From: a virus
Virus record (IMG/VR): IMGVR_UViG_3300045241_000012
Span: 1 to 38,074 of that record
Length of the DNA stretch: 38,074 nucleotides
Strand: one strand, 5' to 3'
Shown here: positions 1-38,074 of the stretch, piece after piece
Layout of the letters: each line of letters starts with the position of its first letter
Position numbering within the stretch: position 1 is the stretch's first letter
The notes under the pieces: generated by a model
What the model saw: only the letters and a program-made list of their open reading frames with translations
The model's database searches: none
What the model was told of the DNA's origin: nothing
Made by a program: the position numbers and the translations under genes

Positions 1-127
1 GCGAGTGAACACTAGCCCGCCCTCCGCATCTCATGAGTCTTCGACGCCCAGGCCGATCGCTTCATCTTCTGATGCCATGAGTCGATATCTTCCTGGAGGT
101 AGTAGACGATGCGGCCGTAACGGTGGT
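1..127. repeat. terminal direct repeat, copy 1 (circular closure)
   Basis: Bases 1-127 are identical to 37948-38074. The two genes at the junction read through it without damage (an RHH gene at 37741-37959 and an excisionase-like gene at 12-227), so the unit is a circle of 37,947 bp. A 127-base overlap is the usual signature of a de Bruijn assembly with k=127, so it need not be a physical terminal repeat. Confidence 0.95.
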
Positions 128-227
128 AATCGATCTTGCCCGATCGTCGCAGCCGGCCGACGGTGTTAAGTGAGACGCCAACCCGTTTAGCAAATTCCCG
201 CTCAGTCAGTTTCCCGCTCTCATCCAT
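12..227 (-). CDS. excisionase-like MerR/HTH_17 DNA-binding protein
   Basis: This 71-residue protein is almost entirely one winged helix-turn-helix domain of the excisionase (HTH_17) type. A helix-turn-helix spans about residues 7-31 (LTEREFAKRVGVSLNTV), followed by the wing RYGRIVYYLQEDIDSW. The ATG has a strong GGGAGG ribosome site 5 nt upstream. The stop overlaps the GTG start of the next gene on the circle (TAGTG), so the two are translationally coupled. Its place at the head of the leftward operon, back-to-back with the integrase operon, fits a role as the directionality factor for prophage excision, possibly doubling as a repressor. The family call is firm; the excision role is inferred from context. 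Confidence 0.8.
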   Translation of the reverse strand: MDESGKLTEREFAKRVGVSLNTVGRLRRSGKIDYHRYGRIVYYLQEDIDSWHQKMKRSAWASKTHEMRRAG

Positions 228-305
228 CTACGCCTCCCTTCGATCTTTTACTAGCCCGCGGCTACCAGAAATAATAATATCCAAATGACTAGCCCTAAGC
301 AAGTC
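228..305 (-). promoter_or_regulatory. AT-rich spacer with CTAG motifs and possible weak promoter
   Basis: No gene fits here. On the minus strand GGGCTAGT occurs at 288-295 and at 250-257, and again at 11-18. A weak promoter-like pair reading left is TTGCTT, 17 nt, TATTAT. The CTAG motif is shared with the switch at 504-612 and may be a regulator half-site. Function is inferred. Confidence 0.35.
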
Positions 306-503
306 CTATGCGGCCTGTGCCTCCCGATCCTTGCGTCTCAATTCAGGATATATCGCGCTCAGCTGCAAAAGCTTTTCGATCACTGCCGCCCTCACGAATG
401 TGGCTTTATTATGGCCTGTGAGGTCGGCAGCCCGTCCCACTCGATCCGATAGATCGTCATCAACTTTGACAAACAATACCTTTGTAAGTCGCTTATCTCT
501 CAT
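306..503 (-). CDS. ribbon-helix-helix transcriptional regulator (Arc/CopG-like)
   Basis: A 65-residue basic protein. Residues about 7-45 form a ribbon-helix-helix pattern: a beta strand (KVLFVKVDDDL) followed by two helices separated at TGHNKATF. RHH proteins of this size act as dimers that insert a two-stranded sheet in the major groove, as Arc and Mnt do in phage P22. The start has a textbook GGAGG site 6 nt upstream. It is the first gene of the leftward operon and faces another RHH-like gene across a repeat-rich 109-bp region, so it is probably part of the lysogeny or excision switch. Exact target and partner are not visible. Confidence 0.75.
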   Translation of the reverse strand: MRDKRLTKVLFVKVDDDLSDRVGRAADLTGHNKATFVRAAVIEKLLQLSAIYPELRRKDREAQAA

Positions 504-541
504 TGACCCTCCAACGACTAGTCCTTGACTACTCCGAAGTG

Positions 542-571
542 ATCCTACGCTTCCGGACTACCTCTAGTCAA
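542..571 (-). promoter_or_regulatory. leftward promoter for the RHH/Xis early operon
   Basis: On the minus strand TTGACT (571-566), an 18-nt spacer and TAGGAT (547-542) form a sigma70-like promoter about 35 nt ahead of the RHH start at 503. A second TTGACT at 576-571 gives an alternative -35. The -35 overlaps a CTAGTC motif, so a CTAG-binding repressor would block it. Confidence 0.5.
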
Positions 572-584
572 GTCAATTTTGTAC

Positions 585-614
585 TTGACGAGAGCTAGCT
601 CTTGTCTTTATTAT
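585..614 (+). promoter_or_regulatory. rightward promoter with palindromic operator in the spacer
   Basis: TTGACG (585-590), an 18-nt spacer and TATTAT (609-614) read right. The spacer holds the perfect 12-bp palindrome AGAGCTAGCTCT (591-602), which extends to 18 bp with one mismatched pair. A dimer bound there would occlude the promoter. Transcription would begin near 621, leaving almost no leader before the ATG at 625. Confidence 0.55.
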
Positions 615-1008
615 GACTACCCATATGATTTTCCACGTGGCTAGGAAGAAGTCGAAAACTGAGATGCTTACCGTCAAGGTCGCCAAGGTTACTTATGCAG
701 AGTTCCAGGCAGCATGCGAGCTCCGTGGCATAAGCATGAGCGGCCTTTTCCATCTCTACATGGTTCAGACAATCCGCGAAGAACGGGACACCTCACCTGG
801 ACTCTTCGCTCAAACACTGGCCCGGATCTACCGGCACAAATACGAAGAGAAGGGCCTTGCAGCCCTCAATGAGGATATCCATGACACAGGCTCAACCGTT
901 CAGCCGATTGACCACCCGGAAGAGATCCGCAATCTTGAGGATCTGAAGAAGGCAACCAGGCGCACCGCTCGCCCCTCTCAGCCCAGACGAAAGACAAAGA
1001 GCGCCTGA
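613..1008 (+). CDS. RHH-like DNA-binding protein, divergent regulator
   Basis: A 131-residue protein whose residues about 17-55 resemble a ribbon-helix-helix or Arc-like unit (LTVKVAKVTYAEF, then a helix, then GISMSGLFHLYMVQ). The tail is basic and lysine/arginine-rich (about 110-131). No ribosome site precedes 613, and this ATG overlaps the predicted -10, so the ATG at 625 (the fifth residue here) is the more likely start on a nearly leaderless transcript. It is the first gene of the rightward operon leading to the integrase and faces the RHH gene at 306-503. I infer the DNA-binding half of a switch; the RHH match is suggestive rather than strong. Confidence 0.6.
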   Translation: MTTHMIFHVARKKSKTEMLTVKVAKVTYAEFQAACELRGISMSGLFHLYMVQTIREERDTSPGLFAQTLARIYRHKYEEKGLAALNEDIHDTGSTVQPIDHPEEIRNLEDLKKATRRTARPSQPRRKTKSA

Positions 1009-1072
1009 GCCCGAACTATCGATTTCATCTCCCTGAGATCGACAATCCATTCATTCTTTAAGGAGGTTCCTG

Positions 1073-1585
1073 ATGGGTCACGCCGATCAGAAGCAGACGT
1101 CCCCCTGCGTTGAATGTCCGCAAGGGCGTTGGCTGACAATTGAAAACAACAATCTCCATTACATCGGCCTATATGCAGGCGATCTTGTCTGCGTCGTGCC
1201 GGCGGTCTCATGGCCCGTCAAGGGTCCGGTACTGATGCGAGAGCAGGGCGAAGACAAGATCTGTTACGTCCAGACCGCCGATGACGGTAACTCTATTCGT
1301 ATCCATGAGCATGAAGGCTCGTGGAAATACATCCCGACCCATTCTGCAAGGCTTCAACTGGTGGGCTGGATCGTCAGGGTAGTCCGCTATCTTGAGGAAC
1401 CTGAGGCGCCATCCTTGCATCTTGTCGAGAACAAAGAATCATGCCTCGAAAAACAATCAGTTCATCCTGCGTCTCAGTCCATCCCCGGGGATACATCTAC
1501 GCCCGCGTCCTGTATTACGATGGCGGCGGCAAGCGGCGCGAATGGAGACAGCGTGCCGACACGAAGAGTGAAGCGAAAGAACTGA
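1073..1585 (+). CDS. LexA/S24-fold protein lacking the catalytic Ser-Lys dyad
   Basis: An exceptional ribosome site (AAGGAGG, 6 nt from ATG) opens this 170-residue protein. Residues about 27-110 follow the LexA/UmuD/CI C-terminal (peptidase S24) fold: the cleavage-site turn I-G-L-Y-A-G-D at 31-37 matches LexA I-G-I-M-D-G-D, and the end GWIVRVVRYL matches the last beta strand of that family. The nucleophilic Ser position is Asn27, and the Lys position falls on Gln67, so self-cleavage should be impossible. There is no HTH domain; two cysteines lie at the N terminus (CVECP). The last ~48 residues overlap the integrase in another frame and look unstructured. The role is probably a dimerisation or corepressor module partnering the RHH gene upstream. 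The fold call comes from pattern matching only. Confidence 0.55.
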   Translation: MGHADQKQTSPCVECPQGRWLTIENNNLHYIGLYAGDLVCVVPAVSWPVKGPVLMREQGEDKICYVQTADDGNSIRIHEHEGSWKYIPTHSARLQLVGWIVRVVRYLEEPEAPSLHLVENKESCLEKQSVHPASQSIPGDTSTPASCITMAAASGANGDSVPTRRVKRKN

Positions 1586-2580
1586 TCCGTCAGTTTGCGG
1601 GTTATCTTGAGAGCGTCGGCATCGGTGCAGTCGCAAATCTCACTCGCACCTTTGCCGACGCCGCCGCAGAATACGAGCGTGTCGAGTTGGTCCCGGTCGT
1701 TATCGTCGATGGTCACAAGGTCGCCGGCAAGAAGCAGCTCGAGACGCCAAAGGGAATTCTAAAGAACGTACTCATCCCATATTTTGGCAATCGTCCAATT
1801 CAAGAGATCACTCGCCCCGACATCGAGGAATTCCGCCAGCGCCGGTTCAACGTTCCAGTCGTCCGTCACGGACAAAAAATGGAAGGTAAGCCGCGCACGA
1901 TCCGCACCGTCAACTATGAGCTGGCTGTTCTGCGCCAGGTGTTCTACTTCGCCGCCTCAAAGCGCTGGCTTGACGGTCCACCCCAGGAGCTATTCCGCAA
2001 GCTGATATCACCGGCCAACGAGACCAAGCGTGATCGGCTGCTTACCATCGATGAGCAGAAACGCCTGATTGCAGCCTGCGTCGGACGTCGAGCTCACATC
2101 CGGCCGCTTATCATCGCCGCCCTGGACACCACGCTTCGAAGAGGAAATCTTGTTCGTCTCACCTGGGCGGATGTTGATTTCAACGATCGGGTAATCAGGA
2201 TTAAAAAGACATCAACCAAAACGGAGCAGGCGGTGACCATAGGGTTAACCACTCGCCTCCAGGCGGAGCTCTATCGCCTCTGGCATTTTTCGGATAAGCA
2301 ACCAGGGACACGAGTCTTCGGGATTGATGGTGATTTCAAGCACGCCTTTACGAAAGCCTGCCAGAACGCCGGCATCGAGAATCTCCGCTTCCACGATTTA
2401 AGGGCCGGTGGCGCGACGGGGATGGTAAGTGCCGGGCTGCCCATTGAAATCGTCAGGAAGGTCACAGGACACGCAAACCCGGCCATCCTGATCGATCACT
2501 ACATTCGCGCAGACATCATTGCAGCCCGTCGAATAGCCGAGACAATGGACCGGATCCACCAGGAAGAGAAGCTCGCATGA
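1441..2580 (+). CDS. int: tyrosine-family site-specific integrase
   Basis: A 379-residue tyrosine recombinase that would integrate and excise the phage at a host tRNA-Thr gene. Residues 17-50 form an arm-binding-type N-terminal domain, about 55-170 a SAM-like core-binding domain, and 190-379 the catalytic domain. The catalytic set is complete: Arg233 (TTLRRGNL), Lys260, His318-x-x-Arg321 (FHDLRAGG), His344 (TGHANP) and Tyr354 (DHYIR). The start at 1441 lacks a strong ribosome site and lies inside the previous gene, so translation may depend on coupling. The attP site follows immediately, with its first arm repeat 4 bp after the stop. Confidence 0.97.
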   Translation: MPRKTISSSCVSVHPRGYIYARVLYYDGGGKRREWRQRADTKSEAKELIRQFAGYLESVGIGAVANLTRTFADAAAEYERVELVPVVIVDGHKVAGKKQLETPKGILKNVLIPYFGNRPIQEITRPDIEEFRQRRFNVPVVRHGQKMEGKPRTIRTVNYELAVLRQVFYFAASKRWLDGPPQELFRKLISPANETKRDRLLTIDEQKRLIAACVGRRAHIRPLIIAALDTTLRRGNLVRLTWADVDFNDRVIRIKKTSTKTEQAVTIGLTTRLQAELYRLWHFSDKQPGTRVFGIDGDFKHAFTKACQNAGIENLRFHDLRAGGATGMVSAGLPIEIVRKVTGHANPAILIDHYIRADIIAARRIAETMDRIHQEEKLA

Positions 2581-2924
2581 GGGTTATCCGCAATTATCCG
2601 CAATTATCCGCAGCACTGACCCGCTTCGACGAGGGCCGACTGACTTTTCAGGCCGAAATCAGTCGCTCTTTGCCCCGATATTTTATCCACAGATTATCCG
2701 CAATCGCTCTCCAAATTGGGGTATTTTCCGGTATTTTGCGGTATCGGGCGAGGTTCCACGTGGAACGTAAGTGGCTTATTCTGGTAGCTTTAGGTACTGT
2801 GAGGGAGTGGGGAGAAAATCTTGGCGCTTGATTCGTAATCAGTAGGTCAACAGTTCGAATCTGTTCACCGGCTTAGACTTACGGTTCTAATAATTGGTTT
2901 TATCCGCAGGATTATCCGCAAATT
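2581..2924 (+). other. attP: attP region with integrase arm-type repeats
   Basis: This 344-bp stretch has no convincing gene. It holds seven same-strand copies of TTATCC(G/A)CA: 2584-2592, 2594-2602, 2604-2612 (10-bp period), 2683-2691 (TTATCCACA), 2694-2702, then 2900-2908 and 2912-2920. Five lie on one side and two on the other side of a tRNA-derived core at 2826-2873. That is the layout of an integrase attachment site, with arm-type sites flanking the crossover core. The TTATCCACA copy is also a perfect DnaA box. Binding is inferred. Confidence 0.8.
2826..2873 (+). other. attP core: 3' half of tRNA-Thr(CGT)
   Basis: The sequence folds as the 3' part of a tRNA. The anticodon loop TTCGTAA (2832-2838) carries CGT. 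A perfect T arm follows: AACAG (2849-2853), loop TTCGAAT (2854-2860), CTGTT (2861-2865). The 3' acceptor strand is CACCGGC plus discriminator T (2866-2873), which would pair with the common tRNA-Thr start GCCGGTG. No 5' half is present, so this is not a working tRNA but the piece that restores the host gene on integration. Confidence 0.88.
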
Positions 2925-3365
2925 TCAGATTTCCGTTTCCCATAGAACCTTCTGAATGGTCGGAGCCTTATCAACCCGTGGACGATTGATGCGACTCCAG
3001 CTTCCGCCTTTGGTCCTCATCACTTCTTTGAAACCTGCGCCGCGAAGTGATGCACCGCCTTCTTCAGCGAGCGTGTATGTGATAAGCCTGCGATATCCTA
3101 GGGCAAAGGTTGCGCGGCGGCAGGCGCCTAACAGGAAGGATGAAGCGTTGTGGGTGCCATCAGTGCAAAGCCTATTCAATTCAAGCGTCCAGCCGTCATC
3201 GAAATGGCGCGAGACTGGACGCCCACACATTGCGACGCCAACGACATGATCACCGTCGTTGGCAGCAATTCCGAATTTCCAGCCGATTGACGGTATGTGG
3301 TGCCGATGATGCAAGCGGATGAATGTTGCCGCCTCTTCGAAGCTGATTGGTTGAAGCTCGAGCAT
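2925..3365 (-). CDS. XF1762-type GNAT-like protein
   Basis: A 146-residue protein with the hallmarks of the phage XF1762 family: HHRHHIPSIGWKFGIA near residue 19, GVAMCGRPVSRHFDDG near 43, LELNRLCTDGTHNASS near 61, GYRRLITYTLAEEGGASL near 90, and SWSR-R-R-DKAP towards the end. The fold is generally regarded as acetyltransferase-like (GNAT). It has been compared with the Mu Mom DNA-modification enzyme, but no biochemical role can be read here. It sits between attP and a strong terminator, convergent with the integrase, as a lone accessory gene. The ribosome site is weak (AAGG, 7 nt from ATG). Confidence 0.75.
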   Translation of the reverse strand: MLELQPISFEEAATFIRLHHRHHIPSIGWKFGIAANDGDHVVGVAMCGRPVSRHFDDGWTLELNRLCTDGTHNASSFLLGACRRATFALGYRRLITYTLAEEGGASLRGAGFKEVMRTKGGSWSRINRPRVDKAPTIQKVLWETEI

Positions 3366-3383
3366 CCCGACGCCTTATATCAC

Positions 3384-3407
3384 AAAAAAGGCCCGCCGAA
3401 GCGAGCC
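3384..3407 (-). terminator. rho-independent terminator of the leftward immunity operon
   Basis: On the minus strand GGCTCGC-TTCG-GCGGGCC forms a 7-bp stem (one GT pair) with a TTCG tetraloop, followed directly by six T. It lies just after the 3435-3671 gene and before the XF1762-type gene, so it ends the operon that begins at the 4623-4650 promoter. Confidence 0.88.
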
Positions 3408-3434
3408 TCAAAACCGTCAGGTATGTTCTTGCCG

Positions 3435-3671
3435 TTAGCATACCACCTCGCCAGTCTCCAGCGCCTGCCGTTCAATCTCCCGTGCGAGCTTGAATGCTGC
3501 GACGGCCTGCCAGTGCGCGTCACGCTTCGGCTTCGAATCCGTCATCGAATCAATGGCAGCCTTGGCCATGTTGCTGAGCTCGATGTGGAACGATTGCAGC
3601 GACCACTTGGTATGGCACTCGTGGAAACGACGGGCTCCGTCTGACAGGTGGTCAAATATAGCCTCTCTCAT
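3435..3671 (-). CDS. small conserved-looking helical protein, unknown function
   Basis: A 78-residue protein, predicted mostly helical, with no family I recognise. The ATG has a strong GGAGG site 8 nt upstream and overlaps the stop of the HNH gene (ATGA). It contains a conserved-looking H-E-C-H motif (residues 17-20) and another His/Trp pair later, but no clear metal site. It is the last gene of the short leftward operon, followed by the terminator at 3384-3407. Confidence 0.65.
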   Translation of the reverse strand: MREAIFDHLSDGARRFHECHTKWSLQSFHIELSNMAKAAIDSMTDSKPKRDAHWQAVAAFKLAREIERQALETGEVVC

Positions 3672-4135
3672 AATGAAACCTCCTTCTTATGCCGCTCACG
3701 CCATGCTCTGAATCTCATATTGCGACAGGCCCGACAGACACGGCGGCGTCCCTGCCAATACATATTCGATCCCTCGAGCGGATGCCCATGCTTACAATGC
3801 GTCCGTTGTGACATCGGCCAGATAGTGCGAGCGGTATTCTCTGCGGATGTCACCAGTTCCAGATGCGCAGGGTTACAGCAGGCACGATTGCGGCAAAGAT
3901 GATCCAGCTCAAGATCGCCAGGAATGTCGCCAACGAAAACTCTGAAGGCAACGCGATGAGCAAGCGTTTCAACATGTCCATTGATAGTCAGGTGGACATG
4001 TCCATAGCCCCTGTTGATCTTCGACCGCTGCCAAACCCAACAACCAGTGGTCTCATCAACCTTGATTCGTTTGCGAAACCATTCATGCCTGGCATCGTTC
4101 GAAATATTATCTAACACGCCCACACCTTTTCTCAT
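3668..4135 (-). CDS. HNH endonuclease (HNH_3, homing-type)
   Basis: A 155-residue protein with an HNH_3 pattern: GCWVWQ near 31, GYGHV, AHRVAF, then LELDHLCRNRACCNPAHLELV at about 75-95, which supplies the His, Asn and His metal-site residues and two structural cysteines. A second zinc-ribbon-like segment follows (C-K-H-G-H near 114 and C-R-A-C near 134). The family includes homing and other phage nucleases. The gene overlaps both neighbours by 4 nt, so it is integrated in the operon rather than a recent insertion. Target unknown. Confidence 0.88.
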   Translation of the reverse strand: MRKGVGVLDNISNDARHEWFRKRIKVDETTGCWVWQRSKINRGYGHVHLTINGHVETLAHRVAFRVFVGDIPGDLELDHLCRNRACCNPAHLELVTSAENTARTIWPMSQRTHCKHGHPLEGSNMYWQGRRRVCRACRNMRFRAWRERHKKEVSL

Positions 4136-4275
4136 TCGCCGTCGTCCTCCTGTTCAGGATAAACGTCAGGATATTCTTCGTGCCAATCCTCGTACTGGCA
4201 ATCTGAGCACACTTCCTGATCGAAGCAATCGCGCTCGTCAAGGGCGCCGCCGCAGCGTTTGCACATCCTGTGCAT
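4132..4275 (-). CDS. small zinc-ribbon protein
   Basis: A 47-residue protein starting MHRMCKRCGG. Two CxxC pairs (C-K-R-C near 5-8 and C-S-D-C near 22-25) would bind one zinc; the tail is strongly acidic (YPEQEDDGE). I chose the start at 4275 because it overlaps the preceding stop as TAATG; a longer reading to 4380 would overlap that gene by about 105 nt and encodes a basic, shadow-like N terminus. Function unknown; such ribbons often bind nucleic acid or protein. Confidence 0.7.
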   Translation of the reverse strand: MHRMCKRCGGALDERDCFDQEVCSDCQYEDWHEEYPDVYPEQEDDGE

Positions 4276-4526
4276 TAGTTCACCTCCACGCCCGCCGGCA
4301 CGCAGCGGCGGCAATGGCTTTGCATCTCGTAGCCCATCTCGTCGGAATAGTTTGCCACGTCGATGGTCTCGGTTGTCCACTCACCGCAGCACTCGCAGTG
4401 CCAGGCACCAGCGGCTTCGGCTATCGCATCGAGAGCGGCAGACATGCGGGCAACGAGGTCATCGATGTTGGCCTGAAGCTCATAAACGGGATTGACGACG
4501 GCGGTGGCTGTAGAATATTTTGGCAT
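4275..4526 (-). CDS. zinc-binding protein, first gene of leftward switch operon
   Basis: An 83-residue protein. Residues about 15-40 are helical (ANIDDLVARMSAALDAIAE), then C-E-C-C near 44 and H-C-R-R-C near 70-75 look like a zinc site. An AAGGAG ribosome site sits 9 nt from the ATG. It is the first gene after the leftward promoter at 4623-4650, the position Cro or N would have in lambda, but its sequence matches neither. The transcript leader (about 90 nt) includes a small hairpin near 4600. Confidence 0.65.
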   Translation of the reverse strand: MPKYSTATAVVNPVYELQANIDDLVARMSAALDAIAEAAGAWHCECCGEWTTETIDVANYSDEMGYEMQSHCRRCVPAGVEVN

Positions 4527-4622
4527 TGGTTAATTCTCCTTATCGGGGTTTGAACCAGGGTCCGGGAGCGTTCATTCTTAGCGGAAAGCAGCGCTTCCGG
4601 GCCTTTGTTTTTCGACACCGCT

Positions 4623-4650
4623 ATTCTACCATTGGCGCATTCTGTGTCAA
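4623..4650 (-). promoter_or_regulatory. leftward lytic-type promoter (PL/PR-like)
   Basis: On the minus strand a perfect -35 TTGACA (4650-4645), a 16-nt spacer and an extended -10 TGG-TAGAAT (4628-4623). The -10 is overlapped by operator repeat 1, so a bound repressor would shut it. This is one of the two best promoters in the window. Confidence 0.75.
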
Positions 4651-4703
4651 GAGTCCAGTGAAAATAATTTCTACCGATGGGTTGACGCGACATCTACCGT
4701 TGG
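4625..4703 (+). promoter_or_regulatory. triple operator TCTACC-N2-TGG
   Basis: Three same-direction copies: TCTACCATTGG (4625-4635), TCTACCGATGG (4670-4680) and TCTACCGTTGG (4693-4703). Copy 1 overlaps the leftward -10, copy 2 ends just before the rightward -35, and copy 3 lies between the rightward -35 and -10. This mirrors a three-operator lysogeny switch; the binder is presumably the HTH protein at 4717. Confidence 0.65.
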
Positions 4704-4710
4704 CTATAGT
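4682..4710 (+). promoter_or_regulatory. repressor promoter (PRM-like), leaderless
   Basis: TTGACG (4682-4687), exactly 17 nt, TATAGT (4705-4710). The expected start of transcription, about 7 nt on, falls on the A of the repressor ATG at 4717, and no ribosome site exists. This is the same arrangement as the leaderless lambda cI message from PRM. Confidence 0.72.
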
Positions 4711-4716
4711 GCATTT

Positions 4717-4914
4717 ATGACCGGCGACGAACTCAGGCAATGGCGCGAGGGGCGGCATCTTACGCAGGCAGAACTGTCCAGGGAGCTAGGCGTGAAGTTC
4801 AATACGGTCTCCAGGTGGGAAGTGGGCACGCGCGCCGTGCCTTCCTTCCTGGAACTGGCGCTCGAGACGATCGGGCGCCGACTTAACGGCAAGAAAGGCA
4901 AATCGAAGAAATGA
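4717..4914 (+). CDS. Xre/CI-family HTH repressor (short)
   Basis: A 65-residue protein that is essentially one lambda-repressor-type helix-turn-helix domain: helix 2 LTQAELSRELG (15-25), helix 3 NTVSRWEVG (29-37), and a basic tail GKKGKSKK. It has no dimerisation or S24 domain, unlike full CI repressors, so it may use another partner. The gene starts at the predicted transcription start, without a leader. It is the best candidate for the immunity repressor acting on the three upstream repeats. Its stop overlaps the next gene as ATGA. Confidence 0.88.
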   Translation: MTGDELRQWREGRHLTQAELSRELGVKFNTVSRWEVGTRAVPSFLELALETIGRRLNGKKGKSKK

Positions 4915-5135
4915 GCGACTACAACACCAAACCAACCATCGAGAATGTCTTCGAAAAGCTGAATGCTTTGACTGAGGAGATGCGTCAAGGTTTCGCGGCG
5001 ATTGCGGTGCGCCTCGATCGAATCGAGGAACGCCTGACATCGCTTGAGCAGCGATACGACCATCAGGAAGATAAAATCGACATCTTTATCCGGGAAGTTC
5101 TCGATCTGAGGCGCGCCCTCAAACACCCCGTTTAA
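4911..5135 (+). CDS. coiled-coil protein cotranscribed with the repressor
   Basis: A 74-residue protein. Residues about 10-70 show a heptad pattern (VFEKLNALTEEM, LDRIEERLTSLEQR, KIDIFIREVLDLRRAL), so a helical oligomer is expected. It overlaps the repressor gene by 4 nt (ATGA). Because the repressor lacks an oligomerisation domain, a plausible but untested role is to supply one in trans. No enzymatic motif is visible. Confidence 0.7.
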   Translation: MSDYNTKPTIENVFEKLNALTEEMRQGFAAIAVRLDRIEERLTSLEQRYDHQEDKIDIFIREVLDLRRALKHPV

Positions 5136-5161
5136 CCCCATTTGAAAGGAACCACCCCACA

Positions 5162-5419
5162 TTGTTTTTGGAATTAATCAAACCCATCCTCAAGGCGACA
5201 CCGACCCCGATGCCCTCACCGACACCAGCCATGAGCAATGAACTGGTTGGGTTCTGGTTCATCATTCTCTTTTTAGTCGGCGTTTTCTTTTACTTCGTGC
5301 CGACCATGATCGGAATACGGAAGAAGAATGCCACAGCTATTGCGGTGCTCAATATCTTCGCTGGCTGGACATTCATCGGCTGGGTTGTTGCACTTGTCTG
5401 GGCCTGCTCCGAGGACTAG
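5162..5419 (+). CDS. superinfection immunity membrane protein (T4 Imm-like)
   Basis: An 85-residue protein with two membrane segments (about 29-49 and 60-81) around the family signature: F-Y-F-V-P-T-M-I, R-K-K-N-A-T-A-I-A-V-L-N, G-W-T-F-I-G-W-V-V-A-L-V-W. The superinfection immunity family blocks DNA entry of related phages at the inner membrane. The start taken is TTG at 5162, with AAAGGA about 11 nt upstream; ATG codons at 5210 and 5231 have no ribosome site. It is the last gene of the repressor operon and should be expressed in the lysogen. Its stop overlaps the stop of the converging late operon. Confidence 0.85.
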   Translation: MFLELIKPILKATPTPMPSPTPAMSNELVGFWFIILFLVGVFFYFVPTMIGIRKKNATAIAVLNIFAGWTFIGWVVALVWACSED

Positions 5420-5562
5420 CCGGTGAAGAAGAACCCCGCCGTCAGCAGGGCCAGCCCCGCCGCCGTGAGATTGATTCGCGGCGGTGAGGGCACGCTGAAT
5501 GCCGCAAGCACGAATAGAATGAACGCCGCCAGAATGAACAGTAAACGCCAGGTGAATTGCAT
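5416..5562 (-). CDS. 48-residue two-TM membrane protein, holin candidate
   Basis: A short gene: M-Q-F-T-W-R-L-L-F-I at the start, two hydrophobic stretches (about 6-24 and 31-46) split by PSPPR, ending F-F-F-T-G. It has a perfect AGGAGG ribosome site 4 nt from its ATG, just after the preceding stop. It is the last gene of the late operon, and its TAG overlaps the TAG of the converging immunity gene. A small late two-TM protein is holin-like, but no family match is recognised. Confidence 0.72.
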   Translation of the reverse strand: MQFTWRLLFILAAFILFVLAAFSVPSPPRINLTAAGLALLTAGFFFTG

Positions 5563-5570
5563 ATAGCCTC

Positions 5571-5885
5571 CTATTGACTCTTCAACGCCTTCACATCCGC
5601 AACAAACTCCCTGAACGCTCGATCACTAAACGGCCATTCGGCGCGCTCAACCTTCTGCGCCAGATGCACGGCCTCTTCCGCGGTCAGCTCGAGTGAGCCA
5701 TTAGCCGCTTCGATCTTCTCCGCTAAAGCCTCCGCCTCAGTCATATCCAGCTCAGAGAACCCACGCTTGGGCGCACCTTGGGCATCGAGCGGTGCCACGT
5801 TGCGAATGATCTCAGTGAGCTGCGTCTTGTAGTCCAGTTTTAGCCCGTTGCGCAGGTTGAGCGTCTTGAATTCGAGAGTGACCAT
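5571..5885 (-). CDS. small tail-fibre-adjacent protein, unknown function
   Basis: A 104-residue soluble protein starting MVTLEFKTLNLRNGLKLDY. I chose this ATG because AAGGAG lies 4 nt upstream; an upstream start at 5918 would overlap the fibre gene. The sequence looks helical and acidic, with T-E-A-E-A-L-A-E-K-I-E and a repeated hydrophobic spacing. No family recognised. Its place directly after the large fibre gene and before the membrane protein would suit a fibre chaperone or a lysis accessory protein; neither is shown. Confidence 0.7.
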   Translation of the reverse strand: MVTLEFKTLNLRNGLKLDYKTQLTEIIRNVAPLDAQGAPKRGFSELDMTEAEALAEKIEAANGSLELTAEEAVHLAQKVERAEWPFSDRAFREFVADVKALKSQ

Positions 5886-5893
5886 AAGTCTCC

Positions 5894-8800
5894 TTAAAGG
5901 TAATAAGGCATCAACCACCAGATCGCATAAAGCTCGTCGGCGATCAGTCTGATTATCTTGTGTTGATTATCGGGATTCGGAATGCCGTTCGTTCCCGGAT
6001 ATGCGAGTTTGAAAACCGTCGCTTGTGGCTGACCTCCACCCCATCCGTTGAAGACGTCCGTTCCAACGATTGTCTGTACTTGTATGAGCTGATCGTAGCC
6101 TGTTGTGAGGGGAGTCAAGATACTCTGCACCGCTCGCATGTGAATGATGTCAACGACCATCCCCGGATTCGCTTGCGCAGACGGCAGTGTCAGATTTTGC
6201 GGACCATTGACGGTATCGACAATGACGGTTCGCCAATCCGTGCTGATCGCAGTTGTCGTATTTGCCGGCAGTTGTAATTCCTTGGCTTTGAATCGTGTTC
6301 CACCCGTCCCAACGATCGACCCCTGTGCGTTGACGGTAAAGACATCGGCGCTATTCTGGCGCACCCGTATCTTGTTCTTTGTGCCCGCAAAGCCTGGCGA
6401 GTTAATCCATAGTCCTTCGGTATCGGCGTCCTGAAGAATGAGTACTGCGGGATTGTTGGCGTTGAAGGTAGACTCGCGAGTAAAGGCTGGCGCGGCACTG
6501 CTGTTGCGCTGTCCGTGCAATTCAATAGTCCTGTATGAGCTGATCTGGAAGCGCGCATCATCGCCTGCCTGGAGCGTGTTCCAGTCAGCATAAACGTCGA
6601 AGCGTGTGCACTCACCGCTGTTCGATCCTGCCGTAGTCACGAGCGGAATGAATCCACAAGCACGAGGGCTCGAGGATGTGGAACTGCGCGGATAGATAAA
6701 CAGGCCATTGTAAAGATAGATCGCACCGACGCGGTTGGTTCCATTGCCGATGTTGTAGCTCGCATCGGCATTGAAATTGAACGATTGATTGATTGATGTC
6801 GTCGTCAGGTTCGATAATGCGGTATTGGCCCCGCTGCCCGCACCAGTCGGATCAAGCCATTGGAGTACAGGCGTTCCCGATGTGGTTGTATAAGCGAGCA
6901 CCTTCTGCGCGCCGCCTGTCGGATATGGCGTCGAGGATGGCCAGATATAAGGCAAGTTCTTGATGAAGGCGATATTGCCAGCTGAATCGATAGCGAATCT
7001 CTCACCAGCAACCGAATCCTGGTAATAGAAGGGATAGCCAGTTGATGCGGCCTTGGGATAAATCACCACGCCGTTGTCATTGACTGCCGGCCGTATCAAC
7101 AGGGCATGTCCCGCAGTCGGCACTTCATTGAAGGCTACGTGGAGGTTGGTTGTATCTTCGGCGAAGTTGCTGCTGCCGACGTTGGATGTAGTTGTGAAGA
7201 CTGCGAGCCGTCCGATCGTTCCGGGTCCAACCGCCCCACCACCGCCCGAAGCGGGATCAAGCCATTGCAGCTGCGGCGTGCCGGATGCCGTCGTATAGCC
7301 AAGCACCTTCATCGCGCCGCTAGCCGGATAGGTAATGGCAGTGGGCCAATTGTAGGACTTGGCCCTGATGACCGTGAGATCGCCGTTGAAATCAACCACA
7401 AATCTGTTCTGCGGTATCGAGCCGAAGCACTGAATGAAGTTGCCTGAATACGTTGACGGCGATTGAAGGGTCAGACCGTGAACGGCTGCGCCAAGGATTC
7501 GACAATAGAAGGCACTCGAGTTCGTCGTGCCGGTGTTTCCCGTAAGGTAATCATCGTTGAAGGTCAGCTTGCCGGCAGGACCATCTATCCAGAGCCGCCC
7601 CTGATTAGCACTGCCAGTGCCTGCGCGGATGAGCACATAGCCACCGCTCGTGCTGCCCGTATTGTTGAGCGCAGGTCCAAATCTGACGATGTTGTCCGTG
7701 CCGCAGGTTGCGAGCTCGCAGTAATTGGCCGGTGAAGCATAGAGCGTATTGACAACCTGGTTGTTGTCCACTCTGAGGCCCACGGCCATGATGTGAAACT
7801 CGGTGGTTGCATCCTCAGCCGGCGCATTCGTGATGGACGATCCCGTGGCATCGTACTTGACGATCCGGTTGGGCGTGCCTGGCGGGATCGATCCGCTGCC
7901 GCCAGTCATCGGTATCCACGAGAGCGTCACGGGCGCATTCGCTGTTGTCTGTCCTGTGTAACCAAGCACGTTAGGCGTAGTGCCTGTCGTCACAGGCGTG
8001 GTTGTCGGCCAGATATAATCACGATGCTTGATCCTCGTGATATCGCCGCTCCCATCAATAGCGAACTGCACGATATCGAGGGTTGTTGACATGCACTGAA
8101 GGAAGAATCCCGTATAAGCCGCCGCCTGCGTTGTGATCGTGATGGCGTTGTGTGAATTGCTGGCCGTTCGCAGAAAGAACGTGCTGTTATAAGTGTTCGT
8201 ATTGATGTCGTTGAAGGTCAGCTTCCCATTGATGCCATCTACCCAAAGCCGCCCCTTCTGAGATGTTCCCGTACCTGTGCGGATGCATACGATAGCACCC
8301 GTTGAGCCGCCAGTTGCCGCATCGAACTTCGGCCCGACATAGCAGACATCATCCGAGTCAACCATGATCATGTGCGCCGTGTTGCCTGTTCCATACACCG
8401 AGACGAGCGGCAGAGTGCGATCGAGCCATGCGCCAACGAGCTTGAAATGCACCTGGCCAAACTCAAATATGACGGGCGTATCTTCGATGTTAGTGCCGCT
8501 TGAGTTGTACTTCGTGAAGTGCTGCGGCGTGCCTGCGGCGACTCCGGTGACGGTGCCGGTCGTGCCAACGGTCGTCCAGACGCCGTTGTAGCCGAGCTTC
8601 AGCACTCCCGCGTCTTGGACCATCGTCATATAAGTCGCGCCGACTGGCGGCGGTAGCGTGCTGCCAGTCCCGCTCGTTGCGATGGGCGCAAATCCGAGCG
8701 GCGCGTGCATCCTGCCGCCGAAGTCGTGAATGCCCTCTTCCCACGCGCCATAGATATGCTTGCCCGCAGCCAGGCGGAAATTGGCGAAGTGCATGACGAC

Positions 8801-11275
8801 ATTGTTCGGTCCTGGCGTGACGTTCACCTGCACTTCAATCGTGCGGCCTGTGCCTGAGCCTAAGAAGCATCTGATATGCCCGACCTGCCAGGTATCCTGG
8901 ACAACCGCGAAACGGCGCGTTGACCATTGCAGAACTTCATCAATGCCGCTTGAGGGATGAAGGCGTACTTCGACGTAATAGCCAGTTGTCTCGACGCCCA
9001 GCTGTGCGTCAAGATTCCAGTCAAACGCACAAGTAAACAACCCCGGTCCTGTTGTATCCGGTATGGGAACAAGCTGGCTGAAGATCTTGGTTGCAAATGT
9101 CGATGGCGATTGAGTCGTAGCATCAACGTTGAGGAATGTGCCGCCTCGAGTCTGTGAGTTTCTGGTGATTGACCACCAGGTAGGATTGGCAATAGTCCAG
9201 CCCTCGGGCGCCGCGGTGCTGCCATCAAGAAGCCTGCCATTGACGATCAGATTGCGTCCGAAGAATCCATCATACGAATACTCATTGCCCGCAAGGCGAT
9301 TGGTGCGCGGATCAGCTGCCTGGTAAACACGGACGCCTGAGCCGATCCGAAGCCTGTCCCATGAGTTGTCCTGTTGCCAGAGATTGATATCACCGACGAT
9401 GAATGAATCATCGATTTGAATCTCAGATGACGTGTCGTTGATCTCAAACTGCGGGCGATCATTGAAGAAGCTATTCTTCACGGAGACGCAATGGCAATTG
9501 ATCAGCGCAAAGTCGGAGCGGTGCGCATTATCGAAAAGTGGCGGGCCAGCTGAGGTGCCGCCCCAGTTCTCGATGGTCATCGCAATGCAGTTTTCCATCC
9601 GAATGGCTGCACCACCTGGGCCTGCATTATCTTCCTCGTGAATCCCTATAAACCTGCAATTGGCGGCGTTGTATACCTTAATGGCGTTGACGTCAGAGTT
9701 GACGTTGGTTGCGCCAGATCCGGCATCGGCGAAGTTGCCTTGGATGGTGCTGCCATCAAGCACCGTATCATTCGCGCGATTGAGCAGGATCGATGCGACG
9801 TTGACCGGAAATACCTCGAGTTGCGTACCTGAAGCATTTGCCTGTGCTTTGTGCGCGAGCGTGACATTCGAGCTACTGTTGAAGACATCGATAAAGCTAT
9901 AGAGGTCGCCTGTGCCCGTCGCCGCCCCGTGAACGATGACGAACTTGCCCCGATCGTTGGCGGTGAAGCCTGAGCCGCTGAGCGTGCGCGAGCCTGCCGT
10001 CATCGAGCCCGTGACTGTGCGCTTCGAATCGGACGGACCTGCCGAGATAGCCTGATCAAAGGTGGAATCTGTGATGGTGTTGGCATTCGGCTGCTTATTC
10101 GGTGAGATGGTATCCGGCCCGACGAATGCAACATGGCCTGACTTGTTCTCACGGAAGATGCACTGGCTGATCCAGCTTACTTCCATATTGTCAGACCAGA
10201 GTCCGAACCTGCCCCATCCGATGATGCGGCACCGCTGAAGCACGAAGTTGTTATAGATGCCAGTATAGTCAGGCGCCGTCATTCTGATGCCGATGCCCCT
10301 GCTATTTGCATCAATCGTGCCTGAGGTATTGCCGATGGTGCCGGTTGCAATCGTCAAGTCCAGCAACACCATCGAATCAATCTTCAGGTCCGATGTTGGG
10401 ACGAATCCATCGCCGCCATGCTGAAAGACGAACTGCGACTGATCCCATCCCGAGCCATGGATGACGATGCTGAAGCCTTCTGATGTTGTCGGCAGCGTGA
10501 TCGAAGATGTCAGCCGGTAGTAGCCCGGCGGCATCGTAAGATCGCCCCTGGGGGCTCCGGCGTTGTTGATCCACGCCTGAACGGCTGCAGTGTCATCAGC
10601 CTGGACGACCGTAAACGGACCTGGCATAAACGGCCCCGCTGCAAGCGTGATCGTCTTGCCATCGGCTGAGACTGCCGTGCAGGTCGTGACGAGTGGCGAA
10701 CCCGAGACGCCAGCACCAGCGATGTATATACCCTGCCCCGGCTGAAGCTCGAGCGTCGTTGCAAGAACGATATCGGTGCCGCTGACGGTCGCAGTCGTGA
10801 CGCCGATCTGACCGGAAGCATTAAAGTCCGTTTTCAGATTGAGCATCCCCGTTGGGACGCCAAACGTGGTCAGATCGCTTTCACCGAATACGGCATCATC
10901 CTTGATCTGGAATGACTGCAAAAGATTCAGCGCGGGCCGCGGCGTCGGGACTGTGCCGTATGAATAGCCGTGATTGACGCGAAGCTGTTGGTAGAAGTTG
11001 CTTGTGCCGCCGCCTGATCCGACTCCGAGAGCACTGATCGTGTATGGCGTGGCATCACCAGGCCCGCCCATGAATCCCTGCCCACGGCCCCCACGAGGAA
11101 CGCAACGCAAAACGATATCGGCATCCGTGGGAATCGGCAGCAGTACCTTCTGAGCAGTCCCGATGGTGAACGTGCCGAGCAGTTGCGAACGCTGCACAGG
11201 ATCCGCCGCATAATGCCAATAAACGTCAGCATTGTGCGTCGTAACTGTCTTATCGGGATTGATGATGTCAGCCAT
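5894..11275 (-). CDS. giant tail fibre/spike with beta-helix and repeated modules
   Basis: At 1793 residues this is the largest protein. Residues about 1-75 look like a tail-attachment domain. About 150-600 read as a right-handed beta-helix of the pectate-lyase superfamily, opening with D-D-T-A-A-V-Q-A-W-I-N and M-P-P-G-Y-Y-R-L. About 670-860 look like a carbohydrate-binding-type beta sandwich. From about 915 to 1480 a module recurs, each beginning with GT-P/I-G-R-like segments (near 917, 1133, 1353) and containing a YxWP...VLGYT...LSW/LQW motif (near 1092, 1316, 1450). It sits after the tail-tip gene and most likely binds the host surface polysaccharide. Depolymerase activity is possible but no catalytic residues can be assigned. 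Confidence 0.85.
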   Translation of the reverse strand: MADIINPDKTVTTHNADVYWHYAADPVQRSQLLGTFTIGTAQKVLLPIPTDADIVLRCVPRGGRGQGFMGGPGDATPYTISALGVGSGGGTSNFYQQLRVNHGYSYGTVPTPRPALNLLQSFQIKDDAVFGESDLTTFGVPTGMLNLKTDFNASGQIGVTTATVSGTDIVLATTLELQPGQGIYIAGAGVSGSPLVTTCTAVSADGKTITLAAGPFMPGPFTVVQADDTAAVQAWINNAGAPRGDLTMPPGYYRLTSSITLPTTSEGFSIVIHGSGWDQSQFVFQHGGDGFVPTSDLKIDSMVLLDLTIATGTIGNTSGTIDANSRGIGIRMTAPDYTGIYNNFVLQRCRIIGWGRFGLWSDNMEVSWISQCIFRENKSGHVAFVGPDTISPNKQPNANTITDSTFDQAISAGPSDSKRTVTGSMTAGSRTLSGSGFTANDRGKFVIVHGAATGTGDLYSFIDVFNSSSNVTLAHKAQANASGTQLEVFPVNVASILLNRANDTVLDGSTIQGNFADAGSGATNVNSDVNAIKVYNAANCRFIGIHEEDNAGPGGAAIRMENCIAMTIENWGGTSAGPPLFDNAHRSDFALINCHCVSVKNSFFNDRPQFEINDTSSEIQIDDSFIVGDINLWQQDNSWDRLRIGSGVRVYQAADPRTNRLAGNEYSYDGFFGRNLIVNGRLLDGSTAAPEGWTIANPTWWSITRNSQTRGGTFLNVDATTQSPSTFATKIFSQLVPIPDTTGPGLFTCAFDWNLDAQLGVETTGYYVEVRLHPSSGIDEVLQWSTRRFAVVQDTWQVGHIRCFLGSGTGRTIEVQVNVTPGPNNVVMHFANFRLAAGKHIYGAWEEGIHDFGGRMHAPLGFAPIATSGTGSTLPPPVGATYMTMVQDAGVLKLGYNGVWTTVGTTGTVTGVAAGTPQHFTKYNSSGTNIEDTPVIFEFGQVHFKLVGAWLDRTLPLVSVYGTGNTAHMIMVDSDDVCYVGPKFDAATGGSTGAIVCIRTGTGTSQKGRLWVDGINGKLTFNDINTNTYNSTFFLRTASNSHNAITITTQAAAYTGFFLQCMSTTLDIVQFAIDGSGDITRIKHRDYIWPTTTPVTTGTTPNVLGYTGQTTANAPVTLSWIPMTGGSGSIPPGTPNRIVKYDATGSSITNAPAEDATTEFHIMAVGLRVDNNQVVNTLYASPANYCELATCGTDNIVRFGPALNNTGSTSGGYVLIRAGTGSANQGRLWIDGPAGKLTFNDDYLTGNTGTTNSSAFYCRILGAAVHGLTLQSPSTYSGNFIQCFGSIPQNRFVVDFNGDLTVIRAKSYNWPTAITYPASGAMKVLGYTTASGTPQLQWLDPASGGGGAVGPGTIGRLAVFTTTSNVGSSNFAEDTTNLHVAFNEVPTAGHALLIRPAVNDNGVVIYPKAASTGYPFYYQDSVAGERFAIDSAGNIAFIKNLPYIWPSSTPYPTGGAQKVLAYTTTSGTPVLQWLDPTGAGSGANTALSNLTTTSINQSFNFNADASYNIGNGTNRVGAIYLYNGLFIYPRSSTSSSPRACGFIPLVTTAGSNSGECTRFDVYADWNTLQAGDDARFQISSYRTIELHGQRNSSAAPAFTRESTFNANNPAVLILQDADTEGLWINSPGFAGTKNKIRVRQNSADVFTVNAQGSIVGTGGTRFKAKELQLPANTTTAISTDWRTVIVDTVNGPQNLTLPSAQANPGMVVDIIHMRAVQSILTPLTTGYDQLIQVQTIVGTDVFNGWGGGQPQATVFKLAYPGTNGIPNPDNQHKIIRLIADELYAIWWLMPYYL

Positions 11276-13600
11276 TCACGGCCTCGGAATTGTCTGCAAT
11301 TTGAAATGGAGAATGCCTGGCTCGGTTGAGATTTCCACGGGCTTTACATCTTGAGGCGAGCCAAGTATTGGGCCGCCATCATTCTCAACTGCCGGTGCAG
11401 GCGGATAGTTCGTGTTATTGGCGATATATTGCCTGGGAAACAATTGGGCTTCGATGTCCATCTTCAGGTCCGCCTTGCGTGTCAGCTTGAGCACCCTGAA
11501 ATACTCGTAAGGATAACCAGGCGCCTCCTGAAAGCGATTCACCGTCTGCGATACGACGCGGATGATCGAATAGGGATGCAGACCCAGAACATCAGAGAGC
11601 AGCGACCAGGTTGTAAACTTGATCTTGAAATTGTTTATGATTCCGCCACTTTCGAATGGTCCGAGATCGAGAATTCGCTTGGCCATCCGATAGGCTTCGG
11701 ACATATACATCGTGCCGACTGCGTTGTATTCCTTAGTCACCGGGCGCGTTGATTGATCGCCGGCTGCAACGCCTGCGCGCATCTGCTGAATCTCATCATT
11801 GAGGACAAGCGGCCTTGATTGATTGTTGTACTGCGTATCATCGAAATTGACCTTAATCTGATTCGGAATCTTCGAATCAGACTCGCGTGAGTACTTCAAC
11901 GTCGATTGATTGTTGTCGAAGATGATGTTGCGCACCGTGCCATCACTGCCTTGATCCGAGAATATCGGCACGGTTGCGGGCAATCCGATCTCCAGCGGCT
12001 CGATCCTAATCTTCGACTGGTGGTAATAAGGCAGCGTGAACATTCCAGCGAGGCAGATATCGTTTAGATGATCGGACCATTTGCCTTCTTTGATGTCGGC
12101 ATTAAATGTAGTGCGCGGAATGCTAACGGCGCCGCCGGTCTCATCTATCGAGTTGACCGCGGTATTGCAATAATTCTCAAGGTCGATCCAGTCCTGAATG
12201 ACGAAGCGCGAGATGTCGATGCCAAGGCCATAGCGCTTGTTGGTGTAGAGGTCCAGCAGGCACCATGCGCGACTCGTGGTGTACTGCCGGGTGAAGGCTG
12301 ATGGCGTCGTGTAGACCGCAATGTCCTTCTTACCCTTGATAACCGCATCGCATTTCACGTCATCGGGAGTGACATTGCGATAATCGCCGCGTCCATAATC
12401 AAGGCGCATGACTGCGGTATTCGGATAGTTGAGCACGTTATCCGAGAAGGTCGTGGCGCTCTGATGTGGAGTTCCCCAAATGCCGGCGTAATCCGCATGG
12501 CGGTTGGTGATCTGTAGACCATTGATTGTGAAACCCGAGAAGTTATCTGACTCTGGCACAGCGGTAGGCTTGGGATCATACGGTGCCCCGGATTCAGCCG
12601 CCCAGGAGTCTGAAGTAGCCGCCGCTCCCACGATCGGACCTTCACATACAGCCCACAATGTTCTGAGGAATCCCGCACCGTGACTGTCGGTATAAGGCTC
12701 GGTGACATAGGCGAGCATGATCAGATCTCTGATATATCGGTAGCCATAAACGACCCGCAATGGCGTCCTGAGCACGCTTTCATTGGCGAATGACCGCGCT
12801 ACGTTATGACTGCCAGTGATGAACTCCAGGACGACATCGAAGGCCTCATAATTCAGAACGCCGCCTCCGACTTTAACGCCGCTGACGACGATCACTGGCG
12901 CGGTTTTCGGTCCGAGGCGTGCCGTGCAATCACCCGGTACTCTGCGCGGGCAGCTCGTGAACGGGACGCCGCCTGGACCAAGAAGTCCGATAGTCCCGCC
13001 GATATGCAGGTTGTATGGGCAGTCATTATGTGGCGGGACAAGTTTATCCAGCGTGTCGAAGTACGGCAGGCCGGTATCAGGGTTGACGAGTCCACCAAAA
13101 GTTGCCTGACATCCCGGATAAATCGCACGCCTTGGGACGATGAGGTTCGGTGAGCGCAGACCGGAAGCCGCTTCGATATTGAACCATAGCCCCTCGGTCT
13201 CCTTCGGCTGCTTGAGGAAGCCCCACCAGATTTCATTCGCGAGGGCGTAATCAGGGAAGTATTGCGTGACGCGACATCGCGTGCCTTCGCCTGAGTTGAG
13301 GAATTCCGATATCAGTACCGCATCGGCATCCCACATCTTGAGCTTCACAACGTCGTCGCTGATCTCGGTAGTGCGCGGCAGTTCGACGAACCAGTCCTTG
13401 CGGGTGAAGCGTGCATCGATGACATCGAAGCCGAATGTCGCAAGCGCAGAGAAGTCATCAACCCACCTGCCATCAGAGTAGTGTCGCGTTCGAGTCCCGC
13501 CCTGCCAGTAGATGGTGAGGATTTCGAAGACGCGGACGGCGCGCACGTCCGATGGGAGCAGCGTGAGAATCTCCGCGATTTGAGGAACGGTGGTTGGCAT
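11276..13600 (-). CDS. tail-tip hub protein (gpJ-like) with N-terminal gpL-like Cys module
   Basis: A 774-residue protein in the position of the central tail-tip proteins. The C-terminal half includes a gpJ-like segment (W-C-L-L-D-L-Y-T-N-K-R-Y-G-L-G, D-W-I-D-L-E-N-Y-C-N) and hub-like beta domains. The N-terminal part has four cysteines at 164, 194, 217 and 225, preceded by tail-tip beta-rich sequence. The last two spacings (22 and 7 residues) are close to those of the iron-sulfur cysteines of lambda gpL. It would form the tip that contacts the receptor and plugs the tube. It abuts the fibre gene with no gap. Confidence 0.75.
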   Translation of the reverse strand: MPTTVPQIAEILTLLPSDVRAVRVFEILTIYWQGGTRTRHYSDGRWVDDFSALATFGFDVIDARFTRKDWFVELPRTTEISDDVVKLKMWDADAVLISEFLNSGEGTRCRVTQYFPDYALANEIWWGFLKQPKETEGLWFNIEAASGLRSPNLIVPRRAIYPGCQATFGGLVNPDTGLPYFDTLDKLVPPHNDCPYNLHIGGTIGLLGPGGVPFTSCPRRVPGDCTARLGPKTAPVIVVSGVKVGGGVLNYEAFDVVLEFITGSHNVARSFANESVLRTPLRVVYGYRYIRDLIMLAYVTEPYTDSHGAGFLRTLWAVCEGPIVGAAATSDSWAAESGAPYDPKPTAVPESDNFSGFTINGLQITNRHADYAGIWGTPHQSATTFSDNVLNYPNTAVMRLDYGRGDYRNVTPDDVKCDAVIKGKKDIAVYTTPSAFTRQYTTSRAWCLLDLYTNKRYGLGIDISRFVIQDWIDLENYCNTAVNSIDETGGAVSIPRTTFNADIKEGKWSDHLNDICLAGMFTLPYYHQSKIRIEPLEIGLPATVPIFSDQGSDGTVRNIIFDNNQSTLKYSRESDSKIPNQIKVNFDDTQYNNQSRPLVLNDEIQQMRAGVAAGDQSTRPVTKEYNAVGTMYMSEAYRMAKRILDLGPFESGGIINNFKIKFTTWSLLSDVLGLHPYSIIRVVSQTVNRFQEAPGYPYEYFRVLKLTRKADLKMDIEAQLFPRQYIANNTNYPPAPAVENDGGPILGSPQDVKPVEISTEPGILHFKLQTIPRP

Positions 13601-14086
13601 TTATGGAAAGGGAATTCCTGGCGTGATCGTCTGCGGGACACCTGGCACGCGCGAGAGGCGAGTCTTGACGCTGAAGTCCCAGCGCTGCTTCTCTGTGCCT
13701 GACTGCGAGAAGGTGATCGTATTGACATCCATTCGCACAAGAAAGTAAGTGGGGCTCAAGGGATTGCCAGGCTCAGCTGGATCGACCATATAGAAAGCTT
13801 CATTGCCGTTGGTCATCCGTCTCGCAAAGAAGCGCTGAAGGTACTTGAGGCGTGATTGCACATCCTCGAGCGTCGAGCCGTCCTGATAGCGAGGCTGGAC
13901 GAGCTGCGGGCGTTCGTAAGGATCGTGATAGGTGCCTGACCACGAGAGCGTCCATGTACGGATCGGCGTTGCATCGAGGACCGCCGCCGCATACCAGCCA
14001 CCGCCAAAGTCTGCGGTCACGGTCTCGAATTCGAACTCGCGTTTGATTCCGGCAGTGCCGATGTCCATGAGCACTTCGTAGGGCAT
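13601..14086 (-). CDS. minor tail protein (gpM/distal tail-like)
   Basis: A 161-residue beta-rich protein. The pattern around residues 20-50 (FETVTADFGGGWYAAA...R-T-W-T-L-S-W) and Y-F-L-V-R-M-D towards the end resembles minor tail proteins of the DUF2460/gpM kind found between the tape measure and the tip. Its start overlaps the tape-measure stop as TAATG, and its stop abuts the tip gene. It probably forms the ring between tube and tip. Confidence 0.65.
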   Translation of the reverse strand: MPYEVLMDIGTAGIKREFEFETVTADFGGGWYAAAVLDATPIRTWTLSWSGTYHDPYERPQLVQPRYQDGSTLEDVQSRLKYLQRFFARRMTNGNEAFYMVDPAEPGNPLSPTYFLVRMDVNTITFSQSGTEKQRWDFSVKTRLSRVPGVPQTITPGIPFP

Positions 14087-16092
14087 TACGCAGTCCTCAA
14101 TCCGCTGATTTGCAGGAATTCACGGCTGACGCTGCCATCACGGCGCGCAGCTTCATTGTTCGCCTGACCGATGGCGACGGGATTCTGTTCAGATCCACGT
14201 GTCACGACATCGCCGGGTGACGCGGTGCTGAGATTGGAAAGGTGACCGTTGATACTCGATAGCAGTTGAATGCCGAGCGTGCCGGGAGAACCCTGATTGA
14301 TCGTCACGGTTCCTGGGGCTTCCTGAGTACCACCGAACCCACCGGCGCCCGCTGCTGCTTTCGAACCGCCGCCGAGTCCACCGGCTGCACCGATAGCAAG
14401 ACCGGCGGCCCCGGCGATAACCGCGACAGTGGCGTAGAGTTCTCCCGCGGCAGTATGCTTAATGCCCCCCGGAATATCACCAACTGCATACGCAGCAGCG
14501 GCTTCGGCAAACTCGAAAATAGCCTTGACTGTCGATTCGATAGCGAGCGAGGCGATGATCTGCGCGACTAACTGCTTGAATATCTGCCCACTCAATTTGC
14601 CGGTGAGAATGAATGCCGCAAATGCCTGCTCGGTAGCTTGAGCAAATTGTCCAAGTATTTTACCAACCAGATCACCCCACGTTGTGAAAGTACTGATCGA
14701 TGCCTCCAACGACTTCTGCAGGTCATCGAAGAACCCGCCCACAGGCTTTGGCAGCTTAACTTCCGGCTCGATGGCTGGCACCTGCCCTTCTACTCCAACG
14801 GGCGCACCTGGCGGTGAAATCTTCGCACGGGCTTCGATTACCTTGTTGATGTCCTTATTTTTTTCAAGTATCTGATCAAGCTGATCAAGGGCGGCTTCGG
14901 TAATTTTGGTCTGATCTTTATCCTGTTGCGCTGATATTGCTTTCTGACGTTCAGCGTCTTCTATGGCCGCAATGTCCTTTTTGTTTTTAAGCTCCGCAAG
15001 TGCATCTTCCTGTCGCTTTGCCCCCTTGACATCCTCCTCGATACGATTCTTTTCGGCATCAAAGAGAGCCAATTCAAAGAGGCGGGTAGTTGCCAGTATA
15101 GCCAGCCGCCTGCCAAGCGCTTCATCTGCGGTAATTGCTCCAGCCTTTAGCTCACGGTTGATTTCCGCTTCCGCTGCTGCGGCCTTTTCACGTTGCAAGG
15201 CGAGTTCGCGAGTAGCGTTGTTCACCTCGAGCTGCGCATCGGTCAGATCCTTTGCGGTTTTCTTTGCATCGAAGGGCGCCGTAGGCACGACGAGGTCCTT
15301 CATCGCCGCCTTCGCATCATTGAAACCTTTAATCAAAAAGGCCGTGAATAAGACGGGACCGCCAACGATTGCAAGAAGCAATGTCTTCCAATCAGTGACA
15401 AATAGTCTCAATTCCTCGTCAGCGGCGTGGATAGCTCCCGCAAGGTAAAGAAAACCTAAAGACATGGCGTCGCCGATAACTTTGGCAACTGGCTGGAGCT
15501 CAACGAGCAGCTTGGTGATTTGCTTGAGCAGTACGATCAGCGCCGGTCCGGACTCTTCGATAACCTTGGCCATGAAGCCGTCTGAGGCGCCTTTGACCTT
15601 AGCCAGTGCATCGACGATTCCCGCGGAGATATTGCGTTGGAGGGCTGTGATTGGCGTGCCTGCGGCTGTGGCATTCTTCTGAAGCTCATTGAATGCATCT
15701 TTGGATCTGGTGCCAAACTCCGCCGCCGAACTTGTAATGGCCTGGAAAGCCTTGACAGCGGCATAAGCAGCAAGAGCGGCAGCTGCAGCCGCCACGGCCA
15801 CTGTTCCGATGATAGGCCCAAGGGATGCGAGACTCTTCCCAAGATTGGTAACGCCTGCGCCTACCTGGCCGGATGAAAGCTCACGGATACCAGTGGTGGC
15901 TTGATTGATTCCGGTGCTTATGCCCTTAGCTGAGTCGCCGATTTTTTGGAATGAAGATGTAGCGGTTTTCTCAAAGTCCTTGATGCCCTGTTGCGCGCCC
16001 TGCCCAAATCCTTCCTTGAAGGCGTCCTTGACGCCGGAGACGTCAACGCCGATCTTGAATAGCAGTCCTAATGTGTTACTACCGATGGCCAT
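14086..16092 (-). CDS. tail tape measure protein
   Basis: A 668-residue protein with the expected composition: an N terminus FKIGVDVSGVKDAFKEG, an Ala-rich hydrophobic segment near 92-118, further hydrophobic helices near 200-265, a long charged coiled coil (about 285-410), and a Gly/Ala-rich C-terminal region (about 560-605). The tape measure sets tail length and is ejected into the host; at about 0.15 nm per residue the tail would be roughly 100 nm (inference). It follows the tail-chaperone gene pair, overlapping the end of the second frame by 14 nt. Confidence 0.93.
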   Translation of the reverse strand: MAIGSNTLGLLFKIGVDVSGVKDAFKEGFGQGAQQGIKDFEKTATSSFQKIGDSAKGISTGINQATTGIRELSSGQVGAGVTNLGKSLASLGPIIGTVAVAAAAAALAAYAAVKAFQAITSSAAEFGTRSKDAFNELQKNATAAGTPITALQRNISAGIVDALAKVKGASDGFMAKVIEESGPALIVLLKQITKLLVELQPVAKVIGDAMSLGFLYLAGAIHAADEELRLFVTDWKTLLLAIVGGPVLFTAFLIKGFNDAKAAMKDLVVPTAPFDAKKTAKDLTDAQLEVNNATRELALQREKAAAAEAEINRELKAGAITADEALGRRLAILATTRLFELALFDAEKNRIEEDVKGAKRQEDALAELKNKKDIAAIEDAERQKAISAQQDKDQTKITEAALDQLDQILEKNKDINKVIEARAKISPPGAPVGVEGQVPAIEPEVKLPKPVGGFFDDLQKSLEASISTFTTWGDLVGKILGQFAQATEQAFAAFILTGKLSGQIFKQLVAQIIASLAIESTVKAIFEFAEAAAAYAVGDIPGGIKHTAAGELYATVAVIAGAAGLAIGAAGGLGGGSKAAAGAGGFGGTQEAPGTVTINQGSPGTLGIQLLSSINGHLSNLSTASPGDVVTRGSEQNPVAIGQANNEAARRDGSVSREFLQISGLRTA

Positions 16093-16315
16093 GCTTCATC
16101 GCTTCCATGCGTTCATTGATTCGCTCGGCTTCCTTCGCCTCGAGCAATCGCAAATGCAGGTCTGCGGCGATATCGACCTGAAGCGCGAGTGCATCATCAG
16201 GATCGATCCGCAGCAGCTCCGATGGCCTGGTGCCGAAGCGCTCACCCGTTTTGGCCAACAGGAACAGGTGCGCCCCGTTCTCCGCCTTCAGGAAAGCTCG
16301 TGACGACCTCTGGCG
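16079..16315 (-). CDS. tail assembly chaperone second frame (gpT-like), frameshift product
   Basis: The open frame runs from just after a stop at 16318-16316 to TAG at 16081-16079. It encodes a convincing gpT-like segment: A-F-L-K-A-E-N-G-A-H-L-F-L-L-A-K, then R-P-S-E-L-L-R-I-D-P-D-D-A-L-A-L-Q, ending in a charged helix E-A-K-E-A-E-R-I-N-E-R. It has no ATG with a ribosome site and overlaps the end of the gpG-like gene, so it should be made by ribosomal frameshifting. The frame relation is +1 or -2, not the -1 seen in lambda. A TTG at 16258 is the only plausible independent start. Confidence 0.72.
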   Translation of the reverse strand, partial: RQRSSRAFLKAENGAHLFLLAKTGERFGTRPSELLRIDPDDALALQVDIAADLHLRLLEAKEAERINERMEAMKHGHR

Positions 16316-16733
16316 TCAGGCTTCCATTGGTCGCTTCGATGGGTGTTGCGCCTGCGCCATTCATGCAATAGGCAATCAGTGCGGTGCGTTCTTCAACCTC
16401 GAGTTCAGCGAAGTGAATCTCATCCTTCTCAGGATTAGCTTCTACATCGCCAACGACGAGCTTCGGTGAGACACAAGCGGCAAGCACGAGATCACGCACT
16501 ACCTTGAAGCCGCTCATGAGCTGATCAACAGACATGTGCTCAACCGCCTGATCGGTGCCCATCTGGTGCCATGCACTTAACACTTCACGCGCCAGCGTCT
16601 CAGGCATCCTCCCCGCCATAATCCAGGCATCAATTGCGACACGGCGCACGATGAATGTCTCGCCTGTTGCCTCAACTGTTAGTTTGCTCAAGCGGTCGCG
16701 TTTACGGCTGCGATATTCTTTTGCTCTAGACAT
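16242..16733 (-). CDS. tail assembly chaperone (gpG-like)
   Basis: A 163-residue protein in the gpG position between tail tube and tape measure. It begins with basic helices (SRAKEYRSRKRDRLSKLTVEATG), then a helical body including R-V-A-I-D-A-W-I-M-A-G and the acidic segment E-V-E-E-R-T-A-L-I-A-Y. The final residues after about 140 are Gly/Pro-rich and overlap the gpT-like frame. It would coat the tape measure during tail assembly, with the frameshifted longer form as the recruiting subunit. Confidence 0.72.
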   Translation of the reverse strand: MSRAKEYRSRKRDRLSKLTVEATGETFIVRRVAIDAWIMAGRMPETLAREVLSAWHQMGTDQAVEHMSVDQLMSGFKVVRDLVLAACVSPKLVVGDVEANPEKDEIHFAELEVEERTALIAYCMNGAGATPIEATNGSLTPEVVTSFPEGGERGAPVPVGQNG

Positions 16734-16739
16734 AAATCC

Positions 16740-17327
16740 TCATGGAACGAGTGTTGTGAATTGCCCAATCTGATCGGTTGGTGGACGGCTGAATACCGGC
16801 CTCGAATCGAAGCGAAAGTTCACCTTCGTCAAATCACGTCGATTAACCGCGAAGGTAAACGCCGTGTTGTTGATTGCCTTATAGATCATTGCGTAGCCGT
16901 ACTTCGGGCTCGCCGGGTTATCCATATGCCTGAACACCATAAGCAGGGACGTTGGCCCGAGCTCCGGCTTAGTGGCTGAGCCGAAGGTGACAAGATTCTG
17001 CCCTGCCTGGAAAAGAGCAGGCGGCATCAGGATCCGCATCTTATCGAGATCAAGCACCTGCACAAGCGTCCCTTCCATCGACATCTGATTAGCCTGATAG
17101 ACGCGATAAGGCTCCTGCTGATCCCACGCTTCCTCAGGCGGTGCTTGCCATCCGATCGTCAGCGTGCAGCCGCGATCCGTATAGCCCAGAGGCCGGCCAT
17201 CGGGCGGGAATCCGTTGGCATCAAGCACTAGCTGCGTGTTAGCGGCAGGCAGCGTGACGTTCCACCAGAGGCCGACATTCGGCCCGATGATGATCTGCGT
17301 CTCGTTGTAATCGACGGCTGATGACAT
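16740..17327 (-). CDS. major tail (tube) protein paralogue 2
   Basis: A 195-residue beta-rich protein. It shares with its upstream neighbour G-T-L-V-Q-V near residue 85, a following M/L-L-P segment, I-Y-K-A-I-N near 155, R-D-L-T-K-V-N-F and a final D-Q-I-G-Q. These are in the same order in both, so the two arose by duplication. It lies directly before the gpG-like chaperone gene, the normal place of the tail tube gene. Which copy builds the tube cannot be told from sequence. Confidence 0.72.
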   Translation of the reverse strand: MSSAVDYNETQIIIGPNVGLWWNVTLPAANTQLVLDANGFPPDGRPLGYTDRGCTLTIGWQAPPEEAWDQQEPYRVYQANQMSMEGTLVQVLDLDKMRILMPPALFQAGQNLVTFGSATKPELGPTSLLMVFRHMDNPASPKYGYAMIYKAINNTAFTFAVNRRDLTKVNFRFDSRPVFSRPPTDQIGQFTTLVP

Positions 17328-17945
17328 CTAGGGCTCGAGCCACACCTGACCGAGTTGATCGCCTGCCTCACGCGTGCCGATGGCGTTGGCGCTGAAGGTG
17401 AAGGCAGTCTCCGAGGGATTCTGGCGGGTGATCGCCATGATAAATTCCTGCGTGTTGAGCGCCTTATAGATCATCACGGCAACGATCTTTCCTGGCGTTG
17501 CGCGGTTCTGCCCGACGACAAGCACGCTCGGATAAGCAGTGGCTGGCCACGAGGTCAGACCGCCGACGTGATAGGAATCGGGCGTCTTGAAGTTGTAATT
17601 CGGCAGCATCGCAAGCAGTGCCTCTTTCTCAGCGACCTGGACGAGCGTTCCCTGGATTGACACCGTCTCCTGCGTCGGGTTGTAGAAGATGGGTGAGCGC
17701 ACCTCATCAACCTCATAGCCGGTGAGCGTCATCGCTGAGTGATAGGTCGTTCCACTCTTCGTATAGCCCGCGAGAAACCCTGTGCCAGTTGGAATGCCGC
17801 CTGTGAGAATCGTTGACAAAGATGCGCCGTCCGCCGGAATCGGCACGTTGAAGTACATCTTGCCCGGTCCGACGACGAGCTTTACAGGATCGTATGCGCC
17901 TGTTCCTGTGAATACCGTCGTGCCTGGTCCTGGTGTTCCTGCCAT
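17328..17945 (-). CDS. major tail (tube) protein paralogue 1
   Basis: A 205-residue beta-rich protein with the landmarks G-T-L-V-Q-V near 97, M-I-Y-K-A-L-N near 158, R-Q-N-P-S-E-T-A-F-T-F and D-Q-L-G-Q at the end, each matched in the adjacent paralogue. The N terminus is Gly/Thr-rich (PGPGTTVFTGTG). A ribosome site AAGGAGG lies 5-6 nt upstream, stronger than for copy 2, which begins immediately at this gene's stop. That may indicate copy 1 is made in larger amounts and is the main tube subunit (inference). Confidence 0.72.
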   Translation of the reverse strand: MAGTPGPGTTVFTGTGAYDPVKLVVGPGKMYFNVPIPADGASLSTILTGGIPTGTGFLAGYTKSGTTYHSAMTLTGYEVDEVRSPIFYNPTQETVSIQGTLVQVAEKEALLAMLPNYNFKTPDSYHVGGLTSWPATAYPSVLVVGQNRATPGKIVAVMIYKALNTQEFIMAITRQNPSETAFTFSANAIGTREAGDQLGQVWLEP

Positions 17946-17954
17946 ATTGCCTCC

Positions 17955-18464
17955 TTACGTTTCGATGTAATTGAAGACTGCAAGTGACTGAGAAAGGCTC
18001 AGGTATTGCCCCTGCGCGTTTTGCCTTGGAAACTGGTTGATGGCGATCTCCTGGATATCCCAGACAAGCCCGCCGAATGCGCCTGTTGTAATGCCCTCGA
18101 AAATGTCCATCGGTGATGCGGAGAGCACCATCGCCGTGATCGCTCGAGTGCGCGTCAGAATTTCACGTGCGAGCTTTTCGGGATCAGGCGAGACGCTTGC
18201 AATCTCGATGGTGATCTCCTGCCTCATCTGAACTGCTGCCTCATCAGGCGATTGCGTCATCGGCAGGCGAACAGGCAGGGCGAGGCATGATGGGAATATC
18301 TGCTGATCGACACGGCGAGCGATTCCGAAGTACATAAAGGGCGGAAGCAACATGGGCAGACCTGCCCATGCAAGCGCGTCGATTTGGTCACGCTTGAAGA
18401 TGGCAAGCAGGTTCGATGCGAGGCGCTCGATGGAGACCAGGTTGTATGCAGGCGTCCAGGGCAT
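17955..18464 (-). CDS. tail terminator/completion-like protein
   Basis: A 169-residue protein with no signature I can name securely. It lies between the virion morphogenesis gene and the tail tube genes, exactly where tail terminators (lambda gpU-like) sit. The sequence alternates helices and strands (SNLLAIFKRDQIDALAW, PVRLPMTQSPDEAAVQMRQE, F-G-G-L-V-W-D-I-Q-E). The call rests on gene order and size. Its stop precedes the tube gene start by only 9 bases. Confidence 0.55.
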   Translation of the reverse strand: MPWTPAYNLVSIERLASNLLAIFKRDQIDALAWAGLPMLLPPFMYFGIARRVDQQIFPSCLALPVRLPMTQSPDEAAVQMRQEITIEIASVSPDPEKLAREILTRTRAITAMVLSASPMDIFEGITTGAFGGLVWDIQEIAINQFPRQNAQGQYLSLSQSLAVFNYIET

Positions 18465-18950
18465 TTAATCAATCTTCGTGTCGAAGCCAAGTTGTTCGGC
18501 GTATCGCTTGAAGCGATCAAGCACAACGGTCTGCATCACGCGCGTGTCTTCCTCAGAGATTCCTCCAGGCGGGCGTGCCGGCATACGCGACGTGCCTGTC
18601 TGATGGAACTGCGCATAAGGCACGGATGTCCCAATCCGAAGTTCAAGCGGCGATTCTTCATAGACGGCACCGGCACCAGTGCGCGATGTCAGTGATTCCC
18701 TGAGCCGTCCCGTGCGCACGAGGATGGGCGCGCCCGGATAATGCTTGGCCTTCCATCGGGCGTAGCCATCAGAGAGCGGCGGCCAGGCGCCGAATCCGCC
18801 GGTTGAGAAGCGCGCCGATTCGCTGATGTAGAACACCGCCGCGACATCAGCCCAATAGGGACGCCAGTCATTGACGGCACCCGACATAAGGCCGAATGCG
18901 CGCGCAAGCTCATCGCCGCCCTCAATGCTGATGGTTACTTCGACTGGCAT
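18465..18950 (-). CDS. phage virion morphogenesis protein (P2 gpS/Mu gpG family)
   Basis: A 161-residue protein with the family's features: FSTGGFGAWPPLSDGYARWK at about 48-67, H-Y-P-G-A-P-I-L-V-R-T-G-R-L-R-E-S-L next, Y-A-Q-F-H-Q-T-G-T near 112, and P-A-R-P-P near 123. Members act in head completion or joining to the tail. It abuts the next gene without a gap and is followed by the putative tail terminator. Confidence 0.85.
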   Translation of the reverse strand: MPVEVTISIEGGDELARAFGLMSGAVNDWRPYWADVAAVFYISESARFSTGGFGAWPPLSDGYARWKAKHYPGAPILVRTGRLRESLTSRTGAGAVYEESPLELRIGTSVPYAQFHQTGTSRMPARPPGGISEEDTRVMQTVVLDRFKRYAEQLGFDTKID

Positions 18951-18959
18951 CGGATCGTC

Positions 18960-19355
18960 TCAACTGAACGTGAAGTTGACCGAAGCGCTTACCTGCCCAT
19001 AGTCATCGCGAACGACAACCGGCACGGCACCCGCAGCAGCGCCGCGAATATTCGCTTCCATCGAGGTTGCCGATTTGAGCGCAGCCCCGTCCATCAGGAC
19101 ACCGCCCGCCGTGACTACGCAGTTACTGGAGAAGCCCGTGCCGGTAAGCGTGACCTTTAGACCTGACGCCGCAATGGCCGCGGTTGATGGTGTAAGCGTG
19201 GTCAGCGTGGGCGCTGCTGGTTTGTGCGCAACAGGGACAGCCGATACCGGCACCTGGGCGCTATATGGATAAGCAATGTATGTTCTTGCGGCGTCGCTCG
19301 AGTCCACAACCGAGCCGTCCGCCTTGTACCAATATTCGTGCGTGTTATAGGGCAT
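18960..19355 (-). CDS. Ig-like IPT/TIG-domain virion protein
   Basis: A 131-residue protein. Residues about 45-131 form an IPT/TIG immunoglobulin-like fold: P-T-L-T-T-L-T-P-S-T-A-A-I, then L-T-G-T-G-F-S-S-N-C-V-V, ending V-V-V-R-D-D-Y-G-Q-V-S-A-S-V-N-F. The N-terminal 40 residues include N-T-H-E-Y-W-Y-K-A-D-G. Such domains decorate phage heads and tails and may hold weakly to cell-surface sugars. It lies inside the head-tail connector block, so a surface ornament of the neck or head is likely. Role inferred. Confidence 0.7.
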   Translation of the reverse strand: MPYNTHEYWYKADGSVVDSSDAARTYIAYPYSAQVPVSAVPVAHKPAAPTLTTLTPSTAAIAASGLKVTLTGTGFSSNCVVTAGGVLMDGAALKSATSMEANIRGAAAGAVPVVVRDDYGQVSASVNFTFS

Positions 19356-19369
19356 TGATTACCTCCGCT

Positions 19370-19768
19370 TCAGTTAGCCCACTGCTGCTGCGCCTTGCGC
19401 GTGAATGCCGCCTCTACCGCTTCTTCGCCGATCGGCTGACATCTGAGTCGCCATACCTTCGGGACGCCGAGCATCAAGTCCTGATCACGCCGCTCATACC
19501 TGACGCCTTCGACGACCACCGCCTGAATGCTGTTGGCACTGAAAACGCCGCCGAGGTTGCCCTGATCGGCTATCTCGATCTGCACTTCAGGAAGCCCCGA
19601 TGCCTGATTGACCACGTAGTCGGCGCACCAGCCCTTCTTGATTTCAGCAAGCGCGAGCCACGCACCAGATGAGTCGATACGCTCGAGGCGCAGGTTGCCC
19701 TGCAAACCGCGGGAGTACCTGCGGAAGTCGAGATTCACGGAATAAAGCTCAGTGCGCCAGTCAGTCAT
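19370..19768 (-). CDS. head-tail connector/head completion-like protein
   Basis: A 132-residue protein, MTDWRTELYSVNLDFRRYSR at the N terminus, beta-rich after that, with one conserved-looking segment G-W-C-A-D-Y-V-V-N-Q-A-S-G-L-P-E-V. No secure family. Between the gp6-like connector and the virion morphogenesis gene, the expected protein is a head completion or stopper protein, so the name rests on position. The gap between this gene and the next upstream gene (19769-19827) is unusually long for this operon; I see nothing in it beyond a plain spacer. Confidence 0.5.
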   Translation of the reverse strand: MTDWRTELYSVNLDFRRYSRGLQGNLRLERIDSSGAWLALAEIKKGWCADYVVNQASGLPEVQIEIADQGNLGGVFSANSIQAVVVEGVRYERRDQDLMLGVPKVWRLRCQPIGEEAVEAAFTRKAQQQWAN

Positions 19769-19827
19769 TTTGTGTAGGGATTGAATCGAATCACTTGCTA
19801 CCGCCCAATTTGTCTATGGTCCGTTTG

Positions 19828-20310
19828 TCATGAGACCTTCGTTGGCTCCCAGTCGCGTGCCATCTGGCGGCAATGCGTAAATAGCTGCTGCGAGGCAAGT
19901 GACTGACCCGCACTCGAGTTCTGCACCAGCGGCGCTGACTTGCCGGCTTTCAACAGCCACGCATCGGAGGTCGCCTGATCGAGATCGAAGAATCCTCTCT
20001 CCAACCCCGCCTCTAACCAGGTCACCGTCCCATCGGTTGTCGTCGTCCCGAAGAATTGATTCCACGCCGGCTCAGTCGAGCCGCTCGTGCCTGCGACGCT
20101 GCACTGATAGAGATGGCCATTCGGCACTGTTGGAATGACCGTTGCACCCTGCCCGTAGACGGTGTCGGGCTGCCAGGTCGAGCCGACTTGCGAGTCACGG
20201 ATGACGCCCTCGAGCTCGGCTGTTGAGAGCTCAGGCGGATCACAGGCACAGGCTTGCACCGCGACGATCTCAACGGCTTTTTGGAAGGCTTCGGATTCAG
20301 TCATTGACAT
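19828..20310 (-). CDS. head-tail connector with chitin-binding-like WxP insert
   Basis: A 160-residue protein. The outer parts (E-A-F-Q-K-A-V-E-I-V-A-V-Q-A-C at the start and D-W-E-P-T-K at the end) are helical, like gp6-type connectors. The middle (about 45-100) has the aromatic pattern W-x4-Y-x5-V...Y-x-C...G-T-S-G-x3-P-x-W...D-G-x-V-T-W, a carbohydrate-binding-like module often seen in phage structural proteins. The ATG overlaps the preceding stop by 14 nt. Confidence 0.6.
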   Translation of the reverse strand: MSMTESEAFQKAVEIVAVQACACDPPELSTAELEGVIRDSQVGSTWQPDTVYGQGATVIPTVPNGHLYQCSVAGTSGSTEPAWNQFFGTTTTDGTVTWLEAGLERGFFDLDQATSDAWLLKAGKSAPLVQNSSAGQSLASQQLFTHCRQMARDWEPTKVS

Positions 20311-20563
20311 CTATTGGGAGTTTGCGAGGTCGACCACGAGGACGCTTGATGGGCACGCCTTCTTCGGTCTGCTCACCCGTCTCTTCCTCTTCTTCCAGGT
20401 CTTCGACTTGATCTTCTTTTGTGACGAGCGGATAGCGTTCAAGCTCGGAGTCTTCGATCTCGCAGCCTTTACCGACCAGCAAAACACGGGCGAGCGGATG
20501 GCCCTCGGGCACCCGCTCGCCTGTGCTTGTAATGCACCAAGTCTGTTGAGCCACAACTTTCAT
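20297..20563 (-). CDS. small acidic head protein with C-terminal AT-hook
   Basis: An 88-residue protein. The first 45 residues look folded (VAQQTWCITSTGERVPEGHP), then an extremely acidic stretch (E-D-L-E-E-E-E-E, about 54-63), and then the sequence K-R-P-R-G-R-P-R-K (about 73-81), a canonical AT-hook that binds the DNA minor groove. It sits directly after the major capsid gene, the usual place of a head decoration or connector protein. A capsid-associated protein with a DNA-binding tail could touch packaged DNA; that is inference. Confidence 0.72.
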   Translation of the reverse strand: MKVVAQQTWCITSTGERVPEGHPLARVLLVGKGCEIEDSELERYPLVTKEDQVEDLEEEEETGEQTEEGVPIKRPRGRPRKLPIDVND

Positions 20564-20571
20564 TGCACCCC

Positions 20572-21849
20572 TTACGCGAAGGGAACTTTCGCGAATGCGC
20601 CAGGCCGTGTGACTGCAAGCGTGCCACGCAGTTCACAGACGATGGTTGTGATGTTGCGGATGAGGTCGTCGTTCTTGAGGCCAACGATGAAGGTCACGCC
20701 CATGCGCTGGTAGAACGTCGCGTAGCTGAAATCACCAACGAGGGCGAAGCCGGCAGGCATATGCGAGTCCGAGACAACCGGCAGGCCGTAGATATTCGGC
20801 GTACCCATCTCGGTCGGTGATCCCCAAAGGTAGAAGGAGGCGGGCGGTGTGCCGATCTTCGATGTACGAACTGCCCACCAGTCAGCAGGATTCATGACTA
20901 CCGCATTGGGAACGCCATAGCCGGTGGAACTGACGGCAGCGATACCCTTCGCGATCATGTCGGCGGGTGATGTGGCGGCGACAAAGGTGGGGGTCTGAAT
21001 GCCCGCGAAGTTCAAAATCCCGCGTATCTGCGGAGTCGTGCCGTTACCGTTGAGAATGGAATCATCGAGCTTGTTGAGCAGCGCGCGACGAAGATCAAAG
21101 TCGATAACCGACCTGAGCTGCGGCAGATCATCAAGAGCCTGAAGGGTAACAGCAGTCCACTCGGCAAGCGTCTCGACCGGAGCATCAACCGGCGCCCAAC
21201 GTAATTGAATCTCAGGCTTGAGTGCCGCTTCAGCTGTCCAGTCAGGGCCGCCCGTTGGCGGCATGGTCGCCTGGTAATATCGGATGCTCCCGGCGCCGAC
21301 ATTGACGACGTTAATCAGCGGCAAGACTGTCGCAGGCGGAAAGACGTGCGGCACGAGTGCCAGTTCAGTCACTCGAGTGCCGAACTGCGTAGTGGTAATG
21401 GGGTCGCCGGCGGCTTTGACGCTAAGGCCGATGGCGTCATCGATCGTCACGCTGTAGGCCGTACCGCTGTGGTGGCCCTGATCGTGAACGGCCTTGTAGA
21501 TGGCCGATTCGATGAGGCTGGTAGACCAGGACTTATTGCTCGAGACAAGCGCAGTCTCCTGACGCTCGGCATCAAGGTTGCGGCCATTGTTGTTGGCAAG
21601 CGCAAGACCGGGACGCGTAACAGGCTTCAGGGATTTTGCCCGCTCGGCCTCATCGGCAGACTTGCGAGCTTCATTCGCATCATCGACGCTCTTGAGCTTC
21701 AGGTATTCAGTTTCGGCGACGGTGATCTCGTCATTGAGCTTGACGGCAGCTTCGAGCTCTTCGGTGGACGGTGATTCGATGGCAAATAGTTTATCGAGAT
21801 CGGCCCGCATCGTTCTGACCTTCTCGCCCGCTCCAGTAGCGATTGGCAT
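20572..21849 (-). CDS. major capsid protein, HK97 fold, with N-terminal delta domain
   Basis: A 425-residue protein immediately after the protease gene, the canonical position. Residues about 5-75 form the coiled-coil delta domain that is removed as the head matures (V-R-T-M-R-A-D-L-D-K-L...E-A-E-R-A-K). The rest is the HK97 fold, with A-A-G-D-P-I-T near 160, T-L-Q-A-L-D-D near 235, N-G-N-G-T-T-P near 262, G-Y-G-V-P-N-A-V-V-M-N-P near 300 and N-D-D-L-I-R-N-I-T-T-I-V near 393. The AAAGGAG site is 5 nt from the ATG. It is homologous to the gene at 23310-24248. Confidence 0.93.
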   Translation of the reverse strand: MPIATGAGEKVRTMRADLDKLFAIESPSTEELEAAVKLNDEITVAETEYLKLKSVDDANEARKSADEAERAKSLKPVTRPGLALANNNGRNLDAERQETALVSSNKSWSTSLIESAIYKAVHDQGHHSGTAYSVTIDDAIGLSVKAAGDPITTTQFGTRVTELALVPHVFPPATVLPLINVVNVGAGSIRYYQATMPPTGGPDWTAEAALKPEIQLRWAPVDAPVETLAEWTAVTLQALDDLPQLRSVIDFDLRRALLNKLDDSILNGNGTTPQIRGILNFAGIQTPTFVAATSPADMIAKGIAAVSSTGYGVPNAVVMNPADWWAVRTSKIGTPPASFYLWGSPTEMGTPNIYGLPVVSDSHMPAGFALVGDFSYATFYQRMGVTFIVGLKNDDLIRNITTIVCELRGTLAVTRPGAFAKVPFA

Positions 21850-21860
21850 GTATGCTCCTT

Positions 21861-22421
21861 TCAGGCCCGGTTGCGGGCGAGTTGCAGTAATTGAAGGCGG
21901 CGCATGGCGATGCGTCGCGATTCGAGTTGAGGGTCGGATTGCTTAATGGCGCTGACCTGCGCCTGGGGATTTGCCGGGACAGTCACAACGCTCGCTTCCA
22001 TGACGTCTATCTCTTCGAGGTAGCGAACGCCGTTGCGCTTCTCAGCAGACTTCACCCGGTAGCCAATGCTCATGCCCTGCTTGCGGCCTCGTGCCTGCTT
22101 CTCAGCAAGGCGCTGGCGCACCTGTTGGGCATCAGGGGTTGAATAGAACTCAGCAACAATGAAGAGCCCGCGATCGTCTTCTTTGGCGTCAACGATCGTG
22201 CCGAGCTCTTCTTTCCAGTTATGGCCGTTGCAGAGAAAGCCGGATGCCTTGAAGTCTTCGAGTGAGCGGGCAAACGCACCGGGCACGATGACCTCATTGG
22301 CGCGATCGACATTGCCAAAGGCGGCGGCGTAGCCTTCGAGGATGCCAGGGCCATCACCTGATGCGACTTTCAGCTCGAGCTCACAGTCTTTGTATTCAAT
22401 CTCGTGATTTTCGTTGGGCAT
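21861..22421 (-). CDS. HK97-family prohead protease
   Basis: A 186-residue serine protease that cleaves the capsid delta domain. It has the family order: I-L-E-G-Y-A-A-A-F-G-N-V-D near 27, P-G-A-F near 46, the catalytic His in L-C-N-G-H-N near 65, K-Q-G-M-S-I-G-Y with the catalytic Ser near 116, and M-E-A-S-V-V-T-V-P-A-N-P near 140. I chose the ATG at 22421; a TTG start at 22466 would put a perfect hairpin inside the coding part. No Shine-Dalgarno site is visible; instead a strong hairpin lies 10 nt upstream. Confidence 0.92.
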   Translation of the reverse strand: MPNENHEIEYKDCELELKVASGDGPGILEGYAAAFGNVDRANEVIVPGAFARSLEDFKASGFLCNGHNWKEELGTIVDAKEDDRGLFIVAEFYSTPDAQQVRQRLAEKQARGRKQGMSIGYRVKSAEKRNGVRYLEEIDVMEASVVTVPANPQAQVSAIKQSDPQLESRRIAMRRLQLLQLARNRA

Positions 22422-22431
22422 AAAAGCGAAA

Positions 22432-22463
22432 GCGCCGCAACCCTTGGGAAAGAGTTGCGGCGC
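22432..22463 (-). promoter_or_regulatory. hairpin directly upstream of the protease start
   Basis: On the minus strand GCGCCGCAAC, a 12-nt loop and GTTGCGGCGC form a perfect 10-bp stem. It is followed by TTTCGCTTTT and then the protease ATG. The shape is that of a weak intrinsic terminator or attenuator, and it may also limit ribosome loading on the protease gene. Confidence 0.65.
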
Positions 22464-22520
22464 CAATCTCCGATTGAGACCCTCGCGGGGATCTCGGCCA
22501 CGTTGTAGAGCAGCGATGTT

Positions 22521-22718
22521 CTACGCCTTGATTAACACAATATCTTGTGGTTTGTCCAGCTTGCGCGAGTCCTTGGCGTAGGTGGTCATGCGCGAACAAT
22601 CGTCACAGCGCACGCGCAAATAGGTATTCAGCAAGCGCACTTCGGCAAGCTGACGGCCGCACCACGAACACCTTACTGTTTCAGGCTGCTGCGCCTTCTG
22701 CTGTACCACTGATTCCAT
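22521..22718 (-). CDS. Com-like zinc-finger protein
   Basis: A 65-residue protein with T-V-R-C-S-W-C-G-R-Q-L-A near residue 15 and V-R-C-D-D-C-S-R-M near 36: two CxxC pairs separated as in Mu Com, the zinc-finger translational activator of mom. The ATG at 22718 overlaps the MuF-like gene by 38 nt. A GTG three codons later (22709) has GAGG 9 nt upstream and may be the true start. Com-like genes occur in head operons of several phages. Whether it acts on the XF1762-type gene elsewhere in this genome is speculation. Confidence 0.65.
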   Translation of the reverse strand: MESVVQQKAQQPETVRCSWCGRQLAEVRLLNTYLRVRCDDCSRMTTYAKDSRKLDKPQDIVLIKA

Positions 22719-23310
22719 CCTCGAAGACAATCTCGCACCGGCATCTCGAGCCGCATTGACTCGCACCTATCGGCGGCACCTGCTCGATCGGATAGACGCC
22801 GGCGAGATCGGGGCAGTCCGTGCAATGCTCGGCACCGGGATCAAGCACGCGCCTCACATACTGGCGCCCGTTATCGCTCTCACGCAGAACTGTGTGATTC
22901 GAATAAGAGGCGTAAAGCGATTCCTGGTACATACCCGCACGGTTGACCGTTTCAGCCGGCGTGACCTTGCCACTAATGAGGTCAGTTGCAAATCGCATCA
23001 GATAGCCGAGTTGCCTGCCGATGAAACTACCGACTCGCTGTAGGCGGGTCGCTGTCAGCGCCTCAGTGCCTCCGTAGGCTGCTGCGGCCATGGCCCCCTG
23101 ACCCAATCTGATCTCGGACTGCATTGCCATCTGAAAGTCACGGCCACTCATCAATCGGGCATTCAATAGCTCAGCCAAACGCTCAGTGCGACGGCTCGCA
23201 TTATCGACAGTCTCATTGATCCAGCGACGAAGCGTATCCGAGCGCACGGCCCTGCCCGTAGCCTTGTCGATGAATCGCTGCCGTGATTTTGACCAGGCGA
23301 ACTTCGGCAT
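22681..23310 (-). CDS. MuF-like minor head protein
   Basis: A 209-residue protein in the normal place for a MuF-type minor capsid protein, two genes before the protease. The C-terminal part has the conserved cysteine cluster: R-R-V-L-D-P-G-A-E-H-C-T-D-C-P-D-L-A-G near 155, then P-P-I-G-A-S-Q-C-G-S-R-C-R-C-E at about 179-193. The N-terminal two-thirds is helical. MuF-type proteins sit inside the head near the portal and are often ejected. It overlaps the stop of the capsid-like gene by 1 nt. Confidence 0.82.
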   Translation of the reverse strand: MPKFAWSKSRQRFIDKATGRAVRSDTLRRWINETVDNASRRTERLAELLNARLMSGRDFQMAMQSEIRLGQGAMAAAAYGGTEALTATRLQRVGSFIGRQLGYLMRFATDLISGKVTPAETVNRAGMYQESLYASYSNHTVLRESDNGRQYVRRVLDPGAEHCTDCPDLAGVYPIEQVPPIGASQCGSRCRCEIVFEDGISGTAEGAAA

Positions 23311-24248
23311 CAGGTAAGCGTCACCTTGTTGAGTGCAAGCGGCTGCACGACATAGAACGCGAGGCGGCTTTCACCGACGATGGTGACGATATTCTTGATG
23401 ATATCGTCGTTGACGTGGCCGATGATGATGGTCGCATCCTGCCTGCGATAGATGACGCAGCCGTTAACCAGATCACCGACAATGCCGGTATTGGCCGGCA
23501 CCGCATTCGAGTAATAGACCGGGACGCCGTAAAGCACCTCAGTCGCGCGAAACGGGTCGTAGCCGTAAGCGTAGCTTGGCGCTGCCGCTGTAATGGCCGA
23601 AGCCGCATTCGCAGGATTGAGCAGGATGGCATTCGGCGTATAGCCTGCGCCCCTGACAGCTGCGAGTCCTGCCTGGATGCTTGCCGCGCTCGCAATGGCT
23701 GCCGCCGGCGAAAGCATGCCGAATAGATTCGGCGACGTTCCATTGCCCGCGATAACCTGCGCCTCTTCGCCCTTGATGACAGCAACTCGCAGGCGGTTCG
23801 TGATGTCGTAGCCCGCCTGACGCGAATCATCTAGTGCCTGAGTTGTCACCTTGATCCACGCGGCAATGGTCTGCACCGGGACGAGAATGACACTTGCGTA
23901 ATCCAGGGCAAGCGCGGTTTTTACATCAGCAGTCAGCGTGGGCACGGCCAGCCCGAAGGCCGTTTCGCGCGTGATGTTAATGGTCGTCGCGTTTGTCGGC
24001 ACTTCAGTAATCAAATTGAGAAATGTGGCGAGCTGGCCGCGGGTGGACATGTAGCCGCCCTCATTGCTCACCATCGTGATCGGATCGCCCGCCGCTTTCC
24101 AGTTGAACGGCACATTGAGATTCACCGAGTACCTGTCACCGACGCGGTGATGATCACGCGCCAGGTATTCTTTGCTCGCAATGAAATGCTCACCGAGGGT
24201 GTGCGGGCGGGTGACTTCTTCGAGCTCATAACGTGTTGCTACGGTCAT
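23310..24248 (-). CDS. second HK97-fold capsid protein, no delta domain
   Basis: A 312-residue paralogue of the major capsid protein. It shares the same landmarks in the same order: A-A-G-D-P-I-T near 53, V-T-T-Q-A-L-D-D near 142, G-N-G-T-S-P near 170, G-L-A-A-V-R-G-A-G-Y-T-P-N-A-I-L-L-N-P near 193-211, Y-G-V-P-V near 234, and N-D-D-I-I-K-N-I-V-T-I-V-G-E near 280. It lacks the N-terminal coiled-coil delta domain. It has a strong AAGGAG site and lies between portal and MuF genes, an unusual location. Both copies look intact, so a mixed capsid, a vertex protein or an alternative head are possible. Confidence 0.88.
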   Translation of the reverse strand: MTVATRYELEEVTRPHTLGEHFIASKEYLARDHHRVGDRYSVNLNVPFNWKAAGDPITMVSNEGGYMSTRGQLATFLNLITEVPTNATTINITRETAFGLAVPTLTADVKTALALDYASVILVPVQTIAAWIKVTTQALDDSRQAGYDITNRLRVAVIKGEEAQVIAGNGTSPNLFGMLSPAAAIASAASIQAGLAAVRGAGYTPNAILLNPANAASAITAAAPSYAYGYDPFRATEVLYGVPVYYSNAVPANTGIVGDLVNGCVIYRRQDATIIIGHVNDDIIKNIVTIVGESRLAFYVVQPLALNKVTLT

Positions 24249-24439
24249 GACGTTCTCCTTTTAGGCTTGCCTTCCTTGGCCGCCTTCTCACGTAGTGCAT
24301 CCGCCAGGTGGATCAGGTCATCGCGCGACTGGGGGCTGATGAAATCAAGAAACGCGCGCCGCTCTGCCGGTTTCGCCCGACCAAACGCATCCAGAAAGTC
24401 CGTGAAGAGGGCAATGACTTGTGAGGCGTTGTCAGGCAT
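24245..24439 (-). CDS. small helical protein between portal and capsid genes
   Basis: A 64-residue protein, predicted as two helices (SQVIALFTDFLDAFGRAKP and RAFLDFISPQSRDDLIHLAD) with a basic end (KEGKPKRRTS). It overlaps the capsid-like gene by 4 nt (ATGA), so the two are translationally coupled. No family recognised. A scaffold or a small portal/capsid accessory is suggested by position only. Confidence 0.68.
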   Translation of the reverse strand: MPDNASQVIALFTDFLDAFGRAKPAERRAFLDFISPQSRDDLIHLADALREKAAKEGKPKRRTS

Positions 24440-24447
24440 AGATTCCT

Positions 24448-25917
24448 TCAGGCGACCTGCTCGGCATCAAGTAATCCTTTGGCATCAGGCGGCGCCGTCT
24501 CGTCCCACCAGGCCGCTATCTCATCGAGATTGTGCGGTAACGGGAGCATGCCGACATCCTTCTTCGATGCATCCTGAGTAGCCATCGCGGCAGCTCCAGA
24601 ATCGGCGGGGAATAGCCCCGGCGCCATCGACGCTTGGCCAGCCGGCATCGGCTGAATGAAGTACACCTCGTCTTCAGGCTCCGTCTCAAGGCCAAGCGCT
24701 GAGCGGCACTCAGAGCGCTTCTTGATGCCCGACTTGTAGGCCAATGATTCGCGCGTGAAGAGCTCATTGCGGTCAGGCTGAAGCGCCTGCACCGCCGAGC
24801 GATCGAAGATCACCCGATACGTGTCGTCCTCAACGCCTGGCCACGTGCCCTTATCGGTAATGATGGTCTCGTAGAGCAACTGATCGCTGAGTACGGCCGT
24901 GATGTAGTCCTGCGTCGGGATCACGAAGTTGGTCCACGCCTGTTCCTGCGCGGCCTTGAGGTTCGAGTAGATGCTACGTTCGAGTCCGACTTCGAACCCC
25001 AGCACGATTGCAGGAACCCCAAGGACAGCGCAGACTCGAGACTCAGGACGGCGAGATACCTTTTCGACGGCCATCTGATCAGGCGAGAAGCCGAATGCGG
25101 TGATGTCCATCGGCTTATTGAATACCAGAGGCTTCCCACGTAAAGCCCCGGATGTGCGCTTCTGGATATCGGCATCCATATCCGGCGCGCTCATCTTGTA
25201 GATGCCATCCGATGTGGGTTTTGGGGCAACGAGAAACGCGGGTATGCCGAAGTTCTGCATGATCTGGGTGCTGTAGATGGACACTTCCTGATCAACGGCA
25301 ACCTCGTACATAAGCGAGCGCACTGGCGCAAGCCCTAGCAGTGGCCTGTTGGGATCGATGCCGTAACGCAGATGGATGATGTCTTCGTAAGGAATAATCC
25401 CAGGCAGTCCCTGACCCGAATATCGGTAGTAGATCGTTCGCTCGTTGTTATCGGGTTCTATCGTCCATTCAGGGATAACGGCACGCGAATCGAGCAGCCA
25501 GAGCTCAACCACTGCGCCCTGGTCATTGCGAGCCTTGTAGAAAAAGACGTTGCCGTAGACGAGCCACCAGTAGGCAAATGCTTTCCAGTAGGTGATGCCC
25601 GAATAGTAGGGATTCGGATCAGCGATCAACTCGACCAGGGGATGATCAGGTATCGGCTCCCATGTCTTGACGTCCTTCTGCTGGACTACCTGCATCGGTG
25701 CGCTTGGAATCGTGGTACCTGCCCAATTGACGCAGGCCATGACAAGCGAGCTCATCGTCAGATCAGACGAACCCTCGAGCGGCACAAACGGGCACTGATC
25801 GGGCCAGGAAGGGAAGAAGCCAGTCGCATAAGGATGGCCCGCACTTGCACTGCCGCCGCCGACGAAGCCACTCCAACCGGCCGCTACTGCCTCCTTGACT
25901 CTCGTGATCAGATTCAT
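24448..25917 (-). CDS. portal protein (HK97/SPP1-type)
   Basis: A 489-residue portal protein. The pattern is that of the phage portal family: M-A-C-V-N-W-A-G-T-T-I-P-S-A-P near 60, V-Y-G-N-V-F-F-Y-K near 113, P-Y-E-D-I-I-H-L-R-Y-G near 177, L-G-V-P-A-I-V-L-G-F near 293 and the E-x2-Y-S-N segment near 312. The portal is the twelve-subunit ring through which DNA is packaged. It overlaps the terminase gene by 4 nt (ATGA). The last 60 residues are acidic and Ala-rich. Confidence 0.94.
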   Translation of the reverse strand: MNLITRVKEAVAAGWSGFVGGGSASAGHPYATGFFPSWPDQCPFVPLEGSSDLTMSSLVMACVNWAGTTIPSAPMQVVQQKDVKTWEPIPDHPLVELIADPNPYYSGITYWKAFAYWWLVYGNVFFYKARNDQGAVVELWLLDSRAVIPEWTIEPDNNERTIYYRYSGQGLPGIIPYEDIIHLRYGIDPNRPLLGLAPVRSLMYEVAVDQEVSIYSTQIMQNFGIPAFLVAPKPTSDGIYKMSAPDMDADIQKRTSGALRGKPLVFNKPMDITAFGFSPDQMAVEKVSRRPESRVCAVLGVPAIVLGFEVGLERSIYSNLKAAQEQAWTNFVIPTQDYITAVLSDQLLYETIITDKGTWPGVEDDTYRVIFDRSAVQALQPDRNELFTRESLAYKSGIKKRSECRSALGLETEPEDEVYFIQPMPAGQASMAPGLFPADSGAAAMATQDASKKDVGMLPLPHNLDEIAAWWDETAPPDAKGLLDAEQVA

Positions 25918-27143
25918 ATCAACCTCAACGGCTCAACGAGCGCCATCCTGAGAGCAAGCGCCCGCGCTATCACAGTGTCATCGTGGCTGCCCGATGGCGC
26001 TGAATACTGTGGCCTGCCTGTATGCGTCGATAGCGTCGCTTCGTATGCCTCGAGCTCACCCCGGGCAACAGGATCAGGCAGCCACTGCGCCTCAGCCTTT
26101 TCGAATGCCAGTGCGAGCGATTGAATCATCTGCGGCTTGGTTGCTGCCGTTGTCATAAAGCCTTGGACGTCTAAGCCGGCACTGAGCAGCGCCTCGAGAT
26201 TCGGTGAGCCTATGGAATTCATCTCGACAAGTAACTCGGCATTCCATAAATCAGCCGTTACCTTGATGCGGTCGCGCTGCTGTTGCCAGGGCAAGCGGAA
26301 GAAGCGATCAAGGGCGACCTCGGTGCGGCAATCAGCACACAGGAGGGACAGTGCTGTTGCATCCTGAATCTGGCCCCAATCGAGGCCGCCGACGATGCGA
26401 TGCCCTTCGTGATCACACGGTTTTGCGTCAGACAAGGCTGTCAGACAGGCATCGATGTTCCTAAACACCGTGCCTTCGTGCTCGATGAACTCAGCCAGCC
26501 ATTCCTGGCGATAGGTCTGGTCAGATACCAGGTCCTTCGCCATCACAGCAGCCCGCTGAATGCGCTCATTGGGATTGGCGCTCGATGGTGCGCGCCAGCT
26601 CTTATGCGTCTCGCTTTCGGGATCGAGACCGCGCAGATATTCGCGATGGAACCAGTTCTGACCCTTCGGTGTGCTGATGAGAATTGCCTTGCCTGAGAAA
26701 TCGGCAAGCGTCGGTTGAATAGCATCGGTCCAGGCGGCTTCTGCGATCATTGCGGCCTCATCGAGGATGGCAAGATGAAAGGCCTCCCCACGAATCGAGT
26801 CGGGGTTATCCATGGAGTAGATCGCGATACCACCGCCGCGTGGAAATTCGATAGTTCGATCAGCACGATTGATTGTAAGGCCATGCTTTCTGAGTGGTGC
26901 CAGCGCTCTTTCCACCTGGCGCCAGAGGGGCCGGCCGTTGCCGTAATTCGGAACAATCCAGGCAACCCGTAGGTCATCTCGAGCCGCCGTTACGGCGAGT
27001 ACCGCCCCGAGAACCGTTTTGCCCCACCGTCTCCCGGCTGCGATTATCTGTATCTGTGCCGGATGGCGTGCTATCGCGAACTGGTCCGGGCGCAAAGCCG
27101 GCAATTGAATCTCTAGTGGCGACCATGAGGGGGTTTTCCGCAT
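25914..27143 (-). CDS. terL: terminase large subunit
   Basis: A 409-residue packaging motor. Walker A is A-A-G-R-R-W-G-K-T (residues 35-43); Walker B is L-A-I-L-D-E-A-A-M near 130; S-T-P-K-G follows as the coupling motif. The nuclease domain begins G-G-L-D-W-G near 249. I take the ATG at 27143 (MRKTPSWSPLEIQ); an upstream reading to 27257 gives a basic, shadow-like N terminus. Even so, it overlaps the small subunit gene by 170 nt. Confidence 0.93.
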   Translation of the reverse strand: MRKTPSWSPLEIQLPALRPDQFAIARHPAQIQIIAAGRRWGKTVLGAVLAVTAARDDLRVAWIVPNYGNGRPLWRQVERALAPLRKHGLTINRADRTIEFPRGGGIAIYSMDNPDSIRGEAFHLAILDEAAMIAEAAWTDAIQPTLADFSGKAILISTPKGQNWFHREYLRGLDPESETHKSWRAPSSANPNERIQRAAVMAKDLVSDQTYRQEWLAEFIEHEGTVFRNIDACLTALSDAKPCDHEGHRIVGGLDWGQIQDATALSLLCADCRTEVALDRFFRLPWQQQRDRIKVTADLWNAELLVEMNSIGSPNLEALLSAGLDVQGFMTTAATKPQMIQSLALAFEKAEAQWLPDPVARGELEAYEATLSTHTGRPQYSAPSGSHDDTVIARALALRMALVEPLRLI

Positions 27144-27435
27144 CGCCTGAGAGCGTGAGATGGTCGGAAAAACCGGACCTTGTCTTTTCGTACCAGATGA
27201 TTGCTGTAACATTCTTTTCTCGGCAGAGTTCGAAGAGCGCGTTGGAGACCACTGCAATCGCTCTCGATTTGCCCTTCTTTAAAGCAGTCTGGAACGCCTC
27301 ATCCTCGGCCTTGCGGCGATAGAACGTCCGCATGCCAATGCCGATCGATTCGTATATCTGCTTCTCGGTGAGTCCGAGACCCGAAAGGCGTTCGACTTCA
27401 GCGAGGTCAATCTCATTCAATTTACGCCCGGCCAT
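26974..27435 (-). CDS. terS: terminase small subunit
   Basis: A 153-residue protein. Residues 8-60 are a helix-turn-helix region: I-D-L-A-E-V-E-R-L-S-G-L-G-L-T-E-K-Q-I, then M-R-T-F-Y-R-R-K, and T-A-I-I-W-Y-E-K-T-R-S-G-F, which is typical of small terminase subunits. These normally end near here (about residue 100). The last ~55 residues, Gly/Arg/Thr-rich, lie over the terL start in another frame and look like a read-through tail. The overlap of 170 nt with terL is unusually long. Confidence 0.85.
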   Translation of the reverse strand: MAGRKLNEIDLAEVERLSGLGLTEKQIYESIGIGMRTFYRRKAEDEAFQTALKKGKSRAIAVVSNALFELCREKNVTAIIWYEKTRSGFSDHLTLSGDAENPLMVATRDSIAGFAPGPVRDSTPSGTDTDNRSRETVGQNGSRGGTRRNGGSR

Positions 27436-27438
27436 CAG

Positions 27439-27642
27439 TCACTTCTTCGATAGCAGATCAGCGAGCATGTCCGTGTAGACTTCCAGCTTTGTCGCGTGCG
27501 TCTCGATCCTCGTCAGGATCACTTCAGTAACATCGCGTGTCGTCATCAAGTCCTCGCCGATCAGCCTTGCCTCAACTACCTCCTGGCGGTAGCGGTTTGT
27601 CAGGGTCTCTACCAGATCCGCTCTTAGGTCCAGTGCCATCAT
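27439..27642 (-). CDS. small helical protein ahead of terS
   Basis: A 67-residue helical protein (L-R-A-D-L-V-E-T-L-T-N-R-Y-R-Q-E, then V-T-E-V-I-L-T-R-I-E). Two starts compete. The first (27642) overlaps the membrane-protein gene by 71 nt and has only a weak AGAAG site. ATG at 27546 has GAGG 5 nt upstream but gives just 35 residues. The full-length sequence is uniformly protein-like, so I keep the longer start. No family recognised; the gene abuts terS with a 3-nt gap. Confidence 0.55.
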   Translation of the reverse strand: MMALDLRADLVETLTNRYRQEVVEARLIGEDLMTTRDVTEVILTRIETHATKLEVYTDMLADLLSKK

Positions 27643-27754
27643 TCTTCTGCGCCCACTTGATGAGCAGCCTGACGACGATCATCACGACAATCAGGCCGCC
27701 CACGAAGATGACGAGAACTTTGAGCCAGTCGAGCCATGGATGGGCACCGTTCAT
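27572..27754 (-). CDS. small single-TM protein
   Basis: A 60-residue protein: N-terminal N-G-A-H-P-W-L-D-W, a membrane helix at about 11-32 (V-L-V-I-F-V-G-G-L-I-V-V-M-I-V-V), then a basic, Gly/Pro-rich tail. It overlaps the repeat-rich gene upstream by 4 nt (ATGA) and the next gene by 71 nt. With the 48-residue membrane protein at the far end of the operon it is a candidate for a lysis membrane protein. The Pro/Gly-rich tail is odd and may be out-of-frame read-through. Confidence 0.58.
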   Translation of the reverse strand: MNGAHPWLDWLKVLVIFVGGLIVVMIVVRLLIKWAQKNDGTGPKSGSGRDPDKPLPPGGS

Positions 27755-28230
27755 CGCTTCTTCGGCTCAGCAGTCGGCGGCAGTCCCTGATCGGGTCGAT
27801 CGCCACCACCAGGCACGGGCTGGCCACTGATATGTCCGGGCTGCCCACCAGGCACCGGCTGACCGCTGATGTGGCCCTGACCCGGCAAGCCTTGGTCTAT
27901 ATGTCCACCGCTCGGTAATCCTTGATCGGGTCTCGCACCGCTCGGCAGATCGTGTCCTGGGTGTGCACCACCCGATGGCGGTGCTTGGCCTGCCTGCGGT
28001 GGATGCGCGACTTGCTGCGCCTGCTGAGCGGTATAGGCGATGCTTTTGGCGCACTCTTCTGCCTGCTTCGACAAGTCCTCGAGTTCGTTCTTCGCGGCAG
28101 CGCCCTTGGCGGCAACGCCTTTGAGCGCCTGGGCCAGTTCTTTCTGACGCGCGGCGATGTATTCGAGATCCTGGGCAATAGCAGCAGTGCCAGCCTGGAT
28201 GGTGTTTAATGATTGTTGTAGATCGGCCAT
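27751..28230 (-). CDS. coiled-coil protein with Gly/Pro-rich repeat tail
   Basis: A 159-residue protein. Residues 1-70 are a helical coil (Q-Q-S-L-N-T-I-Q-A-G, then E-Y-I-A-A-R-Q-K-E-L). From about 75 the sequence turns into Gly/Pro-rich repeats: G-L-P-S-G-G-H-I-D-Q-G-L-P, and G-H-I-S-G-Q-P-V-P-G-G twice exactly. The tail is low-complexity and its internal DNA repeats make it prone to length change. Placement between the spike genes and terminase suggests a virion or assembly protein, but the function is not visible. Confidence 0.6.
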   Translation of the reverse strand: MADLQQSLNTIQAGTAAIAQDLEYIAARQKELAQALKGVAAKGAAAKNELEDLSKQAEECAKSIAYTAQQAQQVAHPPQAGQAPPSGGAHPGHDLPSGARPDQGLPSGGHIDQGLPGQGHISGQPVPGGQPGHISGQPVPGGGDRPDQGLPPTAEPKKR

Positions 28231-28255
28231 GAGTTACTCCTTTGGAAAGTCAGAA

Positions 28256-29797
28256 TCAGAAACCAGTCGGATGAAAGGTGACGCCGCTCGCTCCAGCAAT
28301 CACTATTGCTATTGAAGCGCCACCACCGCTACCCGCCGAGATATTGATATACCTGATGATCCCGTTGGCTCTATTACTGGGATCGTTGAAGTGGTTGACG
28401 GGATTCCACCAGGCACCAGCTCCGTGATCGGTTTCGAAATCGACGTGGCAATCAAAGCGCATTCGGCAAGCTGAGGCATCAATGCTCTTCGGACATTGAA
28501 CAATGAGAAGGTCGCCTACGATCGGGTAGTTCGCGTCCAGGCCTGCGTGACCTTGCACTCCAACCCCGCACCGCTGAATCCAGGTTCCCGTTGTGTGCCA
28601 AAGCTCGTCACCGATAACGCCGATCCCATAATTGGAGACTGTGAGATTCCTGGTTAAGACCTGTGAGCAGGCATTGACCTGAGGAAGGCGCACCGCATAA
28701 GTCGCGTGCGTTGGCTGCGAGCCTCCCGGTGTTATTCCGCCAAAGATTAGATCGCCCTGAGCAGACATCCCGGTATCGAAGGAGACATTGCTCAAGAAGC
28801 AATTGTTCTGAATGCCAAGGTCAAGTCCATTGATGCTGGGATTATCGTAGGTTCTGAAGGTGACGCCTTCAATGGCGACATTCGAGTGATTGATGCCGGA
28901 TAGACCCGCACTGTAGTCGCCGCTCGCAAGAATTGATGCGGTCGTATCAACTTTGTCACTCTGAATGATAACTGCGCCCGACTCCTGCGGCATATCAGCA
29001 CCAGGTATGACCGGCACGTTATAGCCAATGATGCGATAGCACTCAGACCGGAAATTCCCCGGTATCTCTGGTGGGCGTGGGAAGTGAAGAAGCGCGCCGT
29101 ATAGCCCCTTCGGCCCGTTCACGCGATAGAAGCCTGGCTCCATAATCAGCGTTGCCCCGCCCTGAAGGGCATCGAGCCCAGATTGAAGGGCAACCGTATC
29201 ATCGTGCTGAACGTTGGTAGACGCGCGAGTCGCCCCAGCTGCAACGTGCAGCGTGACGGTGTTACCCGAAACGGCGTCAACCTTTGTCAGCAGGTCGACG
29301 CCAGATGCACCCGCCGTGACCAATATCCCCTGCCCAACTGCGAAGTCATTCACTGAGCCAGCCGCGAGGGTCAGCGTTGTCGAGCCTGCATTGACTGCAC
29401 CTGTGAATTTAGTCTTTGAGCCGGATGCTCCAAACGATGATGCCAGGTATTGACCATCAATGAGTCCGCTGCCGCTTCCTGCGTGTGAATCGACGTAACC
29501 CTTGGTCGCCGCCTGGAGTGCGCTTGACGAGATCGTGGGATGACCTGCGAGCGTAAGCGATCCGGTCATCGTATCGCCGTGCTTGTTGAGCGGGACGTAG
29601 CCGAGTGCCGCAAGAACGTCATCCTCGAGCAGGACGACCTCACCAGTGCGCGTGTTGAAGCTGGTGACGGGCACTACAGCGCCTCCTGAAAAGAGAACGA
29701 AGGCGTCCGTGGAAAGGTAGCCGTCCTGGGTACGCGATGCATTCGGGATCGAGAGTCTCGAGCCATCCCATTCAAGCGGTAATAGAACATCGGCCAT
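28256..29797 (-). CDS. tail spike with pectate-lyase-like beta-helix
   Basis: A 513-residue protein. Residues about 1-50 hold a fibre module with R-L-S-I-P-N-A-S-R-T-Q-D-G-Y-L-S; 60-100 resemble a G-D-T-M-T-G-S-L-T-L fibre repeat; from about 195 a beta-helix starts at D-D-T-V-A-L-Q-S-G-L-D-A-L and M-E-P-G-F-Y-R-V. The same D-D-T-A/V-A-L-Q and P-G-F/Y-Y-R pair begins the helix of the 1793-residue fibre. It is a probable receptor-binding spike; polysaccharide cleavage is possible. It has no ribosome site and likely depends on coupling to the gene before it. Confidence 0.8.
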   Translation of the reverse strand: MADVLLPLEWDGSRLSIPNASRTQDGYLSTDAFVLFSGGAVVPVTSFNTRTGEVVLLEDDVLAALGYVPLNKHGDTMTGSLTLAGHPTISSSALQAATKGYVDSHAGSGSGLIDGQYLASSFGASGSKTKFTGAVNAGSTTLTLAAGSVNDFAVGQGILVTAGASGVDLLTKVDAVSGNTVTLHVAAGATRASTNVQHDDTVALQSGLDALQGGATLIMEPGFYRVNGPKGLYGALLHFPRPPEIPGNFRSECYRIIGYNVPVIPGADMPQESGAVIIQSDKVDTTASILASGDYSAGLSGINHSNVAIEGVTFRTYDNPSINGLDLGIQNNCFLSNVSFDTGMSAQGDLIFGGITPGGSQPTHATYAVRLPQVNACSQVLTRNLTVSNYGIGVIGDELWHTTGTWIQRCGVGVQGHAGLDANYPIVGDLLIVQCPKSIDASACRMRFDCHVDFETDHGAGAWWNPVNHFNDPSNRANGIIRYINISAGSGGGASIAIVIAGASGVTFHPTGF

Positions 29798-29801
29798 TGC
29801 A

Positions 29802-30062
29802 TCAGGTACCGGTAGTTAACGGCTGAATTACTGTCTGGTTATTCGGCGCATCGAAGAAGAACCGCACCGACTGCACGATAGAGCTGAGCGCGGCGGTATT
29901 GGGTTTCTCCGTGAAGATGATCAAGTGGTGATCAAGTGTGTCGCCATAGGAAGCCTTGACGGGCTGGGCCGGATCGCCAATGACAATGGGGCACGGGCTC
30001 GTCACCACCTGGCTCGTGGCCACCGCGTTATCGCATAGTTGTTGAAAGTCCTGGAATGTCAT
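29802..30062 (-). CDS. small protein between two fibre genes
   Basis: An 86-residue protein with T-S-P-C-P-I-V-I-G-D-P near 21 and Y-G-D-T-L-D-H-H-L-I-I-F near 39. No family recognised. It lies 2 nt after the FnIII fibre stop and just before the spike start, so all three are co-translated. A small fibre-assembly protein or fibre tip is suggested by position only. Confidence 0.58.
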   Translation of the reverse strand: MTFQDFQQLCDNAVATSQVVTSPCPIVIGDPAQPVKASYGDTLDHHLIIFTEKPNTAALSSIVQSVRFFFDAPNNQTVIQPLTTGT

Positions 30063-30064
30063 CG

Positions 30065-31945
30065 TTAGGTCCAGCTACTGAAGGGCAGTCCCGCACCACC
30101 AGCATAGAGCGCGGTTCTCTCACCCGCGGTAAGTATGCGGCCTTTCCAGAAAGCAGCCTCATCAACGAGGCCGGTCGCCAGTTGAATATCCCCGGCATAG
30201 CATCCAAAGAAAACATCGGCAGCGTCACTTGTACCGAGTGGCGGCACAGGCGTGAAGGTATCGACGGGGCCATCGTTGACCTGGATGTTAATCGAGTTCG
30301 CCGCGTTATTGTGCCAGAAGACGATGAAGTACCACTGACCCGTTGCAGGTGAGCCGAGACTGTCTGCATTAAGTGTCGAGTAGGTTGAGCCGCCTCGAAC
30401 AAAGGAGCTGATGCGGTCTCCTGAGATCGTATAACCGACGCCATACTCATCAGCGCCCCCACCCGTCTTGCTCCAGAACTTCTGCTCTGTCGCCTTACTG
30501 TCAAGGTTGACCCATAGCGCCATCGTGTAATCAATCGGGCCTGTCTGGAGGCTTGTATTGCTTGTGGCTAGCAGATGATCTGCTGAGCTTGTGAAATGAG
30601 CGGCGTTGGAGATTTTCCCGGTGCCCGATCCTATGGCGCTAACAGGGACGAGATCGTTATGGTGAGCCGCAGGAGCGAAATCGAGACGCGCGGTTGAGGT
30701 GCCCGTCTCATCCATCTTCCACATCGAGATGAGACCCGTCAGCAGATCAGGCGGCGGCGCCGCTGTCGTGAATGTGCCAGTCACGGGGATTGCGGGATTG
30801 CCTGCTGCGTCCTTCGACTTCACCTGGTAGTGATAGAACTGACTCCCCACGAGGCCTGTCAGCGAAACTGCATGAGTCGTGACACCAGCAGTGGAAACAG
30901 GCGTGTTGGTAATCGGCGGCACGGTTGCCGTGCCATAGCTCGTATCGACGCTGTACCTGACCTCAGAGTCGGCGTTTTCGCTGGTCGTCCAGTTGATTAT
31001 TGCGGAGGTTTCCAAAATCGCTGTCACCGGCGGCACTGCAAGCGTGATAACGGGCGGCGTCGTGTCAGCGACCGCACCTGTCGTGAAAGTGTTATCCGGT
31101 GAGACCCGAAGAAGCGTGGCGGTATTCCGCGACTTCACGACGTAGTGATAACCCTGCGATGCGATCAGGCTGCTAATCGTGACACTATGGCTTTGCGTGA
31201 GCGTTGGATCGATGGTCGTCGATGTGCCGTAGCTCATGTCGGTGCTGTAAGCAACCTGCGAATCACTGAGGTCATCCGTGGTCCAGGTAATCGTGACGCT
31301 TGTCCCGGTGACTGTTGCCAGGATAGCGGTGATGTTCGGCGCAGTCGTATCAGCTGTCGCCGTGATCGCAACGATCTGGCCATACGCATTGATGCTGATG
31401 CGTGTCGGATTCAACCAGTCGCCGGCAACGCCTGAGATGGGCTGCATGCCGATGGTCCCGCTATCGGTGATCGGCCCACCAGTGAGTCCTGCGCCAGTGT
31501 TGATCTGAGTTACGCCCATGTCCGAGCCTCCTGCCTCGAAGGCTGCGAAGTCTGCCGCTGAAAGATAGCCATCCTGCGTTGCCGACGCCTTTGGAATCGA
31601 AAGCACATCACCCACGTAGACAAGCGGAGGCTCGACCAGCGTGCTTGCCGGCAGCGAGAAGTCGGGCACGAGCTCGCCCGATGGACCTGGCGGCACGGTG
31701 AATGCGCGGCCATCGGGGCAGTTCCAGAGAGCCGAGGCGCGAGCGGAGATGAAAGCAGTTCCGAGCTCTGGCAGGGTGAAGTGGAACGCACCGGCTGAAT
31801 CGGTGAGTGTAGTTTTCGGCCCAAGCAGAATGGGGTTTCCGCTCGCATCAAGGACTCTTTTGAGAACAACGAGCACATCAGGCGCAGGATCGCCGGCCTG
31901 ATCGTAGATGTAGGCGAAGGCATCGCATTGAGCGAGAGCAGCCAT
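30065..31945 (-). CDS. tail fibre with two fibronectin III domains and LamG-like end
   Basis: A 626-residue modular fibre. Residues about 8-110 form a carboxypeptidase-regulatory-like beta domain (Y-I-Y-D-Q-A-G-D-P-A-P-D-V-L-V). About 110-160 carry the fibre module L-S-I-P-K-A-S-A-T-Q-D-G-Y-L-S and N-T-G-A-G-L-T-G-G. Two fibronectin III domains follow (about 200-290 and 295-395, each with I-T-W-T-T/I-N-W-T-T and Y-H-Y-x-V-K-S-K/R). A concanavalin/LamG-like domain is last (about 405-626, L-I-S-M-W-K-M-D-E). It is the first gene of the late operon. No ribosome site precedes ATG 31945. Confidence 0.85.
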   Translation of the reverse strand: MAALAQCDAFAYIYDQAGDPAPDVLVVLKRVLDASGNPILLGPKTTLTDSAGAFHFTLPELGTAFISARASALWNCPDGRAFTVPPGPSGELVPDFSLPASTLVEPPLVYVGDVLSIPKASATQDGYLSAADFAAFEAGGSDMGVTQINTGAGLTGGPITDSGTIGMQPISGVAGDWLNPTRISINAYGQIVAITATADTTAPNITAILATVTGTSVTITWTTDDLSDSQVAYSTDMSYGTSTTIDPTLTQSHSVTISSLIASQGYHYVVKSRNTATLLRVSPDNTFTTGAVADTTPPVITLAVPPVTAILETSAIINWTTSENADSEVRYSVDTSYGTATVPPITNTPVSTAGVTTHAVSLTGLVGSQFYHYQVKSKDAAGNPAIPVTGTFTTAAPPPDLLTGLISMWKMDETGTSTARLDFAPAAHHNDLVPVSAIGSGTGKISNAAHFTSSADHLLATSNTSLQTGPIDYTMALWVNLDSKATEQKFWSKTGGGADEYGVGYTISGDRISSFVRGGSTYSTLNADSLGSPATGQWYFIVFWHNNAANSINIQVNDGPVDTFTPVPPLGTSDAADVFFGCYAGDIQLATGLVDEAAFWKGRILTAGERTALYAGGAGLPFSSWT

Positions 31946-31991
31946 GGCAAGAGCAGGGAAGGCAAGTGGATGGAAGGGCTGACGCGGGCAG

Positions 31992-32019
31992 GTTATACCA
32001 GATGTTGTGGTGCTGACAA
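31992..32019 (-). promoter_or_regulatory. late promoter for the structural operon
   Basis: On the minus strand TTGTCA (32019-32014), a 16-nt spacer and TATAAC (31997-31992) with an upstream TGG, an extended -10. Transcription would start about 40 nt ahead of the fibre gene at 31945. It directly follows the terminator of the early operon, so the late block has its own promoter. Confidence 0.68.
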
Positions 32020-32033
32020 GTGTTTAACGAAAA

Positions 32034-32061
32034 GCCGGCAAAAACCCCCGTCCTCGCCGGC
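32034..32061 (-). terminator. intrinsic terminator of the early operon
   Basis: On the minus strand GCCGGC (32061-32056), a 16-nt loop and GCCGGC (32039-32034), followed by TTTTCGTT. The stem is short but GC-only. It lies between the last early gene and the late promoter. Confidence 0.55.
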
Positions 32062-32110
32062 CCCCGTCCACTTGCGCCAATCCGTCGAAAAGCGCCCGCA
32101 GAATCATCTA

Positions 32111-32196
32111 ACGGGAAGCCGGGAGAACCACCCGTGGAAGCCGGCTTCCCGTCCACTAAGCGCCAAGGGTGTCAGCCCCGCTTCGGCGCTGGTGGA
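32111..32196 (-). other. two tandem long hairpins in the early-operon 3' region
   Basis: The 232 bp at 31966-32197 has no gene I can support. Hairpin 1 pairs ACGGGAAGCCGG (32111-32122) with CCGGCTTCCCGT (32141-32152), a perfect 12 bp. Hairpin 2 pairs TCCAC/AGCGCC (32152-32164) with GGCGCT/GTGGA (32185-32196), 11 bp with a small internal break. An imperfect direct repeat (about 25 bp, GCCGGC...CCCGTCCACT...GCGCCAA) occurs at 32056-32080 and 32140-32166. A stable 3' end, a small RNA or a protein-binding site are all possible. Confidence 0.6.
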
Positions 32197-32197
32197 G

Positions 32198-32428
32198 TCA
32201 GAAAGGGGGCATCAATCGTTCGAGTGTGGCGAGGACTTCGTTGAGCCCATCGATTGCTTCCTGGTCTTCCGCCGGATCATAGCGATCGAGTGAGTCCCGC
32301 ATCGATTCGCGCTTGGCGATTTCGCGCTTGATAGTTTCAATCTGCCGTTTGAGTGATTCGATATCTGGCACGGGCCACCTTTCATGCCACTCGAGCCATC
32401 GAGTTTTCAGTTCGTATGGTGACGGCAT
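32198..32428 (-). CDS. small coiled-coil protein, last gene of the early operon
   Basis: A 76-residue protein. Residues about 20-70 are coiled coil (I-E-S-L-K-R-Q-I-E-T-I-K-R-E-I). It ends L-E-R-L-M-P-P-F. The start overlaps the previous stop as TAATG. With the membrane protein before it, the arrangement (membrane-anchored helical protein, then a small coiled-coil protein) recalls a spanin-type pair, but there is no lipobox, so this is only a possibility. Confidence 0.6.
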   Translation of the reverse strand: MPSPYELKTRWLEWHERWPVPDIESLKRQIETIKREIAKRESMRDSLDRYDPAEDQEAIDGLNEVLATLERLMPPF

Positions 32429-32688
32429 TAGTTATCCCGGTAAGGCGCATCGTAGAACTGCGCGTATAGTTCCTTCGGCATCATGCGCTGCATAACCTCG
32501 AGGTCCGATATCAATCTCGCGTTATCGCGCTCGTACTTCGCGACGGCGGCAATAGCTTCATCGATGAGTTTCTTATCACGCAGTAACTTCGCCTCGAGCA
32601 TATTCACCTTATCGACTAACGGCGTGTAGAGTAACGTGGTGAATACCACGCCCACCGCAAAGCCGATGATGATGCCGAGCCAGATCAT
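32428..32688 (-). CDS. membrane-anchored coiled-coil protein, i-spanin candidate
   Basis: An 86-residue protein: a membrane anchor at residues 2-24 (W-L-G-I-I-I-G-F-A-V-G-V-V-F-T-T), then a helical coil (about 28-65, V-N-M-L-E-A-K-L-L-R-D-K-K). This topology fits an inner-membrane spanin or another anchored coil. AGGA lies about 7 nt from the ATG. It is translationally coupled to the next gene. It is the best candidate for a lysis protein in the early block, with low certainty. Confidence 0.6.
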   Translation of the reverse strand: MIWLGIIIGFAVGVVFTTLLYTPLVDKVNMLEAKLLRDKKLIDEAIAAVAKYERDNARLISDLEVMQRMMPKELYAQFYDAPYRDN

Positions 32689-32705
32689 TTGCTTTCCTGG
32701 AAAGA

Positions 32706-32789
32706 GGCACGGCAGTCCGCGTGGGAATCGCGCCCACTCCCCCTGCCCACAGTATGCTGTGGAGTAAAAGAACTCACGACTGCCGTGCC
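32706..32789 (-). ncRNA. cloverleaf-like structured element
   Basis: Between the 34-residue membrane gene and the anchored coil gene, GGCACGGCAGTC (32706-32717) pairs perfectly with GACTGCCGTGCC (32778-32789), a 12-bp closing stem. Inside, on the minus strand, are a GAGT/ACTC hairpin, CCACAG-CATA-CTGTGG (32762-32747), and GTGGG-CGCGATT-CCCAC (32737-32721), whose 5-bp stem and 7-nt loop match tRNA T-arm geometry. The closing stem and arm spacing do not fit a normal tRNA. A tRNA-like regulatory RNA, a processing site or an origin structure are candidates. It may be transcribed only within the early mRNA. Confidence 0.5.
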
Positions 32790-32791
32790 CC

Positions 32792-32896
32792 CTATACCCA
32801 CCGCCATGCCACGTAGAGAAGCAGGCCGATAATCAGGATCACGACGATCCACACGTCAGTGCCATCGGTTGGAAATGGACGGTAGATGCGTTTCAT
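32792..32896 (-). CDS. 34-residue single-TM peptide
   Basis: The peptide starts MKRIYRPFPTDGTDVW and continues into a membrane helix (about 15-31) ending Y-V-A-W-R-W-V. Its ATG overlaps the stop of the preceding small gene (ATGA). A longer reading to 32983 would give an N terminus that is only a shadow of that gene. No family known; small late or early membrane peptides are common in phages. Confidence 0.62.
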   Translation of the reverse strand: MKRIYRPFPTDGTDVWIVVILIIGLLLYVAWRWV

Positions 32897-33036
32897 TTCT
32901 TTGGAACGTGACACGGGCAGACGCACTCCGCTGCCGGATACTCGCCGAGATGATTGCGGCCCGCTGGATGCTGCCCTCGGCACGCCTTATGCGCATTCAC
33001 GCGGCACGGCAGGAATAGCTCACGCGATACTTTCAT
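32893..33036 (-). CDS. 47-residue cysteine/histidine-rich peptide
   Basis: A short gene linked by ATGA overlaps on both sides: it starts inside the stop of the replication initiator, and its TGA overlaps the next ATG. The protein has M-K-V-S-R-E-L-F-L-P-C at the start, then C-R-G-Q-H near 19-23, and E-C-V-C-P-C-H near 37-43. That gives a possible zinc site. It is translationally coupled in the early operon. Function unknown. Confidence 0.65.
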   Translation of the reverse strand: MKVSRELFLPCRVNAHKACRGQHPAGRNHLGEYPAAECVCPCHVPKK

Positions 33037-33758
33037 TTCGGTGATGCGATGCTTGCACGCAGCTGGTCAGCGATATCGTGCATCTCCGCCTTATCGAACT
33101 CAGCGGCGATGCGCTGTATCTCAGCCACGTCCACTGGCTTATCAGGCTGCTTTTTCATGACCTTGCCAGTATTGCCAAGAAATTCAGCAATCTCGTCATC
33201 GGCTTCGCCCGATCGCCAGATAGACTTCGCGAAGGCTTTAACGGATTTGATGTTCTTCAGCGAGGCAGCGTATTTCTCGCACTCTTTGAGGGAAAACCGG
33301 GATCCTGATGCTCTCTCGCTCGTCTTTTCCTGAGGCGGTTCCGCTGGTGGTGGCGTAGAGAGTCCATGATCCTTAAGTCCATGCTCCAATACATGAGAGT
33401 CCACCCGGCTTGCCGTGGAATTTCCTGTAATTTCACGGCAGGGCGGTAAGCCGAAGTTTGTTTCTTTGGGGTGCGGCCTTTGATGCTTCAGGAAGTTGAT
33501 GATTTGAATACACTTCTTGCCTTCCGCTTCATAGCGGGTGATGAGGCGAGCCTGAGCTAGGTTCTCTAATAGGGTCGGGATCGGCCACGAGTCGTATGGA
33601 AAGAGTTGGGCAGCAATTCGCATTGGACGATCCTGCAAGCGACCTTCGCAGTCTGCCAACGTCCAGAGACCGATAAAAAGCAGCCGCGCTTGGGCTGGCA
33701 GATTACCGATCTCTTCGTTTGAGAAGAAATCAGGCTTGATCGTCCGTATCCTCGGCAT
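33033..33758 (-). CDS. replication initiator-like protein (phage replisome organiser N-term)
   Basis: A 241-residue protein. The first 95 residues match the familiar phage replication N-terminal domain: M-P-R-I-R-T-I-K-P-D-F-F-S-N-E-E-I, L-P-A-Q-A-R-L-L-F-I-G-L-W-T-L-A-D-C-E-G-R-L, and a winged-helix continuation to I-I-N-F-L-K-H-Q-R-P-H-P-K-E. The middle is a Pro/Ser-rich linker (about 120-150) and the end is helical (D-K-P-V-D-V-A-E-I-Q-R-I). Such proteins bind the phage origin and recruit host replication factors. It is probably the key replication protein here, since no polymerase or helicase is present. Confidence 0.75.
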   Translation of the reverse strand: MPRIRTIKPDFFSNEEIGNLPAQARLLFIGLWTLADCEGRLQDRPMRIAAQLFPYDSWPIPTLLENLAQARLITRYEAEGKKCIQIINFLKHQRPHPKETNFGLPPCREITGNSTASRVDSHVLEHGLKDHGLSTPPPAEPPQEKTSERASGSRFSLKECEKYAASLKNIKSVKAFAKSIWRSGEADDEIAEFLGNTGKVMKKQPDKPVDVAEIQRIAAEFDKAEMHDIADQLRASIASPK

Positions 33759-33803
33759 TAACCACGGCCGTCCCTGTGTCTCTCACCGATTTATCAATCG
33801 GTT

Positions 33804-34334
33804 CTATTTCTCTCTCAGCCGCCGGAGATCTTCTTGGACTTCCTTCATCGCCTGTCGCTGAATATCAATCGAAATCTGGAAGGGCAGGGCATATTGTTTA
33901 CCAGTTCGCTCGAAATAGGCGGCAGTGACATAGCCTATGAGCTCATGATTGCCGGTGGTCTGACGTACGATACCGTCAATCATCTTCTTGAGTTGATTGA
34001 CCGAACACGTTAAGGCGTTTTTGCGAACGATATCACCTCTTTGGATTTCATAGCCTTCTTCAGCGAGGCTATCAACGTCCCGCTGATTTGCGGCGGTTGC
34101 CAGCGTCTTCACTGGATCTCTCGTTCGCTTCCTCTGCTCCCCGACAATTTCGAGGATTTCATAATGCAATCCCTTAGCCATCAACCGATCGGCGTAGTTT
34201 TCAACATAGCCAATCTTCCAGGCATATTGTTCCAATTCCTGAATCAAGATTGGGCGATCGTGAACGAGCGCTGTCAGCTCTCGATAATGATTGATTAGTT
34301 GGCGACGTAGGGTGATAGCCTTTGCTTCTGCCAC
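33804..34334 (-). CDS. early protein of unknown function
   Basis: A 176-residue helical protein. GTG start with GGAGG 6 nt upstream. Charged helices (T-L-R-R-Q-L-I-N-H-Y-R-E-L-T and A-M-K-E-V-Q-E-D-L-R-R-L-R) flank a middle with L-I-G-Y-V-T-A-A-Y-F-E-R-T-G-K-Q-Y. No family I recognise. It follows the ParB-like gene and precedes the replication initiator, so a DNA-processing role is possible. Confidence 0.68.
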   Translation of the reverse strand: MAEAKAITLRRQLINHYRELTALVHDRPILIQELEQYAWKIGYVENYADRLMAKGLHYEILEIVGEQRKRTRDPVKTLATAANQRDVDSLAEEGYEIQRGDIVRKNALTCSVNQLKKMIDGIVRQTTGNHELIGYVTAAYFERTGKQYALPFQISIDIQRQAMKEVQEDLRRLREK

Positions 34335-34346
34335 GGATGCCTCCTG

Positions 34347-35279
34347 TCAGTTGACTGCTCGGAATTTGCGATATTTCAACGCTGGAAACTGTTTTTCAAT
34401 TGCCACTCTCCATGATTGCAATTCTGCGATTGCCTCGCCGGACCGTTCATAAAGCCATTCGCCCTCTTCAAGGCACCAATCCGGCATCATCGTTTCTGGT
34501 GCTTCATCACCTCGAGCCTTGATAATGAAACTCATAAAACTATCCCAGGCGCTGGAAAGACGATGAATGACTTCGAGTTTCTTGAGCTGTCGATCCTTTT
34601 TGAGCTTGCCGCTAATCTCAGCACTCTCTTCGATCTGATCGGCGTCGAGATCTTCACGATCTTCTCGCGTCGATGCAGCTCGCTCACGGCGCACCTGCAT
34701 CTCAAACTCAATCTTGTCCGGAGCCTGCGTCGCCAGACGTTTAATGCGATCCCGTGATAATCCGCTTCGACCAGACAGAATTAAGTCCTTCGCTTCTTTA
34801 CCTGCCGTCTTGGCGACGATATCAACGGCTTTCGCAAATGCTGCGTCACGCTGGATCGTGCGCCCCACGACTCCCGTTGTCTCGGCCAATTCATCGCGAG
34901 TAGCACCAGAAACTAGGACACTTTGTCCTAGTTTTTCTGGTCTTCCTTCGCGCTTCTTTCGAGTCTCGTAGAGCCGCCCCCGAAGATATGCAGTCATCTC
35001 AGTTGACAGGTTGCGTCGACCAAGCTGGTTCTGAAGCATCCATTCTTCGGCGGCTAGTTCATCAGGAAATGAGAGCGCGACGACCTTGAATTCTTTATTG
35101 TGCTTTGAGCAGATCGCATGTCGATGATGGCCGTCGAGGAGAATATTGCGCTCAAGCCAGACAACGAGCGGATCGCGGCATTCTTCGCGAAGAATATTTT
35201 CTTCAAGCTGGCGATATTCGTCTTCACCGAGCGGCGAGATTAGATCCTTAAACTTCTGGTCAATGATAATTGGAGTCAT
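34347..35279 (-). CDS. ParB/sulfiredoxin-fold DNA-binding protein
   Basis: A 310-residue protein. Residues about 1-100 form a ParB-like N-terminal domain with L-V-V-W-L-E-R-N-I-L-L-D-G-H-H-R-H-A-I-C at 38-57, where ParB has its CTP-binding G-x-R-R box; here it is D-G-H-H-R-H. Residues about 115-200 carry an HTH-containing segment (R-D-E-L-A-E-T-T-G-V-V-G-R-T-I-Q-R-D, 129-146). The C-terminal 100 residues are charged helices. Such phage proteins may regulate transcription, recombination or partition. ATGA overlap with the gene before it. Confidence 0.8.
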   Translation of the reverse strand: MTPIIIDQKFKDLISPLGEDEYRQLEENILREECRDPLVVWLERNILLDGHHRHAICSKHNKEFKVVALSFPDELAAEEWMLQNQLGRRNLSTEMTAYLRGRLYETRKKREGRPEKLGQSVLVSGATRDELAETTGVVGRTIQRDAAFAKAVDIVAKTAGKEAKDLILSGRSGLSRDRIKRLATQAPDKIEFEMQVRRERAASTREDREDLDADQIEESAEISGKLKKDRQLKKLEVIHRLSSAWDSFMSFIIKARGDEAPETMMPDWCLEEGEWLYERSGEAIAELQSWRVAIEKQFPALKYRKFRAVN

Positions 35280-35569
35280 TTGTTCGGTTCCTCTGGTTCG
35301 AGGAGATAAGCCTTGACGTCCGTGATATCCATGTCCCCGTTAGACTCAAGGACTCTGAATTCCATCCATGTGCCATCGGTAAATAGGAGCCTACTGATAG
35401 CGCGATCAACATCGCGATCATTCACGTAGAATGCGTGCTGTTCGAGCTTCGCAATCGTTTTCCCTTCTACCTCAGACGATTTCAAACCTGGAACTCTGCG
35501 GACTTTACTGATCATCGATAGAATCATCCCTTCAAGTTGCTCAATTGGGCAGGTCAGAGGATCAGTCAT
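35276..35569 (-). CDS. early hypothetical protein
   Basis: A 97-residue protein with P-I-E-Q-L-E-G-M-I-L-S-M-I near 7, D-R-D-V-D-R-A-I-S-R-L-L-F near 52 and W-M-E-F-R-V-L-E-S-N-G-D-M near 67. No family recognised. It overlaps the HNH and ParB-like genes by 4 nt on each side, so it is embedded in a tightly coupled block. Confidence 0.68.
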   Translation of the reverse strand: MTDPLTCPIEQLEGMILSMISKVRRVPGLKSSEVEGKTIAKLEQHAFYVNDRDVDRAISRLLFTDGTWMEFRVLESNGDMDITDVKAYLLEPEEPNK

Positions 35570-35784
35570 TTTGTTATGTTCCGATGGCAGGCAACGCAGA
35601 GCACTTCGAGATCATCATCCCGCTCATGCCCTAACCGCTTATATGTCCTGTGATGAACCTGGAGCCATTCACCGCACCCGCACCGCTCACATGAGAAATT
35701 CGCCGCAACGAGTCGTCCAGCCCTGCGGCGATACCATTCCTTACTAACGATGTAAGCCCGATATTCATCGCTCAGCCACTTCAT
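35566..35784 (-). CDS. small HNH endonuclease
   Basis: A 72-residue HNH nuclease: S-K-E-W-Y-R-R-R near 14, C-E-R-C-G near 33, L-Q-V-H-H-R-T-Y near 42-49, D-D-D-L-E-V-L-C-V-A-C-H-R near 56-69. The four cysteines form a structural zinc site around the beta-beta-alpha-metal active site, with H45/H46, N-like D57 and H68. Small HNH proteins can assist packaging or resemble McrA/restriction nucleases. It is in the early operon, away from the terminase. Coupled on both sides by 4-nt overlaps. Confidence 0.85.
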   Translation of the reverse strand: MKWLSDEYRAYIVSKEWYRRRAGRLVAANFSCERCGCGEWLQVHHRTYKRLGHERDDDLEVLCVACHRNITK

Positions 35785-36038
35785 CGCTCGGTGTAATTGC
35801 GGGCATACGTCCGCCTGGTGAAGTAATCTTCACGCGTTTTAGCTACATCAATGCCATCAGCTTCACCGCTTATCTCCATCTCAAGCGCCTCTTTGAGCAC
35901 ACGCGGCAGCTCGGTTGTCTCGACGCCAAGGCGCTTGCAGATGCGCACGAAGTCCTTCGCCTTGACCATCGCGCGTGCGTTCTGCTCGGGCGTGGCACGT
36001 CCAATCAATTGCCTGAGATGTGCATCAGGTCGAATCAT
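35781..36038 (-). CDS. small early protein of unknown function
   Basis: An 85-residue protein, helical and charged: H-L-R-Q-L-I-G-R-A-T-P-E-Q-N near 7-20, L-P-R-V-L-K-E-A-L-E-M-E near 43. No family recognised. The start overlaps the preceding stop as TGATG and the end overlaps the HNH gene by 4 nt. Confidence 0.66.
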   Translation of the reverse strand: MIRPDAHLRQLIGRATPEQNARAMVKAKDFVRICKRLGVETTELPRVLKEALEMEISGEADGIDVAKTREDYFTRRTYARNYTER

Positions 36039-36472
36039 CAGAATGGCAATTCGATTTCCGGTTCACGTCGCGGTAATGGATAGCCGCTGCTGGTGCGTGC
36101 CGCATAAAGCGCGTCGGCCACCTTAAGCACCGCCAGGGCATTTCTTTGCTCGGCCTCGAGCATTTCGACACGAAACTCCATGCGTAGTCTCTCAAGCCGC
36201 GCCTGAAGTCGTAGCCGGTCCTGCTCGAGGTTGCCGAGCTCCGTTGCCAGTTCGGCATACTCTTCCGATTCGGCAAGCGTCGAAGCGATCGCAGCCTCAC
36301 GCTGCTTCTCATTCGTCAAAAGCAGCTTGCCGGTCTCAGGATCCTTGGCGGTGGTGACGTCAAGAGTGATCTGGAGCTCTAACGAACGCACCCTTGATCG
36401 CCTCTGTTTAATGCGTTCGTCAAAGGCAGCGAGCTCCAGAAACGTGTTCTCTATTTCTTCGGGGAGATTCAT
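36038..36472 (-). CDS. coiled-coil early protein with SSB-like PF tail
   Basis: A 144-residue protein that is largely coiled coil (about 15-115: Q-R-R-S-R-V-R-S-L-E-L-Q, then L-A-T-E-L-G-N-L-E-Q-D-R-L-R-L-Q-A-R-L-E-R-L). It ends R-R-E-P-E-I-E-L-P-F, resembling the acidic-hydrophobic tip of bacterial SSB. It lies two genes after the RecT-like gene. A recombination accessory is plausible. Coupled by 1-nt overlaps (TGATG). Confidence 0.68.
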   Translation of the reverse strand: MNLPEEIENTFLELAAFDERIKQRRSRVRSLELQITLDVTTAKDPETGKLLLTNEKQREAAIASTLAESEEYAELATELGNLEQDRLRLQARLERLRMEFRVEMLEAEQRNALAVLKVADALYAARTSSGYPLPRREPEIELPF

Positions 36473-36687
36473 CAGTCAGCAGCCTCCACCGGCGATACCT
36501 GGCGCACCATGCGTTTCGCCAATTCAATGCGCGCCGTCTCGCACTCATCAGCAGCGTTGATCAGATGTTTGTACATAGTCTCGCGCGGCATGACGACGCG
36601 ACCGGCGAGCTCCCGCCGCAGTGCGAATTGCACCTTCGTCAGCTCGTCCATTGCAGTCTGCACACGATCAAGAATGAGCTTCGACAT
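36472..36687 (-). CDS. small helical early protein
   Basis: A 71-residue protein with two helices (L-D-R-V-Q-T-A-M-D-E-L-T-K-V-Q and T-M-Y-K-H-L-I-N-A-A-D-E-C-E-T). No family recognised. Start overlaps the RecT-like stop as TAATG; stop overlaps the next start as TGATG. This block is clearly translated as a coupled series. Confidence 0.66.
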   Translation of the reverse strand: MSKLILDRVQTAMDELTKVQFALRRELAGRVVMPRETMYKHLINAADECETARIELAKRMVRQVSPVEAAD

Positions 36688-37466
36688 TAGAAGGGAACCG
36701 ATCCTTTCTGCTCGGCAGCCTTGGCGTTCTCGGCAGCCGCTTCCTCGAGCTGGTTCAGCCAGGTCATATAAATCCCGATCATGTCGGCGGCCTGCTCCTC
36801 AGTAAGCTCGGAGCTGTGCTCACATCCGGTGGCATCGCGCATCTTTGTCTTCAAGACATCGTTGCTCAATCCGAATTGCACCTTGAGCTTGCCGATCCAG
36901 TCATTCATGTCCTTGCGTTGCTCACGTGTGATCAAGCCTTCAGGCGTGCCGGCTTCGATCTGTGCCGGCTGAGAATGCGGCGCCGCAGTCGGTATCGTCT
37001 CGATCTCCGTCTCATCGAGGAAGCCAAGCCCGCATATGGACAGCGTCACGCGCCGCTTTGCCTTCGTGATGGCTTTCAACTTCGCATTCACCAGGGCATC
37101 GCCTGAGAGTCCCTTGATCGAAACGGCACCGAAGTCCACATCCTCACGATCCTTCGTCTTTGCATACGCCATGACTTCAAAGACGCCATCGCGCTCTGCG
37201 GTCTCGATCTTCGTGATCGAAACACCGTGGAGTTTCCGCAGCTGCTCCGTGCAGTCCTTCCTCGCGTACAGGACCATCTTGCCGTTGAGCGTTAAATATT
37301 CGAGCGGACGTGTGAGCGGATTCAGGTTGAGCGATTTGCAGATCGCCAGGTAATACGAATTACGTTCCTCGGCCTTGAGCATCTTCAGATCGCCGAGTGC
37401 AATGACTCTCTCAATGATTTGGTCGTCCATAGGGGCAACACCGTTGATTTTGCTTGCGACTTCCAT
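36687..37466 (-). CDS. RecT/Redbeta-superfamily ssDNA-annealing-like protein
   Basis: A 259-residue protein. Features of the phage annealing group: L-N-L-N-P-L-T-R-P-L-E-Y-L-T-L-N-G-K near 45, then V-L-Y-A-R-K-D-C-T-E-Q-L-R-K and A-K-R-R-V-T-L-S-I-C-G-L-G-F-L-D-E-T-E near 140. A helical, Glu/Ala-rich C terminus ends K-G-S-V-P-F. I chose the ATG at 37466 (MEVASK) with GGAG 8 nt upstream rather than a TTG six codons earlier. It would pair single strands during recombination-dependent replication. The superfamily assignment is from motif resemblance only; no exonuclease partner is evident. Confidence 0.55.
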   Translation of the reverse strand: MEVASKINGVAPMDDQIIERVIALGDLKMLKAEERNSYYLAICKSLNLNPLTRPLEYLTLNGKMVLYARKDCTEQLRKLHGVSITKIETAERDGVFEVMAYAKTKDREDVDFGAVSIKGLSGDALVNAKLKAITKAKRRVTLSICGLGFLDETEIETIPTAAPHSQPAQIEAGTPEGLITREQRKDMNDWIGKLKVQFGLSNDVLKTKMRDATGCEHSSELTEEQAADMIGIYMTWLNQLEEAAAENAKAAEQKGSVPF

Positions 37467-37501
37467 TAAGTTATCTCCATCCAATATTGTGTTTCACGAT
37501 T

Positions 37502-37519
37502 AGCCGGCGCGTGCCGGCT
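37502..37519 (+). terminator. terminator-like hairpin reading right
   Basis: AGCCGGC-GCGT-GCCGGCT followed by TTCTTTTTGTT on the plus strand. It lies in the leader of the RecT-like gene. No rightward gene is known upstream, so it is either a terminator of antisense transcription or a leader hairpin in the leftward mRNA. On the minus strand it is preceded by an A-rich stretch and has no T run after it. Confidence 0.6.
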
Positions 37520-37528
37520 TTCTTTTTG

Positions 37529-37741
37529 TTATCTCGGCGACGTGCGCGGGTCATTTGGGATGGACCCCTGGCCCCCGTCCTCACAGCGAGAGTTTGCACG
37601 CCGCCGCGCCGGGGAAGGGGTCCCCGTCCCACGCCGCATCTCGCATCTCCCGCAAAACGTTCCAAAGTATTCGCCGTCGATCCAGATCTCTCTGACTTCG
37701 ATATGCATGCCAGAGACGCCACATTGCTCGCAGTAGCGCAT
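37529..37741 (-). CDS. small zinc-ribbon protein
   Basis: A 70-residue protein with C-E-Q-C near 4-7 and C-G-R-C near 30-33, a four-cysteine zinc ribbon, and a basic, Arg/Ser/Pro-rich tail after about residue 38. Its ATG overlaps the RHH stop as TGATG. The ribbon region is convincing; the tail may be partly an extension without structure. Function unknown. Confidence 0.62.
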   Translation of the reverse strand: MRYCEQCGVSGMHIEVREIWIDGEYFGTFCGRCEMRRGTGTPSPARRRANSRCEDGGQGSIPNDPRTSPR

Positions 37742-37959
37742 CAGCTCCTCCGTACCTGGTCATGAATTAATACTTGCTGGCCTGGGAGCAGAGGACGCGG
37801 GGATGCGCCTTCAAGCCGCATGCCAATCCTGATGTAATGCTCGATGAGCCACGAAAGCGTGCAGTCCTGTTCGATGGCCCGCTTCTCCAGGTCTCGTCGT
37901 AGAGCCGAGTCCACGCGACAGTTGATCATTGAGGTGAGTCTTGCCTTGCGAGTGAACAC
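37741..37959 (-). CDS. third ribbon-helix-helix-like protein, spans the circle junction
   Basis: A 72-residue protein. Residues about 11-50 match an RHH unit (M-I-N-C-R-V-D-S-A-L-R-R-D-L-E-K-R-A-I-E, then C-T-L-S-W-L-I-E-H-Y-I). GTG start with GGAGGG 7 nt upstream and a TAGTG overlap with the Xis-like gene. The start lies in the terminal repeat, so on the circle this gene directly follows the gene at 12-227. Likely another small regulator or a plasmid-partition-like RHH. Confidence 0.68.
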   Translation of the reverse strand: MFTRKARLTSMINCRVDSALRRDLEKRAIEQDCTLSWLIEHYIRIGMRLEGASPRPLLPGQQVLIHDQVRRS

Positions 37960-38074
37960 TAGCCCGCCCTCCGCATCTCATGAGTCTTCGACGCCCAGGC
38001 CGATCGCTTCATCTTCTGATGCCATGAGTCGATATCTTCCTGGAGGTAGTAGACGATGCGGCCGTAACGGTGGT
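37948..38074. repeat. terminal direct repeat, copy 2
   Basis: Exact copy of 1-127. It carries the 3' part of a second copy of the Xis-like gene (37959-38074, minus strand, open at the window edge), which is not an extra gene but the same one seen across the closure. Confidence 0.95.

Follow-up and report, generated by a model that had tools for sequence, protein, structure and literature searches.

A free-standing, candidate S24-fold protein without a catalytic nucleophile follows an RHH-like gene in the immunity cassette of a temperate phage

The window analysed here, the 38,074-bp virus contig IMGVR_UViG_3300045241_000012 at its full length, encodes a 170-aa protein (p170) whose residues ~20-108 are likely to form a degenerate S24 (LexA/UmuD) domain, an assignment by sequence profiles that is supported but not proven. 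If the fold is indeed S24, p170 cannot cleave itself. We favor the view, at somewhat less than even odds, that p170 is an S24-fold accessory that modulates the 131-aa RHH-like repressor encoded directly upstream, which would not depend on it for function. A sequence-only reading of this DNA had pointed out both open reading frames, 613-1008 (+, 131 aa) and 1073-1585 (+, 170 aa), and the IGLYAGD turn and CVECP motif in p170, all of which are present as described.

A direct terminal repeat of 127 bp is found in the contig, which therefore very probably represents a complete phage genome, circularly closed or permuted. The phage encodes portal, terminase, capsid and tail genes as well as a tyrosine integrase, and is temperate. 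Two separate proteins, 20572-21849 and 23310-24248 (−), have matches to phrog_10, a family of major head proteins (E 9.9e-44 and 1.7e-19, respectively), and inside the tail-gene block there is a 1,793-aa protein with repeated segments (5894-11275, −) that has no PHROG match at E<=1e-3. The features of p170 are as follows:

1060-1066, + strand: Shine-Dalgarno sequence AAGGAGG of p170, six bases before the ATG
1073-1585, + strand: p170, free-standing S24-like protein, 170 aa; open frame with coding signal
1127-1396, + strand: S24-like domain of p170, residues 19-108, delimited by hhalign
1151-1153, + strand: codon of Asn27, at the catalytic Ser column
1439-1582, + strand: C-terminal tail of p170, residues 123-170, overprinting the integrase start; similarity to sister phages here is that of the int gene in another frame

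We built a profile of 41 S24 domains (LexA, UmuD, lambda CI, P22 C2, the distantly related phage L048 and bacterial genomes) and compared p170 with it. In hhalign, p170 reached 86% with a score of 33.6 over 87 columns, above all controls, the best of which scored 25.9 among 700 shuffles and 25.2 among 522 unrelated real fragments. The value stayed at 70-86% when other domain bounds were used or the phage sequences were left out. The repressor domain of 186 CI gave 53% with the same profile, i.e., less than p170. In HMMER, p170 scored 8.3 bits; one of 20,000 shuffles was as good, and three unrelated real fragments equaled or beat it. The resulting P of ~5e-6 is fair for the single comparison, since S24 had been named beforehand in the sequence-only reading, and a database-wide E value would be unremarkable. 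On the other side, a small profile made of UmuD-like domains only (9 sequences) gave ~4%, and no S24 match to p170 was found at E<=10 in Pfam, PHROGs or NCBIfam, nor among PDB sequences.

AlphaFold2 run without homologues produced all-beta, sheet-like models of low confidence (pLDDT 40 for full-length p170 and 46 for residues 15-110). The rows returned for these poor models by Foldseek and VIA-align (C1QBP, OspA, sliding clamps) were set aside; neither an S24 nor an SH3b chain was prominent among them. A 155-aa protein of a related phage (L022:3525-3989) exceeds p170 in HMMER with the S24 profile (10.7 bits), and its hhalign score is 23.7 over 13 columns; its resemblance to S24 is probably due to chance. 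Homologues of p170, searched for at full length and with the domain alone, were not found in viral_contigs, phages or plasmids. Genome searches in four phyla retrieved chance-level matches only (out-of-frame pieces and SH3-like proteins), and their negative outcome carries little weight.

The proposal that Asn27 occupies the position of the catalytic Ser was borne out, since the HMM-HMM and MAFFT alignments both place it in the column of that Ser. There is no Ser, Thr or Cys in residues 23-31 (IENNNLHYI), i.e., at or near the nucleophile column; it follows that an S24-folded p170 would lack a nucleophile in any plausible register, making self-cleavage impossible. Gln67 had been assigned to the position of the catalytic Lys. 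The column depends on the method (C64 in hhalign, V66 in MAFFT, Q67 in the sequence-only reading), and so the exact residue is less certain than for Asn27; none of the three is Lys. K62 lies near this column and is irrelevant without a nucleophile. Residues 1-19 contain neither AG nor CG, hence no scissile bond, and there is no linker before the domain.

We next consider whether p170 is made. Over its full length, the p170 frame scores higher for codon usage than any of the other five. The gene is located between the 131-aa RHH-like gene, which has the same direction and lies 64 bp away, and the integrase gene, whose start it overlaps. The domain ends near residue 108, and the last 48 codons overlie the start of int in a different frame. 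Apparent matches to residues ~107-170 in two sister phages, L002 and L003, were rejected, because they reflect int in a different reading frame, and in L003 this stretch contains stops. Since similarity begins at the int start and the corresponding frame of L003 is interrupted by a stop, the tail seems to have arisen at a mosaic junction, where the p170 frame reads on into int. That p170 is a real, translated protein is the best explanation of these data.

The cassette around p170 contains the following elements:

12-227, − strand: HTH_17 excisionase-like gene, 71 aa (Pfam HTH_17 E 5.9e-9; PHROG excisionase/regulator E 6.7e-7)
250-305: ACTAG repeats resembling operators, on the upstream side of the excisionase-like gene (ACTAGCCC at 250 and 288; repeat families D1 and D7)
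306-503, − strand: RHH-like protein of only 65 aa, forming the leftward arm of the switch (RHH_1 E 0.024; RelB-like antitoxin model E 0.0056)
504-612: control region between the divergent genes; GACTA/CTAGTC repeats of operator-like appearance occupy 516-534 and 556-574
585-614 (+) and 571-542 (−): promoter-like hexamers in the divergent region
613-1008, + strand: RHH-like DNA-binding protein, 131 aa, candidate lysogeny repressor (RelB, RHH superfamily, E 0.06-0.17, residues 17-58)
1441-2580, + strand: tyrosine integrase, 379 aa (Pfam Phage_integrase E 3.7e-22; PHROG integrase E 3.4e-55)
2584-2921, + strand: probable attP, in which a tRNA-Thr(CGT)-like core (2830-2873) is flanked by TTATCCGCA repeats, six in all, that resemble arm sites

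As can be seen, the 65-aa RHH-like and excisionase-like genes are arranged leftward, and the 131-aa RHH-like gene, p170 and int rightward. The S24-like domain resides, as had been claimed, on a polypeptide of its own in the lysogeny cassette, directly after the RHH gene. The region downstream of int is very likely attP, because every genomic copy of the TTATCCGCA repeat, on both strands, is confined to it and because its core is also present in L002 and L003. A Mom-like DNA modification gene (2925-3365, −; PHROG E 1.6e-32) is located just past attP, and genes for an HTH_3 regulator and, after it, a coiled-coil protein (4717-5135, +) are found on the strand opposite to that of the genes around them.

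The integrases of L002 and L003 are 77-79% identical to that of our phage, and both sister phages contain a leftward RHH gene, a rightward RHH gene and int, with p170 absent. The identification of the upstream gene product as RHH-like was supported by this comparison: the match of the 131-aa protein itself is weak, and the L002 protein in the same slot matches RHH_1 with E 5.6e-4. The rightward RHH protein of L003 is 125 aa long, and the leftward one has an RHH_5 match at the cut-off. RHH calls are thus weak one by one, yet consistent in three phages. A third RHH-looking protein of our phage, recognized by eye (37741-37959, −; 72 aa), is similar to the leftward RHH protein of L003 and has no Pfam match.

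Both control regions of the phage are enriched in GACTA/ACTAG. Each of the three phages has its own short motif, GACTA/CTAGTC here, AGTTAAC in L002 and TGTC..ACA in L003 (the least clear), which recurs both between the divergent genes and ahead of the excisionase-like gene. These phage-specific repeats look operator-like and may be the cognate sites of the respective RHH proteins. Upstream of the int start codon the three phages cannot be aligned, and similarity starts sharply at that codon, which suggests that the cassette between the excisionase-like gene and int is exchanged as a unit. The immunity region would thus be cassette-like, with RHH proteins, operator-like repeats and accessory genes changing together exactly up to the int start codon.

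Since p170 is missing from L002 and L003, which retain the RHH pair and int, the switch of the sister phages apparently needs no more than RHH proteins, and p170 appears to be an optional addition in this lineage. The claim that DNA binding and dimerization must be split between two proteins is not supported by this arrangement. In the model we prefer, the switch would consist of two divergent RHH genes in an exchangeable immunity cassette. Lacking a DNA-binding domain, p170 would act by binding another protein, most likely the presumably co-transcribed 131-aa RHH repressor, for which it would be a dispensable accessory subunit that influences oligomerization or stability. The lysogeny modules of L048 and ACA1/C5a, which also encode free-standing S24 proteins, are in line with such a role. 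The loss of the dyad could also mean that the gene is decaying, and p170 comes from one phage.

Several other explanations have to be weighed against this one. p170 may contain not S24 but a bacterial SH3-like (SH3b) domain in residues 53-107, preceded by a beta region unrelated to it. With its own profile, SH3b scores higher in HMMER (11.5 bits, reached by 0 of 20,000 shuffles and the best of 1,724 fragments), the R56-16-G72-12-W84 spacing is identical to that of SH3b sequences, and two of the chance-level genome matches are to SH3 proteins. However, hhalign gives SH3b 21% over 45 columns vs. 86% over 87 for S24, one of 700 shuffles attains the SH3b hhalign score, Pfam PF08239 (bacterial SH3 domain) has no match in p170, and residues 20-52, including the G-L-x-x-G-D-L turn, are left unexplained. 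We prefer S24, since it accounts for the whole domain, and consider SH3b unlikely. At about the same low level we place the possibility that p170 is a decaying cargo gene at the mosaic junction that plays no part in the switch and whose main effect, if any, is translational interference with int. The presence of p170 in one phage only, the entry of its last 48 codons into int exactly where inter-phage similarity begins and the absence of a clear ribosome site before int in this phage speak for such a passenger; its own consensus ribosome site and coding-like frame free of stops speak against it.

Models in which p170 is a more integral part of regulation were also considered. That the RHH repressor has the free-standing, catalytically dead LexA-type domain as a separate regulatory subunit, providing cooperativity or a non-SOS signal in trans, is doubtful, to much the same degree as the two preceding alternatives. 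A true split repressor, in which the RHH protein binds DNA, p170 is the obligatory dimerization/cooperativity domain, neither represses alone and the trigger is something other than self-cleavage, appears more improbable still, and we rate the accessory role above it. RHH proteins dimerize by themselves, p170 is absent from L002 and L003 although both contain int and the two RHH genes, and the repressors of ACA1 and L048 are not RHH proteins. What favors it is that the two genes are adjacent and co-directional with 64 bp between them, that in L048 a DNA-binding protein, an S24 protein and an integrase are encoded in that order, and that a non-covalent association has been proposed for ACA1 gp4 (PMC10612066). 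The explanation to which we give the least weight is that p170 acts in trans on other proteins, the dead domain pairing with host LexA or the CI of a rival prophage, or occupying RecA, and thereby blocking or poisoning cleavage or dimerization. It would make use of the fact that S24 domains pair with each other. Hex of phage 434, a protein from the lysogeny mRNA that modulates repressor autocleavage (PMC3564112), offers a precedent by its described function.

S24 domains were not detectable elsewhere in the phage, and PF00717 at E<=10 matched neither p170 nor any other part of the genome. Since the nucleophile is missing from p170 and no other intact S24 domain was detected, induction by self-cleavage is unlikely, as had been predicted. 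The further conclusion that the phage would be SOS-independent does not follow, because a non-cleavable repressor can be inducible via a LexA-controlled antirepressor, the route by which SOS induction of 186, N15 and Gifsy proceeds (PMC3121763). No antirepressor was recognizable among the early genes tested, most of which match nothing. The suggestion that the CVECP cysteines act as another trigger found no support.

Our literature search did not find a repressor that combines an RHH protein with a dead S24 domain. A free-standing S24-like phage protein is already known; what is new is the likely dead version after an RHH gene, seen in one phage. If true, the module can serve purely as a binding or oligomerization part, and the dead version could be used to study how prophages escape from SOS control.

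A control region flanked by two divergently encoded RHH proteins also characterizes the P22 immI switch (Mnt/Arc), which, unlike the cassette described here, is not known to have an S24-like partner and is not beside int. A free-standing S24 domain apart from the repressor is found in two other phages, L048 and ACA1, which are independent precedents. L048, which shares the neighboring early gene used as a query, has the order DNA-binding-like protein (no Pfam match; CI-like by eye), S24 protein, integrase. Its S24 protein (L048:1468-1878, −, in the record of L028) is free-standing and UmuD-like (Pfam 61.7 bits); Cys stands in place of its catalytic Ser (SGDCM), whereas the Lys is kept, and it is possibly a Cys-Lys self-cleaving switch.

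The closest parallel among described systems is Pseudoalteromonas phage ACA1 gp4 (C5a gp04), which, like p170, is an S24 protein without a DNA-binding domain, encoded in the lysogeny/early module apart from a repressor lacking S24. A 2023 paper proposed that this free-standing protein, possibly by associating with the repressor non-covalently, makes a split repressor SOS-inducible (PMC10612066). Unlike p170, ACA1 gp4 has an intact Ser (GNSM) and belongs to a separate transcription unit that is not beside the repressor, which is of the P2 HTH type and not RHH. With a weak RHH call, the S24-like and DNA-binding parts are separate polypeptides in one lysogeny module here, as proposed for ACA1. 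UmuD/UmuD′ and phage UmuD-like proteins also consist of a LexA-type domain without a DNA-binding domain, but UmuD has the Ser-Lys dyad and its partner UmuC, and there is no umuC beside p170. Phage 186 CI (PDB 2fjr, 2fkd, 7jvt) resembles p170 in its weak S24 match and its cI-int lysogeny operon and is induced by an antirepressor, not by self-cleavage (PMC3121763); in contrast to the situation here, its DNA-binding (HTH, not RHH) and oligomerization parts are in one polypeptide. Finally, phage 434 Hex, likened by description and not by sequence, is, as p170 would be, a second protein of a lysogeny mRNA whose gene overlaps a neighbor; Hex tunes prophage stability (PMC3564112) and, unlike p170, acts on a RecA-cleavable repressor.

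Follow-up and report, generated by a model that had tools for sequence, protein, structure and literature searches.

Two capsid genes in one head operon

An HK97-type phage builds its head from one polypeptide, which serves as hexon, as penton and as its own scaffold. The locus described here raises the question of what role a second capsid gene could play in such a phage. The window, by which we mean the whole 38,074-nucleotide stretch of viral DNA that was analysed (IMG/VR record IMGVR_UViG_3300045241_000012), carries a 127-bp exact terminal repeat and thus represents an entire genome, about 37.95 kb long. With an integrase gene and its own terminase, portal, protease and major capsid protein (MCP1), it is that of a complete temperate phage, which led us to reject a satellite origin of the kind known for the capsid homologue Ccm of SaPIbov5. 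Transcription runs in the order TerS, TerL, portal, a 64-aa ORF, the second capsid gene (MCP2), a 209-aa protein, a CxxC protein, the S78 protease and MCP1, followed downstream by head completion and then tail genes:

26974..27435, minus strand: terminase small subunit (phrog_309, E 2.9e-15)
25914..27257, minus strand: terminase large subunit (phrog_2, E 2.2e-32)
24448..25917, minus strand: portal protein (Pfam PF04860, E 2.9e-45)
24245..24439, minus strand: 64-aa ORF in the portal/MCP2 interval (ORF call; conserved in the clade)
23310..24248, minus strand: MCP2, HK97-fold capsid protein of 312 aa without a delta domain (BLASTP, Pfam, predicted model)
22681..23310, minus strand: 209-aa head-operon protein, called MuF in an earlier note on this DNA (phrog_24776, function unannotated)
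22521..22766, minus strand: small CxxC protein, called Com in the earlier note (zinc-protein matches, all sub-threshold)
21861..22466, minus strand: prohead serine protease, Peptidase S78 (PF04586, E 2.5e-26)
20572..21849, minus strand: MCP1, major capsid protein of 425 aa with an N-terminal delta scaffold domain (Pfam, predicted model)
19828..20310, minus strand: decoration-like protein, distinct from MCP2 (phrog_20658)

Both capsid ORFs are open on the minus strand, at the coordinates given in the earlier note. It placed the second capsid gene between portal and MuF; the position is indeed unusual, but the 64-aa ORF (24245-24439) also intervenes, and the name MuF finds no backing, the 209-aa protein having no Pfam match and a sole match to the functionally unannotated phrog_24776. 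The stop of the 64-aa ORF overlaps the MCP2 start by 4 nt (ATGA), the MCP2 ribosome-binding site is located within that ORF, and the MCP2 and 209-aa genes overlap by one base.

The proposal that this operon encodes two divergent HK97-type capsid homologues is confirmed. MCP1 and MCP2 are 35% identical over 333 columns (BLASTP, E 6e-33), they score 108.5 and 65 bits against PF05065 (Phage_capsid; curated cutoff 24.2 bits), and both match phrog_10, the 'major head protein'; together with the HK97-type predicted folds, this rules out chance similarity. The shared landmarks occur in the order first described, except that the motif given as TQALDD should read TLQALDD in MCP1 and TTQALDD in MCP2, with QALDD as the common part. 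A predicted fold other than HK97 for the 312-residue protein had been named as an outcome that would overturn the proposal; when the protein was modelled (38-sequence alignment, mean pLDDT 74.4, pTM 0.71), the HK97 fold was found, closest to prohead I of D3 (9osb; Z 22.5, rmsd 2.6 over 247) and of HK97 (8fqk; Z 21.8, rmsd 2.9 over 249). The MCP1 model gives Z 25.1 and 25.3 against the same two structures.

Only MCP1 has a delta domain, as previously claimed: its predicted model shows helices at 3-22 and 29-73 followed by a low-confidence linker (74-104), whereas the MCP2 model has no helical delta region at its N-terminus. In the alignment, MCP2 begins with the N-arm region that comes after the MCP1 linker, and its start appears to lie at about the predicted start of mature MCP1. 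Identity between the two proteins is 35% in the A domain, 40-50% in parts of the P domain and about 30% in the N-arm and E-loop (E-loop 29%).

The residues that form the HK97 crosslinks are Lys169, Asn356 and Glu363. They align with K211, N399 and E406 of MCP1 and with K110, N286 and E293 of MCP2, and the Lys-Asn-Glu triad is present in 8/8 MCP1 and 7/7 MCP2 sequences. Across 88 aligned proteins the triad is all-or-none: where it is not KNE, a Y, F or S stands with G and, in most cases, D. These residues would form Lys-Asn crosslinks in the mature head of the window phage as well.

These observations bear on two alternatives. One is that MCP2 makes encapsulin-like particles of its own or plays some other part outside the virion shell; encapsulins likewise have an HK97 fold and no delta domain, and they do occur among the structural matches of MCP2 (Z 15-17), but these fall below the phage proheads (Z 22), MCP2 matched no encapsulin model (MCP1 reached 51 bits against NF041188, cutoff 180), and a gene within the head operon that retains the crosslinking triad makes this reading very improbable. 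The other, raised in the earlier note, is a decoration protein derived from capsid and bound outside the MCP1 shell. Accessory head proteins are common, but MCP2 retains the shell fold in full, together with the residues that crosslink subunits to one another, and the same genome encodes a decoration-like protein as a separate gene, which leaves the idea extremely improbable and less likely than a two-protein shell or special vertex.

Maintenance, distribution and origin of the second gene

MCP2 is found at the same position in all five related IMG/VR contigs that span the region, or six with the window. In these contigs (L003, L005, L006, L007 and L014) the gene order is unchanged, with identities of 77-100% for MCP2 and 84-94% for MCP1; three further related contigs are partial, L004 stopping ahead of MCP1 and L010 and L011 starting past MCP2. 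Even where the 209-aa protein has been swapped for a 36-38% variant (L003, L006, L014), MCP2 is retained. The dN/dS values are 0.006-0.17 for MCP2 (seven sequences, all intact), 0.03-0.13 for MCP1 and 0.03-0.11 for the portal. Because its Shine-Dalgarno strength of -8.7 kcal/mol is on par with that of MCP1 (-7.9; portal -5.1, 209-aa protein -4.1), MCP2 is predicted to be well translated. The two-capsid observation is solid, and the arrangement is maintained in evolution. That two-capsid arrangements are rare, and that the MCP2 gene is 5'-truncated relative to MCP1, could suggest a non-functional duplicate; the low dN/dS over seven intact sequences, the close packing of the gene against its neighbours and the strong ribosome-binding site reduce its probability almost to nothing, and dN/dS together with intactness rules out a pseudogene or relic.

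Sister phages have portal, protease and MCP1 and lack MCP2. The closest, L034 (39.1 kb), shows identities of 60% for portal, 75% for protease and 57% for MCP1, and L035-L047 show 42-48% for MCP1; each has one capsid gene, and in all of them the portal leads to a homologue of the 209-aa protein, in some cases with small genes or a methyltransferase in the interval. A Pfam search of 73 related viral records returned two capsid genes only in G002, G003, G004 and G006, which belong to the window clade, and in G001, which is L128; G069 was discarded as a two-capsid record, since it holds a single gene cut by the record ends. Among 50,697 phage records, MCP1 matched 971 records at 971 places and the second capsid protein of L128 (MCPx) matched 613 at 613, so no matched phage record contains a second match. 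A single capsid gene is annotated in each of the nearest isolated phages, Sinorhizobium Aussie and StopSmel. Two pattern scans for relatives in 84,980 bacterial and archaeal species genomes found none, a plasmid search returned weak ordinary capsid matches and nothing more, and a final viral scan added no two-capsid contig. The literature that we surveyed, mostly outside subscription journals, reports no second HK97-fold capsid gene for a delta-type phage.

L128 (37.7 kb) offers a second case. Its MCPx is a 309-aa capsid paralogue whose gene fills the interval between TerL and portal, closely abutting the two; downstream lies the gene of an ordinary MCP1 of 432 aa. MCPx scores 75.8 bits against PF05065, above the same cutoff, begins at the same N-arm point as MCP2 and has no delta domain. 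Its identity to the MCP1 of the same genome is 41%, compared with 40% to the window MCP1 and 29% to MCP2; at the crosslinking positions it has the Lys and Asn, with Ser replacing Glu. L133, with 87% DNA identity to L128, has the same TerL-MCPx-portal order, and dN/dS for MCPx is 0.067.

MCP2 might instead be a regulator that biases head size or shape like Ccm, or that defends against capsid-stealing satellites or competing phages, with or without remaining part of the mature head. A capsid homologue, Ccm, does redirect phi12 assembly, and the interval between portal and the 209-aa gene carries varied accessory genes in relatives, so that MCP2 could be cargo of the same accessory kind. We nevertheless regard this as distinctly unlikely: MCP2 sits in a complete phage genome and is kept in every clade member seen, and genomes with MCP2 (about 38-39 kb in the window and L005) or MCPx are of like size to those without (39.1 kb in L034), with no obvious change in head volume.

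As to origin, the free tree places MCP2 outside the group of MCP1 and its sisters (support 85/87 and 91/94) and MCPx inside the MCP1 group, with long branches. A recent duplication of MCP1 inside the window clade is disfavoured by the tree, although the AU test of an MCP1+MCP2 grouping was borderline only (p 0.045 and 0.09) and the branches are long. A common origin of MCP2 and MCPx was not rejected by the AU test (p 0.21). The tree and the differing gene sites suggest two independent origins of MCP2 and MCPx, subject to the same long branches. The motif KAAGDPI is common to MCP2, MCP1 and the sisters. In L006 the MCP2 gene has the same ribosome-binding site followed by about 47 extra codons ahead of the shared N-arm, and this extension contains NLDFERMMTQLL, which is similar to the post-delta linker of the L034 MCP1 (NLDYERQMKLL); the best score over ten targets was reached in 27/3000 shuffles. 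The extension is possibly a remnant of the delta junction, for which the evidence is modest.

A proposed scaffold-free shell subunit

We consider it probable that MCP2 is a shell subunit that co-assembles with MCP1. The suggestion of a two-protein shell or special vertex in the earlier note receives indirect support from conservation, purifying selection, the kept triad and the L128/L133 case. In the mechanism that we propose, a full-length HK97-type capsid gene would have been copied, and the copy would have lost the 5' stretch that codes for the delta scaffold, so that MCP2 would leave the ribosome 'born mature' and co-assemble with the delta-bearing MCP1. The delta domains of MCP1 hexamers would start assembly at the portal and serve as the scaffold of the procapsid, and MCP2 would most likely supply the pentamer of each of the 11 vertices other than the portal vertex, the sites at which delta may be least needed. 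Once the protease had trimmed the delta domains from MCP1 and the head had expanded, MCP2 would enter the covalent Lys-Asn chainmail through Lys110-Asn286-Glu293. To this reading taken whole, a delta-less shell subunit co-assembling with MCP1, most likely as pentamers, and joining the chainmail, we give very nearly an even chance.

The pentamer position is the leading option for MCP2 by analogy with two described proteins, and taken by itself we hold it at somewhat short of even. T4 gp24, a paralogue of gp23, has a propeptide of 10 residues against 65 in gp23 and forms pentamers (PMC9958956), and in heads containing SaPIbov5 Ccm, which shares 24% identity with the phi12 capsid protein, the pentamers are Ccm and the hexamers the phage protein (PMC8569155). 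In HK97 prohead I, the 30 delta domains of the five portal-adjacent hexons contact the portal, and those at pentons are without substantial contact (PMC10275583); because of this, a delta-less subunit would be best tolerated at pentons. Two observations point the other way. The MCP2 ribosome-binding site equals that of MCP1 in strength, which would seem above the need for some 55 penton copies, and the A domain shows no excess of divergence between MCP1 and MCP2. Against the reading as a whole, sister phages of like size manage without MCP2, the triad could persist by general fold constraint, and MCPx lacks the Glu of the triad.

A mixed shell, with MCP2 taking no fixed place among the hexamers and pentamers and tuning stability or the scaffold density of the procapsid, is to our mind unlikely but deserves weighing. 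The two-component encapsulin of Streptomyces lydicus has a variable composition and irregular tiling (PMC12407261), and the matching ribosome-binding sites and the full set of crosslinking residues in MCP2 would suit such a shell. Against it, the natural two-capsid phage systems in the literature that we surveyed (T4; phi12 with Ccm) separate both proteins by symmetry, and the N-arm and E-loop, which make intra- and inter-capsomer contacts, have diverged to about 30% identity.

Returning to the scaffold-free subunit, it is conceivable, though rather doubtful, that HK97-type phages have more than once made a copied capsid gene into such a subunit (MCP2 after the portal, MCPx before it), combining scaffolded hexons and unscaffolded pentons in one covalent chainmail. 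A natural pair of a scaffolded and an unscaffolded copy would open to direct study which subunits need a scaffold, what decides between five- and six-fold positions, and how one-protein shells turn into two-protein shells. L034, a close sister whose head operon is of the same type and contains a single capsid gene, is a natural comparison.

Comparison with known systems

Like MCP1 and MCP2, T4 gp23 (hexamers) and gp24 (pentamers) are a homologous HK97-fold pair in one phage, and the N-terminal propeptide shortened in gp24 is absent from MCP2. T4 differs from the window phage in its prolate head and separate scaffold core, the scaffold of the window phage being the MCP1 delta domain, and in the identity of the pair, about 20% for gp24 with gp23 against 35% for MCP2 with MCP1, the triad being kept in both MCPs. 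The pentamer protein of T4 is gp24; a penton place for MCP2 is proposed by analogy. Ccm resembles MCP2 as a capsid homologue, and it co-assembles with a delta-type HK97-like capsid protein (PMC8569155); it is, however, satellite-encoded, redirects the size of the head and carries a delta domain (residues 1-87) that is cleaved off, while MCP2 is encoded by the phage itself and lacks such a domain. HK97 gp5 and the D3 capsid protein share with MCP1 and MCP2 the fold, the aligned Lys-Asn-Glu positions and an operon with an S78-type protease and portal, but HK97 and D3 make hexamers and pentamers from one protein, whereas the window phage has two capsid genes. The S. lydicus Family 2B encapsulin puts two HK97-fold proteins into one mixed shell (PMC12407261); unlike the window phage it is a cellular compartment without portal, DNA packaging or maturation protease. 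What would be new relative to T4 gp24 and Ccm is a phage of the delta type whose shell pairs a scaffolded subunit with an unscaffolded one, if MCP2 has the shell role that we infer for it.

Genes at and near the MCP2 junction

In the window, MCP2, the delta-less 312-aa capsid homologue, occupies the junction between the portal gene and the gene for the 209-aa protein, where relatives hold methyltransferase genes. Among the three genes listed, the family search covered the L128 gene only.

L038 (one-capsid sister), 4483-5208: methyltransferase gene, between portal and 209-aa homologue
L042 (one-capsid sister), 2677-3408: methyltransferase gene, same position
L128 (second related group), 3485-4573: methyltransferase gene, same position
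Window, 24245-24439 (-): 64-aa ORF, adjoining MCP2
Window, 22681-23310 (-): 209-aa protein, two alternative types among relatives
Window, 18960-19355 (-): IPT/TIG-domain (Ig-like) protein, 131 aa, downstream of MCP1

The junction looks like an accessory-gene hotspot. The 64-aa ORF and MCP2 may have moved as one, since the homologue of this ORF in L034, a sister with one capsid gene, sits upstream of TerL (1083-1244). The two types of the 209-aa protein, about 36-38% alike, are exchanged among close relatives (L003, L006 and L014 versus the window, L004, L005 and L007), and the flanking genes remain similar across both groups. The IPT/TIG-domain gene, possibly of decoration type, is a relocating one: its placement differs in the related contig L007, where it lies at 1269-1661, flanked by the 64-aa ORF and MCP2.

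Genes elsewhere in the window

28256-29797 (-): large protein, upstream of the terminase genes
30065-31945 (-): large protein, upstream of the terminase genes
2925-3365 (-): phrog_1384 match (E 1.6e-32), Mom-like DNA modification protein

The two large proteins have related stretches in common, and a PHROG search with them returned no match. Both vary strongly among relatives, as would be expected for fibre-like proteins. The Com-like CxxC protein is encoded in the head operon, distant from the Mom-like gene.

The tandem pair at the tail-tube position

17328-17945 (-): tandem paralogue, 205 aa, usual tail-tube gene position
16740-17327 (-): tandem paralogue, 195 aa, usual tail-tube gene position

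Family and PDB searches with these two proteins, which are 28% identical (E 1e-18), gave no match; by position, theirs are putative tube genes. The pair is likewise present in the related contigs L005, L010 and L011, and L034 and L128/L135 have one copy instead. With this pair in addition to MCP1 and MCP2, the shell gene and the putative tube gene are both doubled in one clade.
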